The notes below the pieces were generated by a model that had not been told where the DNA came from, did not search any database, and worked only from the letters and a program-made list of their open reading frames with translations. Below, in pieces: positions 1-41,438 of a DNA stretch of 41,438 nt. This DNA is from a virus, in the IMG/VR virus record IMGVR_UViG_3300028590_000045, positions 1 through 41,438 of that record; one strand, given 5' to 3'. Position numbers and translations under genes: made by a program. Positions within the stretch are counted from its first letter, which is position 1. Each line of letters starts with the position of its first letter.

Positions 1-539
1 GGCGTCGCCGCCGCCGGCGCCGTCGCCTCCGCCGCCTCCGCCTCCGCCGTCGCCGCCTCCGCCTCCGCCGTCGCCGCCTCCGCCGCCAAGATGCCGCGGC
101 CCGTTTCGAGAGCGGTGATGACGCCGTTGCATGCATCGACGACCTTCTGCCAGTAAGCGGGCTTCGGATCGGGCTGAACAGGTTCGGCGCTCGCAAGTGC
201 CTGCCTGATGCCGGCGATCATGAAACCGGTGCGAACGCGCTCCCACGCACCATCGTCAAGCGCATGCCAGCGACGTGCCCGAGAGATAAGCTCTCCGCTG
301 AACCACGGAACGTCGCTCTTGGCGATCCCGTCGTCGAGCGTTGGCACCAATTCGGCGAGCCACCGGGGCATGAGATCGGCCGGGCAGTTCGACGCCGAAT
401 TGATATCGGGACCGAACGCGGCAAGGGCGCAAACGAGTTCGCGACCGTCGACGTTCTTGCGCCACGAGCCTTGAATAATCCGGCCTTCAGCGTGCGCCTG
501 TTCGGCAAGTTCGATACGGGCGAGAGGTGTTAGCAGCAT
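1..539 (-). CDS. Ala-rich repeat phage protein, 5' part (gene crosses the contig ends)
   Basis: The ATG at 539-537 is preceded by ACGGAGAACACCG, the ribosome-site pattern used throughout this genome. The frame is open to base 1. Through the 126-bp end overlap it continues in the same frame at the right end and stops at 40975, giving about 286 residues in all. Residues 1 to about 150, encoded here, form a non-repetitive domain with Cys/Trp-containing segments such as VCALAAFGPD, CPADLMPRWLAEL and TLDDG. Similar N-terminal domains occur, from memory, in phage proteins of unknown function that carry Ala-rich repeats. After GRGILAAE the repeats begin. The gene follows the palindromic element at 576-589 and heads the leftward operon with the RuvC-like and DpdA genes. 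Function unknown. Confidence 0.75.
   Translation of the reverse strand, partial: MLLTPLARIELAEQAHAEGRIIQGSWRKNVDGRELVCALAAFGPDINSASNCPADLMPRWLAELVPTLDDGIAKSDVPWFSGELISRARRWHALDDGAWERVRTGFMIAGIRQALASAEPVQPDPKPAYWQKVVDACNGVITALETGRGILAAEAATAEAEAATAEAEAAEATAPAAAT
17..142. repeat. Left copy of 126-bp terminal overlap
   Basis: Bases 17-142 are identical to 41313-41438 by eye. Before base 17 the match to the corresponding right-hand bases continues with four mismatches in 16 bases (2, 13, 14, 16). The simplest reading is a circular or circularly permuted genome assembled with an end overlap, giving a unit of about 41,312 bp. A true short direct terminal repeat is the alternative. Most of the overlap lies in a low-complexity GCC/TCC/GTC tract, so the exact unit length is uncertain. 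Confidence 0.9.
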
Positions 540-575
540 CGGTGTTCTCCGTTCCAACAATGACGGAGACGAGCA

Positions 576-589
576 CTAACCTGTTATGC
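576..589 (-). promoter_or_regulatory. Palindromic element TAAC-CT-GTTA + TGC
   Basis: CTAACCTGTTATGC on the + strand, read as GCATAACAGGTTAG toward the gene. It ends 37 bases before the ATG at 539. Near-identical elements precede the genes starting at 36336, 30806 and 4239, and another lies at 3955-3968. The inverted TAAC/GTTA halves suggest a dimeric DNA-binding protein; CATAAC could also serve as a promoter -10 box. Role is inferred. Confidence 0.55.
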
Positions 590-634
590 CAGACATGGCA
601 AGGGCCGCCGATCGGAAAAACGATCGACGGCCCT
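587..634. terminator. Tandem hairpins between leftward gene blocks
   Basis: TGCCA-GACA-TGGCA (587-600) is immediately followed by a longer hairpin. AGGGCCGCCGATCG (601-614) pairs with CGATCGACGGCCCT (621-634) with one mismatch across a GAAAAA loop. It separates the gene ending at 664 from the one starting at 539. No clear T tract follows on either strand, so it may terminate weakly, process mRNA or insulate the next promoter rather than act as a classical intrinsic terminator. Confidence 0.5.
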
Positions 635-663
635 AAAGCCCCATGATTGCGGATAGGCGATAC

Positions 664-1362
664 CTAGTCGAGTTCGCCAACCGCGACGGCGAGATCGCGA
701 TCCAGATCGGCCAGGAGTAGGAGGCGGTCGGCAATGTCGGCGCGGATCGTCGCCACCTGTTGAGGGGTGAGCTTTTCGGGCAGGCGGCCGGCGGCGTATG
801 CCTGCACCGTCGCGCGGCTCATGCCGAGCATGCCCGACGTCTCGCGATCCGTCGCGCCCGTAGCCTCCTTGAAGCGCCCGAGAAACGACGCGCCCGGATC
901 GGACGTCACGCCATGCCGGAGGCGGGGCGCTTCAGTACCGGGTAAAATTGGCGCTGCGGCCGCCGTGGGGGCCGTTTCGGGCTTCGGGGGTGCGACGGGT
1001 GCCGGAACGGCTTCAGGGGCCGTGGCGGGCGTCTCTGCCCGCCGTTGCGCCCCGCACGTCATGCAACGGCCGTTGCCCGCGATCGGCTGATCGCCGTTGC
1101 AAGGCGGGCCGTCCGCGTTCAGGCGGCACGGCTCTAGCCCCGTGGCCTGTTCGGCGATTGCCAGCCGTTCCCGCGCCAGCGCTTCGGCGAACTCCCCTGC
1201 TTCGGCAAGCTCGATCGCGAGGGCGACGTCTAGCGGATCGTCGCTAGGGGTGTTGAACCCGCCTAGCAGGCGCGCCGCTTCCTCTTCCTGCTCTTCGCGG
1301 CTCATAAGCCGGAACGTGGGATCGGCGGCCAGGGCGGCCCCTGCGGCTTCAGGCGTCATCAT
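664..1362 (-). CDS. Putative HTH regulator with Cys cluster
   Basis: 232 residues. The first ATG of an ATG-ATG pair (1362) is chosen; GAGGAACAGACCG lies just upstream. Residues 1-75 are acidic and helical. A Cys cluster follows (PCRLNADGPPC, then CMTCG), which could bind a metal. A Pro/Ala-rich linker leads to a C-terminal helix-turn-helix-like segment (TDRETSGMLGMSRATVQAYA). It overlaps the upstream 53-residue gene by 14 bases. As one of few candidate DNA-binding proteins here, it could read the palindromic elements, but that is inference. I do not recognise the whole protein. Confidence 0.65.
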   Translation of the reverse strand: MMTPEAAGAALAADPTFRLMSREEQEEEAARLLGGFNTPSDDPLDVALAIELAEAGEFAEALARERLAIAEQATGLEPCRLNADGPPCNGDQPIAGNGRCMTCGAQRRAETPATAPEAVPAPVAPPKPETAPTAAAAPILPGTEAPRLRHGVTSDPGASFLGRFKEATGATDRETSGMLGMSRATVQAYAAGRLPEKLTPQQVATIRADIADRLLLLADLDRDLAVAVGELD

Positions 1363-1510
1363 CGGTCTGTTCCTCTTCGGTGAATAGCTCGACGATACGC
1401 GGCCAGGCGGCGCGCACGTCGCGTTGAATGCTCCAGACGGCCAGCGCGAGCCCGCCCAACATCAGGGCGCGCACGACGATCGTCACGACCGCGGCGGCTT
1501 CGGGGCTCAT
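1349..1510 (-). CDS. Small single-pass membrane protein
   Basis: 53 residues from the ATG at 1510, whose A is shared with the TGA of the upstream 46-residue gene (ATGA coupling). A hydrophobic segment at about residues 7-25 (AAVVTIVVRALMLGGLALAV) is followed by a polar, acidic tail ending EEEQTDDDA. The longer upstream frame lacks a ribosome site and would overlap the neighbour. Function unknown; a one-span inner-membrane protein is the likely product. Confidence 0.6.
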   Translation of the reverse strand: MSPEAAAVVTIVVRALMLGGLALAVWSIQRDVRAAWPRIVELFTEEEQTDDDA

Positions 1511-1647
1511 GCCCGGCCGCCGGTGCGACGCTCGCGCAGGGCGCGGCGGCTGTTCGCATCGATCCGGGCAAGCCGGCGCGCCTCGTCGCGGGCGGCGACG
1601 TGGGCGCAATGGTTGCCGTCGAAATAGGCGGCTTCAGCGTAGATCAT
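1507..1647 (-). CDS. Small basic hypothetical protein
   Basis: 46 residues, starting MIYAEAAYFDG and ending with an Arg-rich stretch (RRALRERRTGGRA). The ATG at 1647 has the genome's recurrent ribosome site (GAACGGAGAAACGAACC) directly upstream. Its TGA overlaps the next ATG. No family recognised. It is probably translated, given the strong start signal and coupling. Confidence 0.6.
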   Translation of the reverse strand: MIYAEAAYFDGNHCAHVAARDEARRLARIDANSRRALRERRTGGRA

Positions 1648-1682
1648 GGTTCGTTTCTCCGTTCAGGCATGGTGCCATCATA

Positions 1683-1730
1683 GCCCCGGCTGCGCATCGG
1701 CCGCCCCGGCTGCGCATCGGCCGCCGGGGC
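1683..1730. repeat. 20-bp tandem duplication forming alternative hairpins
   Basis: GCCCCGGCTGCGCATCGGCC occurs twice back to back (1683-1702 and 1703-1722) and is followed by GCCGGGGC, the reverse complement of each copy's first eight bases. Either copy can therefore pair with 1723-1730. It lies in the non-coding gap between the genes ending at 1740 and starting at 1647, where it could attenuate or process the leftward transcript. Confidence 0.6.
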
Positions 1731-1739
1731 TTAGGGGCG

Positions 1740-2162
1740 TCACGCGAGATACACCGCGCCGTCATCGCCGATGTAGGGGTCAAACGACGGAAACGCGGTG
1801 CCATGCCCGACGCGGGCGGTAAGGCGCTCACCTGCTTCACCGATGCCGCGATCCCAAAACCCGACGCCATGCCCGACGCGGGTTAGGTAAAAATCCGCGC
1901 CAGCCTGATCGCGGCCGTAGAGTACGCCCATGTCGTGCGCTGCGGTGAGATCGTTAGCGGCTTCGCGCTGGAAACGCTCGGCATCGGCGCGCATCTGATC
2001 GAATGTAACATCGGGAACGGTGTAGATCGTGCCGCAGTCGCGGGGCTCGCGATCCTCACTGCACGCTTCGTCATTCTCGCGCGCCTGCACGTCTTCAAGC
2101 ATGGTGGCGATGTAGGACTGAAGGAAGAAGTCGCGGGCGAAAAGGGCTGCACGGTCGGTCAT
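1740..2162 (-). CDS. Conserved phage hypothetical protein
   Basis: 140 residues; ATG at 2162 after GCAACGGAGAATTTGCT. The C-terminal half has the pattern FYLTRVGHGVGFWDRG...RVGHGTAF...DPYIGDDGAVYL, which I recognise as a small phage protein family without known function. The RVGHG segment is duplicated, and so is its DNA: CCATGCCCGACGCGGG occurs at 1801-1816 and 1867-1882, 66 bp apart and in frame. Typical family members have one such segment as far as I recall, so the second may be a recent in-frame duplication. Confidence 0.7.
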   Translation of the reverse strand: MTDRAALFARDFFLQSYIATMLEDVQARENDEACSEDREPRDCGTIYTVPDVTFDQMRADAERFQREAANDLTAAHDMGVLYGRDQAGADFYLTRVGHGVGFWDRGIGEAGERLTARVGHGTAFPSFDPYIGDDGAVYLA

Positions 2163-2194
2163 AGCAAATTCTCCGTTGCGTAGCAGGGTTGATA

Positions 2195-2563
2195 TCAGAT
2201 GACGTTGGCGAGCGTGAAGCCTGCGGCTTCAAGGCGCGACGTGTAGCGCGCGCCGTCGTCGCGGGTGCTGAAGGCGGAAAGCAATGCGGCCAGGGCTGCG
2301 CGCCCTTCGTCGTCGCGTTCGTTTGCCTTGTCGAGCCGCAGCTTTGCAACGGCCGCCTCAACCGCGGCGCTCGCCTTGTCATAGCCGTAACCGGTGGCGC
2401 GGCCGCTCGCCATCTCAACGCCCCACACCTGCACATAGGCCGTCGCGGCCGCGCCGAACTTGATAACGATCCGGCCGGCAACCTTGCCGTTGAGGATCAG
2501 CGCCGATGCGCTGAAGCTGTTGGTCGCCTTGTCGAACGCGGCGTAGATATCGGGCTTGCTCAT
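2195..2563 (-). CDS. Conserved phage hypothetical protein
   Basis: 122 residues; ATG at 2563 with GCAACGGAGATGAGACA upstream. Features include NSFSASALILNGKVAGRI near the N-terminus and MASGRATGYGYDKASAAV in the middle, a pattern I associate with small phage and prophage proteins of unknown role. No membrane segment or catalytic motif is visible. It lies in the leftward early block between two other small genes. Confidence 0.65.
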   Translation of the reverse strand: MSKPDIYAAFDKATNSFSASALILNGKVAGRIVIKFGAAATAYVQVWGVEMASGRATGYGYDKASAAVEAAVAKLRLDKANERDDEGRAALAALLSAFSTRDDGARYTSRLEAAGFTLANVI

Positions 2564-2659
2564 TGTCTCATCTCCGTTGCGGCTTCAGTGCCGATGCAAG
2601 GGCAATAGCAAAACTGCTACAGGGCTGTCAACGGCCGTGTAGCAAAAATGTTCAGCGCC

Positions 2660-3049
2660 TTAAAACAGCGATGCCGGATCAACCTCGTAGGGGTGGCGCT
2701 CGCCAAGCAGATAGAGCGTGTAGCGGTTGCGCGGGCCGCTTGGAAATCCAAGGGACCGCCGGGGCGAGGCTTTGCGGCATGACGGGCAACGGCGCATGAA
2801 GCCCTTGAAGTCCGCGCCGCTCACCTGCTCGAACAGCGCGGCGCACTGCCCGCATTCGCTCTGCCACGTCATGAGCGTGCCGGCGCTGCCGTCGCGGCGG
2901 GTGTGATCGTCAACGGCCAGGAGCTTGTGAACGGCAACTAGCACACGCTCGCGGCATCGGCCCGTATCGGCTTTGCGGTCTATTACGAGGCGCGACCCTA
3001 CCTCGACGGCTTCAGGGTCGAAGCGCAAATACGGCATGATCTCGGGCAT
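2660..3049 (-). CDS. Small zinc-ribbon-like protein ending in DPASLF
   Basis: 129 residues. The ATG at 3049 is preferred over 3085 because GAACGGAGAAACAGCC lies directly before it. A CGQC...CPSC pair (CGQCAALF, then RRCPSCRKA) suggests a four-Cys zinc site in the second half. The C-terminus is VDPASLF, the same end as the small terminase and nearly that of the DUF2815 protein, written with different codons. It is the first leftward gene after the divergent control region. Function unknown; nucleic-acid binding is plausible. Confidence 0.65.
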   Translation of the reverse strand: MPEIMPYLRFDPEAVEVGSRLVIDRKADTGRCRERVLVAVHKLLAVDDHTRRDGSAGTLMTWQSECGQCAALFEQVSGADFKGFMRRCPSCRKASPRRSLGFPSGPRNRYTLYLLGERHPYEVDPASLF

Positions 3050-3442
3050 GGCTGTTTCTCCGTTCAAGTTAAGCGCCCGTTTCATACAATGCCGATGCGC
3101 GGTTTCATAGTATATATTCCTTCCAGAGCCGGGGGGCTTACCACCACCCCGTCACGCTGTCGCGCGCCGTGCCGGTAATCCCGCGCGGGCGTTCTGGCAG
3201 TAGTAATCGGTAACGGGTGGTAAAACGTAAAATCACCATGCCAGATTGCTACGCGGCTTTGAGGTGTCGCGCTCCCGGCCTCCCGATCGTTCGACGTGGC
3301 CGCTGAAGGATCAATAGGTGCAAAAACCTAATCGCCTCAACGGGTTAGCGGCTTCAGCCCCCGTTTACGGTGTTATGTCCGTTTGACTTTGGCGGCGTTC
3401 AGGGACGTTCCTTATCGCCCATAGCAGCCATGAGCGCACGAA
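3050..3442. promoter_or_regulatory. Divergent intergenic control region (about 390 bp)
   Basis: This is the only long non-coding stretch, and leftward and rightward genes both start from it. Visible structure: two direct copies of GTTTCATA (3079-3086, 3102-3109) 23 bp apart next to the AT-rich TATATATT at about 3111-3118; a loose inverted repeat TTACCACC...(3138) / GGTGGTAA (3216); a TAGGT/ACCTA hairpin (3315-3330); AACGGG (3339-3344) paired with CCCGTT (3360-3365); and TTGACT at 3383. It likely holds divergent promoters and perhaps an origin. I could not define a convincing -10/-35 pair for either direction. Confidence 0.6.
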
Positions 3443-4201
3443 ATGTCGACCGAAAAGCCTGATAGCAGCCCTGCTAGCCTGTTCCGCACCGGATATCAGC
3501 CGGAACGCCACGCCAACCGCCGGCGCACCGGCAGTCGTGCCAAGCTCGCAAAGCGCTTCTTTGAAGACACCTACGCCGCATGGGAGGAACAGGGGGAAAG
3601 CGCCCTAGCCCGCGCCGCCTTCCACGATCCTATGGGCTTCGTCTCAATGGTGGCCCGCCTCATGCCGCAGAAGATCGAGGTTAGCACCCCTACGGATGGC
3701 ATGAGCGATGAGCGTCTAGCAGAAATGCTAGAGGTAGCGGAACGCATGGCGGCGATAAGGGCAGGCCAGGTGATCGACGCTACGCCGTTGCGTGTAGCAG
3801 CCCTGCCATTGGCGCACGAGCCCGCCGACGAAAACGCCCTCTGCACCGATGCGGCCGAAGAGGGGGGTGGGGGGCCGGATCGCGCGCACCTCCTTGGGGG
3901 AGTAAATACCTCATCCGCACTTCGGCCGCCGCGGGCCGATACACCCGTAGCAGAGCATAACGTGTTAAACGTAGCAGACGCGCCACGGGCAGACCTCGAT
4001 ACGATCAGAGAGCGCGTGAGGGCTCTCCCTCCCCTTAGCGGCCAAAAAGCTACAGAGGCCGAGACGTCAGTAGCAGAAACGCCATCGCTGCCGTATCCAG
4101 TGGGGCGGCCGTTCGCGAAGCCCGATCACGTCGTCGAGCGCGAGAACCGTCGCCGCATCGCCGAAGCTGAAGACGACATTGACCCGGCGAGCCTGTTCTA
4201 G
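3443..4201 (+). CDS. Terminase small subunit
   Basis: 252 residues. The N-terminal third (RTGYQPERHANRRRTGSRAKLAKRFFEDTY...HDPMGFVSMVARLMPQKIEV, about residues 15-83) resembles phage small terminases that bind DNA and recruit the large subunit. Position upstream of the large terminase supports this. The rest looks like a disordered linker with unusual DNA: repeated GTA-GCA codons, a G6TG6 run and a palindromic element. PASLF occurs at residues 10-14 and again as the C-terminal DPASLF. No good ribosome site precedes 3443. A ten-codon ORF starts at 3431 in another frame and could be a leader. Confidence 0.75.
   Translation: MSTEKPDSSPASLFRTGYQPERHANRRRTGSRAKLAKRFFEDTYAAWEEQGESALARAAFHDPMGFVSMVARLMPQKIEVSTPTDGMSDERLAEMLEVAERMAAIRAGQVIDATPLRVAALPLAHEPADENALCTDAAEEGGGGPDRAHLLGGVNTSSALRPPRADTPVAEHNVLNVADAPRADLDTIRERVRALPPLSGQKATEAETSVAETPSLPYPVGRPFAKPDHVVERENRRRIAEAEDDIDPASLF
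3955..3968 (+). promoter_or_regulatory. Palindromic element copy inside small terminase gene
   Basis: GCATAACGTGTTAA matches the GCATAAC-NN-GTTAG element in the rightward orientation. It lies within the linker-coding part of the small terminase gene, about 230 bp before the copy at 4201. It may be a second operator or a chance match; the GTA/GCA-rich context around it is itself unusual. Confidence 0.35.
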
Positions 4202-4214
4202 CATAACAAGCTAG
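4201..4214 (+). promoter_or_regulatory. Palindromic element / candidate promoter for terminase block
   Basis: GCATAACAAGCTAG begins on the last base of the small terminase stop codon and ends 25 bases before the ATG at 4239. TTGACC at 4179-4184 lies 17 bases before CATAAC, so a sigma70-type promoter with CATAAC as -10 is possible here. It matches the elements at 576, 30833 and 36369. Confidence 0.5.
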
Positions 4215-4238
4215 ACGCCGATCCTGCGGAGAACCGAC

Positions 4239-4394
4239 ATGCGTGCAGCCCTGGCCGTAGCGGCCGCCATCCTGATCCCCGCCGTGGTGATCCTGTTCTT
4301 CGCGTGGCTCGCGACCCGGCAGGGGTTGCCGTGCATCTGCGAAGACGCTGACGATTGCACCTGCGGCGGTGCGTGGGGCGGGAGGAAGCAGTGA
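4239..4394 (+). CDS. Tiny membrane protein with Cys-rich tail
   Basis: 51 residues. ATG at 4239 follows CTGCGGAGAACCGAC, the genome's usual ribosome-site pattern. An N-terminal hydrophobic span (ALAVAAAILIPAVVILFFAW) is followed by a short tail with four Cys (CICEDADDCTC) and a basic end. Its stop overlaps the GTG of the next small gene. Function unknown. Location just ahead of the large terminase and the candidate promoter suggests co-expression with packaging genes. Confidence 0.65.
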   Translation: MRAALAVAAAILIPAVVILFFAWLATRQGLPCICEDADDCTCGGAWGGRKQ

Positions 4395-4516
4395 GGGCCG
4401 AGCACTTCGTCATCCTTGGCGCGTTGATCTGCGTCGCCCCTGTCGTCTTCGGCCTGATCGTCGCGAAGTGGGATCGGGCGTGGAGCCGCGCGTCGCGACC
4501 GGGGAAGCTGCGTTGA
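4391..4516 (+). CDS. Tiny membrane protein
   Basis: 41 residues. The GTG at 4391 overlaps the upstream TGA (GTGA), and its own TGA overlaps the TTG chosen for the large terminase (TTGA), so it sits in a translationally coupled chain. It is almost entirely one hydrophobic span (FVILGALICVAPVVFGLIVA) followed by a basic WDRAWSRASRPGKLR tail. GGAGGAAGCA just before 4391 is a good ribosome site. Function unknown. Confidence 0.6.
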   Translation: MRAEHFVILGALICVAPVVFGLIVAKWDRAWSRASRPGKLR

Positions 4517-5997
4517 GCGAAGAGCAGATCACGGTTCCGGGCGCGCAGGCCACGGCCGAAGAGTGGGCGGTGTTCGAGGCGCGGCTGCGGAAGGAGCAGG
4601 AGCGCCGGATCGCCGTCAACCGGCTGGCGCACTACAAGCCCTATGCCAAGCAGCGCGAGTTCCACACCGCCGGATCGCTGCCGGTCTATGAGCGCCTGTT
4701 CATGGCGGGCAATCAGCTTGGCAAGACCTTCGCCGGCGCGGCCGAGACGTCGTTCCACCTCACCGGCCGCTACCCCGATTGGTGGCAGGGCCGCCGATGG
4801 GATCGGCCCATCACCGCGATCGGCGGATCGGAGAGCAGCGAACTCACCCGCGACGGCATGCAGCGCTTGCTCGTCGGGCCGCCCAAGATCGAGGCCGATT
4901 GGGGCACCGGCTATATCCCGAAGGATTGCGTGCTGGACTGGAGCCGGAAGAACGGCGTGGCCGACGCGCTCGACAGCGTAACGGTCAAGCACGTCAACGG
5001 CGGCGCGTCGACCTTCAGCTTCAAGTCCTACGATCAGGGTCGCGCGAAGTGGCAGGCCAACACCGTCGATTGGGTGTGGTTCGACGAAGAGCCGCCGCAG
5101 GACGTCTATTCGGAGGGCATCACCCGCACCACCGCAACCGGCGGGTCGTCGATCATGACGTTCACGCCGCTGCTTGGCATGAGCCAAGTCGTGCGCCGCT
5201 TCCTGTCCGAGAAGGACGAACACCGCCGCGTCACGACGATGACGATCAACGACGCCGAGCACATCAGCGCCGAAGAGCGCGAGCGCATCATCGCTCGCTA
5301 CCCTGAGCATGAACGCGAAGCCCGCGCGATGGGCGTGCCGATCTTGGGCTCGGGCGTCATCTTCCCGATCGCCGACAGCCGCATCCTCATCCCGCCGTTC
5401 AGCGTGCCGACGCACTGGCCGGGCATAAACGGGATCGACTTCGGGTGGGATCACCCGACAGCCGCGGCGCAGCTTCGGTGGGATCGCGATAACGACATCG
5501 TTTATCTCGTGCGCGAGCACCGGCTGTCGAAAGCAACACCTAAGCAGCATGTCGCGACGATCGGCGACGAACGCTCGTGGGGCAACTACCCGTGGGCGTA
5601 CCCCCACGACGGCGAGGTGTCCGACAAGGGCACCGGCGTCGCGCTCGCCAGGCAATATAAGACCGCAGGGCTCAACATGCTCGGCGAGCACGCCACCAAC
5701 GCGGACGGATCGAACAGCGTCGAAGCCGCGGTGCTCGACATGCTGGAGCGCATGAACGACGGCCGGTGGCGCGTCTTCGACGGGGTATGCCCGCTATGGA
5801 TGGAAGAGAAGCGGCTGTATCACCGCGACGAGGGCAAGATCGTCAAGGAATACGACGATCTGATCTCGGCTTCCCGCTACGCCATGATGATGCTACGACA
5901 TGCGCGGATCAACCGCGCAAGGTTCGACCGCTTCGGTTTCGACAGCCGCGGCGGCCCCGGCCGGATCGCGATAGGAACAGGCGAGGCGAACTGGTGA
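4513..5997 (+). CDS. Terminase large subunit
   Basis: 494 residues from the TTG at 4513; the longer frame from 4369 would cover the two tiny genes. The ATPase has Walker A GNQLGKT (residues 66-72) and Walker B VDWVWFDEEPP. The C-terminal nuclease shows GIDFGWDHP and a later PHDG with acidic residues, the RNase H-like metal site of phage terminases. It pumps DNA into the prohead through the portal and cuts concatemers. The family fits T7-like and related podovirus terminases. Confidence 0.93.
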   Translation: MSEEQITVPGAQATAEEWAVFEARLRKEQERRIAVNRLAHYKPYAKQREFHTAGSLPVYERLFMAGNQLGKTFAGAAETSFHLTGRYPDWWQGRRWDRPITAIGGSESSELTRDGMQRLLVGPPKIEADWGTGYIPKDCVLDWSRKNGVADALDSVTVKHVNGGASTFSFKSYDQGRAKWQANTVDWVWFDEEPPQDVYSEGITRTTATGGSSIMTFTPLLGMSQVVRRFLSEKDEHRRVTTMTINDAEHISAEERERIIARYPEHEREARAMGVPILGSGVIFPIADSRILIPPFSVPTHWPGINGIDFGWDHPTAAAQLRWDRDNDIVYLVREHRLSKATPKQHVATIGDERSWGNYPWAYPHDGEVSDKGTGVALARQYKTAGLNMLGEHATNADGSNSVEAAVLDMLERMNDGRWRVFDGVCPLWMEEKRLYHRDEGKIVKEYDDLISASRYAMMMLRHARINRARFDRFGFDSRGGPGRIAIGTGEANW

Positions 5998-6092
5998 GCG
6001 GTCTTCCTTCAGTCGCGGAGATTGGTGTTTACTTTGCAGGACGGCCGGTGCGCGGCTATGGTCGCGGTTACCGGTCCCTCGGCGGGTTTTAA
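5994..6092 (+). CDS. Possible 32-residue protein
   Basis: The GTG at 5994 overlaps the large terminase stop (GTGA). The product would start MSGLPSVAEIGVYFAGRPVRG and end in a Gly/Arg/Tyr-rich tail. Coupling and the absence of another function for this gap favour translation, but it is very short, has no strong ribosome site of its own and matches no family I know. Confidence 0.4.
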   Translation: MSGLPSVAEIGVYFAGRPVRGYGRGYRSLGGF

Positions 6093-6103
6093 AGGATACA
6101 GTC

Positions 6104-6286
6104 ATGAGCAATTTAAAGCATATCCGTCAGCAGGGCCTTGAGGCCAAGAAGGCGAACGACGACAACACCGACAAGGACGGTAATGTCATCGACACCGGCG
6201 TGCGCATCACCACCGTGCAGGACTGTCCTTACGGCCCCGGCGAAAACCGCGATGCGTGGATGGCCGGCTTCGGCGGGCGGGAATAA
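6104..6286 (+). CDS. Small hypothetical protein
   Basis: 60 residues, beginning MSNLKHIRQQGLEAKK and rich in charged residues (NDDNTDKDG). AAAGGATACAGTC before the ATG is a plausible ribosome site. It ends GFGGRE. No family recognised. It lies between the large terminase and portal, where podoviruses often carry small head-associated genes. Confidence 0.6.
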   Translation: MSNLKHIRQQGLEAKKANDDNTDKDGNVIDTGVRITTVQDCPYGPGENRDAWMAGFGGRE

Positions 6287-6338
6287 GACGTCGAGGTGCG
6301 CGACCCGTAGAGCCTGATATAAGGAAGGGATTGATCCG

Positions 6339-6527
6339 ATGAGTGGCCTTTTCTCCAAGCCTGACGTGCCGGCACCGCCGCCCGTGCCCACTGTCGACGA
6401 CGCACAGGCGCGGGCGAACGCCGCGGATCGGGCGCTCCGTCGCGGTCGCGCCACAACAGTGCTGACGAGCGACACCGGCCTTCCCGATCTCGGGAAGACG
6501 CGCAGCCCAAGCGCAAGCGGCGGCTGA
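6339..6527 (+). CDS. Small conserved phage protein
   Basis: 62 residues starting MSGLFSKPDVPAPPPVPTVDDAQARAN, then RRGRATTVLTSDTGLPDLGKTRSPS. The Pro-rich start and the RRGRA.TVLT..GL pattern recall a small conserved protein found just before portal genes in many podoviruses, function unknown. About 70 bases separate it from the portal start. Confidence 0.65.
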   Translation: MSGLFSKPDVPAPPPVPTVDDAQARANAADRALRRGRATTVLTSDTGLPDLGKTRSPSASGG

Positions 6528-6600
6528 TCGTCGAGGGGCGGCGCGGGTGTATCTCCGTGCCGAAGCGCCGCCCCTCTAACCAACTTAAGGACGTGCGCCC

Positions 6601-8247
6601 GTGGCTGAAGTGACGACAGGATCGAAAACCGCCGCTGAGATCGTGAAGCGTGCCGACAAGGCGCGATCCGATCGCGCCAACTTCGATCGCCAGTTCGAGC
6701 AGATTGCCCGCTATGTCCTGCCGCGCGCCGATAACTTCGTCGAGCAGCGCGAGAAGGGGGCTCGCCGCGGCGAGTTCATCTACGACAGCACGGCACAGCT
6801 AGCGCTCCCGAGCTTCGCCGCGGCGATCGAAAGCCTTGTCATGCCGCGCACGCAGCGCTGGCACGGTATCGTTCCGGTCGACAAGGCGCTACGCAACAAT
6901 CTGCGCGTCATGACGTGGTGCGAGGCGCTACGTGATCTCCTGTTTCAAGTCCGCTACAGCCGCCGCGCCAACTTCGCGTCGCAGGCCAGCGAAGTCTTCA
7001 TGGGGCTCGGCGCGTTCGGCACCGGCGCGCTGCTCGTCGAAGATGGCATGTCGAAGGGCATCCGCTACCGCTCGATCCCACTCGCCGAGCTATGGCTGAT
7101 CGAGGACGCATGGGGTGTAATCATCGGCTTCTTCTGGCGCTACAAGCTCACCGTCGCGCAGGCGATCGAGAAGTTCGGCCGCGACAACCTGCCGGAGAAC
7201 GTCACGAAGTTCGAGGCGAGCGAGCAGGACAAGGAGTTCGAGTTCCTGTTCCACGTCTGCCCCAACGAGCAGCGTGTCGCCGGCAATGTCGGCCACAAGG
7301 GCATGGCGTTCTGCGCCTACGATATCTGCATCGAAGGTAAACACCTGATCCGCGAAGGTGGCTACCGCACCTTCCCCCTGGCCGTTTCGCGCTACACCGT
7401 CGCGCCCGGCGAGGTGTATGGGCGCAGCCCCGCATGGGATGCGCTCGCCGACGTCAAGACGCTCAACGAGATGGCGAAGACGGGCCTGCGCTACGGCCAG
7501 CTTGTGACGGACCCGCCGTGGCTCACTGCCGACGTTGACAGCATGTCGCCGTTCAGCATGCGCGCCGGGGCGATCAACGCCGGCTACATGAACGAGCGCG
7601 GTGAAGTGCTGGCGAAGAGCGCCGCACCGCAGGGCGATCCGGGTTTCAGCCTCGAATTGCAGGATCAGCGCCGGCAGGCGATCAACCGCGCGTTCCTCGT
7701 GACGCTGTTCCAAATTCTCGTCGAGACGCCGGAGATGACAGCGACCGAAGCGCTGCTGCGTGCGCAGGAGAAGGGGGCATTGCTCGCGCCGACGATGGGC
7801 CGCCAGCAGTCCGAGTTCTGCGGCACCATCATCGAACGCGAGATCGATATTCTCTGGCACTCCGGCGCGATCGAGGCGGCGTGCGGGCCGATGCCCGAAG
7901 AACTCGAAGGCGCGCTCGACGTAGAATATGACAGCCCGCTCACCCGCGCGCAGCGCAGCGAGGAAGTCGTCGGCGTGCTGCGGACGTTCGAGGCTGTCGG
8001 CACCATCGCCCAATACGACGAAAGCGTCATGGACGTGTTCAACTATGAGCGCGCGATCCGCGTCGTGGCGGAAGGCCAGGGCGCGCCGCTGAAGATCATG
8101 AACACCCCCGAAGAGCTTGCGGCGAAACGCGCCGCCAAGCAGCAGCAGCAGGACATGGCTCTGGCTTTGCAAGCTGGACCGGCAATCGGCCAAACGGCCG
8201 AAAGCCTTGCGAAAGCAGGGCAGGCGTCGACGGCCGCGCCGTTCTAA
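6601..8247 (+). CDS. Portal (head-to-tail connector) protein
   Basis: 548 residues, close to T7 gp8 (536). The sequence fits the podovirus head-tail connector family: an N-terminal helical region (TAAEIVKRADKARSDRANFDRQFEQIARYVLPR), YDSTAQLALPSFAAAIESLVMP, and a GTGALLVEDG core. The C-terminus is Gln/Ala-rich (AKQQQQDMALALQ). The protein forms the dodecameric ring through which DNA enters and to which tail tube A binds. GTG start at 6601; AAGGA lies about 12 bases upstream. Confidence 0.92.
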   Translation: MAEVTTGSKTAAEIVKRADKARSDRANFDRQFEQIARYVLPRADNFVEQREKGARRGEFIYDSTAQLALPSFAAAIESLVMPRTQRWHGIVPVDKALRNNLRVMTWCEALRDLLFQVRYSRRANFASQASEVFMGLGAFGTGALLVEDGMSKGIRYRSIPLAELWLIEDAWGVIIGFFWRYKLTVAQAIEKFGRDNLPENVTKFEASEQDKEFEFLFHVCPNEQRVAGNVGHKGMAFCAYDICIEGKHLIREGGYRTFPLAVSRYTVAPGEVYGRSPAWDALADVKTLNEMAKTGLRYGQLVTDPPWLTADVDSMSPFSMRAGAINAGYMNERGEVLAKSAAPQGDPGFSLELQDQRRQAINRAFLVTLFQILVETPEMTATEALLRAQEKGALLAPTMGRQQSEFCGTIIEREIDILWHSGAIEAACGPMPEELEGALDVEYDSPLTRAQRSEEVVGVLRTFEAVGTIAQYDESVMDVFNYERAIRVVAEGQGAPLKIMNTPEELAAKRAAKQQQQDMALALQAGPAIGQTAESLAKAGQASTAAPF

Positions 8248-8271
8248 CGGCCGTCACAACGGAGAACCGAA

Positions 8272-8460
8272 ATGAGCATGGATAGCGGGTTTAACCACCC
8301 TGAAGACGATGACCCCGACGAGATCGGTATCGACGAGGTGATCTGCGCAGGGTGCTGCGCGATCGTCCATCAGAGCGAAGTCGACGGTGACGGCTACGGG
8401 CTGGAGTGCTGCTCCGAACCCGATCCGCAGGAGATCGACGGAGATTACGATGGCGACTGA
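8272..8460 (+). CDS. Small acidic Cys-rich protein
   Basis: 62 residues. ATG at 8272 follows CACAACGGAGAACCGAA, the recurrent ribosome site. It is strongly acidic (HPEDDDPDEIGIDE and EIDGDYDGD) with CAGCCAIV and ECCSE in the centre, so four or five Cys could bind a metal. It overlaps the next gene by 11 bases. Function unknown. Confidence 0.6.
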   Translation: MSMDSGFNHPEDDDPDEIGIDEVICAGCCAIVHQSEVDGDGYGLECCSEPDPQEIDGDYDGD

Positions 8461-8728
8461 TCTGATCCTCGCGCGGAAGGACCGCGACAAACTCGGCGAG
8501 CGACACGAGCAATTCCTGAAGGGCGACGTCACGAGCTTCGTGTGCGTCGCGGTGATGGCGGACGGAACGACGCAAGTCGACTTCGATCTGATCGACGCCC
8601 AAGACCTTCGCGTTCACAACAAGATGGGCGGCGGGCTCATGTCCGCCATCGATCATCTGCGCAACCTCGCGCTCGAAACGAAGATGAAGGCCGATCTGCT
8701 TCGAGGCGCGCCGGCCGGGCACGGCTGA
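8450..8728 (+). CDS. Small head-region protein, unknown
   Basis: 92 residues from the ATG at 8450 (GACGGAGATTACG upstream). The sequence MATDLILARKDRDKLGER...FVCVAVMADGTTQVDFDLIDAQDL...DHLRNLALETKMK reads as a small mixed alpha/beta protein. The longer frame from 8387 would overlap the previous gene further. Its TGA overlaps the following ATG. No family recognised. Confidence 0.6.
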   Translation: MATDLILARKDRDKLGERHEQFLKGDVTSFVCVAVMADGTTQVDFDLIDAQDLRVHNKMGGGLMSAIDHLRNLALETKMKADLLRGAPAGHG

Positions 8729-8997
8729 TGGTGTCGCGCTACCGCAAGAAGCAGGTTGCCGCGCGCCGTCTGCTGCTCGACGCAAGAGGGCAACTAAATC
8801 CAGACGGCCGAGTGCTGGCCGCCGAGTTGAAGCGCGTATGCAACCCCCGTGCCGTTTTGGTTTATGACCGAAACGGCGCGGTCGACCCGATCGGGACCGC
8901 CGCCGCCGCGGCCACCCGTGAGGTGTGGGATCACTTCGTGAAGCTCCTGCATCTCGAACCGTTTGAGGCGGTAAATCTACGAGAAGAGGAACAGTAA
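8728..8997 (+). CDS. Bbp19-like small phage protein
   Basis: 89 residues; the ATG at 8728 overlaps the upstream TGA. Helical and basic at the start (VSRYRKKQVAARRLLLD), then GRVLAAELKRVCN, a DRNGAVDPIGTAAAAATREVWDH segment and an acidic end. The GRVL..L..RC pattern followed by a helical segment resembles the Bbp19 family found between portal and scaffold genes of Bordetella phage BPP-1 relatives. That assignment is from pattern memory. Role in the virion unknown. Confidence 0.5.
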   Translation: MVSRYRKKQVAARRLLLDARGQLNPDGRVLAAELKRVCNPRAVLVYDRNGAVDPIGTAAAAATREVWDHFVKLLHLEPFEAVNLREEEQ

Positions 8998-8999
8998 CG

Positions 9000-9974
9000 A
9001 TGGCGACCAATCCGGGGTCCGCGGCTCTCGCGGGCAACTCCGGTGGCGAGGGTGGAACCCCCGCTGCCGGCGATCAGGGACAGCAGGGCGGCGGCCAGGG
9101 CGGCGCGCCTGCGGCTGGCGGCGAGAAGCCGTGGTATGAGACCGCGGGTGTCGACCCGAAGTTCCACACGGCCATTCAGGCGAAGGGGTGGCAGAACCCG
9201 AACGACGTGCTCGACAGTTACACGAACGTCGAAAAGCTCGTCAGCATGGAGCGCGGCGGCGACGTCGACCGCATCCTCGTCAAGCCCAAGGAGGGCGCGA
9301 CGCAGGAAGAGATCGCGGCGTTCACCGCCAAGGCGGGCTTCGGCGCGCCCGAGAAGGCGGAAGACTACGGCTTCACGCCGGAGTTCGTCGGCACGAAGGC
9401 TTCGGAGCTTTTCGCGGCCAATGGCCTGCCCGCCGAACTGGCCGGACAGTTCTCGACGGAGATGACCCCCGTGGTCGAGCAGGCGTCGAAGTGGATGCAC
9501 GAGGCAGGCGTTCCGCCGGCTATTGCCAAGGGGCTCGTCGGCAACGTTCTCGCGTCCGAAGTCGCGAGCCTGAAGGCGTTCCACGCCAAGTCCGATCAGG
9601 ACTACACGGCGCTCGGGCAGGAACTCGGCGACAAGTTCGGCGATTTCGAGGAAGCCGGCCGTCGCGCGTTCCGTCAGTCGGGGCTGGAGAAGGCCACGCT
9701 CGACAAGATCGAGATGGCGATCGGTACGAAGGCGATGATGAATATGTTCGCCAAGTTCGGCGGGGCCATGTCCGAAGCGGCTGCTCCGAGCGGCGACAAA
9801 AGCGGCGGCCAGGGCCAATTCACGCAGACGTCGCAAGGCGCGCAGCAGCGCATTCAGACGCTTCAGCGCGATAGCGACTTCCAAGCTAAGTTGCTCTCTC
9901 CCAACCCGCAAGTGCGCGGCCCGGCGCAGAAGGAGTGGGAGGAATTGTTCAAGGTAGCGTACCCGCCCTCTTGA
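9000..9974 (+). CDS. Scaffold / capsid assembly protein
   Basis: 324 residues between the portal block and the major capsid gene, where podoviruses encode their scaffold. A Gly/Gln/Ala-rich start (residues 1-42) leads to WYETAGVDPKFHTAIQAKGWQNPNDVLDSYTNVEKLV, a motif typical of these assembly proteins, then a long helical, charged body and a Gln-rich C-terminal region. It would line the prohead and direct capsid protein assembly, then leave or be lost on packaging. Confidence 0.8.
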   Translation: MATNPGSAALAGNSGGEGGTPAAGDQGQQGGGQGGAPAAGGEKPWYETAGVDPKFHTAIQAKGWQNPNDVLDSYTNVEKLVSMERGGDVDRILVKPKEGATQEEIAAFTAKAGFGAPEKAEDYGFTPEFVGTKASELFAANGLPAELAGQFSTEMTPVVEQASKWMHEAGVPPAIAKGLVGNVLASEVASLKAFHAKSDQDYTALGQELGDKFGDFEEAGRRAFRQSGLEKATLDKIEMAIGTKAMMNMFAKFGGAMSEAAAPSGDKSGGQGQFTQTSQGAQQRIQTLQRDSDFQAKLLSPNPQVRGPAQKEWEELFKVAYPPS

Positions 9975-9999
9975 CGGGGGCGTAGCATTCCGATTATTA
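9971..9999 (+). promoter_or_regulatory. Candidate promoter for major capsid gene
   Basis: TTGACG (9971-9976) and TTATTA (9994-9999) are 17 bases apart in an otherwise GC-rich stretch. The -35 overlaps the scaffold stop codon. Placement just ahead of the capsid gene fits a need for extra capsid transcript. Prediction by eye only. Confidence 0.45.
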
Positions 10000-10001
10000 A
10001 C

Positions 10002-10027
10002 CCGGGCTAGCAATACGGCTGGCCCGG
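10002..10027 (+). other. Hairpin in capsid gene leader
   Basis: CCGGGCTAGC (10002-10011) pairs with GCTGGCCCGG (10018-10027), ten base pairs including one G-T, around the loop AATACG. It lies downstream of the candidate promoter and about 44 bases before the capsid ATG. It could stabilise or mark the 5' end of capsid mRNA, or partly terminate read-through. No T tract follows. Confidence 0.5.
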
Positions 10028-10070
10028 ATGGACCGGATAACTGGCATGGCACCGTAAAGGGATACCCGCC

Positions 10071-10976
10071 ATGTCGTTTCAGGTTCCGACGCACTTCGTT
10101 CAGGCTTACACCACCAACGTCGAGATGCTGCTCCAGCAGCGCGGCGGTAAGCTCTTGGCGACCGTTTCGCAGGGCAGCTACACCGGCAAGGGCGCGAAGG
10201 CCGTCGAGCAGATCGGCCCGGTTAAGCCGGTCAAGAACCTGTCGCGTCACGCCGATACGCCGCTGATCTCGACCCCTGCCGATGCGCGCTGGGTCTTCCC
10301 GAACGATTACGAGTGGGCCGATCTGATCGACGATCAGGACAAGCTCCGCATGCTGATCGATCCGCAGTCGGCCTATGTCATGAACGCGGTAAACGCGATG
10401 CGCCGCGCGCAGGACGACGAAATCCTTCAGGCGTTCTTCGCGACGTCGGCCACCGGCGAGAACGGCACGACCTCGATCGCCTTCCCGGCCGGCCAGATCG
10501 TCGGCGTGAACGTCGGCGGTGCGAACTCCAACCTGAACGTCGCGAAGCTGCGCGCCGCCAAGCGCCTCTTCATGTCGGCCGATGTCGATCTGGAGTACGA
10601 GAAGCTGTTCGCCGCCATCACCGCGGCGGATCACGACGGCCTGCTCAACGAAATTCAGGTCACGTCGCTCGACTACAACAACAAGCCGACGCTCGTCGAA
10701 GGCAAGGTGACGTCCTTCATGGGCTTCAACTTCGTGCCCGTCGAGTTCAGCGACGCCACCGCCTATGACGCCGCGGCGACGCTCGTGTCGGGTAATAACC
10801 GACTCATGCCCGCGTGGGCGTCAGGCGCGATGCATCTCGGCATGTGGAACGACATCACCACCCGCGTATCCGTTCGCGACGACAAGCGCTACGCGACGCA
10901 GGTATATGCCAAGACGACCGTGGGCGCGACGCGCGTTCAGGAGAAGAAGGTCGTGCAGATCGTCACGACCGGCTGA
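10071..10976 (+). CDS. Major capsid protein
   Basis: 301 residues directly after the scaffold gene. MSFQVPTHFVQAYTTNVEMLLQQRGGKL at the start and the body (SAYVMNAVNAMRRAQDDEILQAFF, LRAAKRLFMSADV, GFNFVPVEFS) match podovirus capsid proteins related to those of BPP-1-like phages. An HK97-type shell fold is expected. AAAGGGATACCCGCC lies upstream of the ATG. It forms the icosahedral head. Confidence 0.9.
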   Translation: MSFQVPTHFVQAYTTNVEMLLQQRGGKLLATVSQGSYTGKGAKAVEQIGPVKPVKNLSRHADTPLISTPADARWVFPNDYEWADLIDDQDKLRMLIDPQSAYVMNAVNAMRRAQDDEILQAFFATSATGENGTTSIAFPAGQIVGVNVGGANSNLNVAKLRAAKRLFMSADVDLEYEKLFAAITAADHDGLLNEIQVTSLDYNNKPTLVEGKVTSFMGFNFVPVEFSDATAYDAAATLVSGNNRLMPAWASGAMHLGMWNDITTRVSVRDDKRYATQVYAKTTVGATRVQEKKVVQIVTTG

Positions 10977-11015
10977 TCCGAACCGCAACTCAAACCGCAA
11001 CAAGGAAGCGCAGAC

Positions 11016-11450
11016 ATGGCGAACCTCTACTCCATCGAAACCGCAGGCGTCGACAGCCGCCCGCAGGTTAAGCCGAGCGCCGGCGCTTACGGTGCGCGGT
11101 TTCGGCGTTACCGCGCGTCGATCACGCTCGCCACGCAAACCACCGCTGATAACATCTTGCTGGCGGTTGTCCCGGCCGGCTCGATCTTCGCCTTCGGTGT
11201 GCTCACCGCGTCGGCGACGCTCGGCACGTCGGTCATCGCGATCGGCACGTCGCAGACGCACGGCACCAACGGCCAGCTTCGCGCCGCGGGCACGTTCACC
11301 GCGGTCGACACGCCGACGATGTTCGGCACGGCTACGGCGGCGAGTCAGGCAGCGCTTACCGCCGACACGCGCATTTATCTGACGATCGCCACGGCATCGC
11401 TTCCGGCCGCCGGCACGCTCGTCGCCGATCTCTATTACACGAACGCATAA
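11016..11450 (+). CDS. Probable head decoration / minor structural protein
   Basis: 144 residues, Ala/Thr-rich with a beta-strand pattern (ITLATQTTADNILLAVVPAGSIFAFGVLTAS... RIYLTIATASLP). It comes right after the capsid gene with AACAAGGAAGC as ribosome site. Position and all-beta character suggest a capsid decoration or head-surface protein. I cannot name the family. Confidence 0.5.
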   Translation: MANLYSIETAGVDSRPQVKPSAGAYGARFRRYRASITLATQTTADNILLAVVPAGSIFAFGVLTASATLGTSVIAIGTSQTHGTNGQLRAAGTFTAVDTPTMFGTATAASQAALTADTRIYLTIATASLPAAGTLVADLYYTNA

Positions 11451-11459
11451 GGAGCCATC

Positions 11460-11663
11460 ATGGCTTTCCAGATCGACAGCGTTCCGCGGCCGCAGAACGA
11501 TATCTCCGGGCTCACTGTTACGCTCGGCGTCGGCGATCCCGGCGGCGGTGTCGGCGTCCGCGTAATCGTCGACGACACGGTCATCACGTCCGAAGTCGAC
11601 GCGCTGTTGGCGCTGAAGTCGATCGAAAACGAGATCATCCGCCGAACGTGGCCGGTTTCGTGA
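11460..11663 (+). CDS. Small hypothetical protein, head region
   Basis: 67 residues starting MAFQIDSVPRPQNDISGLTVTLGVGD and ending RTWPVS. AAGGAGCCATC upstream is a clear ribosome site. The A of its TGA is the first base of the next gene's ATG. Likely structural by position; no family recognised. Confidence 0.6.
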   Translation: MAFQIDSVPRPQNDISGLTVTLGVGDPGGGVGVRVIVDDTVITSEVDALLALKSIENEIIRRTWPVS

Positions 11664-12505
11664 TGCGGTGTCTCGCCATCCTCGTCGCCGCGCTGGCCGG
11701 GCTCTCCGTAAGCCCGGCCGCTGCACAATCGACATACCCAACCCCGGCAGGCACCCGCGTCAACGGCGTCGTTAATCTCGTATGCGATGCGACCGGCGCG
11801 AACTGCGCGCCTGCTGGCACAACGGCGGCCGGCTCCGACAAGGTGCAGGGGGACGTCGCCGCGGGTGCGACCGATGCGGGAAATCCCGTCAAGATCGGCG
11901 GCGAGGCGCGAGGCGGAACGTCCTATCCGGCCTACACGGACGGCCAGCGCGGCAACGCGATCATCAACCCGAGCGGGATGCTCTATATCGCTGCGGCGGA
12001 TTACGACGGTACCGCAGGATCGGACGGGCGCAACGTGTTCGGCATATCTGGCCGCATCGGCTACGGAGGTTCGCCTTCGCCCGTGGCGATGGGTAGCTAC
12101 GTATTCAACGGCTCAGGGTGGGATCGCGCTCGGGGCGATACGACCGGTAGCTACGTCGTCGGCATGCCGAGCGCGGCCAGCGCCGCGGGCACCGTCAACG
12201 CCGCCACGACCGTCGCGAGCAGCGAACTCGTCGCCAAGGCGTCCGCCGGCAACCTGTTCGGCTTCAATGTCACTTCGGCCGCCAGCGCCGGTTACGTGCT
12301 CGTCTTCAACGCGACGTCAGCGCCGGCCGATGGCACCGTAACGCCGGCCCGCTGCATCCCCCTGGCCGCGAACACAGGGATCGACGTAAACTTGCGCGCG
12401 CAACCGACGTTCTTCTCGACCGGGATAACGATCGTCTTCTCGACCACCGGGTGCTTCACAAAGACCGCGAGCGCTACGGCGTTTATCGCGGCGGATGTGA
12501 AGTGA
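11663..12505 (+). CDS. Secreted-type virion protein with signal peptide
   Basis: 280 residues from the ATG at 11663 (a GTG at 11648 gives five more residues). The start MRCLAILVAALAGLSVSPAAAQ is a classical Sec signal peptide with an AAA-Q cleavage site. The rest is Gly/Ala/Thr-rich and beta-like (GKNPVKIGGEAR-type repeats, NVFGISGRIGYGG), with Cys pairs near residue 45 and at the C-terminus (ARCIPLAAN, TGCFTKT). A cleavable signal is unusual for a head-region gene. A role in the virion or an exported effector are both possible. Confidence 0.55.
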   Translation: MRCLAILVAALAGLSVSPAAAQSTYPTPAGTRVNGVVNLVCDATGANCAPAGTTAAGSDKVQGDVAAGATDAGNPVKIGGEARGGTSYPAYTDGQRGNAIINPSGMLYIAAADYDGTAGSDGRNVFGISGRIGYGGSPSPVAMGSYVFNGSGWDRARGDTTGSYVVGMPSAASAAGTVNAATTVASSELVAKASAGNLFGFNVTSAASAGYVLVFNATSAPADGTVTPARCIPLAANTGIDVNLRAQPTFFSTGITIVFSTTGCFTKTASATAFIAADVK

Positions 12506-12536
12506 AATGCTCGGCTTCGTATGATAACGGTGCGGT

Positions 12537-13163
12537 ATGAGCAACCGTACCGAAGTCATCAACCGCGCACTCGTCAAGATCGGCGCTAACACGATCGCCT
12601 CTCCAGGCGAAGAAAGCGAGCAGGCGCGCAAGGCGTCGCTCGTATTCACGACGGTAGCGCAGAGCGAGCTTCGAAGACAGGCGTGGAGCTTCTCGAAGAA
12701 GCGCGCCACGCTAGCCCCCCTGGCCGATATGACGCTCGGCGGTCAGGACTTCAGCACCGGCTACAATCTGCCGCAAGACTGCCTGCGGCTTATCAGTTTG
12801 AACGGCAATTGGGTATTCTCGTCGATCCGCGAGATGAACGCCGGGTATCCGGCCGCTTTCGCGATCGAGGGTCGTGTGCTGCTGACGGGCATTTCCGGGC
12901 GGAGCAGCGAGGGCGCGGCGTATATCGTTTACGTGTCCGACGTCAGCGCCACGGTAGGTGTGTGGGATGCGGCCTTCGTCGAGATGATGGCATGCCGCTT
13001 GGCCGTCGAGCTAACGCAGTCGATCACGAAGAACATGACGCTGAAGCAATCGCTTAAGCAAGACTATCTGGAGGCGCTGAAGGAAGCGAAGCGCACCAAC
13101 GCGATCGAGCTTCCTCCGCAGGCGCTTCCCGACGACAGTTGGATTTTGGCGCGAGCGTGGTAA
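12537..13163 (+). CDS. Tail tubular protein A (T7 gp11-like)
   Basis: 208 residues (T7 gp11 is 196). NRTEVINRALVKIGANTIAS at the start, AQSELRRQAWSFSKKRATL, then YNLPQDCLRLI are hallmark segments of the podovirus tail-tube A / adaptor family. It forms the ring that joins the portal to the nozzle protein encoded next. Confidence 0.9.
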   Translation: MSNRTEVINRALVKIGANTIASPGEESEQARKASLVFTTVAQSELRRQAWSFSKKRATLAPLADMTLGGQDFSTGYNLPQDCLRLISLNGNWVFSSIREMNAGYPAAFAIEGRVLLTGISGRSSEGAAYIVYVSDVSATVGVWDAAFVEMMACRLAVELTQSITKNMTLKQSLKQDYLEALKEAKRTNAIELPPQALPDDSWILARAW

Positions 13164-13172
13164 GCTCGCATC

Positions 13173-15461
13173 ATGCCGCGCATCGCTCCCATCTGGAACA
13201 CCTTCAACGCCGGTGAGCTATCGCCGCTGATTGACGGCCGCACCGATCAGGAAAAGTATTTCGCTGGGTGTAAGACGCTGTGCAACTTCATACCCACGGT
13301 TCAGGGGCCGGCCACCCGCCGCGGCGGGTCGCGCTATCTCGGCCGCACTCGTCTCGCCGGACGAGCATGGCTGTCGACCTTCGAGTTCAATCAGGCGCAG
13401 AGCTATGTGTTGGAGTTCAGCGACCAACGGCTCCGTTTTTGGGTGAATCGCGGGCAATTGCTGTCCGGTCCCGACCCCTACGAGATTGTGACGCCGTGGC
13501 AGGCCGTCGATCTCGTTACCGAAGAGGGCACCTTCGCGCTGCGCAGCGTGCAGTCGGGCGACATCATGTGGCTGTGCCACAATATCGGCGCCATCCGGCC
13601 GCAGAAGCTCTCGCGCTTGGGGCCGACGAACTGGAGCATTGTCGCGGCCCCTTTCGTCAACGGTCCGTTCGAGGATGTGGACCCGGATAGTTCGACGACG
13701 GTCACCGTTTCAGGCGTCACCGGCGTTATTACCATCACGGCCGATAGCCCGATCTTCACCGACGACGATCTCGGCACATCCTTCTACATGGAGCAGAAGG
13801 ACGGCACCGGCGTGCGGACGTGGAGCGCCGGCTCGAAAGTAGTGTTGGGCGATATCCGGCGCTACGAGGGTAACTATTATCGCTGCACGTCGGTGCCCGC
13901 AGGCGCAAAGCCTGCCACGGGCAATAACCCCCCGGTTCACACGGACGGGCGCTTTTGGGATGGCGGCGGCACTGACGACAGTCCTGATGACGACTTTACG
14001 TCTACCGGCGTCGAATGGCTCTATCTGCACTCCGGCGCAGGATGGGCGCGGATCGATACGGTGGCAATCGACGGCCTGTCGGCCACGGCTACGTTCCTCC
14101 CGTCGAATGGTATCGTCGAACTGCCCGCGGTCCTCACGACGGATGGCTCGAATAGGTGGGCCAAGTCGGCCTTCAGCAACGATCGAGGCTGGCCGACGAG
14201 CGTGACGTTTTTCCGCGAACGGCTGGTCTACGCGCGCGGTCGTGATCTCTTCATGTCGGTCGTCGGTGATTACGACAACTTCATGGCGAAGGACGGACCT
14301 GATGTCACAAAGGAGACCGCGCTGCACCTCAGGCTCGCTTCTGATCGGCTCGACCTCATTCGGTGGATCACGCCGAGTGCGGCGTTGTTGGTAGGCACGG
14401 CGCGCAATGAATTGTCAGTGCAAGAGCAGACGACGCAGCAGGTGTTCGCCGCGGATAACGCAACGACCGTGCCGCAGACCGAATACGGCTCGCGCCTGCT
14501 TGAGCCGATTCGCGTCGGAAGCGCTGTGCTCTTCATTCAGCGAGCCGGGCGCAAATTGCGCGAGATGATCTACGATTACGCCAGTGATCGCTACAAGGCG
14601 GACGATTTGACGGTGCTGTCGGAGCACATCGTCGACGCCGGCGTCGTCGACATGGACTTTCAGCAGGAGCCTGACAATATCGTGTGGTGCGTGCTCGGCG
14701 ACGGGACGTTGGCGGCGCTCACTTACAACCGCGAGCGTGGTGTCGTCGCATGGGTTCCGCACAAGATCGGCGGACAGGACGTTATAGTAGAAAGCGTCGC
14801 GAGCATCCCGTCGCCGGATGGGCGGCGAGACGATGTGTGGCTGTCGGTGCGTCGCACGATCAGCGGCGAGACGGTGCGTTACGTTGAGATGATCGAGGAT
14901 AGTCGCTTAGCCGAAGCGGACACCGCTGACGCTTTCTACGGTGACTGCGGGATCACTTATGACGGCTTGCCGACGAAGACCGTTGGGGGGCTCGTGCATC
15001 TTGCGGGCATGACGGTGCAGGTGCTCGCCGACGGCAGTGCCCACGTCGAGCGCACCGTAACTTTCAACTCCGAAGCGGACGACTGGCAGATCACGCTCAA
15101 CCGAGAATCGTCGAAAGTGCAGATCGGCTTCGATAGTCCAGCGCGGCTTCAGACGATGCGCGCGGACGGAGGCGCACAGGACGGCACCGCGCAAACGCGG
15201 CGCAAGTCGCTCGCCGAAGTGTGGCTGCGCGTGCTCGATACGATCGGCGGGCTCGTCGGCCCAAGCTTTGATCGGCTAGACCCCATCCCGGGTTTGAAGC
15301 CAAGCAACCCTGTCGGCACCCGGCCGGAACTGTTCGCCGGCGACCGCAAGATCGAGTTCCCTGCTGAGTACGGAACTGACGGCTATATCTGCGTGCAATC
15401 TTCGCCTATGCTGCCGATGACGCTCGTCGCGATCACGGCACGGATGGAGATCGATGATTGA
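13173..15461 (+). CDS. Tail tubular protein B / nozzle (T7 gp12-like)
   Basis: 762 residues (T7 gp12 is 794). The start IAPIWNTFNAGELSPLIDGRTDQEKYFAGCKTLCNFIPTVQGPATRRGGSRYLG is diagnostic for the podovirus nozzle family, followed by WLSTFEFNQAQSYVLEFSDQRLRF. A hexamer closes the tail tip and binds the fibres. It overlaps the next gene by eight bases. Confidence 0.92.
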   Translation: MPRIAPIWNTFNAGELSPLIDGRTDQEKYFAGCKTLCNFIPTVQGPATRRGGSRYLGRTRLAGRAWLSTFEFNQAQSYVLEFSDQRLRFWVNRGQLLSGPDPYEIVTPWQAVDLVTEEGTFALRSVQSGDIMWLCHNIGAIRPQKLSRLGPTNWSIVAAPFVNGPFEDVDPDSSTTVTVSGVTGVITITADSPIFTDDDLGTSFYMEQKDGTGVRTWSAGSKVVLGDIRRYEGNYYRCTSVPAGAKPATGNNPPVHTDGRFWDGGGTDDSPDDDFTSTGVEWLYLHSGAGWARIDTVAIDGLSATATFLPSNGIVELPAVLTTDGSNRWAKSAFSNDRGWPTSVTFFRERLVYARGRDLFMSVVGDYDNFMAKDGPDVTKETALHLRLASDRLDLIRWITPSAALLVGTARNELSVQEQTTQQVFAADNATTVPQTEYGSRLLEPIRVGSAVLFIQRAGRKLREMIYDYASDRYKADDLTVLSEHIVDAGVVDMDFQQEPDNIVWCVLGDGTLAALTYNRERGVVAWVPHKIGGQDVIVESVASIPSPDGRRDDVWLSVRRTISGETVRYVEMIEDSRLAEADTADAFYGDCGITYDGLPTKTVGGLVHLAGMTVQVLADGSAHVERTVTFNSEADDWQITLNRESSKVQIGFDSPARLQTMRADGGAQDGTAQTRRKSLAEVWLRVLDTIGGLVGPSFDRLDPIPGLKPSNPVGTRPELFAGDRKIEFPAEYGTDGYICVQSSPMLPMTLVAITARMEIDD

Positions 15462-15876
15462 CGTAATTCCGGCTCGGCCATTCATGGCCGAGCGCTTTCA
15501 GCTTCAGCACGCTCAGGTTCTTGCAGGACAGGCGATGACGCCGGCTGCGATCGAATCGGCCATCAAAGGCGGCCTAGCCCTCGCGGCAGTGGAGGGAGAT
15601 CGCATCTACGGGATGGCAGGCATCTACGAAGTCTGGCCGGATCGCGGGCTCGCCTGGGCGCTGCTCGCGCAAGACGCCGGCAGCAAGATGCTCGTGCTTC
15701 ACCGCTTGGCGCAACGCGCTCTCGACGTATGCCCGCTTCGTCGTGTAGAAGCCGATGTGCTCGATACGCACGAAGAGGGGCATCGGTGGATGCGACTGCT
15801 AGGCTTCAGGAACGAGGGGATGCGCCGCCGCTATTGGCAGGGCGCAGATTACGCCCTCTACGCACGGGTGCGTTGA
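15454..15876 (+). CDS. GNAT-fold internal virion protein A (T7 gp13-like)
   Basis: 140 residues (T7 gp13 is 138). The fold looks GNAT acetyltransferase-like: ALAAVEGDRIYGMAGIYEVWPDRGLAWALL, then VEADVLDTHEEGHRWMRLLGFRNEGMRRRYW. Proteins of this kind occupy the gp13 position in many T7-like phages, whether or not they are active enzymes. ATG at 15454 overlaps the nozzle gene; the stop overlaps the next ATG. Confidence 0.75.
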   Translation: MIDVIPARPFMAERFQLQHAQVLAGQAMTPAAIESAIKGGLALAAVEGDRIYGMAGIYEVWPDRGLAWALLAQDAGSKMLVLHRLAQRALDVCPLRRVEADVLDTHEEGHRWMRLLGFRNEGMRRRYWQGADYALYARVR

Positions 15877-16415
15877 TGGCATTCATCGCTCCCGCTCTTG
15901 CCGCGCTCGGGACCGCAGTCGGCGGCGCAGGCGTCACCGGCGCCGCCGCAACGGCCGTTGGTGCTACCGTCGCCTCGACCGCTGTCGCCGCACTCGGCAC
16001 CGCTGCATCCAGCCTGGCCGCTGCTAACGCGGCGTCGTTTCAGGCCGATATAGCCAAGCAACAGGCCAAGCAGGCGCAGGATCAAGCGTCGATCCGTGCA
16101 GGCGAGGTTGCACGGGAGAGCAGACAGCGTCTCGCGGCCACGCGGGCAGGCGCGATCCAGAACGGCTTCGAGCTAACCGGGTCGATGAATGATTTGCTCG
16201 ATCAGACTGCGCGGCAGGGGCAGCTTGACTATCTAACCGCCGTCTATGACGGATCGGTTCAAGCTACGGGGCTCGCGGCCACCGCTCGCAATTATCGGAT
16301 GCAGCGGTCTAACGCACTTATCACCGGAGTGCTTGGCGCAGGCGCGCAGGCGCTCGGCGGATATTCGCAGGTGCAGCGTATGCGCGGTAATGCGATCAGC
16401 GTGAGCGGCACCTGA
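15876..16415 (+). CDS. Internal virion protein B (T7 gp14-like)
   Basis: 179 residues from the ATG at 15876, coupled by TGATG to the previous gene (the longer frame from 15729 is not needed). It starts with a long Ala/Gly/Val-rich hydrophobic region, then a coiled, Gln/Lys/Ala-rich part (FQADIAKQQAKQAQDQASIRAGEVARESRQRLA) and GAIQNGFELTGSMNDLLDQTARQGQLD, typical of gp14-like core proteins. gp14 is thought to form the outer-membrane channel during DNA ejection. Confidence 0.8.
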   Translation: MAFIAPALAALGTAVGGAGVTGAAATAVGATVASTAVAALGTAASSLAAANAASFQADIAKQQAKQAQDQASIRAGEVARESRQRLAATRAGAIQNGFELTGSMNDLLDQTARQGQLDYLTAVYDGSVQATGLAATARNYRMQRSNALITGVLGAGAQALGGYSQVQRMRGNAISVSGT

Positions 16416-19273
16416 TGGCGCAACTTCCGACAATTGTTTCTACGGCGAACCGCCGCATTCTCCCTACGGCCGACCTCAAGGTCGATGGTGTCACGCCGGC
16501 GGCGTTCGGCGCAGGTATCGGCGCGGGGCTCCAGCAAATAGGCGAGGCGGGTCAGCAGACCGGTGCGGCGATGCAGGCGCTCGTGCTCGCCAAACAGCAG
16601 GAGGAAGATCGGCTCGCGGAGTTCGATCGACAGACGCAGTTCGTTAGCTTTGGTTCCGATCAGTCGACGAAGCTGACGGAGGCGTCGCGCGATCTATCCG
16701 GCCCGGCGCAGGATTTCACGAAGTCGCGCATGGAGGGCTTCGACGCCGATGCGGCGCAGTTCTTGGAGAAGGTGCCCGAGCGCTTCCGGCCGGCGTGGCA
16801 GGCGCGTATGGCGCAGCTTCGCGCCGGTGTTGCCGGCGAAGCGTTGCGGACAGAGTTCACGCAGCGCGACAGCTACTACAAGACGACAATCGGCGACACG
16901 CTCGGCAAGCTGCTGAACGGGGCTATGTCATCGCCAGACAAGCTCGACGATTGGCGCGCTCAGGGCGAAGAGATCATCAACACGTCGGGTCTGTCTGCGC
17001 AGGACAAACTTGAGTACGCGACCCGGTGGAAGGGCCAGATCGGCGTGGCCGCCGCGCAGGGCGATCTTCAGCGCGATCCTGAAGGAGCGATGGCTCGGCT
17101 CGGCGGCATAGACTTTATTGTCGAGACGAAAGACGGGTATGCCGGCAGCGGTGCGAGCTACACGAAGGGCGGGCAAGCGTCGCTGAAAGGCGATATCATC
17201 AACTTCTTCGTCGGCAAAGGTGTGCCGCAATCTGTTGCGCGAGGCATCGCCGCCGGTATCGAGAGCGAGAGCTCCGGCAATCACCGTGCCGTCAACGACA
17301 GCAGCGGCGCATACGGGCTCGGCCAGTGGCTAGGGCCGCGCAAGGAAGCGCTGTTCGCGCGCTACGGCAGCAACCCGACGCGAGAGCAGCAGTTGGAGTT
17401 CCTGTATTCGGAACTGAAGGGCGGCGATCGAGGCGGCCCCGCGGTGCTGGCCGCCAAGGACGAAGGGCAGGCGGTCGATCGGTATATCCGCGGCTTCATG
17501 CGTCCCGGCAAGGACACTGAGACTGGCGTCAAGCGCGGTATGCGTGCGCTCGGCTACAAGGTGCAAGAAGCGAAGCGCGAGCCCGATTACGGTTCGCAAA
17601 CTGCCGGCGGAATGATCGCGCCCGGTAACATCGATCTGGCGAACCGCAAGGCCGTGAACAACGCCGACGGTAGCATATCGACTGAACAATCCTTCTCGAT
17701 TGGAACAGATAAGGGCGAGGTGCTGATCCCTCGTGTGGTGAACGGAAAGGTTATCTCGGAAGCGCAGGCTATTGCGCATTTTCGTCGCACCGGTGAAAAT
17801 CTCGGCACGTTCCGCACGCCTGAAGATGCAGATCGTTACGCCGAGCAGCTTCATCAACGGCAAGAAGCTCGCTATAGCAAGAGCGGCAACGGCCCTGACG
17901 TATCGACCCGACTTGTTGGCAACGGCCAGGTGGACCCGCGCTATGCCGATATTCCGATCGACGCGCGCGTCCAGTTGATCGGCGCGGCCGAGCGGGAGAT
18001 TGCCGGGCGCGAGCGCGAAGTGAAGATTGCCGAAGCCGAAGTGCATGATAAATGGGTGAACCAATTCATGCTTGATCTCAGCGACGGCAAGGCTGGCCCG
18101 GAGGATATAGAGGCCGCGCGCAAGTCGGGCAGGCTTACCGACTTCGACGAGATCAATCGTGCGCAGAGCATCGTCGAAGCGCGGCAGAAGGCGAACATCG
18201 ATATCGACACGTTCAACGCCTTGTCGGCGACGCCCGGCTTTGCATGGAACCCTTACGACGATCGTCAGCGTAAGGCCGTCGACGCCGCGGTCACTGCGCA
18301 GGGCGGTACGCCGCAGGCCGCCTTCAATGTGTGGCAGAAGACCGGCATTCTTGGCAAAGCAGGCGGAGTAGCGCTGCGCGGCGCGATGATCTCCACCGAT
18401 CCGAATACCGTCAGTGCCGGCGCATCGATTGCTTCGAATATGCTGGCACGTAACCCGAACGCCTTCGCGGGCGTGGAAGGCGGCGAAGAGATCGAGCGTA
18501 ACGCGCTGCTCTACGGGCATTACGTCAACGATCTTGGCTATTCGCCGGGCGATGCCGCGAAGCGCGTGGCCGAGCAGAACACGCCGGAGATGCGCCGAAA
18601 AATCCAGATGGGCCAGCCGGAAGTCGCGGCGTTCCGCAAGACGGTGCAGCGCACCGACGTTCAGGGCATGCTCGGCAAGGCGCTCGACACGACATGGTTC
18701 GACGGCAGGCCGACGTTCCTTGGGCCGGAACAGCGGCAGGCGGCCGGCCAGGACTATGCCGATCTCGCCGCCGATCATTTCCAGCGCTACGGCGATGCCA
18801 ACGCGGCGCAGTCCTATGCGTCCGCGCAGATGCGCCGGCTCTATGGCGTCGTGAATGGGCGGCTGATGAAGTATCCGCCGACGCGCGCTTATCCGGTTAT
18901 CGGCGGATCGCAGAGCTATATTTTCGAGCAGGCGGCCGCCGATATCAAGAAGGTGACGGGGCGCACCGTAGACCCGAGCAAGGTATATTTGATGCCGATC
19001 CCCACGGCGACTGCCGAAGCTTTCCGCGCCGGCAAGGCACCGCCGTACGAGGTGCATTACGTCGATAAAGTGAACGGCCAGAACGTTTATCGTGTGCTGA
19101 ATGGGCAGGCGTTCTACGCCGATCCGCGTGTCGCTGCGCGCGCCGCGGGACAGGCAAACAAGGTTCGGCTGGAGAAAGAACGGCAGGATTATCTCGCTCG
19201 CGAGCAGTTCGAACGTGACGCCACTGTTGCACGCTTCGGCTATCTGCCGGGCGTGAATGCGCCTGGGAAGTAG
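16415..19273 (+). CDS. Internal virion protein C with lysozyme domain (T7 gp15 position)
   Basis: 952 residues. After a helical N-terminal region, about residues 250-390 match the phage tail lysozyme pattern: IINFFVGKGVPQSVARGIAAGIESES, then SGAYGLGQWLGPRKEAL. Next is GNIDLANRKAVNNADGSIST...GEVLIPRVVNGKVIS..AI.HFRRTGENLGTF, a module I know from other T7-like core proteins. The remainder is long and helical. It probably breaks peptidoglycan and forms part of the ejection channel. In T7 itself the murein-cleaving domain is in gp16, so the activity is placed one gene earlier here. Confidence 0.8.
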   Translation: MAQLPTIVSTANRRILPTADLKVDGVTPAAFGAGIGAGLQQIGEAGQQTGAAMQALVLAKQQEEDRLAEFDRQTQFVSFGSDQSTKLTEASRDLSGPAQDFTKSRMEGFDADAAQFLEKVPERFRPAWQARMAQLRAGVAGEALRTEFTQRDSYYKTTIGDTLGKLLNGAMSSPDKLDDWRAQGEEIINTSGLSAQDKLEYATRWKGQIGVAAAQGDLQRDPEGAMARLGGIDFIVETKDGYAGSGASYTKGGQASLKGDIINFFVGKGVPQSVARGIAAGIESESSGNHRAVNDSSGAYGLGQWLGPRKEALFARYGSNPTREQQLEFLYSELKGGDRGGPAVLAAKDEGQAVDRYIRGFMRPGKDTETGVKRGMRALGYKVQEAKREPDYGSQTAGGMIAPGNIDLANRKAVNNADGSISTEQSFSIGTDKGEVLIPRVVNGKVISEAQAIAHFRRTGENLGTFRTPEDADRYAEQLHQRQEARYSKSGNGPDVSTRLVGNGQVDPRYADIPIDARVQLIGAAEREIAGREREVKIAEAEVHDKWVNQFMLDLSDGKAGPEDIEAARKSGRLTDFDEINRAQSIVEARQKANIDIDTFNALSATPGFAWNPYDDRQRKAVDAAVTAQGGTPQAAFNVWQKTGILGKAGGVALRGAMISTDPNTVSAGASIASNMLARNPNAFAGVEGGEEIERNALLYGHYVNDLGYSPGDAAKRVAEQNTPEMRRKIQMGQPEVAAFRKTVQRTDVQGMLGKALDTTWFDGRPTFLGPEQRQAAGQDYADLAADHFQRYGDANAAQSYASAQMRRLYGVVNGRLMKYPPTRAYPVIGGSQSYIFEQAAADIKKVTGRTVDPSKVYLMPIPTATAEAFRAGKAPPYEVHYVDKVNGQNVYRVLNGQAFYADPRVAARAAGQANKVRLEKERQDYLAREQFERDATVARFGYLPGVNAPGK

Positions 19274-19275
19274 CA

Positions 19276-22200
19276 ATGGCTCTCCGTCCTATCTCTTCGG
19301 TGCTCCCTGCGCTGACGTTGCCGATTGGGATGAACCCTATCCCCGAAGAGGAAGAAGCGCGCAGCGGCCCGGCGCCCGGCATCCTCGAAACGATCGGTGC
19401 AGCGTTCCGCACGGAGAACACCGTGGGCTCGTGGCTAACCCGCGAGATCAACGGCTTCGGGATCGATAACAGCGTCGACGAGCGCTACAGCGCTTGGGAT
19501 GATATCAAGGGCACGCCTTACGAAGATTACTGGGATAGCTTCGCTTCGTCGAACAATTCACGCTACACCGCCTTCCTGAAGACGCAGATAGACCGCGAGA
19601 ACGACGACCGCCGCACCCTGGCCGCCGCGGGATGGGGTGGCACGATCGCCGGCATGACGGCCGGCATCATCGATCCAACGCTGCTGATCCCTGTCGGGGG
19701 CGAAGTGGCGCTTGCCGGAAAGGCAACATGGCGCCTCGGTCGTGGTGCGTTGGCGGGCGCTCGGGCAGGCGGCGTCGGCGTCGCAATCCAAGAGGGGCTG
19801 CTTCAGTCGACGCAGGAGACGCGCACGGCCGAAGAGAGCGCCCTTGCGATCGGCGGCGGCATCGTTCTCGGTGGCATTCTCGGCGGCGGTGCGGCGGCGC
19901 TGCTGTCCCGCCCGGAACAGCTTGCCGCACAAAGCGCTCTCGAAAACATCCATACGATGCCGCGTCCCGGTAGTGCCGGCGCGGCGGCCGTCGAGCGCGC
20001 AACGCTCGAAGACCTTACCGTGGCGGGCGCGGCGGCGCGCAACGTCGCCGCGGCGACGCGGCAGATTAGCCCGAACCTGCGCGCTAACTTTCGGGCGTCG
20101 CCGGCGGCACGCCAGTTCAGCCAGGAGCTTGCGGAGAACACCGTGTATCAGGCGATGCACGGTGAGGGCCGCACGCTCGGTGCGGCCGTCGAGACGGAGA
20201 TGCGATCTGTCTTCCATGCACGTCTTGCGGATGGTGTGCAGGCTGGCGAAGACATCTTCCGCGAGATGAAGAAGAGCGGCCTCAACATGAGCCGTATGGA
20301 GTTTGAGGAAGCTGTCGGCCGAGCAATGCGTCGCGGTGACGAGGGCGAGAGCGATTTCGTGAGCCGTGCCGCGAAGGCTTGGCGCGAGCGCGTATTCGAG
20401 CCCTTCAAGAACGAAGCGATAGACATGGGGCTGCTGCCGTCAGACGTCAGCGTCTCAACGGCGGACAGCTACTTCAGCCGCGTGTGGAACAAGGAGATGC
20501 TGACGGCGCAGGAGCCGGCCTTCAAGGAGAAGGTCGCAGCATACTATTCGGGCCGGATCGCCGACGACTATCAGCAGAGCGTCGTGCAATTCCGCGACGG
20601 CAACTCGGCGCTCGATCAGGAAATCGCCGATCTGCGTATGACGCCGGAAGACCGCGGCCGCGTGCTCGGCGAACTGGAAAGCCAAGGCGCAGCGCTCGAC
20701 GCCGCCAACGCCGACGCGATCGAGCAGGTGTCGCGCATCAATGAGCTGCGGCAGGCGGCCAAGGAGGCACGTGACAGCGGCGACGTGCGCGCCGAGCGTG
20801 CGGCTCGTGACGAGATCACGCGCATTCAGGCCGCCGGCGGGGATCGTTTGAAGGGCTATCTGAAGGAGCGCGGCAAGCTGCGTTCGCGCCAGCGCAAGGT
20901 CGACATGAATTACGCTGGCATGGCGGATCGCGCCGACGCCATTCAGGCGTCGCTCGACAACATCCAGCAGGCGAATATCCGAGGCGTGCAGCGGCTCGTT
21001 ACGCGCGGTCGCACGTTGGAACGCGAGGCGCAGAGACTTGATCCCGACAAGCTGCGACAGAAGATCAGCGATCTCCGCACCAACTTTTACGCCCTCGTCG
21101 TCCGTTCGGAGAAGGCGGCCGAGCGCACGAGCAGCGCACTTGCCAAGCTCGAAGGCGCACCGGCCGATCAGGTTGCGCGGCTGAAGAAGGCAGCAGCCGC
21201 CGAAGCCGCGCGCACGGAACGCCTGAACTCGATCAGCCGCCGGCTCGAAGCGGCCGAAGCGCTCGACCCGTACGCCAGCTTGGCCGAAGTGCGAGCCTCG
21301 ATTGACGATATGGTGCGCGAGGTGGCGGAAGTGTCGATGGCGCGAGGCGAGAAGGTGCAGCGGCTTCAGGAGCGCTTGGCCCGGCTCGACCCGAAGAAAA
21401 TAGATCAGCGCATCGCCGATATCGAGAAGTTGAAAGTCGAGCGCGAGCGCGCGTTCTACGATCGTTGGGAGATCGGCCGTCTCGGTGAGGGTGTCGATCC
21501 GCATGCACCGGACGTCGCGCCGAAGTTTGACGCGGCCGCCAAGGATATAGCTGACGAGGTGTTCGACAAGCTGACGGGCCGTGCGGCCACGTCGTCGGCA
21601 TCGACACTGCCGGAGTATCTTACGCCAATCACCCGCGGCCCTATGAAGGACCGGACCTTCAACATTCCAGACGAGCTTGTCGAAGAATACCTGCATAGCG
21701 GCGTGCGTGACGTCGGCGAGCGCTACGGCCGCACGATGGCCGCGGAGATCGAGCTTACCCGCCGGTTCGGTCGCGCCGATATGCGCGACCAAATTCAGAC
21801 GATCCGTGACGAGTATCGCACGCTGCGCGAGCAGCCAAATCTCACCGAAGCGGATCGTGCGGCGCTGGCGAAGGACGAAAAGGGTGCGATCACCGATCTC
21901 GAAGCGATGCGCGATCTTGTGCGCGGCACCTATAAGGCCGCAGAGAACGCGACGAATTGGGGCCGCACCGTGCGCGGGCTTATGGCTTTCAACTATATAC
22001 GCACAATGGGCGGCGCCGTCATTGCGAATATCGCCGAGATTTACCGGCCGGCCATGGTGCACGGGCTAGGTCGCTATATGACGCAGGGCATAGCGCCGTT
22101 GCTGACGAACGCCGCTGCGATCAAGTTGTCCGTCAAGGAAGCGAAGCTTGCCGGGCAGGTGACGGAGCGCGTGCTGCAATCGCGCATGATGAGCCTCGGC

Positions 22201-23223
22201 GAGATCGGCGACCCCTACCGAAGCGGCACCGCTGTCGAGCGCTGGCTGACGAACGGATCGCGGATCGGCTCGAAGTGGAACGGGCTCGTCTACTGGACCG
22301 ATGGGATGAAAGCGATCTCGTCGGTGCTGTCGCAGAACCGTATCGTCGAGGCGGCGATCAGCGGCAAGGATCAGCGGTTGCTCGCCTATCTCGGCATCGA
22401 CGGCGGAATGGCCGAGCGTATCGCCCGTCAGTTCGCTGAGCACGGCGAAGACCTAGAAGGCGTGAAGGTCGCGAACACGCAATCGTGGACCGACCCCAAC
22501 GCCGTGCGCGCCTATCGCTCGGCGGTGTCGAAGGACGTCGATAGCATCATCGTGACGAAAAGCGTCGGCGACGTGCCGCTGTTCGCCAACACCCCCACGG
22601 GGCGGTTGATCCTCCAGTTCCGCAACTACACCTTCGCGGCCCATCAGCGGATCACGCTGCGCGCCATGCAGGAAGATAAGGCGCAGATGCTCTCCGGCAT
22701 GCTCGGCATGGCGGCGCTCGGCATGCTCGGCGCAACACTACGTTCGTGGCGCGGCGGCGCGGATCGTGTCGAGAAATTCAAGGAAAGCGCGAGCAACCCC
22801 GGCTTCCTGATCGGCGAAGGGCTCGATCTGTCGGGCATGTTCGCCCTGCCTATCGAGTTGAGCAACACGATCGAGAAGCTGACGCAGCCCGCCGGCTTCA
22901 GCTTCAACCCCGTCAAGACGCCGCTGCTGGCCGCAGGCACGCTCGTCAATCCCGACGCTTCGATGCAGGGGCAGAGCACGCGCTTCTCGTCACGCGATCC
23001 GCTCGGCGCGGTGCTCGGCCCCACAGCAGGCTTGCCGGCCACGGTGGCCAAGGCGGCGGGCGCTCCGGCGAATTATCTGACCGGCGGCGAAGTGTCAGGG
23101 AGCCAAGGCAACGCGGCCGCCAGCCTCATTCCTTTCGGCTCTTACCTCGGAATGCGAGAAGCGCTACAAGTGTTCGCTGGAGACAGCCCCTACGTCGAGA
23201 CAGGATCACCCGATGGCCGTTGA
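19276..23223 (+). CDS. Internal virion protein D (T7 gp16-like)
   Basis: 1315 residues, almost the length of T7 gp16 (1318). Gly/Ala-rich hydrophobic segments near residues 115-215 (GWGGTIAGMTAGIIDPTLLI; AIGGGIVLGGILGGGAAALL) could insert into membrane during ejection. Residues about 430-730 are strongly charged and coiled-coil-like. The C-terminal third has more hydrophobic segments and FRNYTFAAHQRITLRAM. No lysozyme motif is seen at its N-terminus. It overlaps the tail fibre gene by 11 bases. Confidence 0.8.
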   Translation: MALRPISSVLPALTLPIGMNPIPEEEEARSGPAPGILETIGAAFRTENTVGSWLTREINGFGIDNSVDERYSAWDDIKGTPYEDYWDSFASSNNSRYTAFLKTQIDRENDDRRTLAAAGWGGTIAGMTAGIIDPTLLIPVGGEVALAGKATWRLGRGALAGARAGGVGVAIQEGLLQSTQETRTAEESALAIGGGIVLGGILGGGAAALLSRPEQLAAQSALENIHTMPRPGSAGAAAVERATLEDLTVAGAAARNVAAATRQISPNLRANFRASPAARQFSQELAENTVYQAMHGEGRTLGAAVETEMRSVFHARLADGVQAGEDIFREMKKSGLNMSRMEFEEAVGRAMRRGDEGESDFVSRAAKAWRERVFEPFKNEAIDMGLLPSDVSVSTADSYFSRVWNKEMLTAQEPAFKEKVAAYYSGRIADDYQQSVVQFRDGNSALDQEIADLRMTPEDRGRVLGELESQGAALDAANADAIEQVSRINELRQAAKEARDSGDVRAERAARDEITRIQAAGGDRLKGYLKERGKLRSRQRKVDMNYAGMADRADAIQASLDNIQQANIRGVQRLVTRGRTLEREAQRLDPDKLRQKISDLRTNFYALVVRSEKAAERTSSALAKLEGAPADQVARLKKAAAAEAARTERLNSISRRLEAAEALDPYASLAEVRASIDDMVREVAEVSMARGEKVQRLQERLARLDPKKIDQRIADIEKLKVERERAFYDRWEIGRLGEGVDPHAPDVAPKFDAAAKDIADEVFDKLTGRAATSSASTLPEYLTPITRGPMKDRTFNIPDELVEEYLHSGVRDVGERYGRTMAAEIELTRRFGRADMRDQIQTIRDEYRTLREQPNLTEADRAALAKDEKGAITDLEAMRDLVRGTYKAAENATNWGRTVRGLMAFNYIRTMGGAVIANIAEIYRPAMVHGLGRYMTQGIAPLLTNAAAIKLSVKEAKLAGQVTERVLQSRMMSLGEIGDPYRSGTAVERWLTNGSRIGSKWNGLVYWTDGMKAISSVLSQNRIVEAAISGKDQRLLAYLGIDGGMAERIARQFAEHGEDLEGVKVANTQSWTDPNAVRAYRSAVSKDVDSIIVTKSVGDVPLFANTPTGRLILQFRNYTFAAHQRITLRAMQEDKAQMLSGMLGMAALGMLGATLRSWRGGADRVEKFKESASNPGFLIGEGLDLSGMFALPIELSNTIEKLTQPAGFSFNPVKTPLLAAGTLVNPDASMQGQSTRFSSRDPLGAVLGPTAGLPATVAKAAGAPANYLTGGEVSGSQGNAAASLIPFGSYLGMREALQVFAGDSPYVETGSPDGR

Positions 23224-26029
23224 ACTTACCGAGACTAGCGCGACGTTCGTCGGCACCGGGATATCATCGACATATTCGGCGCAAATCTATGCGATCAATG
23301 ACGATCAGATAAAAGTATATGTCGATAACGTGCTGAAGACGATCGGCGACGACTACGTACTGAACGGGCTCGGCGCGTCGACAGGAATTAGCATCGTAGC
23401 CGTATTTCCACTCGACAGCGAAGTTTACGTCGAGCGCGCCACGCCGATCGTGCAGGACGTCGACACACAGAACAACGAGACGATCCTCGAAGACGTGCTC
23501 GACGCCGCGTTAGACAAGCTGACGATGATGATCCAAGAGCGAGCCGGCGAGACGGCCAGGGCAATTCTCGTGCCGCGCGGCGAGCAAGGCATCACCCTGG
23601 CCGCCGCAGCCGACAGCATATTCCCTTATCGCGTGCTCGGGCGCAATCCGATCACCGGCGCGCTGATGGAACTCGATCTGCCGAGCACGTTCAGAGGTGA
23701 TCCCGGCGGCAACGCGATGGCGATCGGCCGTTGGGCGAGCTTCACGTCACTCAGCATTCCCAGCGGCACCGATCAGGTACAGACGGATGGCTACGTCGTG
23801 CGCGGATGGGGGCAGGCGCTCTACGTTCTCGACGAAGATCAGGTAAGCCCAACCGCCACGGTATATCGGCGTAAGAGCGCCAACAACCGTTGGTTCCGGT
23901 TGAGCAAGGATCAGCCGCTCGCGCTGTCCATGTTCGGCGCGGCCGCGGACGGCGCGACTGATGACGCCCCGGCCTTCACTGCCGCCTTCGCGTTTGGCCA
24001 GTTCCCTGTCCGTATCGAGAAGAGCGCACAGCCCTATCGCTTCGTCACCTCGAACATGAACGGCATCGCCGTACCGTCCGGAGCGATTATCGACGCGCGG
24101 GGTGCGGAGATAAAGTTGGATGCGACCGGTCTGCCTGACGATTTCCGTTACGCCTTCAACGTCGATAACTGCCAATTCCTGCATTGGATCGGCGGTACCT
24201 TTACCCGGCAGGCCGTGCTCTCAGGGTTTTCGTTCGGCGGCGGTAATAATGCAGGTCGCATCAGGCTCGAAAGCATTCTCGACAAGACGCGCGGGCCGGT
24301 GTTCATGGCGACGCCGATTGCCGGCGGCACGGCCGCGACGATCACCGCGACGAGCCCCGCGGCCAACAGCTTCACGATCGCCAATCACGGTCTTGCCGAC
24401 GGAGAGCTTATCAGTCTCTATCGCAACGATGGTGCCAACTCGCTGTACGCCGGGCTGGAGACCCACCGCGATTATTACGCGATCACCGTTGACGCCGACA
24501 CCTTCAAGGTAGGCGAGACGAAGACACTCGCGCTAGACGGCGTGGCGGTAGACTTCAGCAACATCACCGGGGCGGCACCTGATCGTATTCGTAAAGGGCT
24601 GGTGCCGTCGAAGCTTCTGGAGATCGTCAACTACCGCTGCGAAGACGCCGGCGGCGGTCCGCACGTCTTCGGGATGTGGGAGCGCGTCTATATCAACAAC
24701 CTCTCCGGCCACACGCAATCGGTGCAGCTTTTCCAGCACGAGCGGCCGGGCGGCGGTGTGTGGCTGGCGTGGGGCTATCCCTTTATTTCGGTTGTCGAAG
24801 ATGTCTACGTCGAAGCCTCGGCGCTCGGCGGCGTAGAGTGGACGCACTGCCACGAGATTTACGCCAAGCGCGTTCGCGTCGAGAAGCCGAACCGGCTGAT
24901 CGATGGCACCCTTTGGGGCTTCAAGCCCGAAGCGCCTGCCGAGCCGGTAGCCTATGCGGGGATCAGCATAGGTGCGCGCACACGCATCGCAATCTTCGAA
25001 GATTGCTTCTGCGAAGGCGCGCCGTATCTGCCGAATACCGGCCCTCGCTCGGCATGGCCGACGCCCACCGACTCGTCAGGGTGGGCGTTCAATCAGCCGG
25101 GCGGCAAGGTGTCGCTGATCCGTTGCGGCGGGATGGGGAACAGCTACAGCGATATCAATATTTTCCAGACGGCTGGCGACGGTTACACGAAGTATCTGCG
25201 CCGCAGCGACCGCGTGACTATGCGCGACATGCGCTGTATGTCGTCCACGCCATTGACGGTGAGCCCCCTAGGGACGCTGCCGCCAATCGATTCGGACGGT
25301 TCGATTGAGGCGTTCGGGCGAAACTTCACATCGACTCCGGCGCAGTTCGCGCTTCAGGGGTGGAACACCGTAGGTCCGGATGGCGCGATCAGTAGTTGGT
25401 TCGACCTCGGCGCGAACGTAACGGTCGACACGGCCGACAAAAAATACGGCTTCGGCTCGGTTAAGTATCGTGGCGCGGCGGATGGCTTTGCGTTCGCAGA
25501 GTTCCCGCTCGACACTGAGAAGCAGCGGGCCGGAAACAACGTAATCGTGTATGCGCTGTTGAAGGTGAACGGCGCCAAGTTTCCGGCGAACGCCCCGCCG
25601 ACGTTCATCGCCGCGTGGGATGATGAAGTTGACCCGGAGGGCATCATCTACTCGTTCTTCAACATCGGTTCCGGTGAATATATCGCCGACGAATTTATCG
25701 TAGCGCGTGCCGTTGTTCCTTCGTCGGCGACGTCGAACAAGTTGCGCATCTATCCGCATTTCGCGCAGGCCGCGCCGGTCGTCGCCGATCCCGATTGGTA
25801 TTTCAAGATCGAAGGTGTATGGATATGGACCGGCACCAACGGACTCAACGAGCCGGGCATCGATATCGCGCAACCTATGACGACGAACGGCGAGCCCACG
25901 CTCGGCACTCACCCGCAGGGCCAGGAATACCGGATCGCCGATCCGGCCGCAGCAGGCAACCGCGGCTACGTATGCACGGTTGCTGGGGCGCCCGGTACGT
26001 GGAAGACGTTCGGCGAGATCGCCGCGTAG
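23213..26029 (+). CDS. Tail spike/fibre with T7 gp17-like anchor
   Basis: 938 residues. The first about 135 residues match the T7 fibre N-terminal anchor: DQIKVYVDNVLKTIGDDYVLNG, VYVERATPIVQDVD, ILEDVLDAALDKLTMMIQE. Near residue 245, MFGAAADGATDDAPAFTAAF is the entry motif of pectate-lyase-like beta-helix spikes, so the body is probably a trimeric beta helix that may cut or bind surface polysaccharide. The C-terminal part (about 700-900) looks like a carbohydrate-binding jelly roll, ending NRGYVCTVAGAPGTWKTF, common on phage fibres. It is the receptor-binding protein. Confidence 0.85.
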   Translation: MAVELTETSATFVGTGISSTYSAQIYAINDDQIKVYVDNVLKTIGDDYVLNGLGASTGISIVAVFPLDSEVYVERATPIVQDVDTQNNETILEDVLDAALDKLTMMIQERAGETARAILVPRGEQGITLAAAADSIFPYRVLGRNPITGALMELDLPSTFRGDPGGNAMAIGRWASFTSLSIPSGTDQVQTDGYVVRGWGQALYVLDEDQVSPTATVYRRKSANNRWFRLSKDQPLALSMFGAAADGATDDAPAFTAAFAFGQFPVRIEKSAQPYRFVTSNMNGIAVPSGAIIDARGAEIKLDATGLPDDFRYAFNVDNCQFLHWIGGTFTRQAVLSGFSFGGGNNAGRIRLESILDKTRGPVFMATPIAGGTAATITATSPAANSFTIANHGLADGELISLYRNDGANSLYAGLETHRDYYAITVDADTFKVGETKTLALDGVAVDFSNITGAAPDRIRKGLVPSKLLEIVNYRCEDAGGGPHVFGMWERVYINNLSGHTQSVQLFQHERPGGGVWLAWGYPFISVVEDVYVEASALGGVEWTHCHEIYAKRVRVEKPNRLIDGTLWGFKPEAPAEPVAYAGISIGARTRIAIFEDCFCEGAPYLPNTGPRSAWPTPTDSSGWAFNQPGGKVSLIRCGGMGNSYSDINIFQTAGDGYTKYLRRSDRVTMRDMRCMSSTPLTVSPLGTLPPIDSDGSIEAFGRNFTSTPAQFALQGWNTVGPDGAISSWFDLGANVTVDTADKKYGFGSVKYRGAADGFAFAEFPLDTEKQRAGNNVIVYALLKVNGAKFPANAPPTFIAAWDDEVDPEGIIYSFFNIGSGEYIADEFIVARAVVPSSATSNKLRIYPHFAQAAPVVADPDWYFKIEGVWIWTGTNGLNEPGIDIAQPMTTNGEPTLGTHPQGQEYRIADPAAAGNRGYVCTVAGAPGTWKTFGEIAA

Positions 26030-26038
26030 GAGGATCGA

Positions 26039-26518
26039 ATGTTCAAGCTCGGAGCTAAGTCGCTTGCCAACCTCAACGGCGTGCATCCTGTTCTCGTCGG
26101 CGTCGTCAAACGCGCGATCGAGATCAGTGTGCAGGACTTCAGTGTCCACGACGGGCTCCGCACGCTCGCGGAGCAGCGCGCTCTTTTCGCGCGCAAAGCG
26201 ACGAAGACGCTGAACTCGAAGCACTTGCCGCAGAGCGACGGGCTTGGCCACGCGGTCGACCTTGTGCCCTACATCAACGGACAGCTTCGATGGGAGTGGG
26301 GGCCGATCTACGATATCGCCGCCGCGATGCGTCGAGCCGCCGAAGAGCGCAGCGTCGCCGCCCGGATTGTGTGGGGAGGCGCGTGGGATGCCGGTTTCGA
26401 CAGCATCGACGCGACGGACAGCGCAATGGAGCGCGCGGTTAGCGCCTACGTCGACCGCAGACGCGCGGCTGGCCGCAGCGCGTTTATCGACGGCCCGCAC
26501 TTCGAGTTGCGCTCGTGA
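26039..26518 (+). CDS. Endolysin, M15 peptidase family
   Basis: 159 residues. The zinc-peptidase motifs are complete: SKHLPQSDGLGHAVDL (S-x-H...G-x-A-x-D) and GPHFEL (the second H). The family (VanY / L-Ala-D-Glu peptidases) cuts peptidoglycan peptide bonds. There is no signal peptide, so it needs the holin encoded next. AGGAGGATCGA before the ATG is a strong ribosome site. Confidence 0.9.
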   Translation: MFKLGAKSLANLNGVHPVLVGVVKRAIEISVQDFSVHDGLRTLAEQRALFARKATKTLNSKHLPQSDGLGHAVDLVPYINGQLRWEWGPIYDIAAAMRRAAEERSVAARIVWGGAWDAGFDSIDATDSAMERAVSAYVDRRRAAGRSAFIDGPHFELRS

Positions 26519-26796
26519 AGTTGCCCGGCTGGCCTGATGCTCGGGGGTGGATTGCCATCGCGAGCTTCGCTCTCACCGTGCAGGTGTTGACGATGATGGT
26601 GGCGTTTCCCGATCTTCGCCAAGACGAGTTCTTCAAGAACATCGCCGTGCTGATCGTCGGCACCGGCTGGATCAATGGCGCGCTGTCGTGGGCGTTTAGC
26701 GCCACGAAGAGCGGTGGCGAACTAGCTGACAAGAATGCGGATATCGTCGCGAAGAAGATGGCCGCCAGTGCGCCGGAAACGGATGAGGCGAAATGA
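26515..26796 (+). CDS. Holin
   Basis: 93 residues; GTG at 26515 overlaps the endolysin stop (GTGA). Two membrane spans are visible: WIAIASFALTVQVLTMMVAF and NIAVLIVGTGWINGALSWAF. A charged tail (KKMAASAPETDEAK) follows. Size, spans and position between endolysin and spanin fit a phage holin that opens the inner membrane at lysis. Confidence 0.8.
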   Translation: MKLPGWPDARGWIAIASFALTVQVLTMMVAFPDLRQDEFFKNIAVLIVGTGWINGALSWAFSATKSGGELADKNADIVAKKMAASAPETDEAK

Positions 26797-27194
26797 GCTA
26801 TCTCCGTCTCGGGCTGACGATCGGTGTGTTGCTGGCGCTGATCGGCGCGTTCTTCTACGGCCAGCGCGTCGGCAAGCAGCGGTGCGAAGCCGCCTACGCC
26901 AGGGCGGCCGACGCCGATCGGAAGAAGCGCGAGACGCAGATCGTCAAGGCACAGGAACAGGATACCGCCGGCGCGGTTGCCAATGTGCAGCGCGAGACAA
27001 TCGTGAGGGAGATCACCCGTGAAGTGCCGAAGATCATCGATCGCCCTGTCTATCGCAACGTGTGCGTTGATGCTGACGGGGTGCGCCTCATTTACCGGGC
27101 GGTCGACGCCGCGAACGGTCGGGGAGCGCCCGGCGGCGGAACTGCTGGTGCGGCCGGGGGAGTTCAGCCGACCGCCGGTGACGGTAGCCGCTGA
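26793..27194 (+). CDS. Inner-membrane spanin (Rz-like)
   Basis: 133 residues; ATG at 26793 overlaps the holin stop (ATGA). One N-terminal span (LGLTIGVLLALIGAFFYG) is followed by a charged, coiled-coil periplasmic domain (AARAADADRKKRETQIVKAQ-like) and VYRNVCVDADGV. This is the Rz plan. Its 3' third encodes the start of the Rz1-like protein in another frame. Together they fuse inner and outer membranes. Confidence 0.85.
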   Translation: MSYLRLGLTIGVLLALIGAFFYGQRVGKQRCEAAYARAADADRKKRETQIVKAQEQDTAGAVANVQRETIVREITREVPKIIDRPVYRNVCVDADGVRLIYRAVDAANGRGAPGGGTAGAAGGVQPTAGDGSR

Positions 27195-27360
27195 CGGATC
27201 GACCGCGCTGGCGGGGAGGGACGCGCTGCCATGGGCTCTCGACACGCTTGATCTCGGCGGGGATATCCGGGGCAAGCTGATTCGTCTTCAGGATTGGGTG
27301 AAGACGCTGCTCGGCGACGAGCCCGCAACGCCCGCTGCCCCCGGTCGCGCCGATCAATGA
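27019..27360 (+). CDS. Outer-membrane spanin lipoprotein (Rz1-like)
   Basis: 113 residues from the GTG at 27019, starting inside the Rz-like gene in a different frame and running past its end. The start KCRRSSIALSIATCALMLTGC has a lipoprotein signal with lipobox L-T-G-C. The rest is Pro-rich. It is longer than classical Rz1 (about 60). The extra C-terminal part includes LIRLQDWVKTLLG. Confidence 0.82.
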   Translation: MKCRRSSIALSIATCALMLTGCASFTGRSTPRTVGERPAAELLVRPGEFSRPPVTVAADGSTALAGRDALPWALDTLDLGGDIRGKLIRLQDWVKTLLGDEPATPAAPGRADQ

Positions 27361-27685
27361 CGAGCGTGTCGGCCATCAGGCGGTCGACATAAGGGATCAT
27401 AGACGGCCGGCCGGCGTTACGATCCTCATCTATCCATTCGCGAACAATCTGCGTAAGCTCGCGCATCGCTTTCGCTGACACGGGGTTGACGCCGCTATGG
27501 CCGCCACCTTTGCCTTCGATCCACGCCATCAGGTAGGGGAGAACGACTGCGCCCCTGGCCGTTCGACGGTTGTTGAACTGGCGGTGGTGCGCCGGCGAGC
27601 AGAACGCCGCTCTGCGAGCATTGCTGAAAACCGCCCCGCATTCAGCGCAGGCACGCTCAACAGGGGTGGCGCGCGGTCTTCCCAT
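27164..27685 (-). CDS. Zinc-finger protein antisense to the spanin genes
   Basis: 173 residues. ATG at 27685 is preceded by CGTCAACGGAGATAGGACAG, the genome's recurrent ribosome site, which supports real translation. Residues 13-40 carry a CAECG...FCSPAHH treble-clef-like zinc site followed by QFNNRRTARG. The middle (VLPYLMAWIEGKGG...MRELTQIVREWIDE) is helical. The last 65 residues lie antisense to Rz1 and are low in order, so selection there is probably on Rz1. It is the only leftward gene inside the rightward block. Function unknown; DNA binding is plausible. Confidence 0.65.
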   Translation of the reverse strand: MGRPRATPVERACAECGAVFSNARRAAFCSPAHHRQFNNRRTARGAVVLPYLMAWIEGKGGGHSGVNPVSAKAMRELTQIVREWIDEDRNAGRPSMIPYVDRLMADTLVIDRRDRGQRALRARRRAASSPNPEDESACPGYPRRDQACREPMAARPSPPARSIRQRLPSPAVG

Positions 27686-27784
27686 CTCTCTGTCCTATCT
27701 CCGTTGACGTGCGCTTACATACAATACGGAAATGTACCCGTCAACGGCGTTGCGGCCGCCCTCGTCGATAGGTTACAGAGGCTT

Positions 27785-28207
27785 ATGGAAGATCGCCTGA
27801 CACGACACCCCGGATCGGCTGACGAGCTTCAGCTTCAAATCCTAGGGCAAATCCGCGATAACCTGTCGGCGATAAATCGCAAACAGGACACGATCGACGG
27901 CAAGCTCGACGACGTGAATATCCGTGTCGTCCGTCTCGAAGAGCGCGACGAACGGCTGGAGCGGGCCGAGAAGGCGATCGATAAGATGAGCGGCAAGCTC
28001 GACGTCCTGATGCGCGACAAGGATGAACGCGCCGGGGCCGGGCGGGTGTTCGTCGGCATCCGCGGATGGACGCCGATCATCATTGCGCTCGTGTCGGCGT
28101 TCGCTTCTATTGCAACGGCGCTCTACCTTTCCGGCCGGGCCGCCGGCGTTGTTCCTGCGCCGCCCGGTTATATCGCGCCTCAACCGAAAGACGGCAGCGC
28201 CACATAG
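27785..28207 (+). CDS. Coiled-coil protein with one membrane span
   Basis: 140 residues from the ATG at 27785 (AGAGG six bases upstream); the longer frame runs antisense to the zinc-finger gene. A coiled-coil stretch (LQLQILGQIRDNLSAINRKQDTIDGKLDDVNIRVVRLEERDERLERAEK-like, about residues 17-75) precedes a span WTPIIIALVSAFASIATALYL and a short Pro-rich tail. The plan resembles small XhlA-like or tail-associated membrane proteins near lysis genes. Its last 28 bases overlap the convergent PrimPol gene. Confidence 0.6.
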   Translation: MEDRLTRHPGSADELQLQILGQIRDNLSAINRKQDTIDGKLDDVNIRVVRLEERDERLERAEKAIDKMSGKLDVLMRDKDERAGAGRVFVGIRGWTPIIIALVSAFASIATALYLSGRAAGVVPAPPGYIAPQPKDGSAT

Positions 28208-30075
28208 CGGCGGCCGCCGAACGGAATCATCGTTACCGCGCCGCTCTCGACCGCAAAGGCGAGCACCTGATCCCACTTGCGCTTGAAGTTCGACACATCC
28301 TTCGAGCCGTCGTAGCGATCCTTGAAGACGTTCTTGGCGATCTCGATATCGACGCAGGTGCGGCCCTCGATCTCTTCAGGCTCTTCGACAAGCGCCCATT
28401 CGATGCTCTGCACCAATAGCTCGACGTGCTTCGGTATCTTCGTGAGATCGCGCTGCGACGGCGGCGCGTCGGACACATAGCAGGAGGTGACGGTGCGGCC
28501 GCGGCTGTCGCGGCCGAGTTCCTTCGGGATCAGCGTGAAGACGCCGAGCGAACGCTGCTGAGCGTCGCGAGCTTTCGTGACGCTCAGCTCACGAATGCTG
28601 TTTGTCTTCTCGCGAGTGATCTCGATAACTACGTCGACGTCATTGAAGATCGCACCCGCTCCCCGCTGGCCTTTGCCGTCTTTCGGGGGGTGATGCGTGA
28701 CGAACACGAAGGCGTTCAGCATCTCCGACAGCTTAGACAGCGCCTTCATGGCAATGCCTGCCTCGCTGTTGTCGTTCTCGTCGCGCAAGAGGCCGGAGGC
28801 CGAGAGCGTATCGATCGCGACCATGCGGACCGGGACGTCAAACCTTGCCTCCATCGCGGCCATCTGCTGCTTCAGGTCTTCGGCCAGGGCTTCGAGCGCG
28901 CCTGCCGCGGCGAGGTTGTTGATATCGCCGGCGACGATCGGGAGGCGATCCGCCTCGCCGAGCGCCTCCATACGGTTGAGCACCGATCGGCGGCCTTCGC
29001 CGGTCAGGATTATTGAGCCGCCACGGTCGTCGGGTTCTATCCCGAAGAACCCCTTGCCCGTCGCCAGCGAGCGAGCAAGGTGCATCAGCACGAAGGTCTT
29101 GCCTCCCTGCGACGGACCGGAAAGCACGCCGACGCCGGTTTGCGGCAGCAATTCGTAGAACAGCCACGTCGCATCGAAGTTGATCGCGTCGCCATGTGCC
29201 TGCCAGCGTCGATCTACGGGCGCTGGAGCGGCGTAACGCGCTTCGGGCATCTCACCTACCCCGGCGAAGTCAACGGCCGGTGACTGCCCTCCTGCGGCCG
29301 ACAGGGCGTATAGGAAGGCGTTGTCGACCTTCTGCCGTAGTTCCTCCAAATTCCACGGCGGCGAGCAGCGGTCGTTCCAGCGCTCGGCCATCAAGTCAAA
29401 TGCCGTCTCGGCCGACAGCCCCATGTCCTTGACGATGCAGGCGACACGGAACGTCAGATCGTCGCCGCCCATGCCTTCGACGGCAAGCGGCGCTTCGGTT
29501 TCGAGATACTTCGTGGCGCGGGCCAACGCGAACTCCGTGTCGAGTTCCGTCGCGGCTGCTGCGCCGCTGCGCTCGCGAGGCTCGTCGAGCCGGGCGATCA
29601 GCGTCGACGGGGCGACGGCCATCGGCGCGTCGTTGTCCACCTCGTAGGTGCCTTCGGGGACTATAGAGCCCGGCGCAATGACGTAGCCATGCGCACTTCG
29701 GATATCCAAGCCATCGCCGATCTTGCCGGCGGACAGGCTCTTCGACGGGCCTGCCAGATAGGCGTGGCGGCCGCCAGTTGGTGTGCGCACCATCAGCGTA
29801 TCGAGCGGAAGATCAAGAGCCATGTAGGACGCCATACCGTCCTTGCCCTTCTTCATATCTATATCAACGACAATCATGTCGTCGGTCGCGACACCGATGT
29901 TGTGATCGAGCGGCCAGCCGGTGACGGGATCACTCCACATGGCGGCGACGGCAGCGACGTCCGCGGTCGCGACGTCGTAGAACGCCTTGACGCGCGGCTC
30001 CTTCGCGCCGGGGATGCACGGGAAGACCCTAAATCCGCGAGCGGCCCATGCCAGTGCGTGATCGCGCATGTTCAT
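28180..30075 (-). CDS. PrimPol-helicase (bifunctional primase-polymerase fused to AAA ATPase)
   Basis: 631 residues. The N-terminal about 165 residues match the PrimPol family: FRVFPCIPGAKEP, catalytic DID (71-73) and GGRHAYL (His 104). After a linker containing DFAGV (269-273) comes a RepA/AAA-like ATPase: Walker A GPSQGGKT (320-327), Walker B MVAIDTLSAS (about 418-427), and a His-rich sensor FVFVTHHPPKDGKGQRGAG. It would prime and unwind phage DNA. ATG at 30075 shares its A with the upstream HNH stop (TAATG). It is the last gene of the leftward block. Confidence 0.88.
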   Translation of the reverse strand: MNMRDHALAWAARGFRVFPCIPGAKEPRVKAFYDVATADVAAVAAMWSDPVTGWPLDHNIGVATDDMIVVDIDMKKGKDGMASYMALDLPLDTLMVRTPTGGRHAYLAGPSKSLSAGKIGDGLDIRSAHGYVIAPGSIVPEGTYEVDNDAPMAVAPSTLIARLDEPRERSGAAAATELDTEFALARATKYLETEAPLAVEGMGGDDLTFRVACIVKDMGLSAETAFDLMAERWNDRCSPPWNLEELRQKVDNAFLYALSAAGGQSPAVDFAGVGEMPEARYAAPAPVDRRWQAHGDAINFDATWLFYELLPQTGVGVLSGPSQGGKTFVLMHLARSLATGKGFFGIEPDDRGGSIILTGEGRRSVLNRMEALGEADRLPIVAGDINNLAAAGALEALAEDLKQQMAAMEARFDVPVRMVAIDTLSASGLLRDENDNSEAGIAMKALSKLSEMLNAFVFVTHHPPKDGKGQRGAGAIFNDVDVVIEITREKTNSIRELSVTKARDAQQRSLGVFTLIPKELGRDSRGRTVTSCYVSDAPPSQRDLTKIPKHVELLVQSIEWALVEEPEEIEGRTCVDIEIAKNVFKDRYDGSKDVSNFKRKWDQVLAFAVESGAVTMIPFGGRRYVALPSFG

Positions 30076-30539
30076 TAAAACAGTCGGAGAATAGAGTTGA
30101 GGGTTTCGCGAGCGGCAGCCGCTTCGCGAGGGCAGTCATAACCGTCAGTCAACAGCGGATAGTATTTCCCCCCGATACGCACGACCTGTCTCCCTGTCTC
30201 GCGCACGGCGATGTTGCGGTTGTTCTCTTGTGTGCTGACGTCCTGAAGATTGCACCACCGATTGTCGTCGCGAACGCCGTTCAGGTGATCCACCTTATCG
30301 ACAGGTAGCTTGCCGGTCATGAAGAGAAACGCCGCCCGATGTTCCGGCACCACGATTCTCTCGCCGTCGACGTGCAGCCGCAGCGTTCGATAGCCTACCC
30401 CGGCGGGGTGCCCTGCGCGCTTACCGACGCCGCGCGAGTGGCCGCCCTGCGATCGATCAACGAGCCGGATAAAGTGTCCGGTGTCAGGGTTATAGCTGAA
30501 AGTTGCGAGCAGCAGAGCTTCGACGTCGGGCGCGGACAT
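30075..30539 (-). CDS. HNH endonuclease (free-standing)
   Basis: 154 residues. The HNH_3-type core is VDHLNGVRDDNRWCNLQDVSTQENNRN (D-H...N...N), preceded by the beta-strand region GYRTLRLHVDGERIVVPEHRAAF. Such proteins are usually homing endonucleases that spread between phage genomes. It sits between the winged-helix-like gene and PrimPol and is coupled to PrimPol by TAATG. Confidence 0.85.
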   Translation of the reverse strand: MSAPDVEALLLATFSYNPDTGHFIRLVDRSQGGHSRGVGKRAGHPAGVGYRTLRLHVDGERIVVPEHRAAFLFMTGKLPVDKVDHLNGVRDDNRWCNLQDVSTQENNRNIAVRETGRQVVRIGGKYYPLLTDGYDCPREAAAARETLNSILRLF

Positions 30540-30548
30540 GACGACCGC

Positions 30549-30806
30549 CTACAGCGCGCAGAGGCAATAGGTGCCCTTCAGCCGGCCGGGCTTGACCGCC
30601 TTGCGGTGTTCGCGCAGACGGCGGTTCAGCTTCGTGATGTAGGGGCCGAGATACTGCTGCGCCTCGCGCAGCGGCTTGCCCTCGCGCGGATCGACGATCG
30701 ACGTGTAGATTTCGAGGATATCGACGTCGCCCTTCCCGTCGAGGAACCGATACAGTTCGCCGAGTTTAGGGGGCAATTCGAGGGTCTTCGGTGCTGCGGA
30801 CGCCAT
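30549..30806 (-). CDS. Small winged-helix-like protein
   Basis: 85 residues; ATG at 30806 after AAACGGAGAAGCAC. LGELYRFLDGKGDVDILEIYTSIV, then YITKLNRRLREHRKAVKPGRLKGTYCL resembles a recognition helix plus beta-hairpin wing of winged helix domains (compare the GRGYRL ending of OmpR-type domains). It follows the palindromic element at 30833-30846. It may regulate late-block transcription or act in replication; both are inference. Confidence 0.6.
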   Translation of the reverse strand: MASAAPKTLELPPKLGELYRFLDGKGDVDILEIYTSIVDPREGKPLREAQQYLGPYITKLNRRLREHRKAVKPGRLKGTYCLCAL

Positions 30807-30832
30807 GTGCTTCTCCGTTTAGGCGTGTAGGT

Positions 30833-30846
30833 GTAACTTGTTATGC
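30833..30846 (-). promoter_or_regulatory. Palindromic element upstream of winged-helix/PrimPol block
   Basis: Read toward the gene this is GCATAACAAGTTAC, ending 27 bases before the ATG at 30806. It lies in the 52-base gap after the polymerase stop and has the same halves, spacing and orientation as the copies at 576, 36369 and 4201. Likely an operator or promoter part. Confidence 0.55.
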
Positions 30847-30858
30847 GGCGTCGCGCAA

Positions 30859-33039
30859 CTACTTGACGTAGCGAATATCCTCCCACGCGCTGACGGCGAC
30901 GGGCATGTCGGCGCACCACGGATCGGGTTGCGCCATGATCCGCTGATACTCGTCGGCCGAGCCGAAGAGCGTGTCGACTTCGCTGACGTTTTCGTCGTGG
31001 ACGGTGAGCACGAGCGGATAGCCGGCTGCTTCGACGCGGAACATGCTGGCGACGAGCTTGTCGCGGGCGAGCCCCTGCACGACGTTGTTGAACTGGAGCC
31101 CACCATAGAGGCGGTGCGGCTCCCATCGCTTCGTGTAGCTGTTCACCGCGTCGTATTCGACCGCATATTTGTAGCGGCCGGGCGTCGCTTCCACCCAAAT
31201 CTTCTCGCCGCCAATGCCGATGATCTCGTGCGCCTTCTTCGGCGCTTCGATTTGCTGGCGCACCATGCGCGGCATCGCGTAGCATAGCACCCGGCCGCTC
31301 GGGAGGCGGCAATAGAGAAAGCCGTTCGCAGCAAGATACACGACGCGGCTGTTCAGGACCGGCACCTTCAGCCCCGGCGTGCCAACGGCCGCGATGGCTG
31401 CGTCCTGCAAATCCCACCACGCCTGCACGATATTTGGATGCGCGGCGCGCCACGCGTTAACGACACACTTTACGCCGGTCCACGTATCCTGATCCAACCC
31501 GCGGCTATCCTCGTCGCTGTAATACGTGGAGACGCGGTGCCACTCTTCGGGCGCGACGGCCGTGCGCGCCACGGCGGCCACCTGCGCAGGCTTGATCCCG
31601 TAGCCGGCCGCCATCGCGATATACGCGCCTACGCTGCCCTGATAGCCGAGCGCGAGTTCCTGCACCTTGCCGATCTGACGCTCGGCCTTCGTCACCGTCT
31701 CGACGTCCTGGCCGAACGAGCGGGCATAGGACAGCTTGTAAAGATCGGCGCCCTCACCGCGATCGTAGGCGCGGAAAGCTTCGAGCTTCCAGTGTTCGTC
31801 GGCGATCCACGCCGCACCGCGCCCTTCGATGTTGCTGAAGTCGCCGCTCACGAACTTCTTGCCGGACGGGGCGACGAGCATGGCGCGCATGCACTTCGCG
31901 ACTGTCTCCAGCGCCGGACCGATTACGGCCTCGATCGCGTCGACGATCTCCTTGGCGCTGCGCTGGAGCGCGAGAAGGTCGATCGCCATCATCACGTCGG
32001 GCAGATCGTCGGCGTCAAGGCGAAGGAAGTTCTGCGGCTGCATGATCCGCCCCGCCCATCGCCCGGTGGCCGCACCATGATAGGCGAGCGTTCCTCGGAC
32101 GCGGCCGTCGCTGCACACGCTGTTGAGCATCGCCTTGAACTTTGCAGTGCTCGTTCGCGCCGCTGCTCGGCGCAGGCGGATCGCCTCTTCGGCCGTAGTA
32201 TCGCCCATGATCGACGTCGCTAGCACGATTTCTTCGACTTCGCCTTTGGCGACGCTCACGCAGGGGATGCCGCGGTCGTTGAGCCACTTCACGAGCTTCG
32301 CCGCTTCGGAGCATTTGCGCACCGCGCCGTCCGTCAGCCACCACATATGATCGTCGGCACGCTTTAGCGCCTCTTCGACCACGGCAAGGGCGCGTTCCAC
32401 CGACTTGACATCGATCATCACGCCGCGATCGTTGATCGTCTGATCCAGTTCCCACACGCGCCGTTCTTCGGGGGAGAGCGCGGGGATCGACCGGTCGACG
32501 TCCGTCTCTGTCTCGACATCCTGATCGCAGTAATCCATGAGGCGGCCGACGCGCTCTTCGTCATCCCACCATACAACTGTGCCGTCAGGATCGATGCGGC
32601 GAGGCTTGCACATACGCATCATCAGCGCGTGCCCTTCCTTGTCCTTCTGCATCGGCGTCTTCAGCGCCCGGCCGAGTTGATCGAGCGAGGCGGGCAGGGC
32701 GAGCGCAAGCCCGCGGGCCATCGTGCAATCCTGCTGCTCGATACGCAGCGCCGGCCAGTGCGGCACGACGCGCTTCAGCAACGCCCAATTCCATATCGTC
32801 CGCTCGAACCCGGCGTTGTGGGCGACGACGCGGCCGCCACTCTCAATATGGGCGAGCAGTTCGTAAGGGTCTTCGTCTCCGGGCCGCCAGCGATTGACGA
32901 TTCCGCGCTCACCGATGCGCCACGACAAGCATATCGCACCGGTGAGCGGGTGTTCGGCGTAGCGATAGACGCCGGCCTTCTTCAGATCGACAGTGGCGCG
33001 CGTCTCGAAGTCGATATGGGCGGCTAGCTCTTGCGACAT
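30859..33039 (-). CDS. DNA polymerase, family A, with 3'-5' exonuclease
   Basis: 726 residues from the ATG at 33039 (MSQELAAHIDFETR; a start at 33069 adds ten less likely residues). Exonuclease motifs: HIDFET (residues 8-13), VAHNAGFE, and YCDQDVETE. Polymerase motifs: A, SGDFSNIEGRG; B, ERQIGKVQELALGYQGSVGAY with the K and Y in place; C, TVHDEN. It is the replicative polymerase. No thioredoxin-binding loop of T7 type is obvious. Confidence 0.92.
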   Translation of the reverse strand: MSQELAAHIDFETRATVDLKKAGVYRYAEHPLTGAICLSWRIGERGIVNRWRPGDEDPYELLAHIESGGRVVAHNAGFERTIWNWALLKRVVPHWPALRIEQQDCTMARGLALALPASLDQLGRALKTPMQKDKEGHALMMRMCKPRRIDPDGTVVWWDDEERVGRLMDYCDQDVETETDVDRSIPALSPEERRVWELDQTINDRGVMIDVKSVERALAVVEEALKRADDHMWWLTDGAVRKCSEAAKLVKWLNDRGIPCVSVAKGEVEEIVLATSIMGDTTAEEAIRLRRAAARTSTAKFKAMLNSVCSDGRVRGTLAYHGAATGRWAGRIMQPQNFLRLDADDLPDVMMAIDLLALQRSAKEIVDAIEAVIGPALETVAKCMRAMLVAPSGKKFVSGDFSNIEGRGAAWIADEHWKLEAFRAYDRGEGADLYKLSYARSFGQDVETVTKAERQIGKVQELALGYQGSVGAYIAMAAGYGIKPAQVAAVARTAVAPEEWHRVSTYYSDEDSRGLDQDTWTGVKCVVNAWRAAHPNIVQAWWDLQDAAIAAVGTPGLKVPVLNSRVVYLAANGFLYCRLPSGRVLCYAMPRMVRQQIEAPKKAHEIIGIGGEKIWVEATPGRYKYAVEYDAVNSYTKRWEPHRLYGGLQFNNVVQGLARDKLVASMFRVEAAGYPLVLTVHDENVSEVDTLFGSADEYQRIMAQPDPWCADMPVAVSAWEDIRYVK

Positions 33040-33073
33040 TGCTCTGGGTAATCCTCGTCGACGCCCCACCGCT

Positions 33074-33511
33074 TCAAGCAGTGCGGGCAGAAAAGCTCGT
33101 CGCCTTCACGTCGTGGTGCGTGTTCTCTAGCCAGGGCGGGGGCCAGTGAAACGGAATGCCGTCGCACGGTTCCGGCTCGGGATAGGGGTACGGGTCGCAC
33201 CCCACCTGAACCCTTATCCACTGGAGTTCTCGATTGATCGACGCTTCCACGGGGCGAAGATGCTGCTGGCACAGCGTGTTCGTGCATTCGTGATCGACTT
33301 GAAGACCGGCGATTTCGTGGCCGTGAATGAACTTCGCGGCCCATCGGTGCGCGAACCACCGCCTCCCTTCAAACCAAAAACTGCCATAAGGGACGTGGTG
33401 CCCTCGCCCTTGCGTGGTGCCGCCGACCCACAGCACGCACCCACTGGCCGGATCGAACCGGCACTTTTCGACAAAACGCTGAAGAGCGGTTCTCTCCGGC
33501 CAGCGGGGCAT
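33074..33511 (-). CDS. HNH endonuclease (free-standing)
   Basis: 145 residues from the ATG at 33511 (MPRWPERTALQRFVEKC), five bases after the upstream stop; longer frames run over the DUF2815 gene. Core motifs: CRFDPASGCVLWVGG, FAHRWAAKFIHGH, LQVDHECTNTLCQQHLRPVEASINREL, a typical HNH_3 arrangement with flanking Cys that may bind zinc. Probably a mobile homing nuclease placed between the ssDNA-binding protein and polymerase genes. Confidence 0.82.
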   Translation of the reverse strand: MPRWPERTALQRFVEKCRFDPASGCVLWVGGTTQGRGHHVPYGSFWFEGRRWFAHRWAAKFIHGHEIAGLQVDHECTNTLCQQHLRPVEASINRELQWIRVQVGCDPYPYPEPEPCDGIPFHWPPPWLENTHHDVKATSFSARTA

Positions 33512-33515
33512 GGCA

Positions 33516-34181
33516 TCAGAACAGGCTTGCCGGGTTGACCGAGGCCGCCTGCGCGCTCGTGTCGATCGACACGCCCGCGAAGTCCGCGGCGGGGTTGCCC
33601 CCGCCACCGCCGAAGGTGCGATCCTTGGCGATCATCATCAGGCCGTTGAGCCCGAAGCTGACGCCCTTCTTCAAGCCGCTGTCGAAGACGAACGGCCGGA
33701 GCACCATCAGATACCAAAAGCCGCTCTGCGCTTCGTCCTGATTGACGATCGGCGCGCCACGCGCGTCGACGATATAGGGCTGGCGCTGATCGGCCACGCC
33801 GACGACGAAGACGCCGCCGGGCGTGTAGCCTTCGATGTTCGCCTTGTCGGCCTGCTGGCGGAACGGGGTGTGCAGCGTCGGGCCGCCCACCTGGCCGGCC
33901 GTGGGCCACTTCGCGAGCGCCGCCTCGGTCGCAGCCGTCTTCAGGACGGAGAGATCGGCGGCGGGCGGGAAGAGAGCCGTGGCGGTGAACTTGCCCTGCG
34001 TCGCCGGCGGCACGGGCTTGCCCCGCGCGAAGACGTTGAGGAAGCTGCCGCGCACCGGGCCGGTGCGGTAGTTGCCGTTGGGCTGTCCGTTGGCGTCGAT
34101 CACCTTCTGGCAAGGGAACTTCGCCCACATTTCCTCGATCCACTTCGGGTCCATGTCGGAAGCGTTCATCTGATACGTCAT
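33516..34181 (-). CDS. DUF2815-type single-stranded DNA-binding protein
   Basis: 221 residues. The body (GSFLNVFARGKPVPPATQGKFTATALFPP...PTLHTPFRQQADK...GYTPGGVFV...GFWYLMVLRPFVFDSGLKKGVSFGLNGLMMI) matches the DUF2815 family of phage OB-fold ssDNA-binding proteins, usually encoded beside a DUF2800 nuclease as here. The C-terminal tail has DFAGV (200-204) and ends NPASLF. SSB-type proteins recruit partners through their C-tips, so this tail is a likely docking site. GAGGACCGAGATC precedes the ATG. Confidence 0.85.
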   Translation of the reverse strand: MTYQMNASDMDPKWIEEMWAKFPCQKVIDANGQPNGNYRTGPVRGSFLNVFARGKPVPPATQGKFTATALFPPAADLSVLKTAATEAALAKWPTAGQVGGPTLHTPFRQQADKANIEGYTPGGVFVVGVADQRQPYIVDARGAPIVNQDEAQSGFWYLMVLRPFVFDSGLKKGVSFGLNGLMMIAKDRTFGGGGGNPAADFAGVSIDTSAQAASVNPASLF

Positions 34182-34219
34182 GATCTCGGTCCTCTGTCTC
34201 TGTTCGGTTTCAGTCTCGG

Positions 34220-35536
34220 TTAGCTGTCGATATTGACGCCCGCGAAGTCCGCGGCCGCCCCGGCGGTGACAGCATCCCGCCGATCGGTGTCCGGTGCCAT
34301 AGTCTGCCCGGAGCTATCCTTCAGGGTGAAGCGCAGCGACAGATCGTCGAGCGCTTCCTTGCGCCCCGCCTTGTCGGCGGCGGGGATGCGAGCTTTGATG
34401 AGCCGTTCGGCTTCGGTGATCGTCACGAGCTTGCGCGGATAGACGTCATCGGCCTCCACGCCGTAGATCACCTCCAGATAGCCGGCGATCTCGCTCTCGT
34501 TGTCGATCCACTTGCGGCGGCCGATCTTGTCGACGAGCTTGAAGCCCGGCACCGGCACGCCCTGCGTGAGCAACCCGAATGCGAACTCGCGCACCTGCTT
34601 CGCCCATGCGTCGAGCACGTCGAGCCCCTGAAGCAGCTTGCCGATCCGGGCCGTGTCCATGTCGGCCGGCTTCGGCAGCGCCTTCGGGCTGATCCCCGCA
34701 ATGTCGCTGAAGTCGATGCCGATCGAAGCCGTCACCTCTTCCTGCTTGGCGGGACACACGGCCGCAGCGTCGCACCACCGGCAGTGCGATCCGGGGTTGA
34801 GCGCGTCACGGATCGCGAGCGGGCCGCTCTCGGCGAGGCGGGCGTCGACGGCCTTGGCGCGATCGACGGCCTGCTCGACTTCGGCGACGAACTCCAGAAG
34901 CTCGAACGTGTCCATCGGCCGGGGCTTCACCCCCGGAATGTCCTGCTCGTCGGCGTCGCGAGCGCGGGGCTGCACGATGACGAGTACGAGTTCGGCGATG
35001 CTCCAATCCGGGTGCGTCAGTGCTGCGCCGGCGGCGTAGAACTTCAACTGCGCGTTGTCTTCGGCGCTGACGCTCACCCCCTGGCCGTGCTTGTAATCGA
35101 ACACGACGAGACGGCCGAGCGAAGGGTGATAGACGAGGCAGTCGTTCGCGCCGAACACCTCGCCGTCTTCGGCCGATGCGATCGGGAGGGCGAAGCGCTG
35201 CTCGATCTCCATGATGGCGTCGGGACTGCGGCCGAGTTCTTCCTGCACGGCGTCGAGATAGACCTGCACGGCGGCCGCCATCTCTTCGGTGACGATCTTC
35301 TTCGAGGCAAGCTTCGGGCTCGTGATCTCGTCGCCGATCCGCTGCGAAGCGTCGAAGAGACGGGCGGTAAGACACTCTTCGCCAAGCTGATGCGCGAAGG
35401 TGCCCTCGTCGGCGTAGCTGCTCGAACCGCGCTCCGGCACGGTAGCACATAGTGCAGGCGAACCGGAGCAGGCGATGACACGCCCGATCACCGATCCGCC
35501 GAAACGGCTATGCGCTTTGGTGGCGTGTTCGCTCAT
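34220..35536 (-). CDS. DUF2800 PD-(D/E)XK nuclease (Cas4/RecB-like)
   Basis: 438 residues from the ATG at 35536 with CACAACGGAGAGCAGGCG upstream; longer frames lack this. N-terminal FGGSVIGRVIACSGSPALC, nuclease core FGANDCLVYHP...LVVFDYKHGQG (D..xK of PD-(D/E)XK), QLKFYAAGA, and a Cys pair HCRWCDAAAVCP that may hold an Fe-S cluster as in Cas4. The C-terminus is DFAGVNIDS, the same DFAGV as in the ssDNA-binding protein. Likely role: DNA end processing in replication-recombination. Confidence 0.85.
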   Translation of the reverse strand: MSEHATKAHSRFGGSVIGRVIACSGSPALCATVPERGSSSYADEGTFAHQLGEECLTARLFDASQRIGDEITSPKLASKKIVTEEMAAAVQVYLDAVQEELGRSPDAIMEIEQRFALPIASAEDGEVFGANDCLVYHPSLGRLVVFDYKHGQGVSVSAEDNAQLKFYAAGAALTHPDWSIAELVLVIVQPRARDADEQDIPGVKPRPMDTFELLEFVAEVEQAVDRAKAVDARLAESGPLAIRDALNPGSHCRWCDAAAVCPAKQEEVTASIGIDFSDIAGISPKALPKPADMDTARIGKLLQGLDVLDAWAKQVREFAFGLLTQGVPVPGFKLVDKIGRRKWIDNESEIAGYLEVIYGVEADDVYPRKLVTITEAERLIKARIPAADKAGRKEALDDLSLRFTLKDSSGQTMAPDTDRRDAVTAGAAADFAGVNIDS

Positions 35537-35559
35537 CGCCTGCTCTCCGTTGTGTGAGG

Positions 35560-36336
35560 TTACGCCGCGGTCTTGGCGGCGACGAGGGCGTCGAGCGTGC
35601 GGCGCAGGATGCCCGGATCGTCCTTCGCCTTCTCGACGACGGACGGCGAGCCCGACGTGAGGCTCTTGCACCCCGTCGCCTGCTCCAGCGTCGCCATCGC
35701 GAACGATGCCGACTTGGCCTTCAGGAGATCGGCCATCGCGTCCTTCAACTGCTGCACCGTCACCTCGCCGGCGTTCTGCGCGGCCTGCACTTCGGGGCTC
35801 GTGGCGGCCGGAGTGGCCGCGACGGTTTCAGCGGAAGCAGGCGATGCCCCCGCCTGCGATGCGGTGGCATCCGCGCCGGCGGCCGGGCTGGCGAAAGGGT
35901 CGACGGCGGCCGCCTGATTGGGCGGGATGCTCTCGGCAGGCGGGGCGTCCGTTCCGCCCGGCGTGGGCTGCGGCGTCGGCTCGGGAGTTGGGGCGATCGG
36001 CGTGCCATCGGGGTTCTGCGTCGGCGCAGCGGCGATAGCGGCCTCGATCGCCGAGATGGCACCGGTGCGCTTCTTGCCGGCCTGCTCTTCGGCGAGCATG
36101 CGATCCAGCGTGGCGCGATCGGCGCTGGCCGCTGCGGTCTTGACGTCCGCGACACTCATCGCACCGACGCCGGTGTCGCTCGAAGCGGCAGGCTGCGCGG
36201 CGGGAGCAGGAGAAGGAGCCGGCGCGGCCGCGACGGTCGCGGCGGCAATGGCGGTCGACGATGCGCCGGTGAAGCGGGCGAGAAGTTGATCGAACTCCTG
36301 CACGCTGTCGGCGCTGATACGCAAATCAATAGGCAT
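35560..36336 (-). CDS. Ala/Pro-rich protein of the replication block
   Basis: 258 residues from the ATG at 36336 (CACCGGAGATCACCGCT upstream). Starts MPIDLRISADSVQEFDQLLARF, a short ordered part, then a long Ala/Pro-rich disordered region that includes AAVDPFASPAAG, then a helical C-terminal part (VQQLKDAMADLLKAKSASFAMATLEQATGCKSL). No enzyme motif. It heads the DUF2800/DUF2815/polymerase block behind a palindromic element, so it may be a replication accessory or loader. Function unknown. Confidence 0.6.
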   Translation of the reverse strand: MPIDLRISADSVQEFDQLLARFTGASSTAIAAATVAAAPAPSPAPAAQPAASSDTGVGAMSVADVKTAAASADRATLDRMLAEEQAGKKRTGAISAIEAAIAAAPTQNPDGTPIAPTPEPTPQPTPGGTDAPPAESIPPNQAAAVDPFASPAAGADATASQAGASPASAETVAATPAATSPEVQAAQNAGEVTVQQLKDAMADLLKAKSASFAMATLEQATGCKSLTSGSPSVVEKAKDDPGILRRTLDALVAAKTAA

Positions 36337-36368
36337 AGCGGTGATCTCCGGTGTTGAGAGTGGAACGA

Positions 36369-36382
36369 CTAACAGGTTATGC
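36369..36382 (-). promoter_or_regulatory. Palindromic element upstream of replication block
   Basis: CTAACAGGTTATGC on the + strand; toward the gene GCATAACCTGTTAG. It overlaps the stop codon of the 62-residue gene and ends 33 bases before the ATG at 36336. TTGACG lies six bases upstream of CATAAC, too close for a normal -35. Likely an operator or promoter part shared with the other copies. Confidence 0.55.
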
Positions 36383-36565
36383 GCCGCCGTCAAGCGCCTT
36401 TCGCGCGCGGTGCCAAGCATCGTGCGAAAACTCTCCAGAGCCAAGCTCTTGTGCGCCGTCACGCACGATCCAGCGCTCGAAGGTGCGGCTCCACGAACAG
36501 CGCGCGTTCGACCGCTTCAGGAGCACCACGCCCTTGTTAGAAGATGGCGCGGGCCGCTTACTCAT
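36377..36565 (-). CDS. Small basic hypothetical protein
   Basis: 62 residues from the ATG at 36565, overlapping the HNH gene end by eight bases. Basic start (MSKRPAPSSNKGVVLLKRSN), then RTFERWIVRDGAQELGSGEFSHDAWHRARKALDGG, which reads as a folded small domain. The longer frame from 36781 is a shadow of the HNH gene. No family recognised. Confidence 0.5.
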   Translation of the reverse strand: MSKRPAPSSNKGVVLLKRSNARCSWSRTFERWIVRDGAQELGSGEFSHDAWHRARKALDGGA

Positions 36566-37070
36566 AGGTTTCGTGCCGTCGTGCTCGGCTGATCGTCGCC
36601 TTCGATACGCCGTGCTTCGCGGCCGCTTCCCGGCACGACAGCGACGACAATCGAATATCGGCCAGGGCTTCGGGCGACAGCGCGGCGAGGTAGTGCGCGT
36701 GCCCGCGCTTCGTCCGCCCGTGTTGATCGCGATCCGCCGCGTTGCCCTTGGCGGTCTTCCACGACAAGTTCGTTTCCGCATTGTGCGTCCGCACGCCGTC
36801 GCGGTGCGCCACCTGTGCGCCCGGAAAGGGCGGCTCGCCGTGAAAAGCGCGACAGACGAGCCGGTGCAGGCTGCGTGCGACGCGCTGATCGCCGATGCGG
36901 ATCGTCACCCATAGGTAGCCGTCCTTGCGCAGATACCCCGGCTGCTCGACGCCCGGCGCGGTGTTCCGACCGGCAGTGGCGCGACGCAATCGCCCATCAG
37001 AAGATATTTCGTAATCCGGTGCTTCCCGTAGCGGAAGCCACCGGACGTTGCGGCTGTTCGTCGGTTCCAT
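36558..37070 (-). CDS. NUMOD4-HNH homing endonuclease
   Basis: 170 residues. NUMOD4-like start RWLPLREAPDYEISSDGRLRR, HNH core LVCRAFHGEPP...VAHRDGVRTHNAETNLSWKT, then a C-terminal HTH (SLSCREAAAKHGVSKATISRARR) of the DNA-recognition type common in such nucleases. Its first 74 bases overlap the helicase gene's end in another frame, consistent with an insertion that trimmed or extended the helicase C-terminus. Confidence 0.85.
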   Translation of the reverse strand: MEPTNSRNVRWLPLREAPDYEISSDGRLRRATAGRNTAPGVEQPGYLRKDGYLWVTIRIGDQRVARSLHRLVCRAFHGEPPFPGAQVAHRDGVRTHNAETNLSWKTAKGNAADRDQHGRTKRGHAHYLAALSPEALADIRLSSLSCREAAAKHGVSKATISRARRHETYE

Positions 37071-38388
37071 AGTGCTCGATCGATGCGATTGCGGCCGTCT
37101 TCCTTGCTACAGTTTCCGCAACAACCTCGTCAATACTGTTCGCCAGAGAAATGAACCGGGCGCGAACGGCCCGGCCCTGGCCGATGCGATGCACGCGCAT
37201 GAGCGCCTGCGCATTGTCGGCTGGAGCCCAACTGCTCTCGAACATATCGAGGTCCGAAGCGGCGGTGAGCGTCAACCCCGTGCCGGCGGCGCGGATATTG
37301 CCGACGAAGATGCGGTGCTCCGGGTCTTCCTGAAACGACTTCACATGCGCCATGCGATCCGTCTCTTTGGTCTTCCCGTCGACAAGCGTCGTGTGCAGCC
37401 CCTCCCCCATCAGGTAGGAGGTGATGATCTCGGCGGCGCGGGTGTGCCATGTGAAGATGACGAGCTTGTCGCGGCCGTTCTTCATCTCTTCGGCGACGAG
37501 CTTCGCATAGGCCGGAGCCTTGGCCTCGCCGACGAGCCGGCGCAGCGTGGCGATATGCTGCGCTTCGATGAAGGAGAGCCCGCCCTGCTCGATCGCGTCA
37601 ATGATCGCCTGCTCCAGCCCCGGCCACTCGCGCAGGAGCGCGACGATCTCGCCCGTGTCGCCGTCCACCGTCGTCGTCGTGAGGTGGATCGGCGGCAGGT
37701 TCAGCCCGGCGTCGCGCTTCGTGCGCTTCAGCCGGAAAGCGTCGAGCGCGATCTTCAGTTCGGGGATCATCTCGTCGCGGGGCGTCTGCTTGGCGGCGAA
37801 GGTTCCCATCCGGCTCTTGAAGTAGCGAGCGGTGAACGGCGCGAGCCCGAGAGGGGTGCCGCCGACGAAGCGCAGCCACGGCCAGATATCGACGGGATCG
37901 TTCGGCATCGGCGTGCCGGTGAGGAACCACACATGCGCCGCCCATCGCGCCAGCCCGCCCGCTCCGTCGCAATGCGTGCCGAGCATGGAGCGGGTGCGCG
38001 CCGACGTCGGCGTCTTCAGGTAGTGCGCCTCGTCGAACACGAGCGCGTCGAACAGATCGCCCTCGATCTTGTCGGCCCATTTGCTCGCAAGCTCATAGGA
38101 CAGCAGCATGACGTCGGCGCGGCCCTTCAGCCACACGCCGAGATCGTGGATGCTCTTCGCCTTCAGCACCTTGCGGGGGATCAGGGCGAACTTCTTGAAC
38201 TCGCCGTGCCACACCTCGCGGACGGCGGCCGGGCACACGATGATGACGCGGCGGGCGTTGACGCGATCCAGCGCACCGATCGCCTGCGCCGTCTTGCCGA
38301 CGCCCATCTCGTCGTGAAGGCCGGCGCGATCCTTGGAGGCAAGGAACTCTGCGCCTTTGACCTGATAGGGCATGAGGGGGCGCGTCAT
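36997..38388 (-). CDS. SNF2-type DEAD/DEAH helicase
   Basis: 463 residues from the ATG at 38388 (a TTG at 38394, overlapping the upstream stop, is the alternative). Motif I DEMGVGKT (26-33), motif II LVFDEAHYLK, motif III WFLTGTP, then lobe two with VIFTWHTRAAEI, NIRAAGTGLTLTAAS and QALMRVHRIGQ. This is the SNF2/SMARCAL1-like helicase layout. It may remodel forks or move along duplex DNA. It follows the DpdA/PP-loop genes, raising the idea that it supports base exchange on duplex DNA; that link is inference. Confidence 0.88.
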   Translation of the reverse strand: MTRPLMPYQVKGAEFLASKDRAGLHDEMGVGKTAQAIGALDRVNARRVIIVCPAAVREVWHGEFKKFALIPRKVLKAKSIHDLGVWLKGRADVMLLSYELASKWADKIEGDLFDALVFDEAHYLKTPTSARTRSMLGTHCDGAGGLARWAAHVWFLTGTPMPNDPVDIWPWLRFVGGTPLGLAPFTARYFKSRMGTFAAKQTPRDEMIPELKIALDAFRLKRTKRDAGLNLPPIHLTTTTVDGDTGEIVALLREWPGLEQAIIDAIEQGGLSFIEAQHIATLRRLVGEAKAPAYAKLVAEEMKNGRDKLVIFTWHTRAAEIITSYLMGEGLHTTLVDGKTKETDRMAHVKSFQEDPEHRIFVGNIRAAGTGLTLTAASDLDMFESSWAPADNAQALMRVHRIGQGRAVRARFISLANSIDEVVAETVARKTAAIASIEHYGTDEQPQRPVASATGSTGLRNIF

Positions 38389-38390
38389 CG

Positions 38391-39359
38391 TCAAAGCCCC
38401 ATGCAGCCGCAGCCGCTCTCGCCGGGGAGATATTCGATCGTCGGACCCGAGCCCCTAGCCGCGAAGGTGTCGAGCGTCATGGGCTTCGTCTTGCCCCCGC
38501 GGCGGTCGCGTAGGATCGAGACGTTCTTGTTCAGGAACGCTCTGATCTTCTGCTCCATCATCGCATCATAGGCGAAGCGCTCCGGGTCGACGCGATAACG
38601 GTTCTGCCAATGCGCCATGCCGGCCTTCACGCAGAAGCCGCCGCAGTTGTTGTGCATGTAGCCCTTCGCGTAGAGCCGCGGCGGCCGCATCCCCAATTCT
38701 TCGAGCGGCAGATAGGCTAGGGCCATCGTGCCGGGCGGGAGATCGCGCCAGTTCGGATGCTCGTCGAGCGCGATCAGCGGCGCTTCGACCTTCCACCCCT
38801 TCGAGGCGTGGCGAGCGCGAATGCCCGCGGTGCCTTTCGCCGGATCACCGTAGAAGCGCTCTTTTTCGTGATCGCCGATCCCGACGAGGAACACGTCGTC
38901 AGGGCTGCAATGCTCTTTGCGCCAGCGATCCAATATCTCGCGCTTGCCGAACTTCGAGCAGGGATCGCGGCGCGTGTTGCCGAGCATGCGTTCATCCCTG
39001 AACACCTCCCACGGATCGCGGCCCTCGACGATCCACACAAGTTCGGGGATCACTTCGGCGGTGCGCTCGCGAAGCTGCTGAAGGAAGGCGCGCCACTCCG
39101 GGTTGCCGGCATAGTCCTCGATCCGCACGCTCTCGTCGACGCGGTAGTCGGGGAAGTCTTCGGCGTGCGGGAGCCAATTCGGCGGCGGCCGATCATAGAC
39201 GTCAGCGGCCGCTTCGATCAGGAACCGATAAGCGTCGGCGTCTTCGTAGAGCACGTCCGTAAAGAGCAGGCCGTGCTCGACTTGCGGGTGCAACGCCCGG
39301 TCGATCTTGGCGGTGCGGTAGCTTCCCTGCCCCGCGCTGAACATCGTGTAACGCTTCAC
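38391..39359 (-). CDS. PP-loop ATPase, PAPS-reductase-like, partner of DpdA
   Basis: 322 residues from the GTG at 39359, overlapping the DpdA stop (GTGA). N-terminal PP-loop-like MFSAGQGSYRTAKI, then LLFTDVLYEDADAYRFL and VEGRDPWEVFRDERMLGNTRRDPCSKFGKREILDRW match a phage/bacterial adenine-nucleotide alpha-hydrolase family often labelled PAPS reductase-like. C-terminal Cys residues (HNNCGGFC, about 239-243; SGCGC near the end) could bind a metal. In bacterial dpd clusters DpdA works with the ATPase DpdB; this protein may play a similar ATP-using role, which is inference. Confidence 0.8.
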   Translation of the reverse strand: MKRYTMFSAGQGSYRTAKIDRALHPQVEHGLLFTDVLYEDADAYRFLIEAAADVYDRPPPNWLPHAEDFPDYRVDESVRIEDYAGNPEWRAFLQQLRERTAEVIPELVWIVEGRDPWEVFRDERMLGNTRRDPCSKFGKREILDRWRKEHCSPDDVFLVGIGDHEKERFYGDPAKGTAGIRARHASKGWKVEAPLIALDEHPNWRDLPPGTMALAYLPLEELGMRPPRLYAKGYMHNNCGGFCVKAGMAHWQNRYRVDPERFAYDAMMEQKIRAFLNKNVSILRDRRGGKTKPMTLDTFAARGSGPTIEYLPGESGCGCMGL

Positions 39360-40093
39360 AGGGCCATCACCTTGTTGTGGAATGTCAGCGCTTCGAGCGG
39401 GCAGTTCGCATCGCGCCCCTGCTTCCTGGCCGAGAAGGACCATGCCATGCTGTCGGCGCTGTAGAGCAGCGCCCGCACCCGCGGATCGCGCAGGGCGGTC
39501 AGCTTCACGCCGAAGCCGTGTAGCCGCAGATCGGGGCGCTCGGCTTTAATCGCCTCCAGCACTCGCACGATGAGCGAGGGATCACCTTGCCGCTTGCACA
39601 CCGAACCGACGCCCACCCACATGCCGGGCAGCAGTCGATCGCCATACTGGCGGATATGGTCAACGTATTCTTCAGGCTCGAAGCCCTGAAGCACGGGCAT
39701 GATTGGCACGGAGCCGTCACTGATGAGGCTCCACGCTAGAAGCAATTCGTCGTAGCGCTCGATCGTCATCCGCTGATGATCGGCCACGGCCAGGCCGGTG
39801 CGTTCAAGGATGAACGGCTCGCACATATAGTCTTGCGACACGACGATCAGCAGGCCGGGCACCTGCGCCCGCCAGCGTTCCGCCTCGACGGCGTATTCAC
39901 CCGGCGAATGCGGAAAGTCGCCGAAGCGCTGGATCGTCGTGAAGGCCGCGCTGTCCATCATCCATCCTCCCGCGGGAGGAATGAACGGGCCGCGCCGGCG
40001 ACGCAGCACCGTCGCGCTGATGCACGCCATCGGCAGGTGTCGAGCCGAGTGCGGATTGTGCATGCCGGTGAAGAAGCGAAGCTCTTCATCCAC
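39356..40093 (-). CDS. dpdA: DpdA-type guanine transglycosylase (7-deazaguanine insertion into DNA)
   Basis: 245 residues from the GTG at 40093 (AGGTGG upstream; an ATG at 40120 would add nine residues inside the QueD-like gene). It starts ELRFFTGMHNPHSARHL, as phage DpdA proteins do. GGWMMDSAAF (Asp 47) matches the DSGGF active-site Asp of tRNA-guanine transglycosylases, and SADSMAWSFSARKQGRD (Asp 214) matches the nucleophile region. The tRNA-enzyme zinc site is absent, as expected for DpdA. It would swap guanine in DNA for a 7-deazaguanine base, protecting against restriction. Confidence 0.85.
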   Translation of the reverse strand: MDEELRFFTGMHNPHSARHLPMACISATVLRRRRGPFIPPAGGWMMDSAAFTTIQRFGDFPHSPGEYAVEAERWRAQVPGLLIVVSQDYMCEPFILERTGLAVADHQRMTIERYDELLLAWSLISDGSVPIMPVLQGFEPEEYVDHIRQYGDRLLPGMWVGVGSVCKRQGDPSLIVRVLEAIKAERPDLRLHGFGVKLTALRDPRVRALLYSADSMAWSFSARKQGRDANCPLEALTFHNKVMAL

Positions 40094-40379
40094 GCCGCCA
40101 CCTAGCGAAGATGCGTTCACCGGGGCGGCTTACCTCGATCTCGTCGCATCCGTCGAGCTTGTGGCCGATCAATTCGGCAAGCTGCTCGCCGCTGCTCTCG
40201 TTCGCACCAAGGCCGCGATGATCGTAGAGCTTCAGCACCCGTGCAAGCTGCTCGTGCCGCTCCATCGCATCGGTGCCGTCCGCAGGCCACCATGCTCGAA
40301 CTTCGTAGGTGTGTCCGTGCCAACGGCGGCCGTCGTGATGCGCGCAGCAGAGGATGCCCGAAACGCCGGTATGGATCAT
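40086..40379 (-). CDS. Short QueD-like (6-carboxytetrahydropterin synthase family) protein
   Basis: 97 residues; ATG at 40379 overlaps the RuvC-like stop (ATGA). LCCAHHDGRRWHGHTYEV carries the three zinc His of QueD (His 14 or 15, 21, 23), YDH (53-54) matches the LDH motif and SGEQLAELI the T/S-x-E helix. Two catalytic residues of QueD appear missing: the Cys four residues before HGH, lost in a deletion, and the Glu of the K-E-T segment (here VSRP). QueD makes a precursor of preQ0. This protein, at 97 instead of about 120 residues, may do a changed reaction. The neighbour DpdA ties it to deazaguanine chemistry. Confidence 0.72.
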   Translation of the reverse strand: MIHTGVSGILCCAHHDGRRWHGHTYEVRAWWPADGTDAMERHEQLARVLKLYDHRGLGANESSGEQLAELIGHKLDGCDEIEVSRPGERIFARWRRG

Positions 40380-40978
40380 GATTGCCTCGCCTTGTTCGCC
40401 GACGCCCGGTCGCGCCGCTCGGCCGCGGCGGCCTCGCGGCTGCGCCGAGCCTCGTCGACGTCAGCCTGCTCTTCCGGTGCGCGCTTCGTGAAGACGCCCT
40501 TGATCCAGCGCTCGCCGTAGAGCGCGAGCAGAGCCGCTTCGGCGAGCCCGTCGTCCTTCGCCATGCCCCATAGGTGCTTGTGCGTCGGGATCATCTCGCT
40601 CGCCCGGTGGCGCGCCGCGTGCTTGTCCTTCGGCACCTTCAGGGCTTGCTTCCACACCGCAGGCGGTATCGCCTCCAGCGCCAACCCCGCGGCCAGGGCG
40701 GCCATGCGGACGGCTCCGTAGCCGTGGCCGAAGTTGAACGCCGCCGGAGCGGATTGCCCCGGCAGGCCGCCGACTGCTTCGATGAACAGGTGCGTCGCAC
40801 CCATCGCCGCAAAGGCTTGGAGGGTGGACAGCACCTCGCCCTCGTCGATCACCGTGCGCAGCTTCCGGCCGGCGATCTGCTTCTGCTGCACGGGCATGCG
40901 CACGACGTCGAGACAGCCGGAGCGCCAATCCCATAGCGCCAGCGCACCCGAGACGCCCGGATCACACGCGACGATCAT
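40376..40978 (-). CDS. RuvC-like Holliday junction resolvase
   Basis: 200 residues; ATG at 40978 overlaps the repeat-protein stop (ATGA). RNase H-fold acidic residues are in place: IVACDPGVSG (Asp 6), HLFIEAV (Glu 67) and KDDGLAEAALL (Asp 142/143). The C-terminal tail is charged and Arg/Ala-rich. It would cut branched DNA before packaging or during recombination. Confidence 0.85.
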   Translation of the reverse strand: MIVACDPGVSGALALWDWRSGCLDVVRMPVQQKQIAGRKLRTVIDEGEVLSTLQAFAAMGATHLFIEAVGGLPGQSAPAAFNFGHGYGAVRMAALAAGLALEAIPPAVWKQALKVPKDKHAARHRASEMIPTHKHLWGMAKDDGLAEAALLALYGERWIKGVFTKRAPEEQADVDEARRSREAAAAERRDRASANKARQS

Positions 40979-41438
40979 TTCGACGCGCTGCTCTCGGCGG
41001 CGAGTTCGGCGTCGATAATTTTAAAGAGGGTTTCGGCCAGGGTCTTATATGCGTTCGACCGCGCCGCCCACCGCGCCGCCGTCGCCGCCTCCGCCGTCGC
41101 CGCCGTCGCCGCCGTCGCCGCCGTCGCCGCCTCCGCCGTCGCCGCCGTCGCCGCCGCCTCCGCCGTCGCCGCCGTCGCCGCCTCCGCCGTCGCCGCCGCC
41201 TCCGCCGTCGCCGCCCACCGCGCCGTCGCCGCCTCCGCCGTCGCCGCCGCCTCCGCCGTCGCCGCCCACCGCGCCGCCGTCGCCGCCCACCGCGCCGCCG
41301 TCGCCGCCCACCGCGCCGTCGCCTCCGCCGCCTCCGCCTCCGCCGTCGCCGCCTCCGCCTCCGCCGTCGCCGCCTCCGCCGCCAAGATGCCGCGGCCCGT
41401 TTCGAGAGCGGTGATGACGCCGTTGCATGCATCGACGA
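40975..41438 (-). CDS. Ala-rich repeat phage protein, 3' part (gene crosses the contig ends)
   Basis: Continuation of the gene that starts at 539. The frame enters at the right end and stops with TGA at 40977-40975, overlapping the RuvC-like ATG. About 109 residues consist almost only of Ala, Thr, Glu, Arg and Trp, in hexapeptide (ATAEAA) and heptad (RWAATAA) units. A normal C-terminal helix follows (YKTLAETLFKIIDAELAAESSASK, about the last 24 residues). A long helical rod or coiled coil is likely. The +-strand Pro-rich and the other minus-strand Gly-rich readings of the same DNA are shadows. Confidence 0.75.
   Translation of the reverse strand, partial: VDACNGVITALETGRGILAAEAATAEAEAATAEAEAAEATARWAATAARWAATAARWAATAEAAATAEAATARWAATAEAAATAEAATAATAEAAATAATAEAATAATAATAATAEAATAARWAARSNAYKTLAETLFKIIDAELAAESSASK
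41058..41383. repeat. GC-rich minisatellite coding an Ala-rich rod
   Basis: Tandem, imperfect units built from GCC, TCC, GTC and CACCGC triplets; on the coding strand 18-base GGCGACGGCGGAGGCGGC and 21-base RWAATAA-coding units alternate. All length changes are multiples of three. The tract continues as bases 1-87 at the other end. It probably explains why assembly broke here, and copy number may vary between particles. Confidence 0.85.
41313..41438. repeat. Right copy of 126-bp terminal overlap
   Basis: Identical to bases 17-142. The unique part after the minisatellite (from about 41384) encodes residues of the same protein as the left end, in the same frame, which supports true circular continuity rather than a chance match between repeats. 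Confidence 0.9.

Follow-up and report, generated by a model that had tools for sequence, protein, structure and literature searches.

The window, that is the whole 41,438-nucleotide stretch of viral DNA analyzed here (IMG/VR record IMGVR_UViG_3300028590_000045), carries the palindrome TAACNNGTTA at sites that are non-random, orthologous among related phages, oriented along transcription and located downstream of TTGAC-like elements. We propose that a dimeric repressor, most likely encoded by the phage, uses TAACNNGTTA as its operator at sigma70-type promoters and so times transcription units, with the product of gene 664-1362 as the regulator; the chances that this reading is right seem to us about even. 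That a protein binds these sites and represses from them is what we infer from the sequences.

Distribution and conservation of the palindrome

The window contains four exact copies of TAACNNGTTA, against a mean of 0.08 and a maximum of 2 in 100 dinucleotide shuffles. When all 4+4 gapped palindromes with a spacer of 0–10 were surveyed (2816 tests), no other had a Poisson p in the window as low as that of TAACNNGTTA (3.3e-7), which ranked in the top three of the same census in each of three other close phages. The initial annotation had listed five copies of a longer, 14-bp element. Four of them are exact and non-random at the core, while the one at 4201-4214 is imperfect (TAACAAGCTA at 4204-4213) and the full 14-mer is not enriched: with three mismatches allowed, it occurs 18 times vs 14.2 times by chance, so that the signal resides in the TAAC-NN-GTTA core. 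The centres of the two half-sites in this core are separated by 6 bp. The GCA said to flank every copy on its upstream side is indeed there, since GCA precedes TAAC in 5/5 window copies when these are followed in the sense of the downstream gene. In a set of 32 sites drawn from related, non-independent sequences, the GCA bases are found at frequencies of 27/32 (G), 22/32 (C) and 20/32 (A), column −1 comprising 20 A, 9 T and 3 C; the invariance of the core columns in this set is partly a product of collecting the sites by that very pattern. As for the distance of 25–37 bases to a start codon, it was found for sites A, B, C and E (Table 1), and the copy at 3958-3967 precedes no start codon.

Table 1. 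Palindrome sites and associated genes in the window
Feature	Position	Strand	Sequence	Exact TAACNNGTTA copy	Upstream TTG element	Description
Site A	36369..36382	(-)	GCATAACCTGTTAG	36370-36379	TTGACG, 36393-36388 (-), 8 bp from TAAC	33 nt before gene preceding exonuclease
Site B	30833..30846	(-)	GCATAACAAGTTAC	30834-30843	TTGCGC, 30858-30853 (-)	27 nt before wHTH gene
Site C	576..589	(-)	GCATAACAGGTTAG	577-586	TTGCCA, 601-596 (-)	37 nt before gene 539->1 heading RuvC/DpdA operon
Site D	3955..3967	(+)	GCATAACGTGTTA	3958-3967		within small-terminase gene, in frame His-Asn-Val-Leu
Site E (imperfect)	4201..4213	(+)	GCATAACAAGCTA		TTGACC, 4179-4184	overlaps terS stop; 25 nt before 51-aa ORF preceding terL
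Favored candidate regulator gene	664..1362	(-)				232 aa; N-terminal helical region, disordered linker
Rival candidate regulator gene	30549..30806	(-)				85-aa PhoB/OmpR-like winged helix (wHTH), polA-PrimPol interval
Gene after site A	35560..36336	(-)				function not assigned
Small-terminase-like gene with site D	3443..4201	(+)				terS by position and alignment

A search with the polymerase yielded 11 contigs, to which G012 was added later. TAACNNGTTA is present in four of these 11 records (G001, G002, G003 and G008), while the reversed control pattern gave one copy each in G004 and G005 and none in G001, G002, G003 and G008. G002 and G012 were counted as one phage because they come from the same metagenome and hold complementary halves of the window gene set; window gene 19276-23223, in particular, is split between them (residues 1-742 and 744-1315). 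Altogether, the window, G001, G003 and G002+G012 contain 16 exact copies, all of which lie at four orthologous places: (i) place A, before the exonuclease operon; (ii) place B, before the wHTH/PrimPol genes; (iii) place C, between the HTH gene and the RuvC/DpdA operon that comes next; (iv) place D, inside terS. No further exact copy was found beyond these places in the window, G001, G003, G002 and G012. The imperfect site E is common to the window and G012.

Site A is retained between phages whose polymerases are only about 45–50% identical. The place A element is found in 9/9 first-batch contigs spanning the region, a count that leaves out G006 and G007, the contigs of which end short, and G009, where the exonuclease match was not found. 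Five of the nine copies are exact (window, G001, G002, G003 and G008) and four have one mismatch, namely TAACTTGTTC in G004 and G005 and AAACAAGTTA in G010 and G011. Later contigs were gathered by HTH and by exonuclease similarity. Among 80 exonuclease loci scanned (6 from known phages and 74 new), five of the new ones display xAACNNGTTx together with TTGAC at a spacer of 16–18; they correspond to four distinct sequences (G014/G015, G016, G017 and G018), L072 and L073 having identical sequence and L070 being the same contig as L066. No candidate site was found in 68/74 new loci, and the candidate in L088, which has no TTGAC, was put down to chance. L066/G018 has AAACATGTTT instead, a symmetric double change affecting both half-sites, which fell outside the one-mismatch criterion and was spotted by eye afterwards. 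TAACTTGTTC is also kept before the HTH gene of G019 (L063), within the one-mismatch criterion, and a second copy lies downstream of the HTH gene in G014 and G017, as does site C. Occurrence of the motif before genes in relatives, on which the initial annotation had staked its proposal, is thus borne out by the orthologous sites of the close phages and by site A in the later contigs. The chance-level count of the 14-mer with mismatches speaks for the view that the sites are a product of chance or of ordinary, AT-rich promoter DNA. Against it stand the 16/16 copies at orthologous places in four phages and the recurrence of site A in later contigs, which make this view scarcely credible.

The invariant second half-site, the two unconstrained bases at the centre and the variant that preserves the symmetry together suggest that a protein binding the palindrome would do so as a dimer. 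A dimeric regulator at the starts of expression units, as put forward initially, is well supported by orthologous conservation and by the TTGAC elements described below, the binder itself remaining putative. The sites lead the exonuclease, wHTH/PrimPol and RuvC/DpdA units; the link with DpdA is incidental, since G001 and G003 both retain site C and neither gave a DpdA match.

Site D lies inside a coding gene, and its frame is common to 4/4 terS homologues, where it encodes His/Tyr-Asn-x-Leu as CAT/TAT-AAC-NNG-TTA. Its Leu codon, TTA, is rare (5/858 Leu codons in 29 window genes). That this codon is kept despite its rarity points to a constraint on site D at the DNA level, visible inside terS, though a constraint on the short motif in the protein may also play a part. 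The terS-like gene had no match in Pfam or PHROG. The location of sites D and E, in and just past terS, and the lack of a TTGAC-like element at site D in 4/4 cases fit the idea that the sites have their role not in transcription but in DNA transactions, such as replication or recognition by TerS for packaging. We consider this very unlikely, as the distance to the start codon is 19–37 nt for the A, B, C and H sites, which also have −35-like elements.

Other repeated elements were noted in the course of this survey. The GAACT-8-AGTTC palindrome was dismissed, as its copies fall within coding sequence and do not mark the starts of genes, and so was TAGCA-N4-TGCTA as an alternative element, which clusters near terS (window 2606, 3463 and 3717). 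TAGCA itself is clustered at the early region and terS (window 2500-4200, with 16/37 window copies in the 2-3 kb bins), and also in G012 (3000-4750), and may represent another binding site or else a signal for packaging. The divergent early region (window 3086-3442) has no palindrome. In G003, a tRNA-like gene recognized by eye (L032, about 18876-19090, anticodon read TTG) follows terS and is bordered by two copies of ATTGACCCCGCCTCGCTTTTCTGATGTTATGCC.

Predicted promoter context and register of the sites

Among the non-terS sites, 20 out of 28 have a TTGAC 8–26 bp upstream, as do 2.4% of positions taken at random; it is found at 0/4 terS sites. The corresponding value for positions before GGAG..ATG, a set which includes the sites themselves, is 9.4%. 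At place A, TTGAC or TTGAT is found at 17–18 bp in eight of the nine first-batch contigs, more specifically 17 bp before TAAC in G001, G002, G003, G004, G005 and G008 (TTGAT in G008) and 18 bp from TTGAC to AAAC in G010 and G011. At site A of the window, where the spacing is 8 bp, the 17-bp −35 spacing is lost. For sites B and C of the close phages, TTG stands 9–10 bp before TAAC in 7/8 cases, the miss being site C of G003, vs a background of 4.2%. The spacings fall into classes of 8–10 bp (B, C and window A), 16–19 bp (A, E and the C site of G014) and 23–26 bp (the C site of G017 and the sites before HTH genes). In the 8–10 class, the TTG element is 16–18 bp from the right-hand TA of GTTA; because TAACNNGT spans 8 bp, either half could supply the TA of a −10 element. 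TAACNN agrees with TATAAT, the −10 consensus, at only 3/6 positions.

The closest named phage, judged by the polymerase (38% identity), is Rhizobium phage RHph_N65, and an alphaproteobacterial host is plausible from the sequences. Alphaproteobacterial −10 elements often have no T at −7 (PMC8407463), and the Caulobacter RpoD consensus is TTGaCgS / GCtANAWC (PMC8144410). Site A, with TTGAC about 17 bp before TAACNN, resembles such sigma70 promoters; in contrast, RNA polymerase accounts neither for the GTTA half nor for a register that shifts, and the host class invoked in this comparison is a conjecture.

Since the register shifts by many base pairs and the palindrome is nevertheless always on or near the predicted promoter, we favor a repressor operator over a fixed element or an activator site, an argument limited by how weakly the −35 and −10 elements are assigned for sites of the B and C class. 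Accommodating the sites as a phage promoter element or activator box would require that a phage factor and host RNA polymerase read GCATAACNNGTTA and turn on middle and late units. This would follow the usual logic of a lytic cascade, with an early DNA-binding protein and middle/late units downstream, and the upstream GCA, which makes the site directional, also speaks for it. However, the register to TTGAC varies from 8 to 26 bp, unlike that of a fixed promoter element or activator contact, and an invariant second half-site, GTTA, is unexpected for a sigma element, so that we rate this explanation as quite improbable. The initial suggestion of an unusual promoter class is likewise weakened, as the distance between the palindrome and TTGAC is not fixed. 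GCATAAC as a fixed −10 element was dropped on account of the variable −35 spacing, and an RNA hairpin was dropped by reasoning, TAAC-NN-GTTA giving an A-U stem of at most 3 bp with a 4-nt loop.

Candidate regulators and proposed mode of action

Of the two proteins initially nominated as regulators, the product of 664-1362 is favored because a palindrome copy adjoins its gene in 9/12 HTH-bearing contigs; that of 30549-30806 fares less well, being present also where no copy precedes its gene. More specifically, the copy follows the HTH gene in the window, G001, G003, G012, G014 and G017 and precedes it in G004, G008 and G019. In G006, G010 and G011, the HTH family is present and no copy was found beside the gene. 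The C-terminus of the 664-1362 protein is predicted, with a confident C-terminal model, to consist of an XRE-like HTH and a long helix, and four Cys residues of the protein are invariant across four close homologues. Foldseek matches of the HTH to ClgR, HigA and C.BclI are weak (probability 0.85–0.98, E at least 0.16). Pfam scores lie under the curated cut-offs for PF13560 (18.1 bits, cut-off 27) and PF20432 (16.6, cut-off 25.8; 25.3 for the G008 homologue), and the match to PF01381 is weak. Relatives of the C-terminal domain are found in G008, G004, G011, G006 and G010, and later in G014, G017 and G019. Scanning genome contigs for a host with the HTH alignment gave 478 pattern stretches and no relative; with the helicase alignment, two loci were recovered, one in a Bacteriovoracaceae MAG and one in a Verrucomicrobia MAG, both remote (33% and 28% identity). 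In G012, an HNH-like gene (685-1071, 35% identical to window 30075-30539) is found between the HTH gene and site C, and identity with the window picks up again at CCTTGCCATGTCTGGCATAAC.

The XRE-like HTH protein is thus, as we infer, most likely the regulator. It resembles Cro/CI-type repressors in its predicted XRE-like HTH and in having a site beside or before its own gene. It differs from them by an HTH that is C-terminal, after a long disordered linker, by its weak matches and by the short half-site spacing; the half-sites of XRE dimers are usually more than 6 bp apart.

The operator might instead be bound by the 85-aa PhoB/OmpR-like winged-helix protein. Site B precedes its gene in 4/4 close phages, and the family (132 alignment columns, 11 aligned sequences) is as widespread as the HTH. 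The model of the protein (pLDDT 88.7), which had no Pfam match, resembles the DNA-binding domains of SaeR, PhoB and PhoP, with a best E of 0.012 (SaeR, Foldseek probability 1.00, TM 0.65), and AdcR, a binder of the same core discussed below, is also a winged-helix protein, not an XRE protein. Yet in distant relatives the gene comes directly after polA with no site before it, and OmpR-type domains usually bind direct repeats, which leads us to regard this protein as an unlikely binder. In the window (28180-33036) and at loci L005-L012, L014 and L015, polA, the small winged-helix gene and the PrimPol-like gene occur in succession, an order that most relatives share even where no site precedes the wHTH gene.

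The core is known from AdcR, a MarR-family zinc repressor of streptococci, the box of which, TTAACNNGTTAA, contains an identical TAACNNGTTA; the dimer represses from several registers around promoters (PMC11580457). In contrast, the outer T/A of TTAACNNGTTAA is not kept in the phage sites, whose outer bases are not palindromic and which are made directional by a one-sided GCA, and AdcR governs a cellular zinc regulon of Firmicutes; membership of the AdcR regulon is not claimed here. The palindrome could nonetheless be the operator of a host regulator, for example of the MarR type, exploited by the phages, given that the same core serves a family of repressors in cells. We find this distinctly unlikely, as the core is kept although the phages diverge widely (polymerases down to about 45% identity) and a copy lies beside the phage HTH gene in most HTH-bearing contigs. 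No Pfam match to the MarR family was found among the window proteins scanned, which represent part of the ORFs. In the literature searched, mostly outside subscription journals, TAACNNGTTA was met in one paper, on AdcR, and in none dealing with phages.

Returning to the phage-encoded repressor, we envision that its dimer would sit on or beside the sigma70-type core promoters from which the units for replication, recombination and packaging are transcribed, and would time or shut down these units in a lytic-looking phage family. The 664-1362 protein would be made early, from the leftward operon. In the sister lineages G004/G019 and G008, the site before the HTH gene itself would allow Cro-like negative autoregulation. 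Profiles of tyrosine integrases and serine resolvases had no match in 10/10 records, and a lysogeny switch is therefore less likely than lytic-cycle timing.

Comparison with stoperators and genome context

The L5-type repressor sites of temperate mycobacteriophages are asymmetric 13-mers bound by a monomer of a single repressor, and block elongation (PMC9283540). Like these stoperators, the sites described here are present in several copies genome-wide, in promoters and elsewhere, with an orientation that tracks transcription. Unlike them, they have a palindromic core and number only 4–5 copies per genome, features which do not fit an L5-type asymmetric many-copy site, and an integrase was not found. 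One may go further and picture one dimeric repressor with 4–5 operators per genome as a genome-wide timer, in lytic phages devoid of an integrase, site D being a roadblock to elongation or an auxiliary operator and the set a lytic counterpart of the L5 stoperators, a view that we deem unlikely; site D may then act between packaging and replication expression.

What is new here is a phage operator set with an uncharacterized candidate regulator, operator sets as such being already known. A metagenomic phage without annotation thereby becomes a testable regulon, which comprises five sites and two proteins as candidates and makes clear predictions. In addition, TTGAC-N16..18-(T)AACNNGTT at the exonuclease operon provides a marker for a scattered phage family.

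Several other features of the genomes were noted. The window had no match in the phage collection by megablast, and neither Rfam (gathering threshold) nor a tRNA scan returned anything. The ends of the window (1-540 and 40975-41438) share a low-complexity repeat with AEAATAEA-type coding; the record therefore probably breaks there, the genome being circular or permuted, and gene 539->1 would probably continue at 41438->40975. The string GGTGGTAAGCCCCCGGCT..TGGAA..AATATATRC, kept in the window, G001 and G012, is located just before the leftward operon. Finally, CGGATAGGAGATCCG occurs six times just before start codons in G008 (34465-36441; L036 14465-16441), where it can form a 5-bp stem with the Shine-Dalgarno sequence AGGAG in the loop.

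Follow-up and report, generated by a model that had tools for sequence, protein, structure and literature searches.

Why do three unrelated proteins of one phage end in the same five residues? In the phage record analyzed here (41,438 bases, the whole of which is called the window), the motif PASLF occurs four times in the six reading frames, and there are no other copies. Three of the four copies stand directly before a stop codon, at the ends of an ssDNA-binding protein (SSB), a putative small terminase (TerS) and a zinc-ribbon-like protein, and no other protein ends in this way. The shared ending is called the tag below.

Position and chance expectation of the PASLF copies

The tag is DPASLF in the zinc-ribbon-like protein (2663–2680, minus strand; VDPASLF with the stop codon spans 2660–2683) and also in TerS (4181–4198, plus strand; DIDPASLF with the stop codon spans 4175–4201), and it is NPASLF in the SSB (33519–33536, minus strand; VNPASLF followed by the stop codon of the gene at 33516–34181). 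The fourth copy lies at residues 10–14 of TerS (3470–3484, plus strand). The initial annotation had listed these four sites, and every coordinate holds.

The codons for the final residues are GTT GAT CCG GCA TCG CTG TTT in the zinc-ribbon-like protein (VDPASLF), ATT GAC CCG GCG AGC CTG TTC in TerS (IDPASLF) and GTC AAC CCG GCA AGC CTG TTC in the SSB (VNPASLF). Because the codons differ among the copies and the flanks are unrelated, PASLF is not a copied DNA segment, as had been proposed from the codons at first, and an origin by DNA duplication was ruled out. By chance, 4e-5 PASLF C-termini are expected, and the chance that any three among about 41 proteins have a common C-terminal 5-mer is about 5e-8. 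When 67.7 Mb of 11 alphaproteobacterial genomes was searched in all frames, [DN]PxSLF directly before a stop codon was found 0 times, versus three times in 41 kb here. The corresponding DNA pattern gave six matches in the 67.7 Mb, all of which read otherwise once translated.

RNA families and tRNAs were also searched in the phage record, and none was found. The right end of the record (41049–41414) consists of low-complexity repeats, translated in several frames as long stretches of Pro/Ser or Arg, and is possibly an assembly artefact.

Proteins that carry the tag

The zinc-ribbon-like protein has 141 residues (2660–3085, minus strand) and ends with YEVDPASLF. Its identity as a zinc ribbon, taken from the initial annotation, is weak (best HMM E about 0.01–0.1). 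In its structural model the pLDDT is below 50 over the last 16 residues. A PDB fold search with this model (pLDDT 60) gave no significant match, and PDB sequence profiles gave no matches.

The putative TerS has 252 residues (3443–4201, plus strand) and is located directly upstream of TerL. The assignment is based on this position and on a profile that resembles those of DUF5681-type ORFs preceding terL in prophages; Pfam and NCBIfam gave no direct match for the protein. The TerS model comprises a helical N-terminal region and a low-confidence linker. The divergent linker bearing the tag (3761–4180, plus strand) is absent from the TerS relatives of about 130 residues in prophages.

The SSB has 221 residues (33516–34181, minus strand) and is a Gp2.5-like, Enc34-type protein (DUF2815; PF10991, E=7e-17; phrog_112, E=2.5e-23). 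It shares with T7 gp2.5 this protein type and the C-terminal Phe tip, but its tail NPAADFAGVSIDTSAQAASVNPASLF contains two acidic residues only and is not an acidic tail of the T7 gp2.5 type. Relatives in the SSB family generally end with an acidic tail and a short hydrophobic tip, such as DDDLPF, DEDDF, DDLFN, ASFLD, AAGLFE and DIDDLL, so the likeness to the hydrophobic C-tip of SSB proteins that was recognized at first is real. The tag-bearing tails are of low confidence in the models and probably disordered, as a docking motif would be.

The other replication proteins of this phage, which are the family-A DNA polymerase (30859–33069, minus strand), the PrimPol-helicase and the exonuclease, do not carry the tag. 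A DpdA-like protein (39356–40120, minus strand; PF23859, E=1.4e-43) is also encoded, which points to a probable 7-deazaguanine modification of the DNA.

Conservation of the tag in related phages

Four IMG/VR metagenomic phage records (G001–G004) were compared with the window. All orthologues found in these relatives end with [VI][DN]Px[SG]LF at the exact C-terminus, at BLAST identities of 39–98%. The zinc-ribbon-like orthologues of G002, G003 and G004 end with VNPASLF, VDPLSLF and IDPESLF (68, 64 and 39% identity), and the TerS orthologues end with VDPASLF, IDPESLF and IDPASLF (47, 66 and 47%). The SSB orthologues end with VNPASLF in G001 and G002 and with VNPAGLF in G004 (98, 90 and 68%). LF is invariant in every C-terminal copy of this phage and the orthologues, and Pro occupies the first position of PASLF in all orthologues. 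No other ORF of at least 50 residues in these records ends with [SGD]LF.

The TerS linker of roughly 100 residues is rewritten between the phages, whereas the final residues are constant. The zinc-ribbon-like protein of G004 has lost one of the four presumed ligand cysteines and retained the tag, which indicates that the tag outlives a feature of its carrier domain. Close homologues were the place where the initial annotation had proposed to look for the C-terminal motif, and there it is kept in every orthologue found while the linkers diverge. Judged by this conservation, the tag is under selection. In contrast to the C-terminal copies, which stand within the wider consensus [VI][DN]Px[SG]LF-COOH, the N-terminal PASLF of TerS is retained in G003 only and missing in G002 and G004. 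It is probably incidental or lineage-specific.

Outside these relatives, no homologue of TerS or of the zinc-ribbon-like protein was found among GenBank phages. Bacterial genomes scanned with the TerS profile gave no match, and prophages were then reached via TerL relatives. None of the prophage TerS-like ORFs before terL (mostly 120–175 residues, with TerL 50–63% identical) is tagged. The SNF2 helicase of this phage ends with LRNIF (37000–37014, minus strand), as does that of G001, whereas G002 and G004 lack this ending; it might be a variant of the tag that is either recent or in decay.

The conservation bears on two explanations without docking. A functionless coincidence, by chance convergence or shared ancestry, could be considered since single hydrophobic C-termini are not rare and only three proteins are involved here. 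It is contradicted by the conservation in all orthologues across strong divergence, by the very low chance expectation and by the different codons, and its likelihood is close to nil. The ending could also be a C-terminal degron, or an element at the DNA level where terS ends, such as a pac site or a regulatory site. In G004 (L023:18852–19053), a tRNA-Gln (TTG) is flanked by a 36-nt direct repeat of the terS 3' end, as though recombination had inserted a tRNA cassette there; in favour of this explanation, the DNA end is thus recombinationally active. However, the ending is found in three genes with different contexts and different codons, which shows that the peptide is conserved and not the DNA, and a degron is unlikely on stable virion and replication proteins. 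Both forms of this explanation are very improbable.

Shared C-terminal tails in other phages

Sister phages were compared for shared tails after the motif was known; the dipeptide test used is unbiased within each phage, although the choice of phages is not. In Rhizobium phage RHph_N65, 12 of the 69 annotated proteins end with [SDGN][LIM]F(x), compared with 0.24 expected, and the flavour is [DG]IFx. The tagged set includes RusA, the SSB, an exonuclease-type protein, a PAPS-reductase-like protein and the helicase-primase. In EBPR siphovirus 2, the host of which was inferred from an annotated CRISPR match only, VF is present at positions −3 and −2 in 11 of the 75 proteins (0.2 expected; Bonferroni 8e-13), giving an xVFx flavour. 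A resolvase, an exonuclease and two methylases are in this set, and the SSB has SLF near its end (AGSLFGNQ).

Smaller sets were found in three other phages. DDLL ends the SSB and two other proteins of Rhodoferax phage P26218, in which D-x-L-x is enriched (Bonferroni 0.007). SDLA ends both the exonuclease and the PrimPol of BcepC6B, and [DN][LIV]Fx is present on the SSB, TerL and two small proteins of the uncultured podovirus ct8d5349. No significant shared tail of this kind was observed in RHph_N2, MaeYong, MJing1 and Baldr, several of which are DUF2815 phages; RHph_N2 is the named close phage (TerL 61%). These phage-by-phage comparisons indicate that the flavour of the tail varies from phage to phage but stays the same inside each one, and that analogous multi-protein tags exist in phages with the same SSB family. 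The family-A polymerase is untagged in all tagged phages examined.

A second motif, DFAGV, is shared by three proteins of the window, all encoded on the minus strand. It is located in the SSB tail (33570–33584), near the C-terminus of the DUF2800 exonuclease (34235–34249; retained in G001, G002 and G004) and following the PrimPol domain in the primase-helicase (29257–29271; retained in G004). In BcepC6B, DDFE is common to the SSB, the exonuclease and the PrimPol, and the tails of SSBs and nucleases in other phages repeatedly contain xDF. This sharing suggests that DFAGV could be another docking motif of this type.

Candidate receptors of the tag

The explanation we prefer, and to which we give an even chance, is that [VI][DN]Px[SG]LF-COOH serves as a docking tag at the C-terminus and tethers the SSB, the packaging protein and an accessory protein to a single hub of the replisome, most likely the family-A polymerase of the phage. 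In this mechanism, the unrelated DNA-acting proteins (SSB, TerS and the zinc-ribbon-like protein) would bind one common pocket on the phage replication machinery through their last residues, and the docking would place the coating of ssDNA and the packaging of the genome at newly copied phage DNA. The receptor would be a phage-encoded replisome protein, with the family-A polymerase as the first choice by analogy with T7. According to PMC5686142 and to Ghosh et al. 2009 (as cited in PMC9917605), T7-type SSB tails touch the polymerase and the primase-helicase. We infer that the tag binds a protein, that the site may be the same for all three carriers and that the polymerase could provide it. The absence of the tag from the polymerase in all of these phages is what would be expected of a receptor.

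Alternatively, the tag could be a clamp motif that lacks Gln and binds the host beta sliding clamp (DnaN). All three proteins would then dock there, and the phage SSB and genome packaging would be coupled to the clamps that stay behind on DNA after replication. TerL relatives in Rhizobiales prophages make an alphaproteobacterial host probable, and the likeness to the S-L-F end of clamp-binding peptides in the initial annotation is real for this group. In the 11 alphaproteobacterial genomes in which MutS was read, out of 12 sampled, it has [DE][DE]LPLF, mostly [IV]DDLPLF. DnaE2 has xxLPLF or TLSLF, without Gln, at the site aligned with the internal clamp motif of DnaE, and DnaE itself has QxD[IM]F in most genomes sampled. 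The tag partly matches MutS [IV]DDLPLF and DnaE2 xxLPLF of this inferred host group. A clamp-like LPLF without Gln is conserved in both MutS and DnaE2 of these alphaproteobacteria.

Published work also agrees with docking on the clamp. MutS of C. crescentus needs DLPLF for recruitment to the replisome (PMC8034640), the AMSLF of the E. coli delta subunit shows that a clamp motif can dispense with Gln, and there are known clamp motifs at C-termini in which the carboxylate touches the clamp (PMC11139829). The T4 terminase is linked to the clamp via gp55 (PMC9026906). Among the phages compared here, the xDIF tags of RHph_N65 resemble the QxDIF/QxDMF of rhizobial DnaE.

However, relative to the clamp-motif consensus Q-phi-x-[L/M]-[F/L], the tag has Leu at position 4 followed by Phe but no Gln at position 1, and the missing Gln and the Ala at position 2 both weaken clamp binding (PMC11139829). 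The phage polymerase, which is expected to be the first clamp client, has no clamp motif, and no host protein ending with [DN]PxSLF was found in the 67.7 Mb searched. A phage-encoded receptor is further favoured because the phages of betaproteobacteria differ in flavour (xVFx, DDLL and SDLA), though the clamp motifs of betaproteobacterial DnaE and MutS are uniformly QxxLF and do not match these tails. A phage-encoded receptor fits slightly better than the host clamp, for which we see a real but lesser possibility. Of the earlier proposal of docking to a hub, the docking itself is supported by the conservation, whereas the host clamp is a candidate receptor.

It is also conceivable that the tail is an intramolecular or self-association element. 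The SSB tip would then fold onto its own OB groove, as it does in DUF2815/gp2.5 crystals, and TerS and the zinc-ribbon-like protein would bind the SSB through the same groove. In the crystals of Enc34 ORF6, gp2.5 and further DUF2815 proteins, the C-terminus reaches into an adjacent molecule (PMC5686142), and the T4 terminase gp17 binds the SSB gp32 (PMC9026906), both consistent with such binding. In contrast, the SSB tip of this phage is not an acidic DNA-mimicking tail, and we consider the groove an improbable target of the tag.

The docking tag on a phage hub can be extended to the other phages, with slightly less confidence than for the window itself. The tail might be a private C-terminal address tag, one short hydrophobic sequence that is constant per phage and differs between phages (PxSLF, [DG]IFx, xVFx and DDLL). 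As many as a dozen proteins with unrelated functions (SSB, resolvase, nucleases, methylases, primase-helicase and terminase) would carry it, and one co-evolving phage-encoded replisome receptor would read it, so that repair, modification and packaging would be recruited to replicating phage DNA.

Discussion

The shared ending suggests that three unrelated proteins plug into one common docking site on the DNA-copying machinery of the phage. SSB tails and clamp motifs are already known kinds of docking element. In the open-access literature searched, we found no report of one private tail of phage-specific flavour across unrelated replication and packaging proteins. Nor did we find phage proteins described there as having a clamp-like or C-terminal tag in common, or a link described between small terminase and clamp.

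If the explanation is true, genes of unknown function in many phages could be assigned to the replisome from their last five residues. How packaging, recombination and modification are coupled to replication in a phage without its own clamp, a long-standing question, would become testable with a peptide. A general rule of many clients and one receptor with a phage-specific tail would also be searchable in all phage proteomes.

Compared with bacterial clamp motifs (QL[SD]LF, DLPLF of MutS, AMSLF of delta and the C-terminal QLGLF of Pol II), the tag is alike in its [SD/P]LF core, the upstream acidic residue and the disordered tail, and some of the clamp motifs are C-terminal as well. It differs in having Pro in place of the Gln at position 1, in never being on the polymerase and in always being at the extreme C-terminus. 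The T4 gp45-binding tails (gp33 and gp55) and the gp17-gp55-gp45 coupling similarly link packaging to replication by short tails. However, T4 encodes its own clamp, whereas none was recognized in this phage, and the tag here is on the small terminase itself.

In T7, gp2.5 acts on the polymerase through its C-terminal Phe tail. The gp2.5 and gp4 tails docking on the gp5 polymerase are comparable in three respects: a short Phe-ended C-terminal tip on a Gp2.5-type SSB, a similar tail on at least one further phage protein, and a family-A polymerase. Unlike in T7, the tag here is a defined sequence and not a generic acidic tail, it is also on packaging and zinc-ribbon-like proteins, and the polymerase is a proposed receptor. 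The C-tip of bacterial SSB (DIPF) is likewise a C-terminal hydrophobic hub peptide on an SSB. In bacteria, one protein offers its tip to many partners, whereas in this phage many proteins offer one tip, presumably to one partner.

Follow-up and report, generated by a model that had tools for sequence, protein, structure and literature searches.

The window, by which we mean the whole stretch of 41,438 nucleotides that was analysed (positions 1-41,438 of virus record IMGVR_UViG_3300028590_000045), contains a replication module encoded on the minus strand. A primase-helicase gene (28,180-30,075) encodes a PrimPol domain joined to a RecA-like ATPase (Pfam Prim-Pol, 1.9e-28; AAA_25, 7e-27), and the Prim-Pol domain scored 100.3 bits against the cut-off of 22.8 for PF09250. 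The same module holds a family A DNA polymerase called by Pfam (PolA; 30,859-33,069) and a T7 gp2.5-like ssDNA-binding/annealing protein (33,516-34,181), hereafter SSB. The SSB belongs to DUF2815/Enc34_ssDNA-bd, matching PF10991 at 7e-17 and 62.1 bits (curated cut-off 26) and PHROG 112 at 2.5e-23. Its AlphaFold model (pLDDT 88.7) has an OB-fold like that of solved members and matched the Enc34 SSB structure 5odl with a Z of 19.4 and 2.5 Å over 161 residues; ASFV CP312R also appeared in the fold-match lists, at Z 6-7. A DUF2800 PD-(D/E)XK nuclease (34,220-35,536, Met at 35,534-35,536) matched PF10926 at 4.6e-65, PDDEXK_1 at 1e-8 and the exonuclease family PHROG 69, and Pfam still lists DUF2800 as 'unknown function'. 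These Pfam calls agreed with the domains named from the letters alone in the original prediction (PrimPol with ATPase, DUF2815 and DUF2800).

Three of these proteins carry the peptide DFAGV, in each case on the minus strand. It occurs as PAVDFAGV in the PrimPol linker directly behind the PrimPol domain (29,257-29,271, D269), as PAADFAGVSID in the SSB tail directly behind the last OB-fold strand (33,570-33,584, D200 of 221), and as AAADFAGVNIDS at the C-terminus of the nuclease (34,235-34,249). Translation of the record in six frames gave no further DFAGV. The original prediction had located these copies correctly, and its list of copies held for all three proteins but was incomplete, since the nuclease has a further copy, DFSDI, in an internal loop past its Cys cluster (34,700-34,714), which was returned by a column scan. 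The family A DNA polymerase gave no copy in the column scan. The SSB itself ends in NPASLF, with Phe as the last residue (33,519-33,536), and many homologues have ..LFG or ..LF ends. As had also been predicted, the SSB and nuclease C-terminal copies have 20 identical bases in common, while the PrimPol copy uses other codons. With respect to chance, DFAGV itself is a rare peptide (0.018 occurrences expected in a proteome of ~12,000 amino acids), but a 5-mer common to three proteins is not rare, having been found in 220 of 300 shuffles of the proteome. The proteome is Ala-rich, and REAAA is another 5-mer common to three proteins of the window. Since such three-protein 5-mers are not rare, the case for the motif rests on homologues and not on the window.

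Homologues were collected from 134 loci with adjoining genes for a DUF2800 nuclease and a DUF2815 (T7 gp2.5-like) SSB. The motif Phe was present in 129 of 132 nuclease tails, in 127 of 134 SSB tails and, with PrimPol anchors placed by hand from the alignment, in 26 of the 30 PrimPol linkers that had a scored neighbour, some of them attached to a different helicase half. The motif thus survived in all three proteins, a test whose failure would have spoken against it. It was not kept as the exact peptide DFAGV, which is a local variant of a pattern seen across the family, approximately A/P-x-x-[D/E/A/V]-F-x-x-[V/I]; what is kept is F..[VI], and the nuclease and SSB tails otherwise drift around the near-invariant Phe. 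The PrimPol copy is the loosest, and in the closest relatives, L006 and L007, it reads DMAGT and DLAGV, so that the Phe is gone. On a first view of four close relatives this copy was taken for a coincidence, a reading that we dropped because distant PrimPols retain the Phe. Other apparent carriers were set aside. PolA matches such as VAADFSNIE fall in the polymerase motif A region, and those in small proteins (L168, L106, L143, L073 and L108) and in a helicase tail (L030) were single, non-recurrent matches.

The likeness of the nuclease and SSB tails could in principle come from gene conversion or from a shared DNA site, and the 20 identical bases in the window, like the 17 in L006 and L164, would fit such an origin. 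Over the three closest relatives the common stretch shrinks to 17 bases (L006), 8 (L007) and 6 (L010), and codons were identical at 134 of 237 matched residues, compared with 125.5 ± 7.1 expected. Because codons do not match beyond what usage predicts, the likeness is not DNA copying; we regard an origin at the DNA level as barely conceivable, and the 20 shared bases have no meaning of their own.

At the protein level, by comparison, the copies within one phage change together. In a non-redundant set of 61 loci (<50% identity), the residue at position -1 was identical between nuclease and SSB in 39 loci where 15 were expected, and motif co-variation between the two proteins reached a BLOSUM z of 9.5. 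This value was still 7.4 in the 28 loci in which both protein cores were <40% identical. Off-register controls were flat (mean z 0.09, sd 1.28), whereas register-matched positions gave z up to 8.4. For PrimPol, z was 6.3 against the nuclease and 5.2 against the SSB (26 loci). The scan of nuclease columns that returned the internal copy gave it an MI of 0.605, with the next column at 0.229; this copy has F in 51 of 61 loci and co-varies with both the nuclease tail and the SSB. The motif therefore changes in step in four unrelated contexts. Judged from these alignments, a kept Phe with co-varying neighbours probably marks the copies as ligands of a single common site. Coupling in SSB-core columns peaked at an MI of 0.255, too low to point to the socket. 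The four highest-ranking columns (residues 37, 39, 160 and 180 of the window SSB) all lie in predicted strands, two of them roughly opposite each other in one hairpin, a signal too weak to use. Among helicase columns none stood out, the top MI of 0.423 coming from a gap-rich column.

The presence of the motif follows the type of SSB. A DUF2800 clade lacking DUF2815 has a different nuclease tail, though PolA is present, and most PrimPols and nucleases that have no DUF2815 gene next to them are without the motif. Streptococcal phages that combine a PrimPol with an SSB ending in DDLPF or DDMPF do not have it. In phage Enc34, for which the SSB structure has been solved, a different tail of aromatic and acidic residues takes the place of the motif and is common to SSB, nuclease and primase. 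When the last 20 residues of the 79 Enc34 proteins were searched for an aromatic residue with three or more acidic ones, exactly four proteins were returned, namely primase, DUF2800, SSB and helicase; the last residues are less specific there, since some other proteins including TerS also end in DDEV. Phages Chi and SAKp02 resemble Enc34 in their acidic-aromatic tails. The Enc34 peptides include GAYDDEDEDDDEV in ORF5 and PHDPFDDEDEV in ORF1.

We consider it fairly probable that the motif, with core [D/E/A/V]-F-x-x-[V/I/L], is a docking peptide for a groove of the SSB, common to the DUF2800 - gp2.5-like SSB - PolA replication module. Crystals of the Enc34, B. cereus and E. faecalis proteins and of T7 gp2.5 have SSB tails lying in the grooves of neighbouring SSBs (PMC5686142). 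From these data we infer a socket, competition for it and recruitment through it, with the SSB groove the most likely common socket. The tail motif behind the OB-fold would plug into the concave groove of its own SSB or of one next to it. Because the tail motif of the SSB recurs in the nuclease (C-terminal tail and internal loop) and in PrimPol (linker), these enzymes may be able to displace the SSB tail and dock in the same groove, and the copies would drift together in each phage lineage because all must fit one groove. Docking would bring nuclease and primase to SSB-coated DNA, where the exonuclease could meet its annealing partner and primers could be synthesized on a covered template. AlphaFold, read as pLDDT in blocks of ten residues and not as coordinates, ordered the window SSB's own DFAGV (83 over residues 201-210, up from 68 over residues 191-200). 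When a tail-less SSB was joined to the natural L007 nuclease tail, an arrangement that raises the local peptide concentration, the stretch up to DFA reached 78 and the linker 46. The same one-turn helix just ahead of the Phe appeared as in the SSB's own tail, and the nuclease tail is accordingly predicted to order on the tail-less SSB.

Conservation and co-variation thus supported the idea that the motif recruits replication proteins to one partner, but the most likely candidate for that partner is the SSB and neither the polymerase nor the Ala/Pro-rich protein. The latter had no Pfam match, a weak PHROG match (7.6e-5) and no motif. The main rival to the SSB is the polymerase, and a socket on PolA for the shared docking motif, as in T7, is an unlikely but serious alternative. 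Alongside the DUF2800 and SSB genes, polA is constant in the module (PMC8093625), the acidic tails of T7 helicase interact with positively charged patches on T7 polymerase (PMC8472574), and contacts with both polymerase and primase-helicase have been ascribed in part to the gp2.5 tail, which is implicated in them (PMC5686142). If PolA held the socket, phages with DUF2800 and PolA but without DUF2815 should not lack the nuclease motif, as they do, and no PolA column was strongly coupled with the motif (MI 0.326 at most, 0.091 on average). A model of the SSB by itself, moreover, already orders the motif.

Binding to a host protein such as a replication or repair factor, with the phage copies adapting to the host pocket, appears improbable to us. 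In bacteria, SSB tails bring in numerous host partners, and co-variation with phage lineage would also track host lineage. Host SSB-tail pockets are conserved, however, whereas the motif drifts strongly, and its presence depends on the phage SSB type, as the streptococcal phages illustrate. More improbable still is that each copy serves a local structural purpose within the protein that carries it and that the resemblance comes from coincidence or from a composition in common. The shuffled proteomes and the ordering of the SSB copy in cis are compatible with local roles; the flat off-register control, the joint change of copies in unrelated contexts and the absence of the motif alongside other types of SSB all argue against them.

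Docking in the SSB groove can be extended to a self-mimicry code, to which we give even chances. The groove would be a hub plugged by the SSB's own tail, by two nuclease sites and by the primase linker, in a code private to each lineage; if so, the code could separate a replisome from that of a co-infecting phage or of the host, and in phages that have exchanged the SSB for another protein, the tail of the nuclease would come to resemble that partner instead. On how the SSB, DUF2800 nuclease and PrimPol of the module hold together, the open-access library searched gives no more than a shared gene neighbourhood. Phages with DUF2800, gp2.5-like SSB and PolA are very widespread. The motif offers a precise single-residue handle on module assembly in proteins with existing structures, and it predicts which parts are interchangeable between phages, which is relevant to recombineering tools made from these annealing proteins. 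Its co-drifting copies also form a natural data set for protein-interaction predictors.

Several known systems work in a related way. The C-terminal tip of bacterial SSB (DDDIPF), an acidic tail with Phe, serves as a replisome hub; there the partners provide the pocket and the SSB the peptide, whereas here the partners provide the peptide and the SSB the proposed pocket. An acidic run leading to a terminal Pro-Phe is absent from all three DFAGV copies, and the end of the window SSB also lacks an acidic run. The beta-clamp motif (Q-x-L-[S/D]-L-F) does not fit, as neither DFAGV nor its aligned homologues contain Gln or LF. T7 gp4 helicase has a charged tail that resembles that of its SSB and contacts the replisome (PMC8472574), but its partner is the polymerase and its motif occupies the extreme C-terminus instead of a linker or an internal loop. 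The T7 gp2.5/gp4 pattern of a charged tail with terminal Phe on SSB and partner was not found in the window, whose SSB has the terminal Phe but whose nuclease has ..NIDS at its end and whose PrimPol carries its copy within a linker. Human PrimPol binds its SSB through a short acidic-plus-Phe peptide, RBM-A (D519/F522), in the OB-fold cleft of RPA70N (PMC5457501). The SSB and primase families differ and these phages have no RPA, so that the likeness is one of working only; neither an SSB's own tail in the site nor co-drifting partners were described there. HSV ICP8, an annealing SSB that works with the exonuclease UL12, has a Phe motif (FNF) in a disordered tail that is proposed to dock in the FW pocket of the next molecule, although the folds are unrelated (PMC12409425). 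A further comparison is with T7 gp2.5 and Enc34 ORF6, members of the same family as the window SSB and among the four with tails in a neighbour's groove; ssDNA binding has been published for relatives, and removal of 21 residues from the Enc34 tail changed DNA discrimination (PMC5686142). Enc34 ORF6 with its C-terminus deleted has been crystallised (5odk), the B. cereus protein is structure 4jg2, and DDF/SDF residues occur in 4jg2 and 4klk. In those proteins the acidic C-terminal tail was described as a feature of the SSB, whereas here a conserved Phe lies right behind the OB-fold and not only at the terminus, and the copies in the partner enzymes drift in step with it.

DFAGV occurs three times in the window, each time on the minus strand: in the PrimPol-ATPase (29257-29271), in the DUF2815 single-stranded DNA-binding protein (SSB) of the Enc34/T7 gp2.5 type (33570-33584), and in the DUF2800 PD-(D/E)XK nuclease (34235-34249). 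A six-frame search of the 41,438-base record bore out these predicted sites and found no fourth. All three carriers belong to a replication module that also encodes a family A DNA polymerase (PolA) and a SNF2-type helicase. The proteome is expected to contain DFAGV 0.018 times; some 5-mer common to three proteins is frequent by chance, so homologues were needed to decide the question. A large structural protein (16391-19270, plus strand) contains NAFAGVEGG, as does the relative L007, in what looks like a chance FAGV. The replication module also holds three HNH-like ORFs on the minus strand (33074-33607, 30075-30539 and 36558-37070), the first overlapping, in a different frame, the part that encodes the SSB tail.

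We scanned collections of viral contigs and of species genomes, and PF10926 in 199 genomes, which together yielded 134 loci with complete adjoining DUF2800 and DUF2815 genes. With the two families aligned independently of each other, a single Phe column was found in each otherwise variable tail, occupied in 129 of 132 nucleases and 127 of 134 SSBs, and in similar contexts (Ala at -4; Asp/Glu, or Ala or Val, at -1; Val, Ile or Leu at +3). The PrimPol position aligned to 29257-29271 has Phe in 26 of 30 proteins, even where the protein's other half is a different helicase. The Phe pattern, rather than the exact DFAGV of the original prediction, is kept inside tails that otherwise drift. Four close relatives alone (L006, L007, L010 and L009) had suggested that the PrimPol copy was noise, since their linkers read DMAGT, DLAGV, DFAGV and QFKTV, respectively; the wider PrimPol count ruled this out. 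The SSB tail has FAGV in all four, and the nuclease tail has DFAGV in the first three and DFSSV in L009. Motif-like peptides in or near the tail were also seen in one protein each at L168:2848-3402, L106:509-865, L143:2926-3618, L073:11445-12023 and L030:8041-9786, which are possible rare extra carriers; the L143 peptide is ATEVFDPLK, and the motif of that locus has VF.

Within a phage, the likeness between motifs exceeds the shared consensus. Nuclease and SSB read DEFSVVD and DEFSVVD in L164, AFEII and AFEPI in L082, TFKGV and QFKGV in L110, VFTNID and IFDEVE in L138, and SFFEKL and SWMETV in L015; in L073, nuclease, SSB and PrimPol read DFTKIE, DFAPIS and VFTKIE. In a set of 61 loci made non-redundant at 50% identity, the residue preceding Phe (residue -1) was identical in 39, against 15 expected from permuted partners, and window similarity without the Phe gave z 9.5, a permutation score rather than a full phylogenetic model. 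An off-register control, which retains composition and relatedness, gave a mean z of 0.09 (sd 1.28). Where both cores were below 40% identity (n=28 loci), z was 7.4 and residue -1 was identical in 16 versus 5.7 expected. PrimPol windows, hand-anchored from the alignment, gave z 6.3 against the nuclease and 5.2 against the SSB (26 loci). Copying of the motif at the DNA level was rejected: codons were identical at 134 of 237 matched residues against 125.5 +- 7.1 expected, and the 20 bases shared in the window shrink to 17, 8 and 6 in relatives.

We scanned the nuclease-core columns for any that track the class of tail residue -1, and found one outlier (MI 0.605; next 0.229). This column immediately precedes a Phe in the loop after the Cys cluster, which in the window reads GIDFSDI (DFSDI, 34700-34714). 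The loop has Phe in 51 of 61 loci. Its co-variation reaches z 7.1 with the nuclease tail, z 5.7 with the SSB and z 4.0 with PrimPol, a signal that is weaker at the strictest redundancy cut-off. Since this copy was not sought beforehand, it is an independent check of the motif.

Named phages show the same likeness: Roseobacter RDJL3 has HDFGDP (PrimPol), EDFGDD (SSB) and SDFPDD (nuclease), Staphylococcus SAP11 has AEDDFDKL (nuclease) and AEDDFDELD (SSB), and Pseudomonas PaMx28 has SDFDVVDD and NDFDSVDD. The phage that supplied the solved SSB structure, Enc34, has a different common ending: AYDEDEDEWDEDEV in the SSB, AYDDEDEDDDEV in DUF2800, and PFDDEDEV in the primase, there at the C-terminus. 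Exactly 4 of 79 Enc34 proteins, all of the replication module, have an aromatic residue with three or more acidic ones after it among their final 20 residues. Enc34 TerS and three other proteins likewise end in DDEV, which confines the specificity to the aromatic-acidic part. Chi and SAKp02 have endings similar to Enc34; FoX4 has L in place of V as the final residue of all three proteins. Eight of 79 proteins in the Enc34 loci (L254/L241) end in at least three acidic residues plus Val, including TerS, a 94-aa protein at 17801, a recombination-associated protein and a 127-aa protein. Chi-like phages have a small protein, encoded two genes upstream of DUF2800, that ends EEDDV or EEEEV (L242 gp4, L243:4773-5165, L241 ORF3) and may be another docking partner.

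We consider it highly probable that the motif copies share one socket, and we infer, with distinctly less assurance, that the concave groove of the SSB is its likely site. The main rival places the socket on the polymerase, a partner for which T7 offers a precedent (PMC8472574); the PolA columns count against it, as does a large DUF2800 clade that has PolA, but in which the neighbour of DUF2800 is a different protein, of 214 aa, and the nuclease tail, LLIGQQLTNALNKL, has no Phe motif. PrimPols without a DUF2815 neighbour also have no motif (L017, L118; streptococcal and Acinetobacter phages), and in the streptococcal phages of that set whose SSB was read, the SSB ends in DDLPF or DDMPF. Vibrio phage 13VV501A retains the Phe motif in nuclease and PrimPol, with a diverged gp2.5-like SSB (PHROG 7011). 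Across the sequences compared, presence of the motif follows SSB type. In the clade without DUF2815 (L041:11144-11788; relatives L044, L095, L037 and L101), nuclease tails such as QLTAALSKL resemble SLSTALRSL, the N-terminus of the adjoining 214-aa protein, possibly a second, analogous mimicry pair.

In crystals, the tails of Enc34 ORF6, B. cereus 4jg2, E. faecalis 4klk and T7 gp2.5 occupy a neighbouring SSB's groove (PMC5686142), and the motif is present in the 4jg2 (ADDFTTI) and 4klk (ESDF) sequences. In an AlphaFold model of the window SSB, DFAGVSIDTS has pLDDT 83, the floppy stretch before it 68, with one helical turn before Phe. The rmsd to 4jg2 is 2.4 A over 160 residues for the trimmed model and 4.8 A over 173 with the tail, a rise that would fit cis docking of the tail in the model and trans docking in the crystal. 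We also modeled an L007 construct in which the nuclease tail runs contiguously, its stop read as Gly, into the SSB without its own tail. The block ending DFA had pLDDT 78, the linker 46, and the same helical turn preceded Phe. Judged by pLDDT, the nuclease tail may thus dock at the site of the SSB's own tail, in a construct whose join favours the peptide.

On the reading we favour, with the SSB groove as socket, the SSB would be a hub plugged by its own tail, and the same plug on nuclease and primase would exchange with that tail on SSB-covered DNA. SSB tails are known to work as hubs. Partner enzymes with copies of the SSB's own plug, drifting alongside it, were not found in the open-access papers searched. 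The RPA-binding peptides of human PrimPol (PMC5457501) and the tail motif of ICP8 (PMC12409425) are known cases of a similar way of working.
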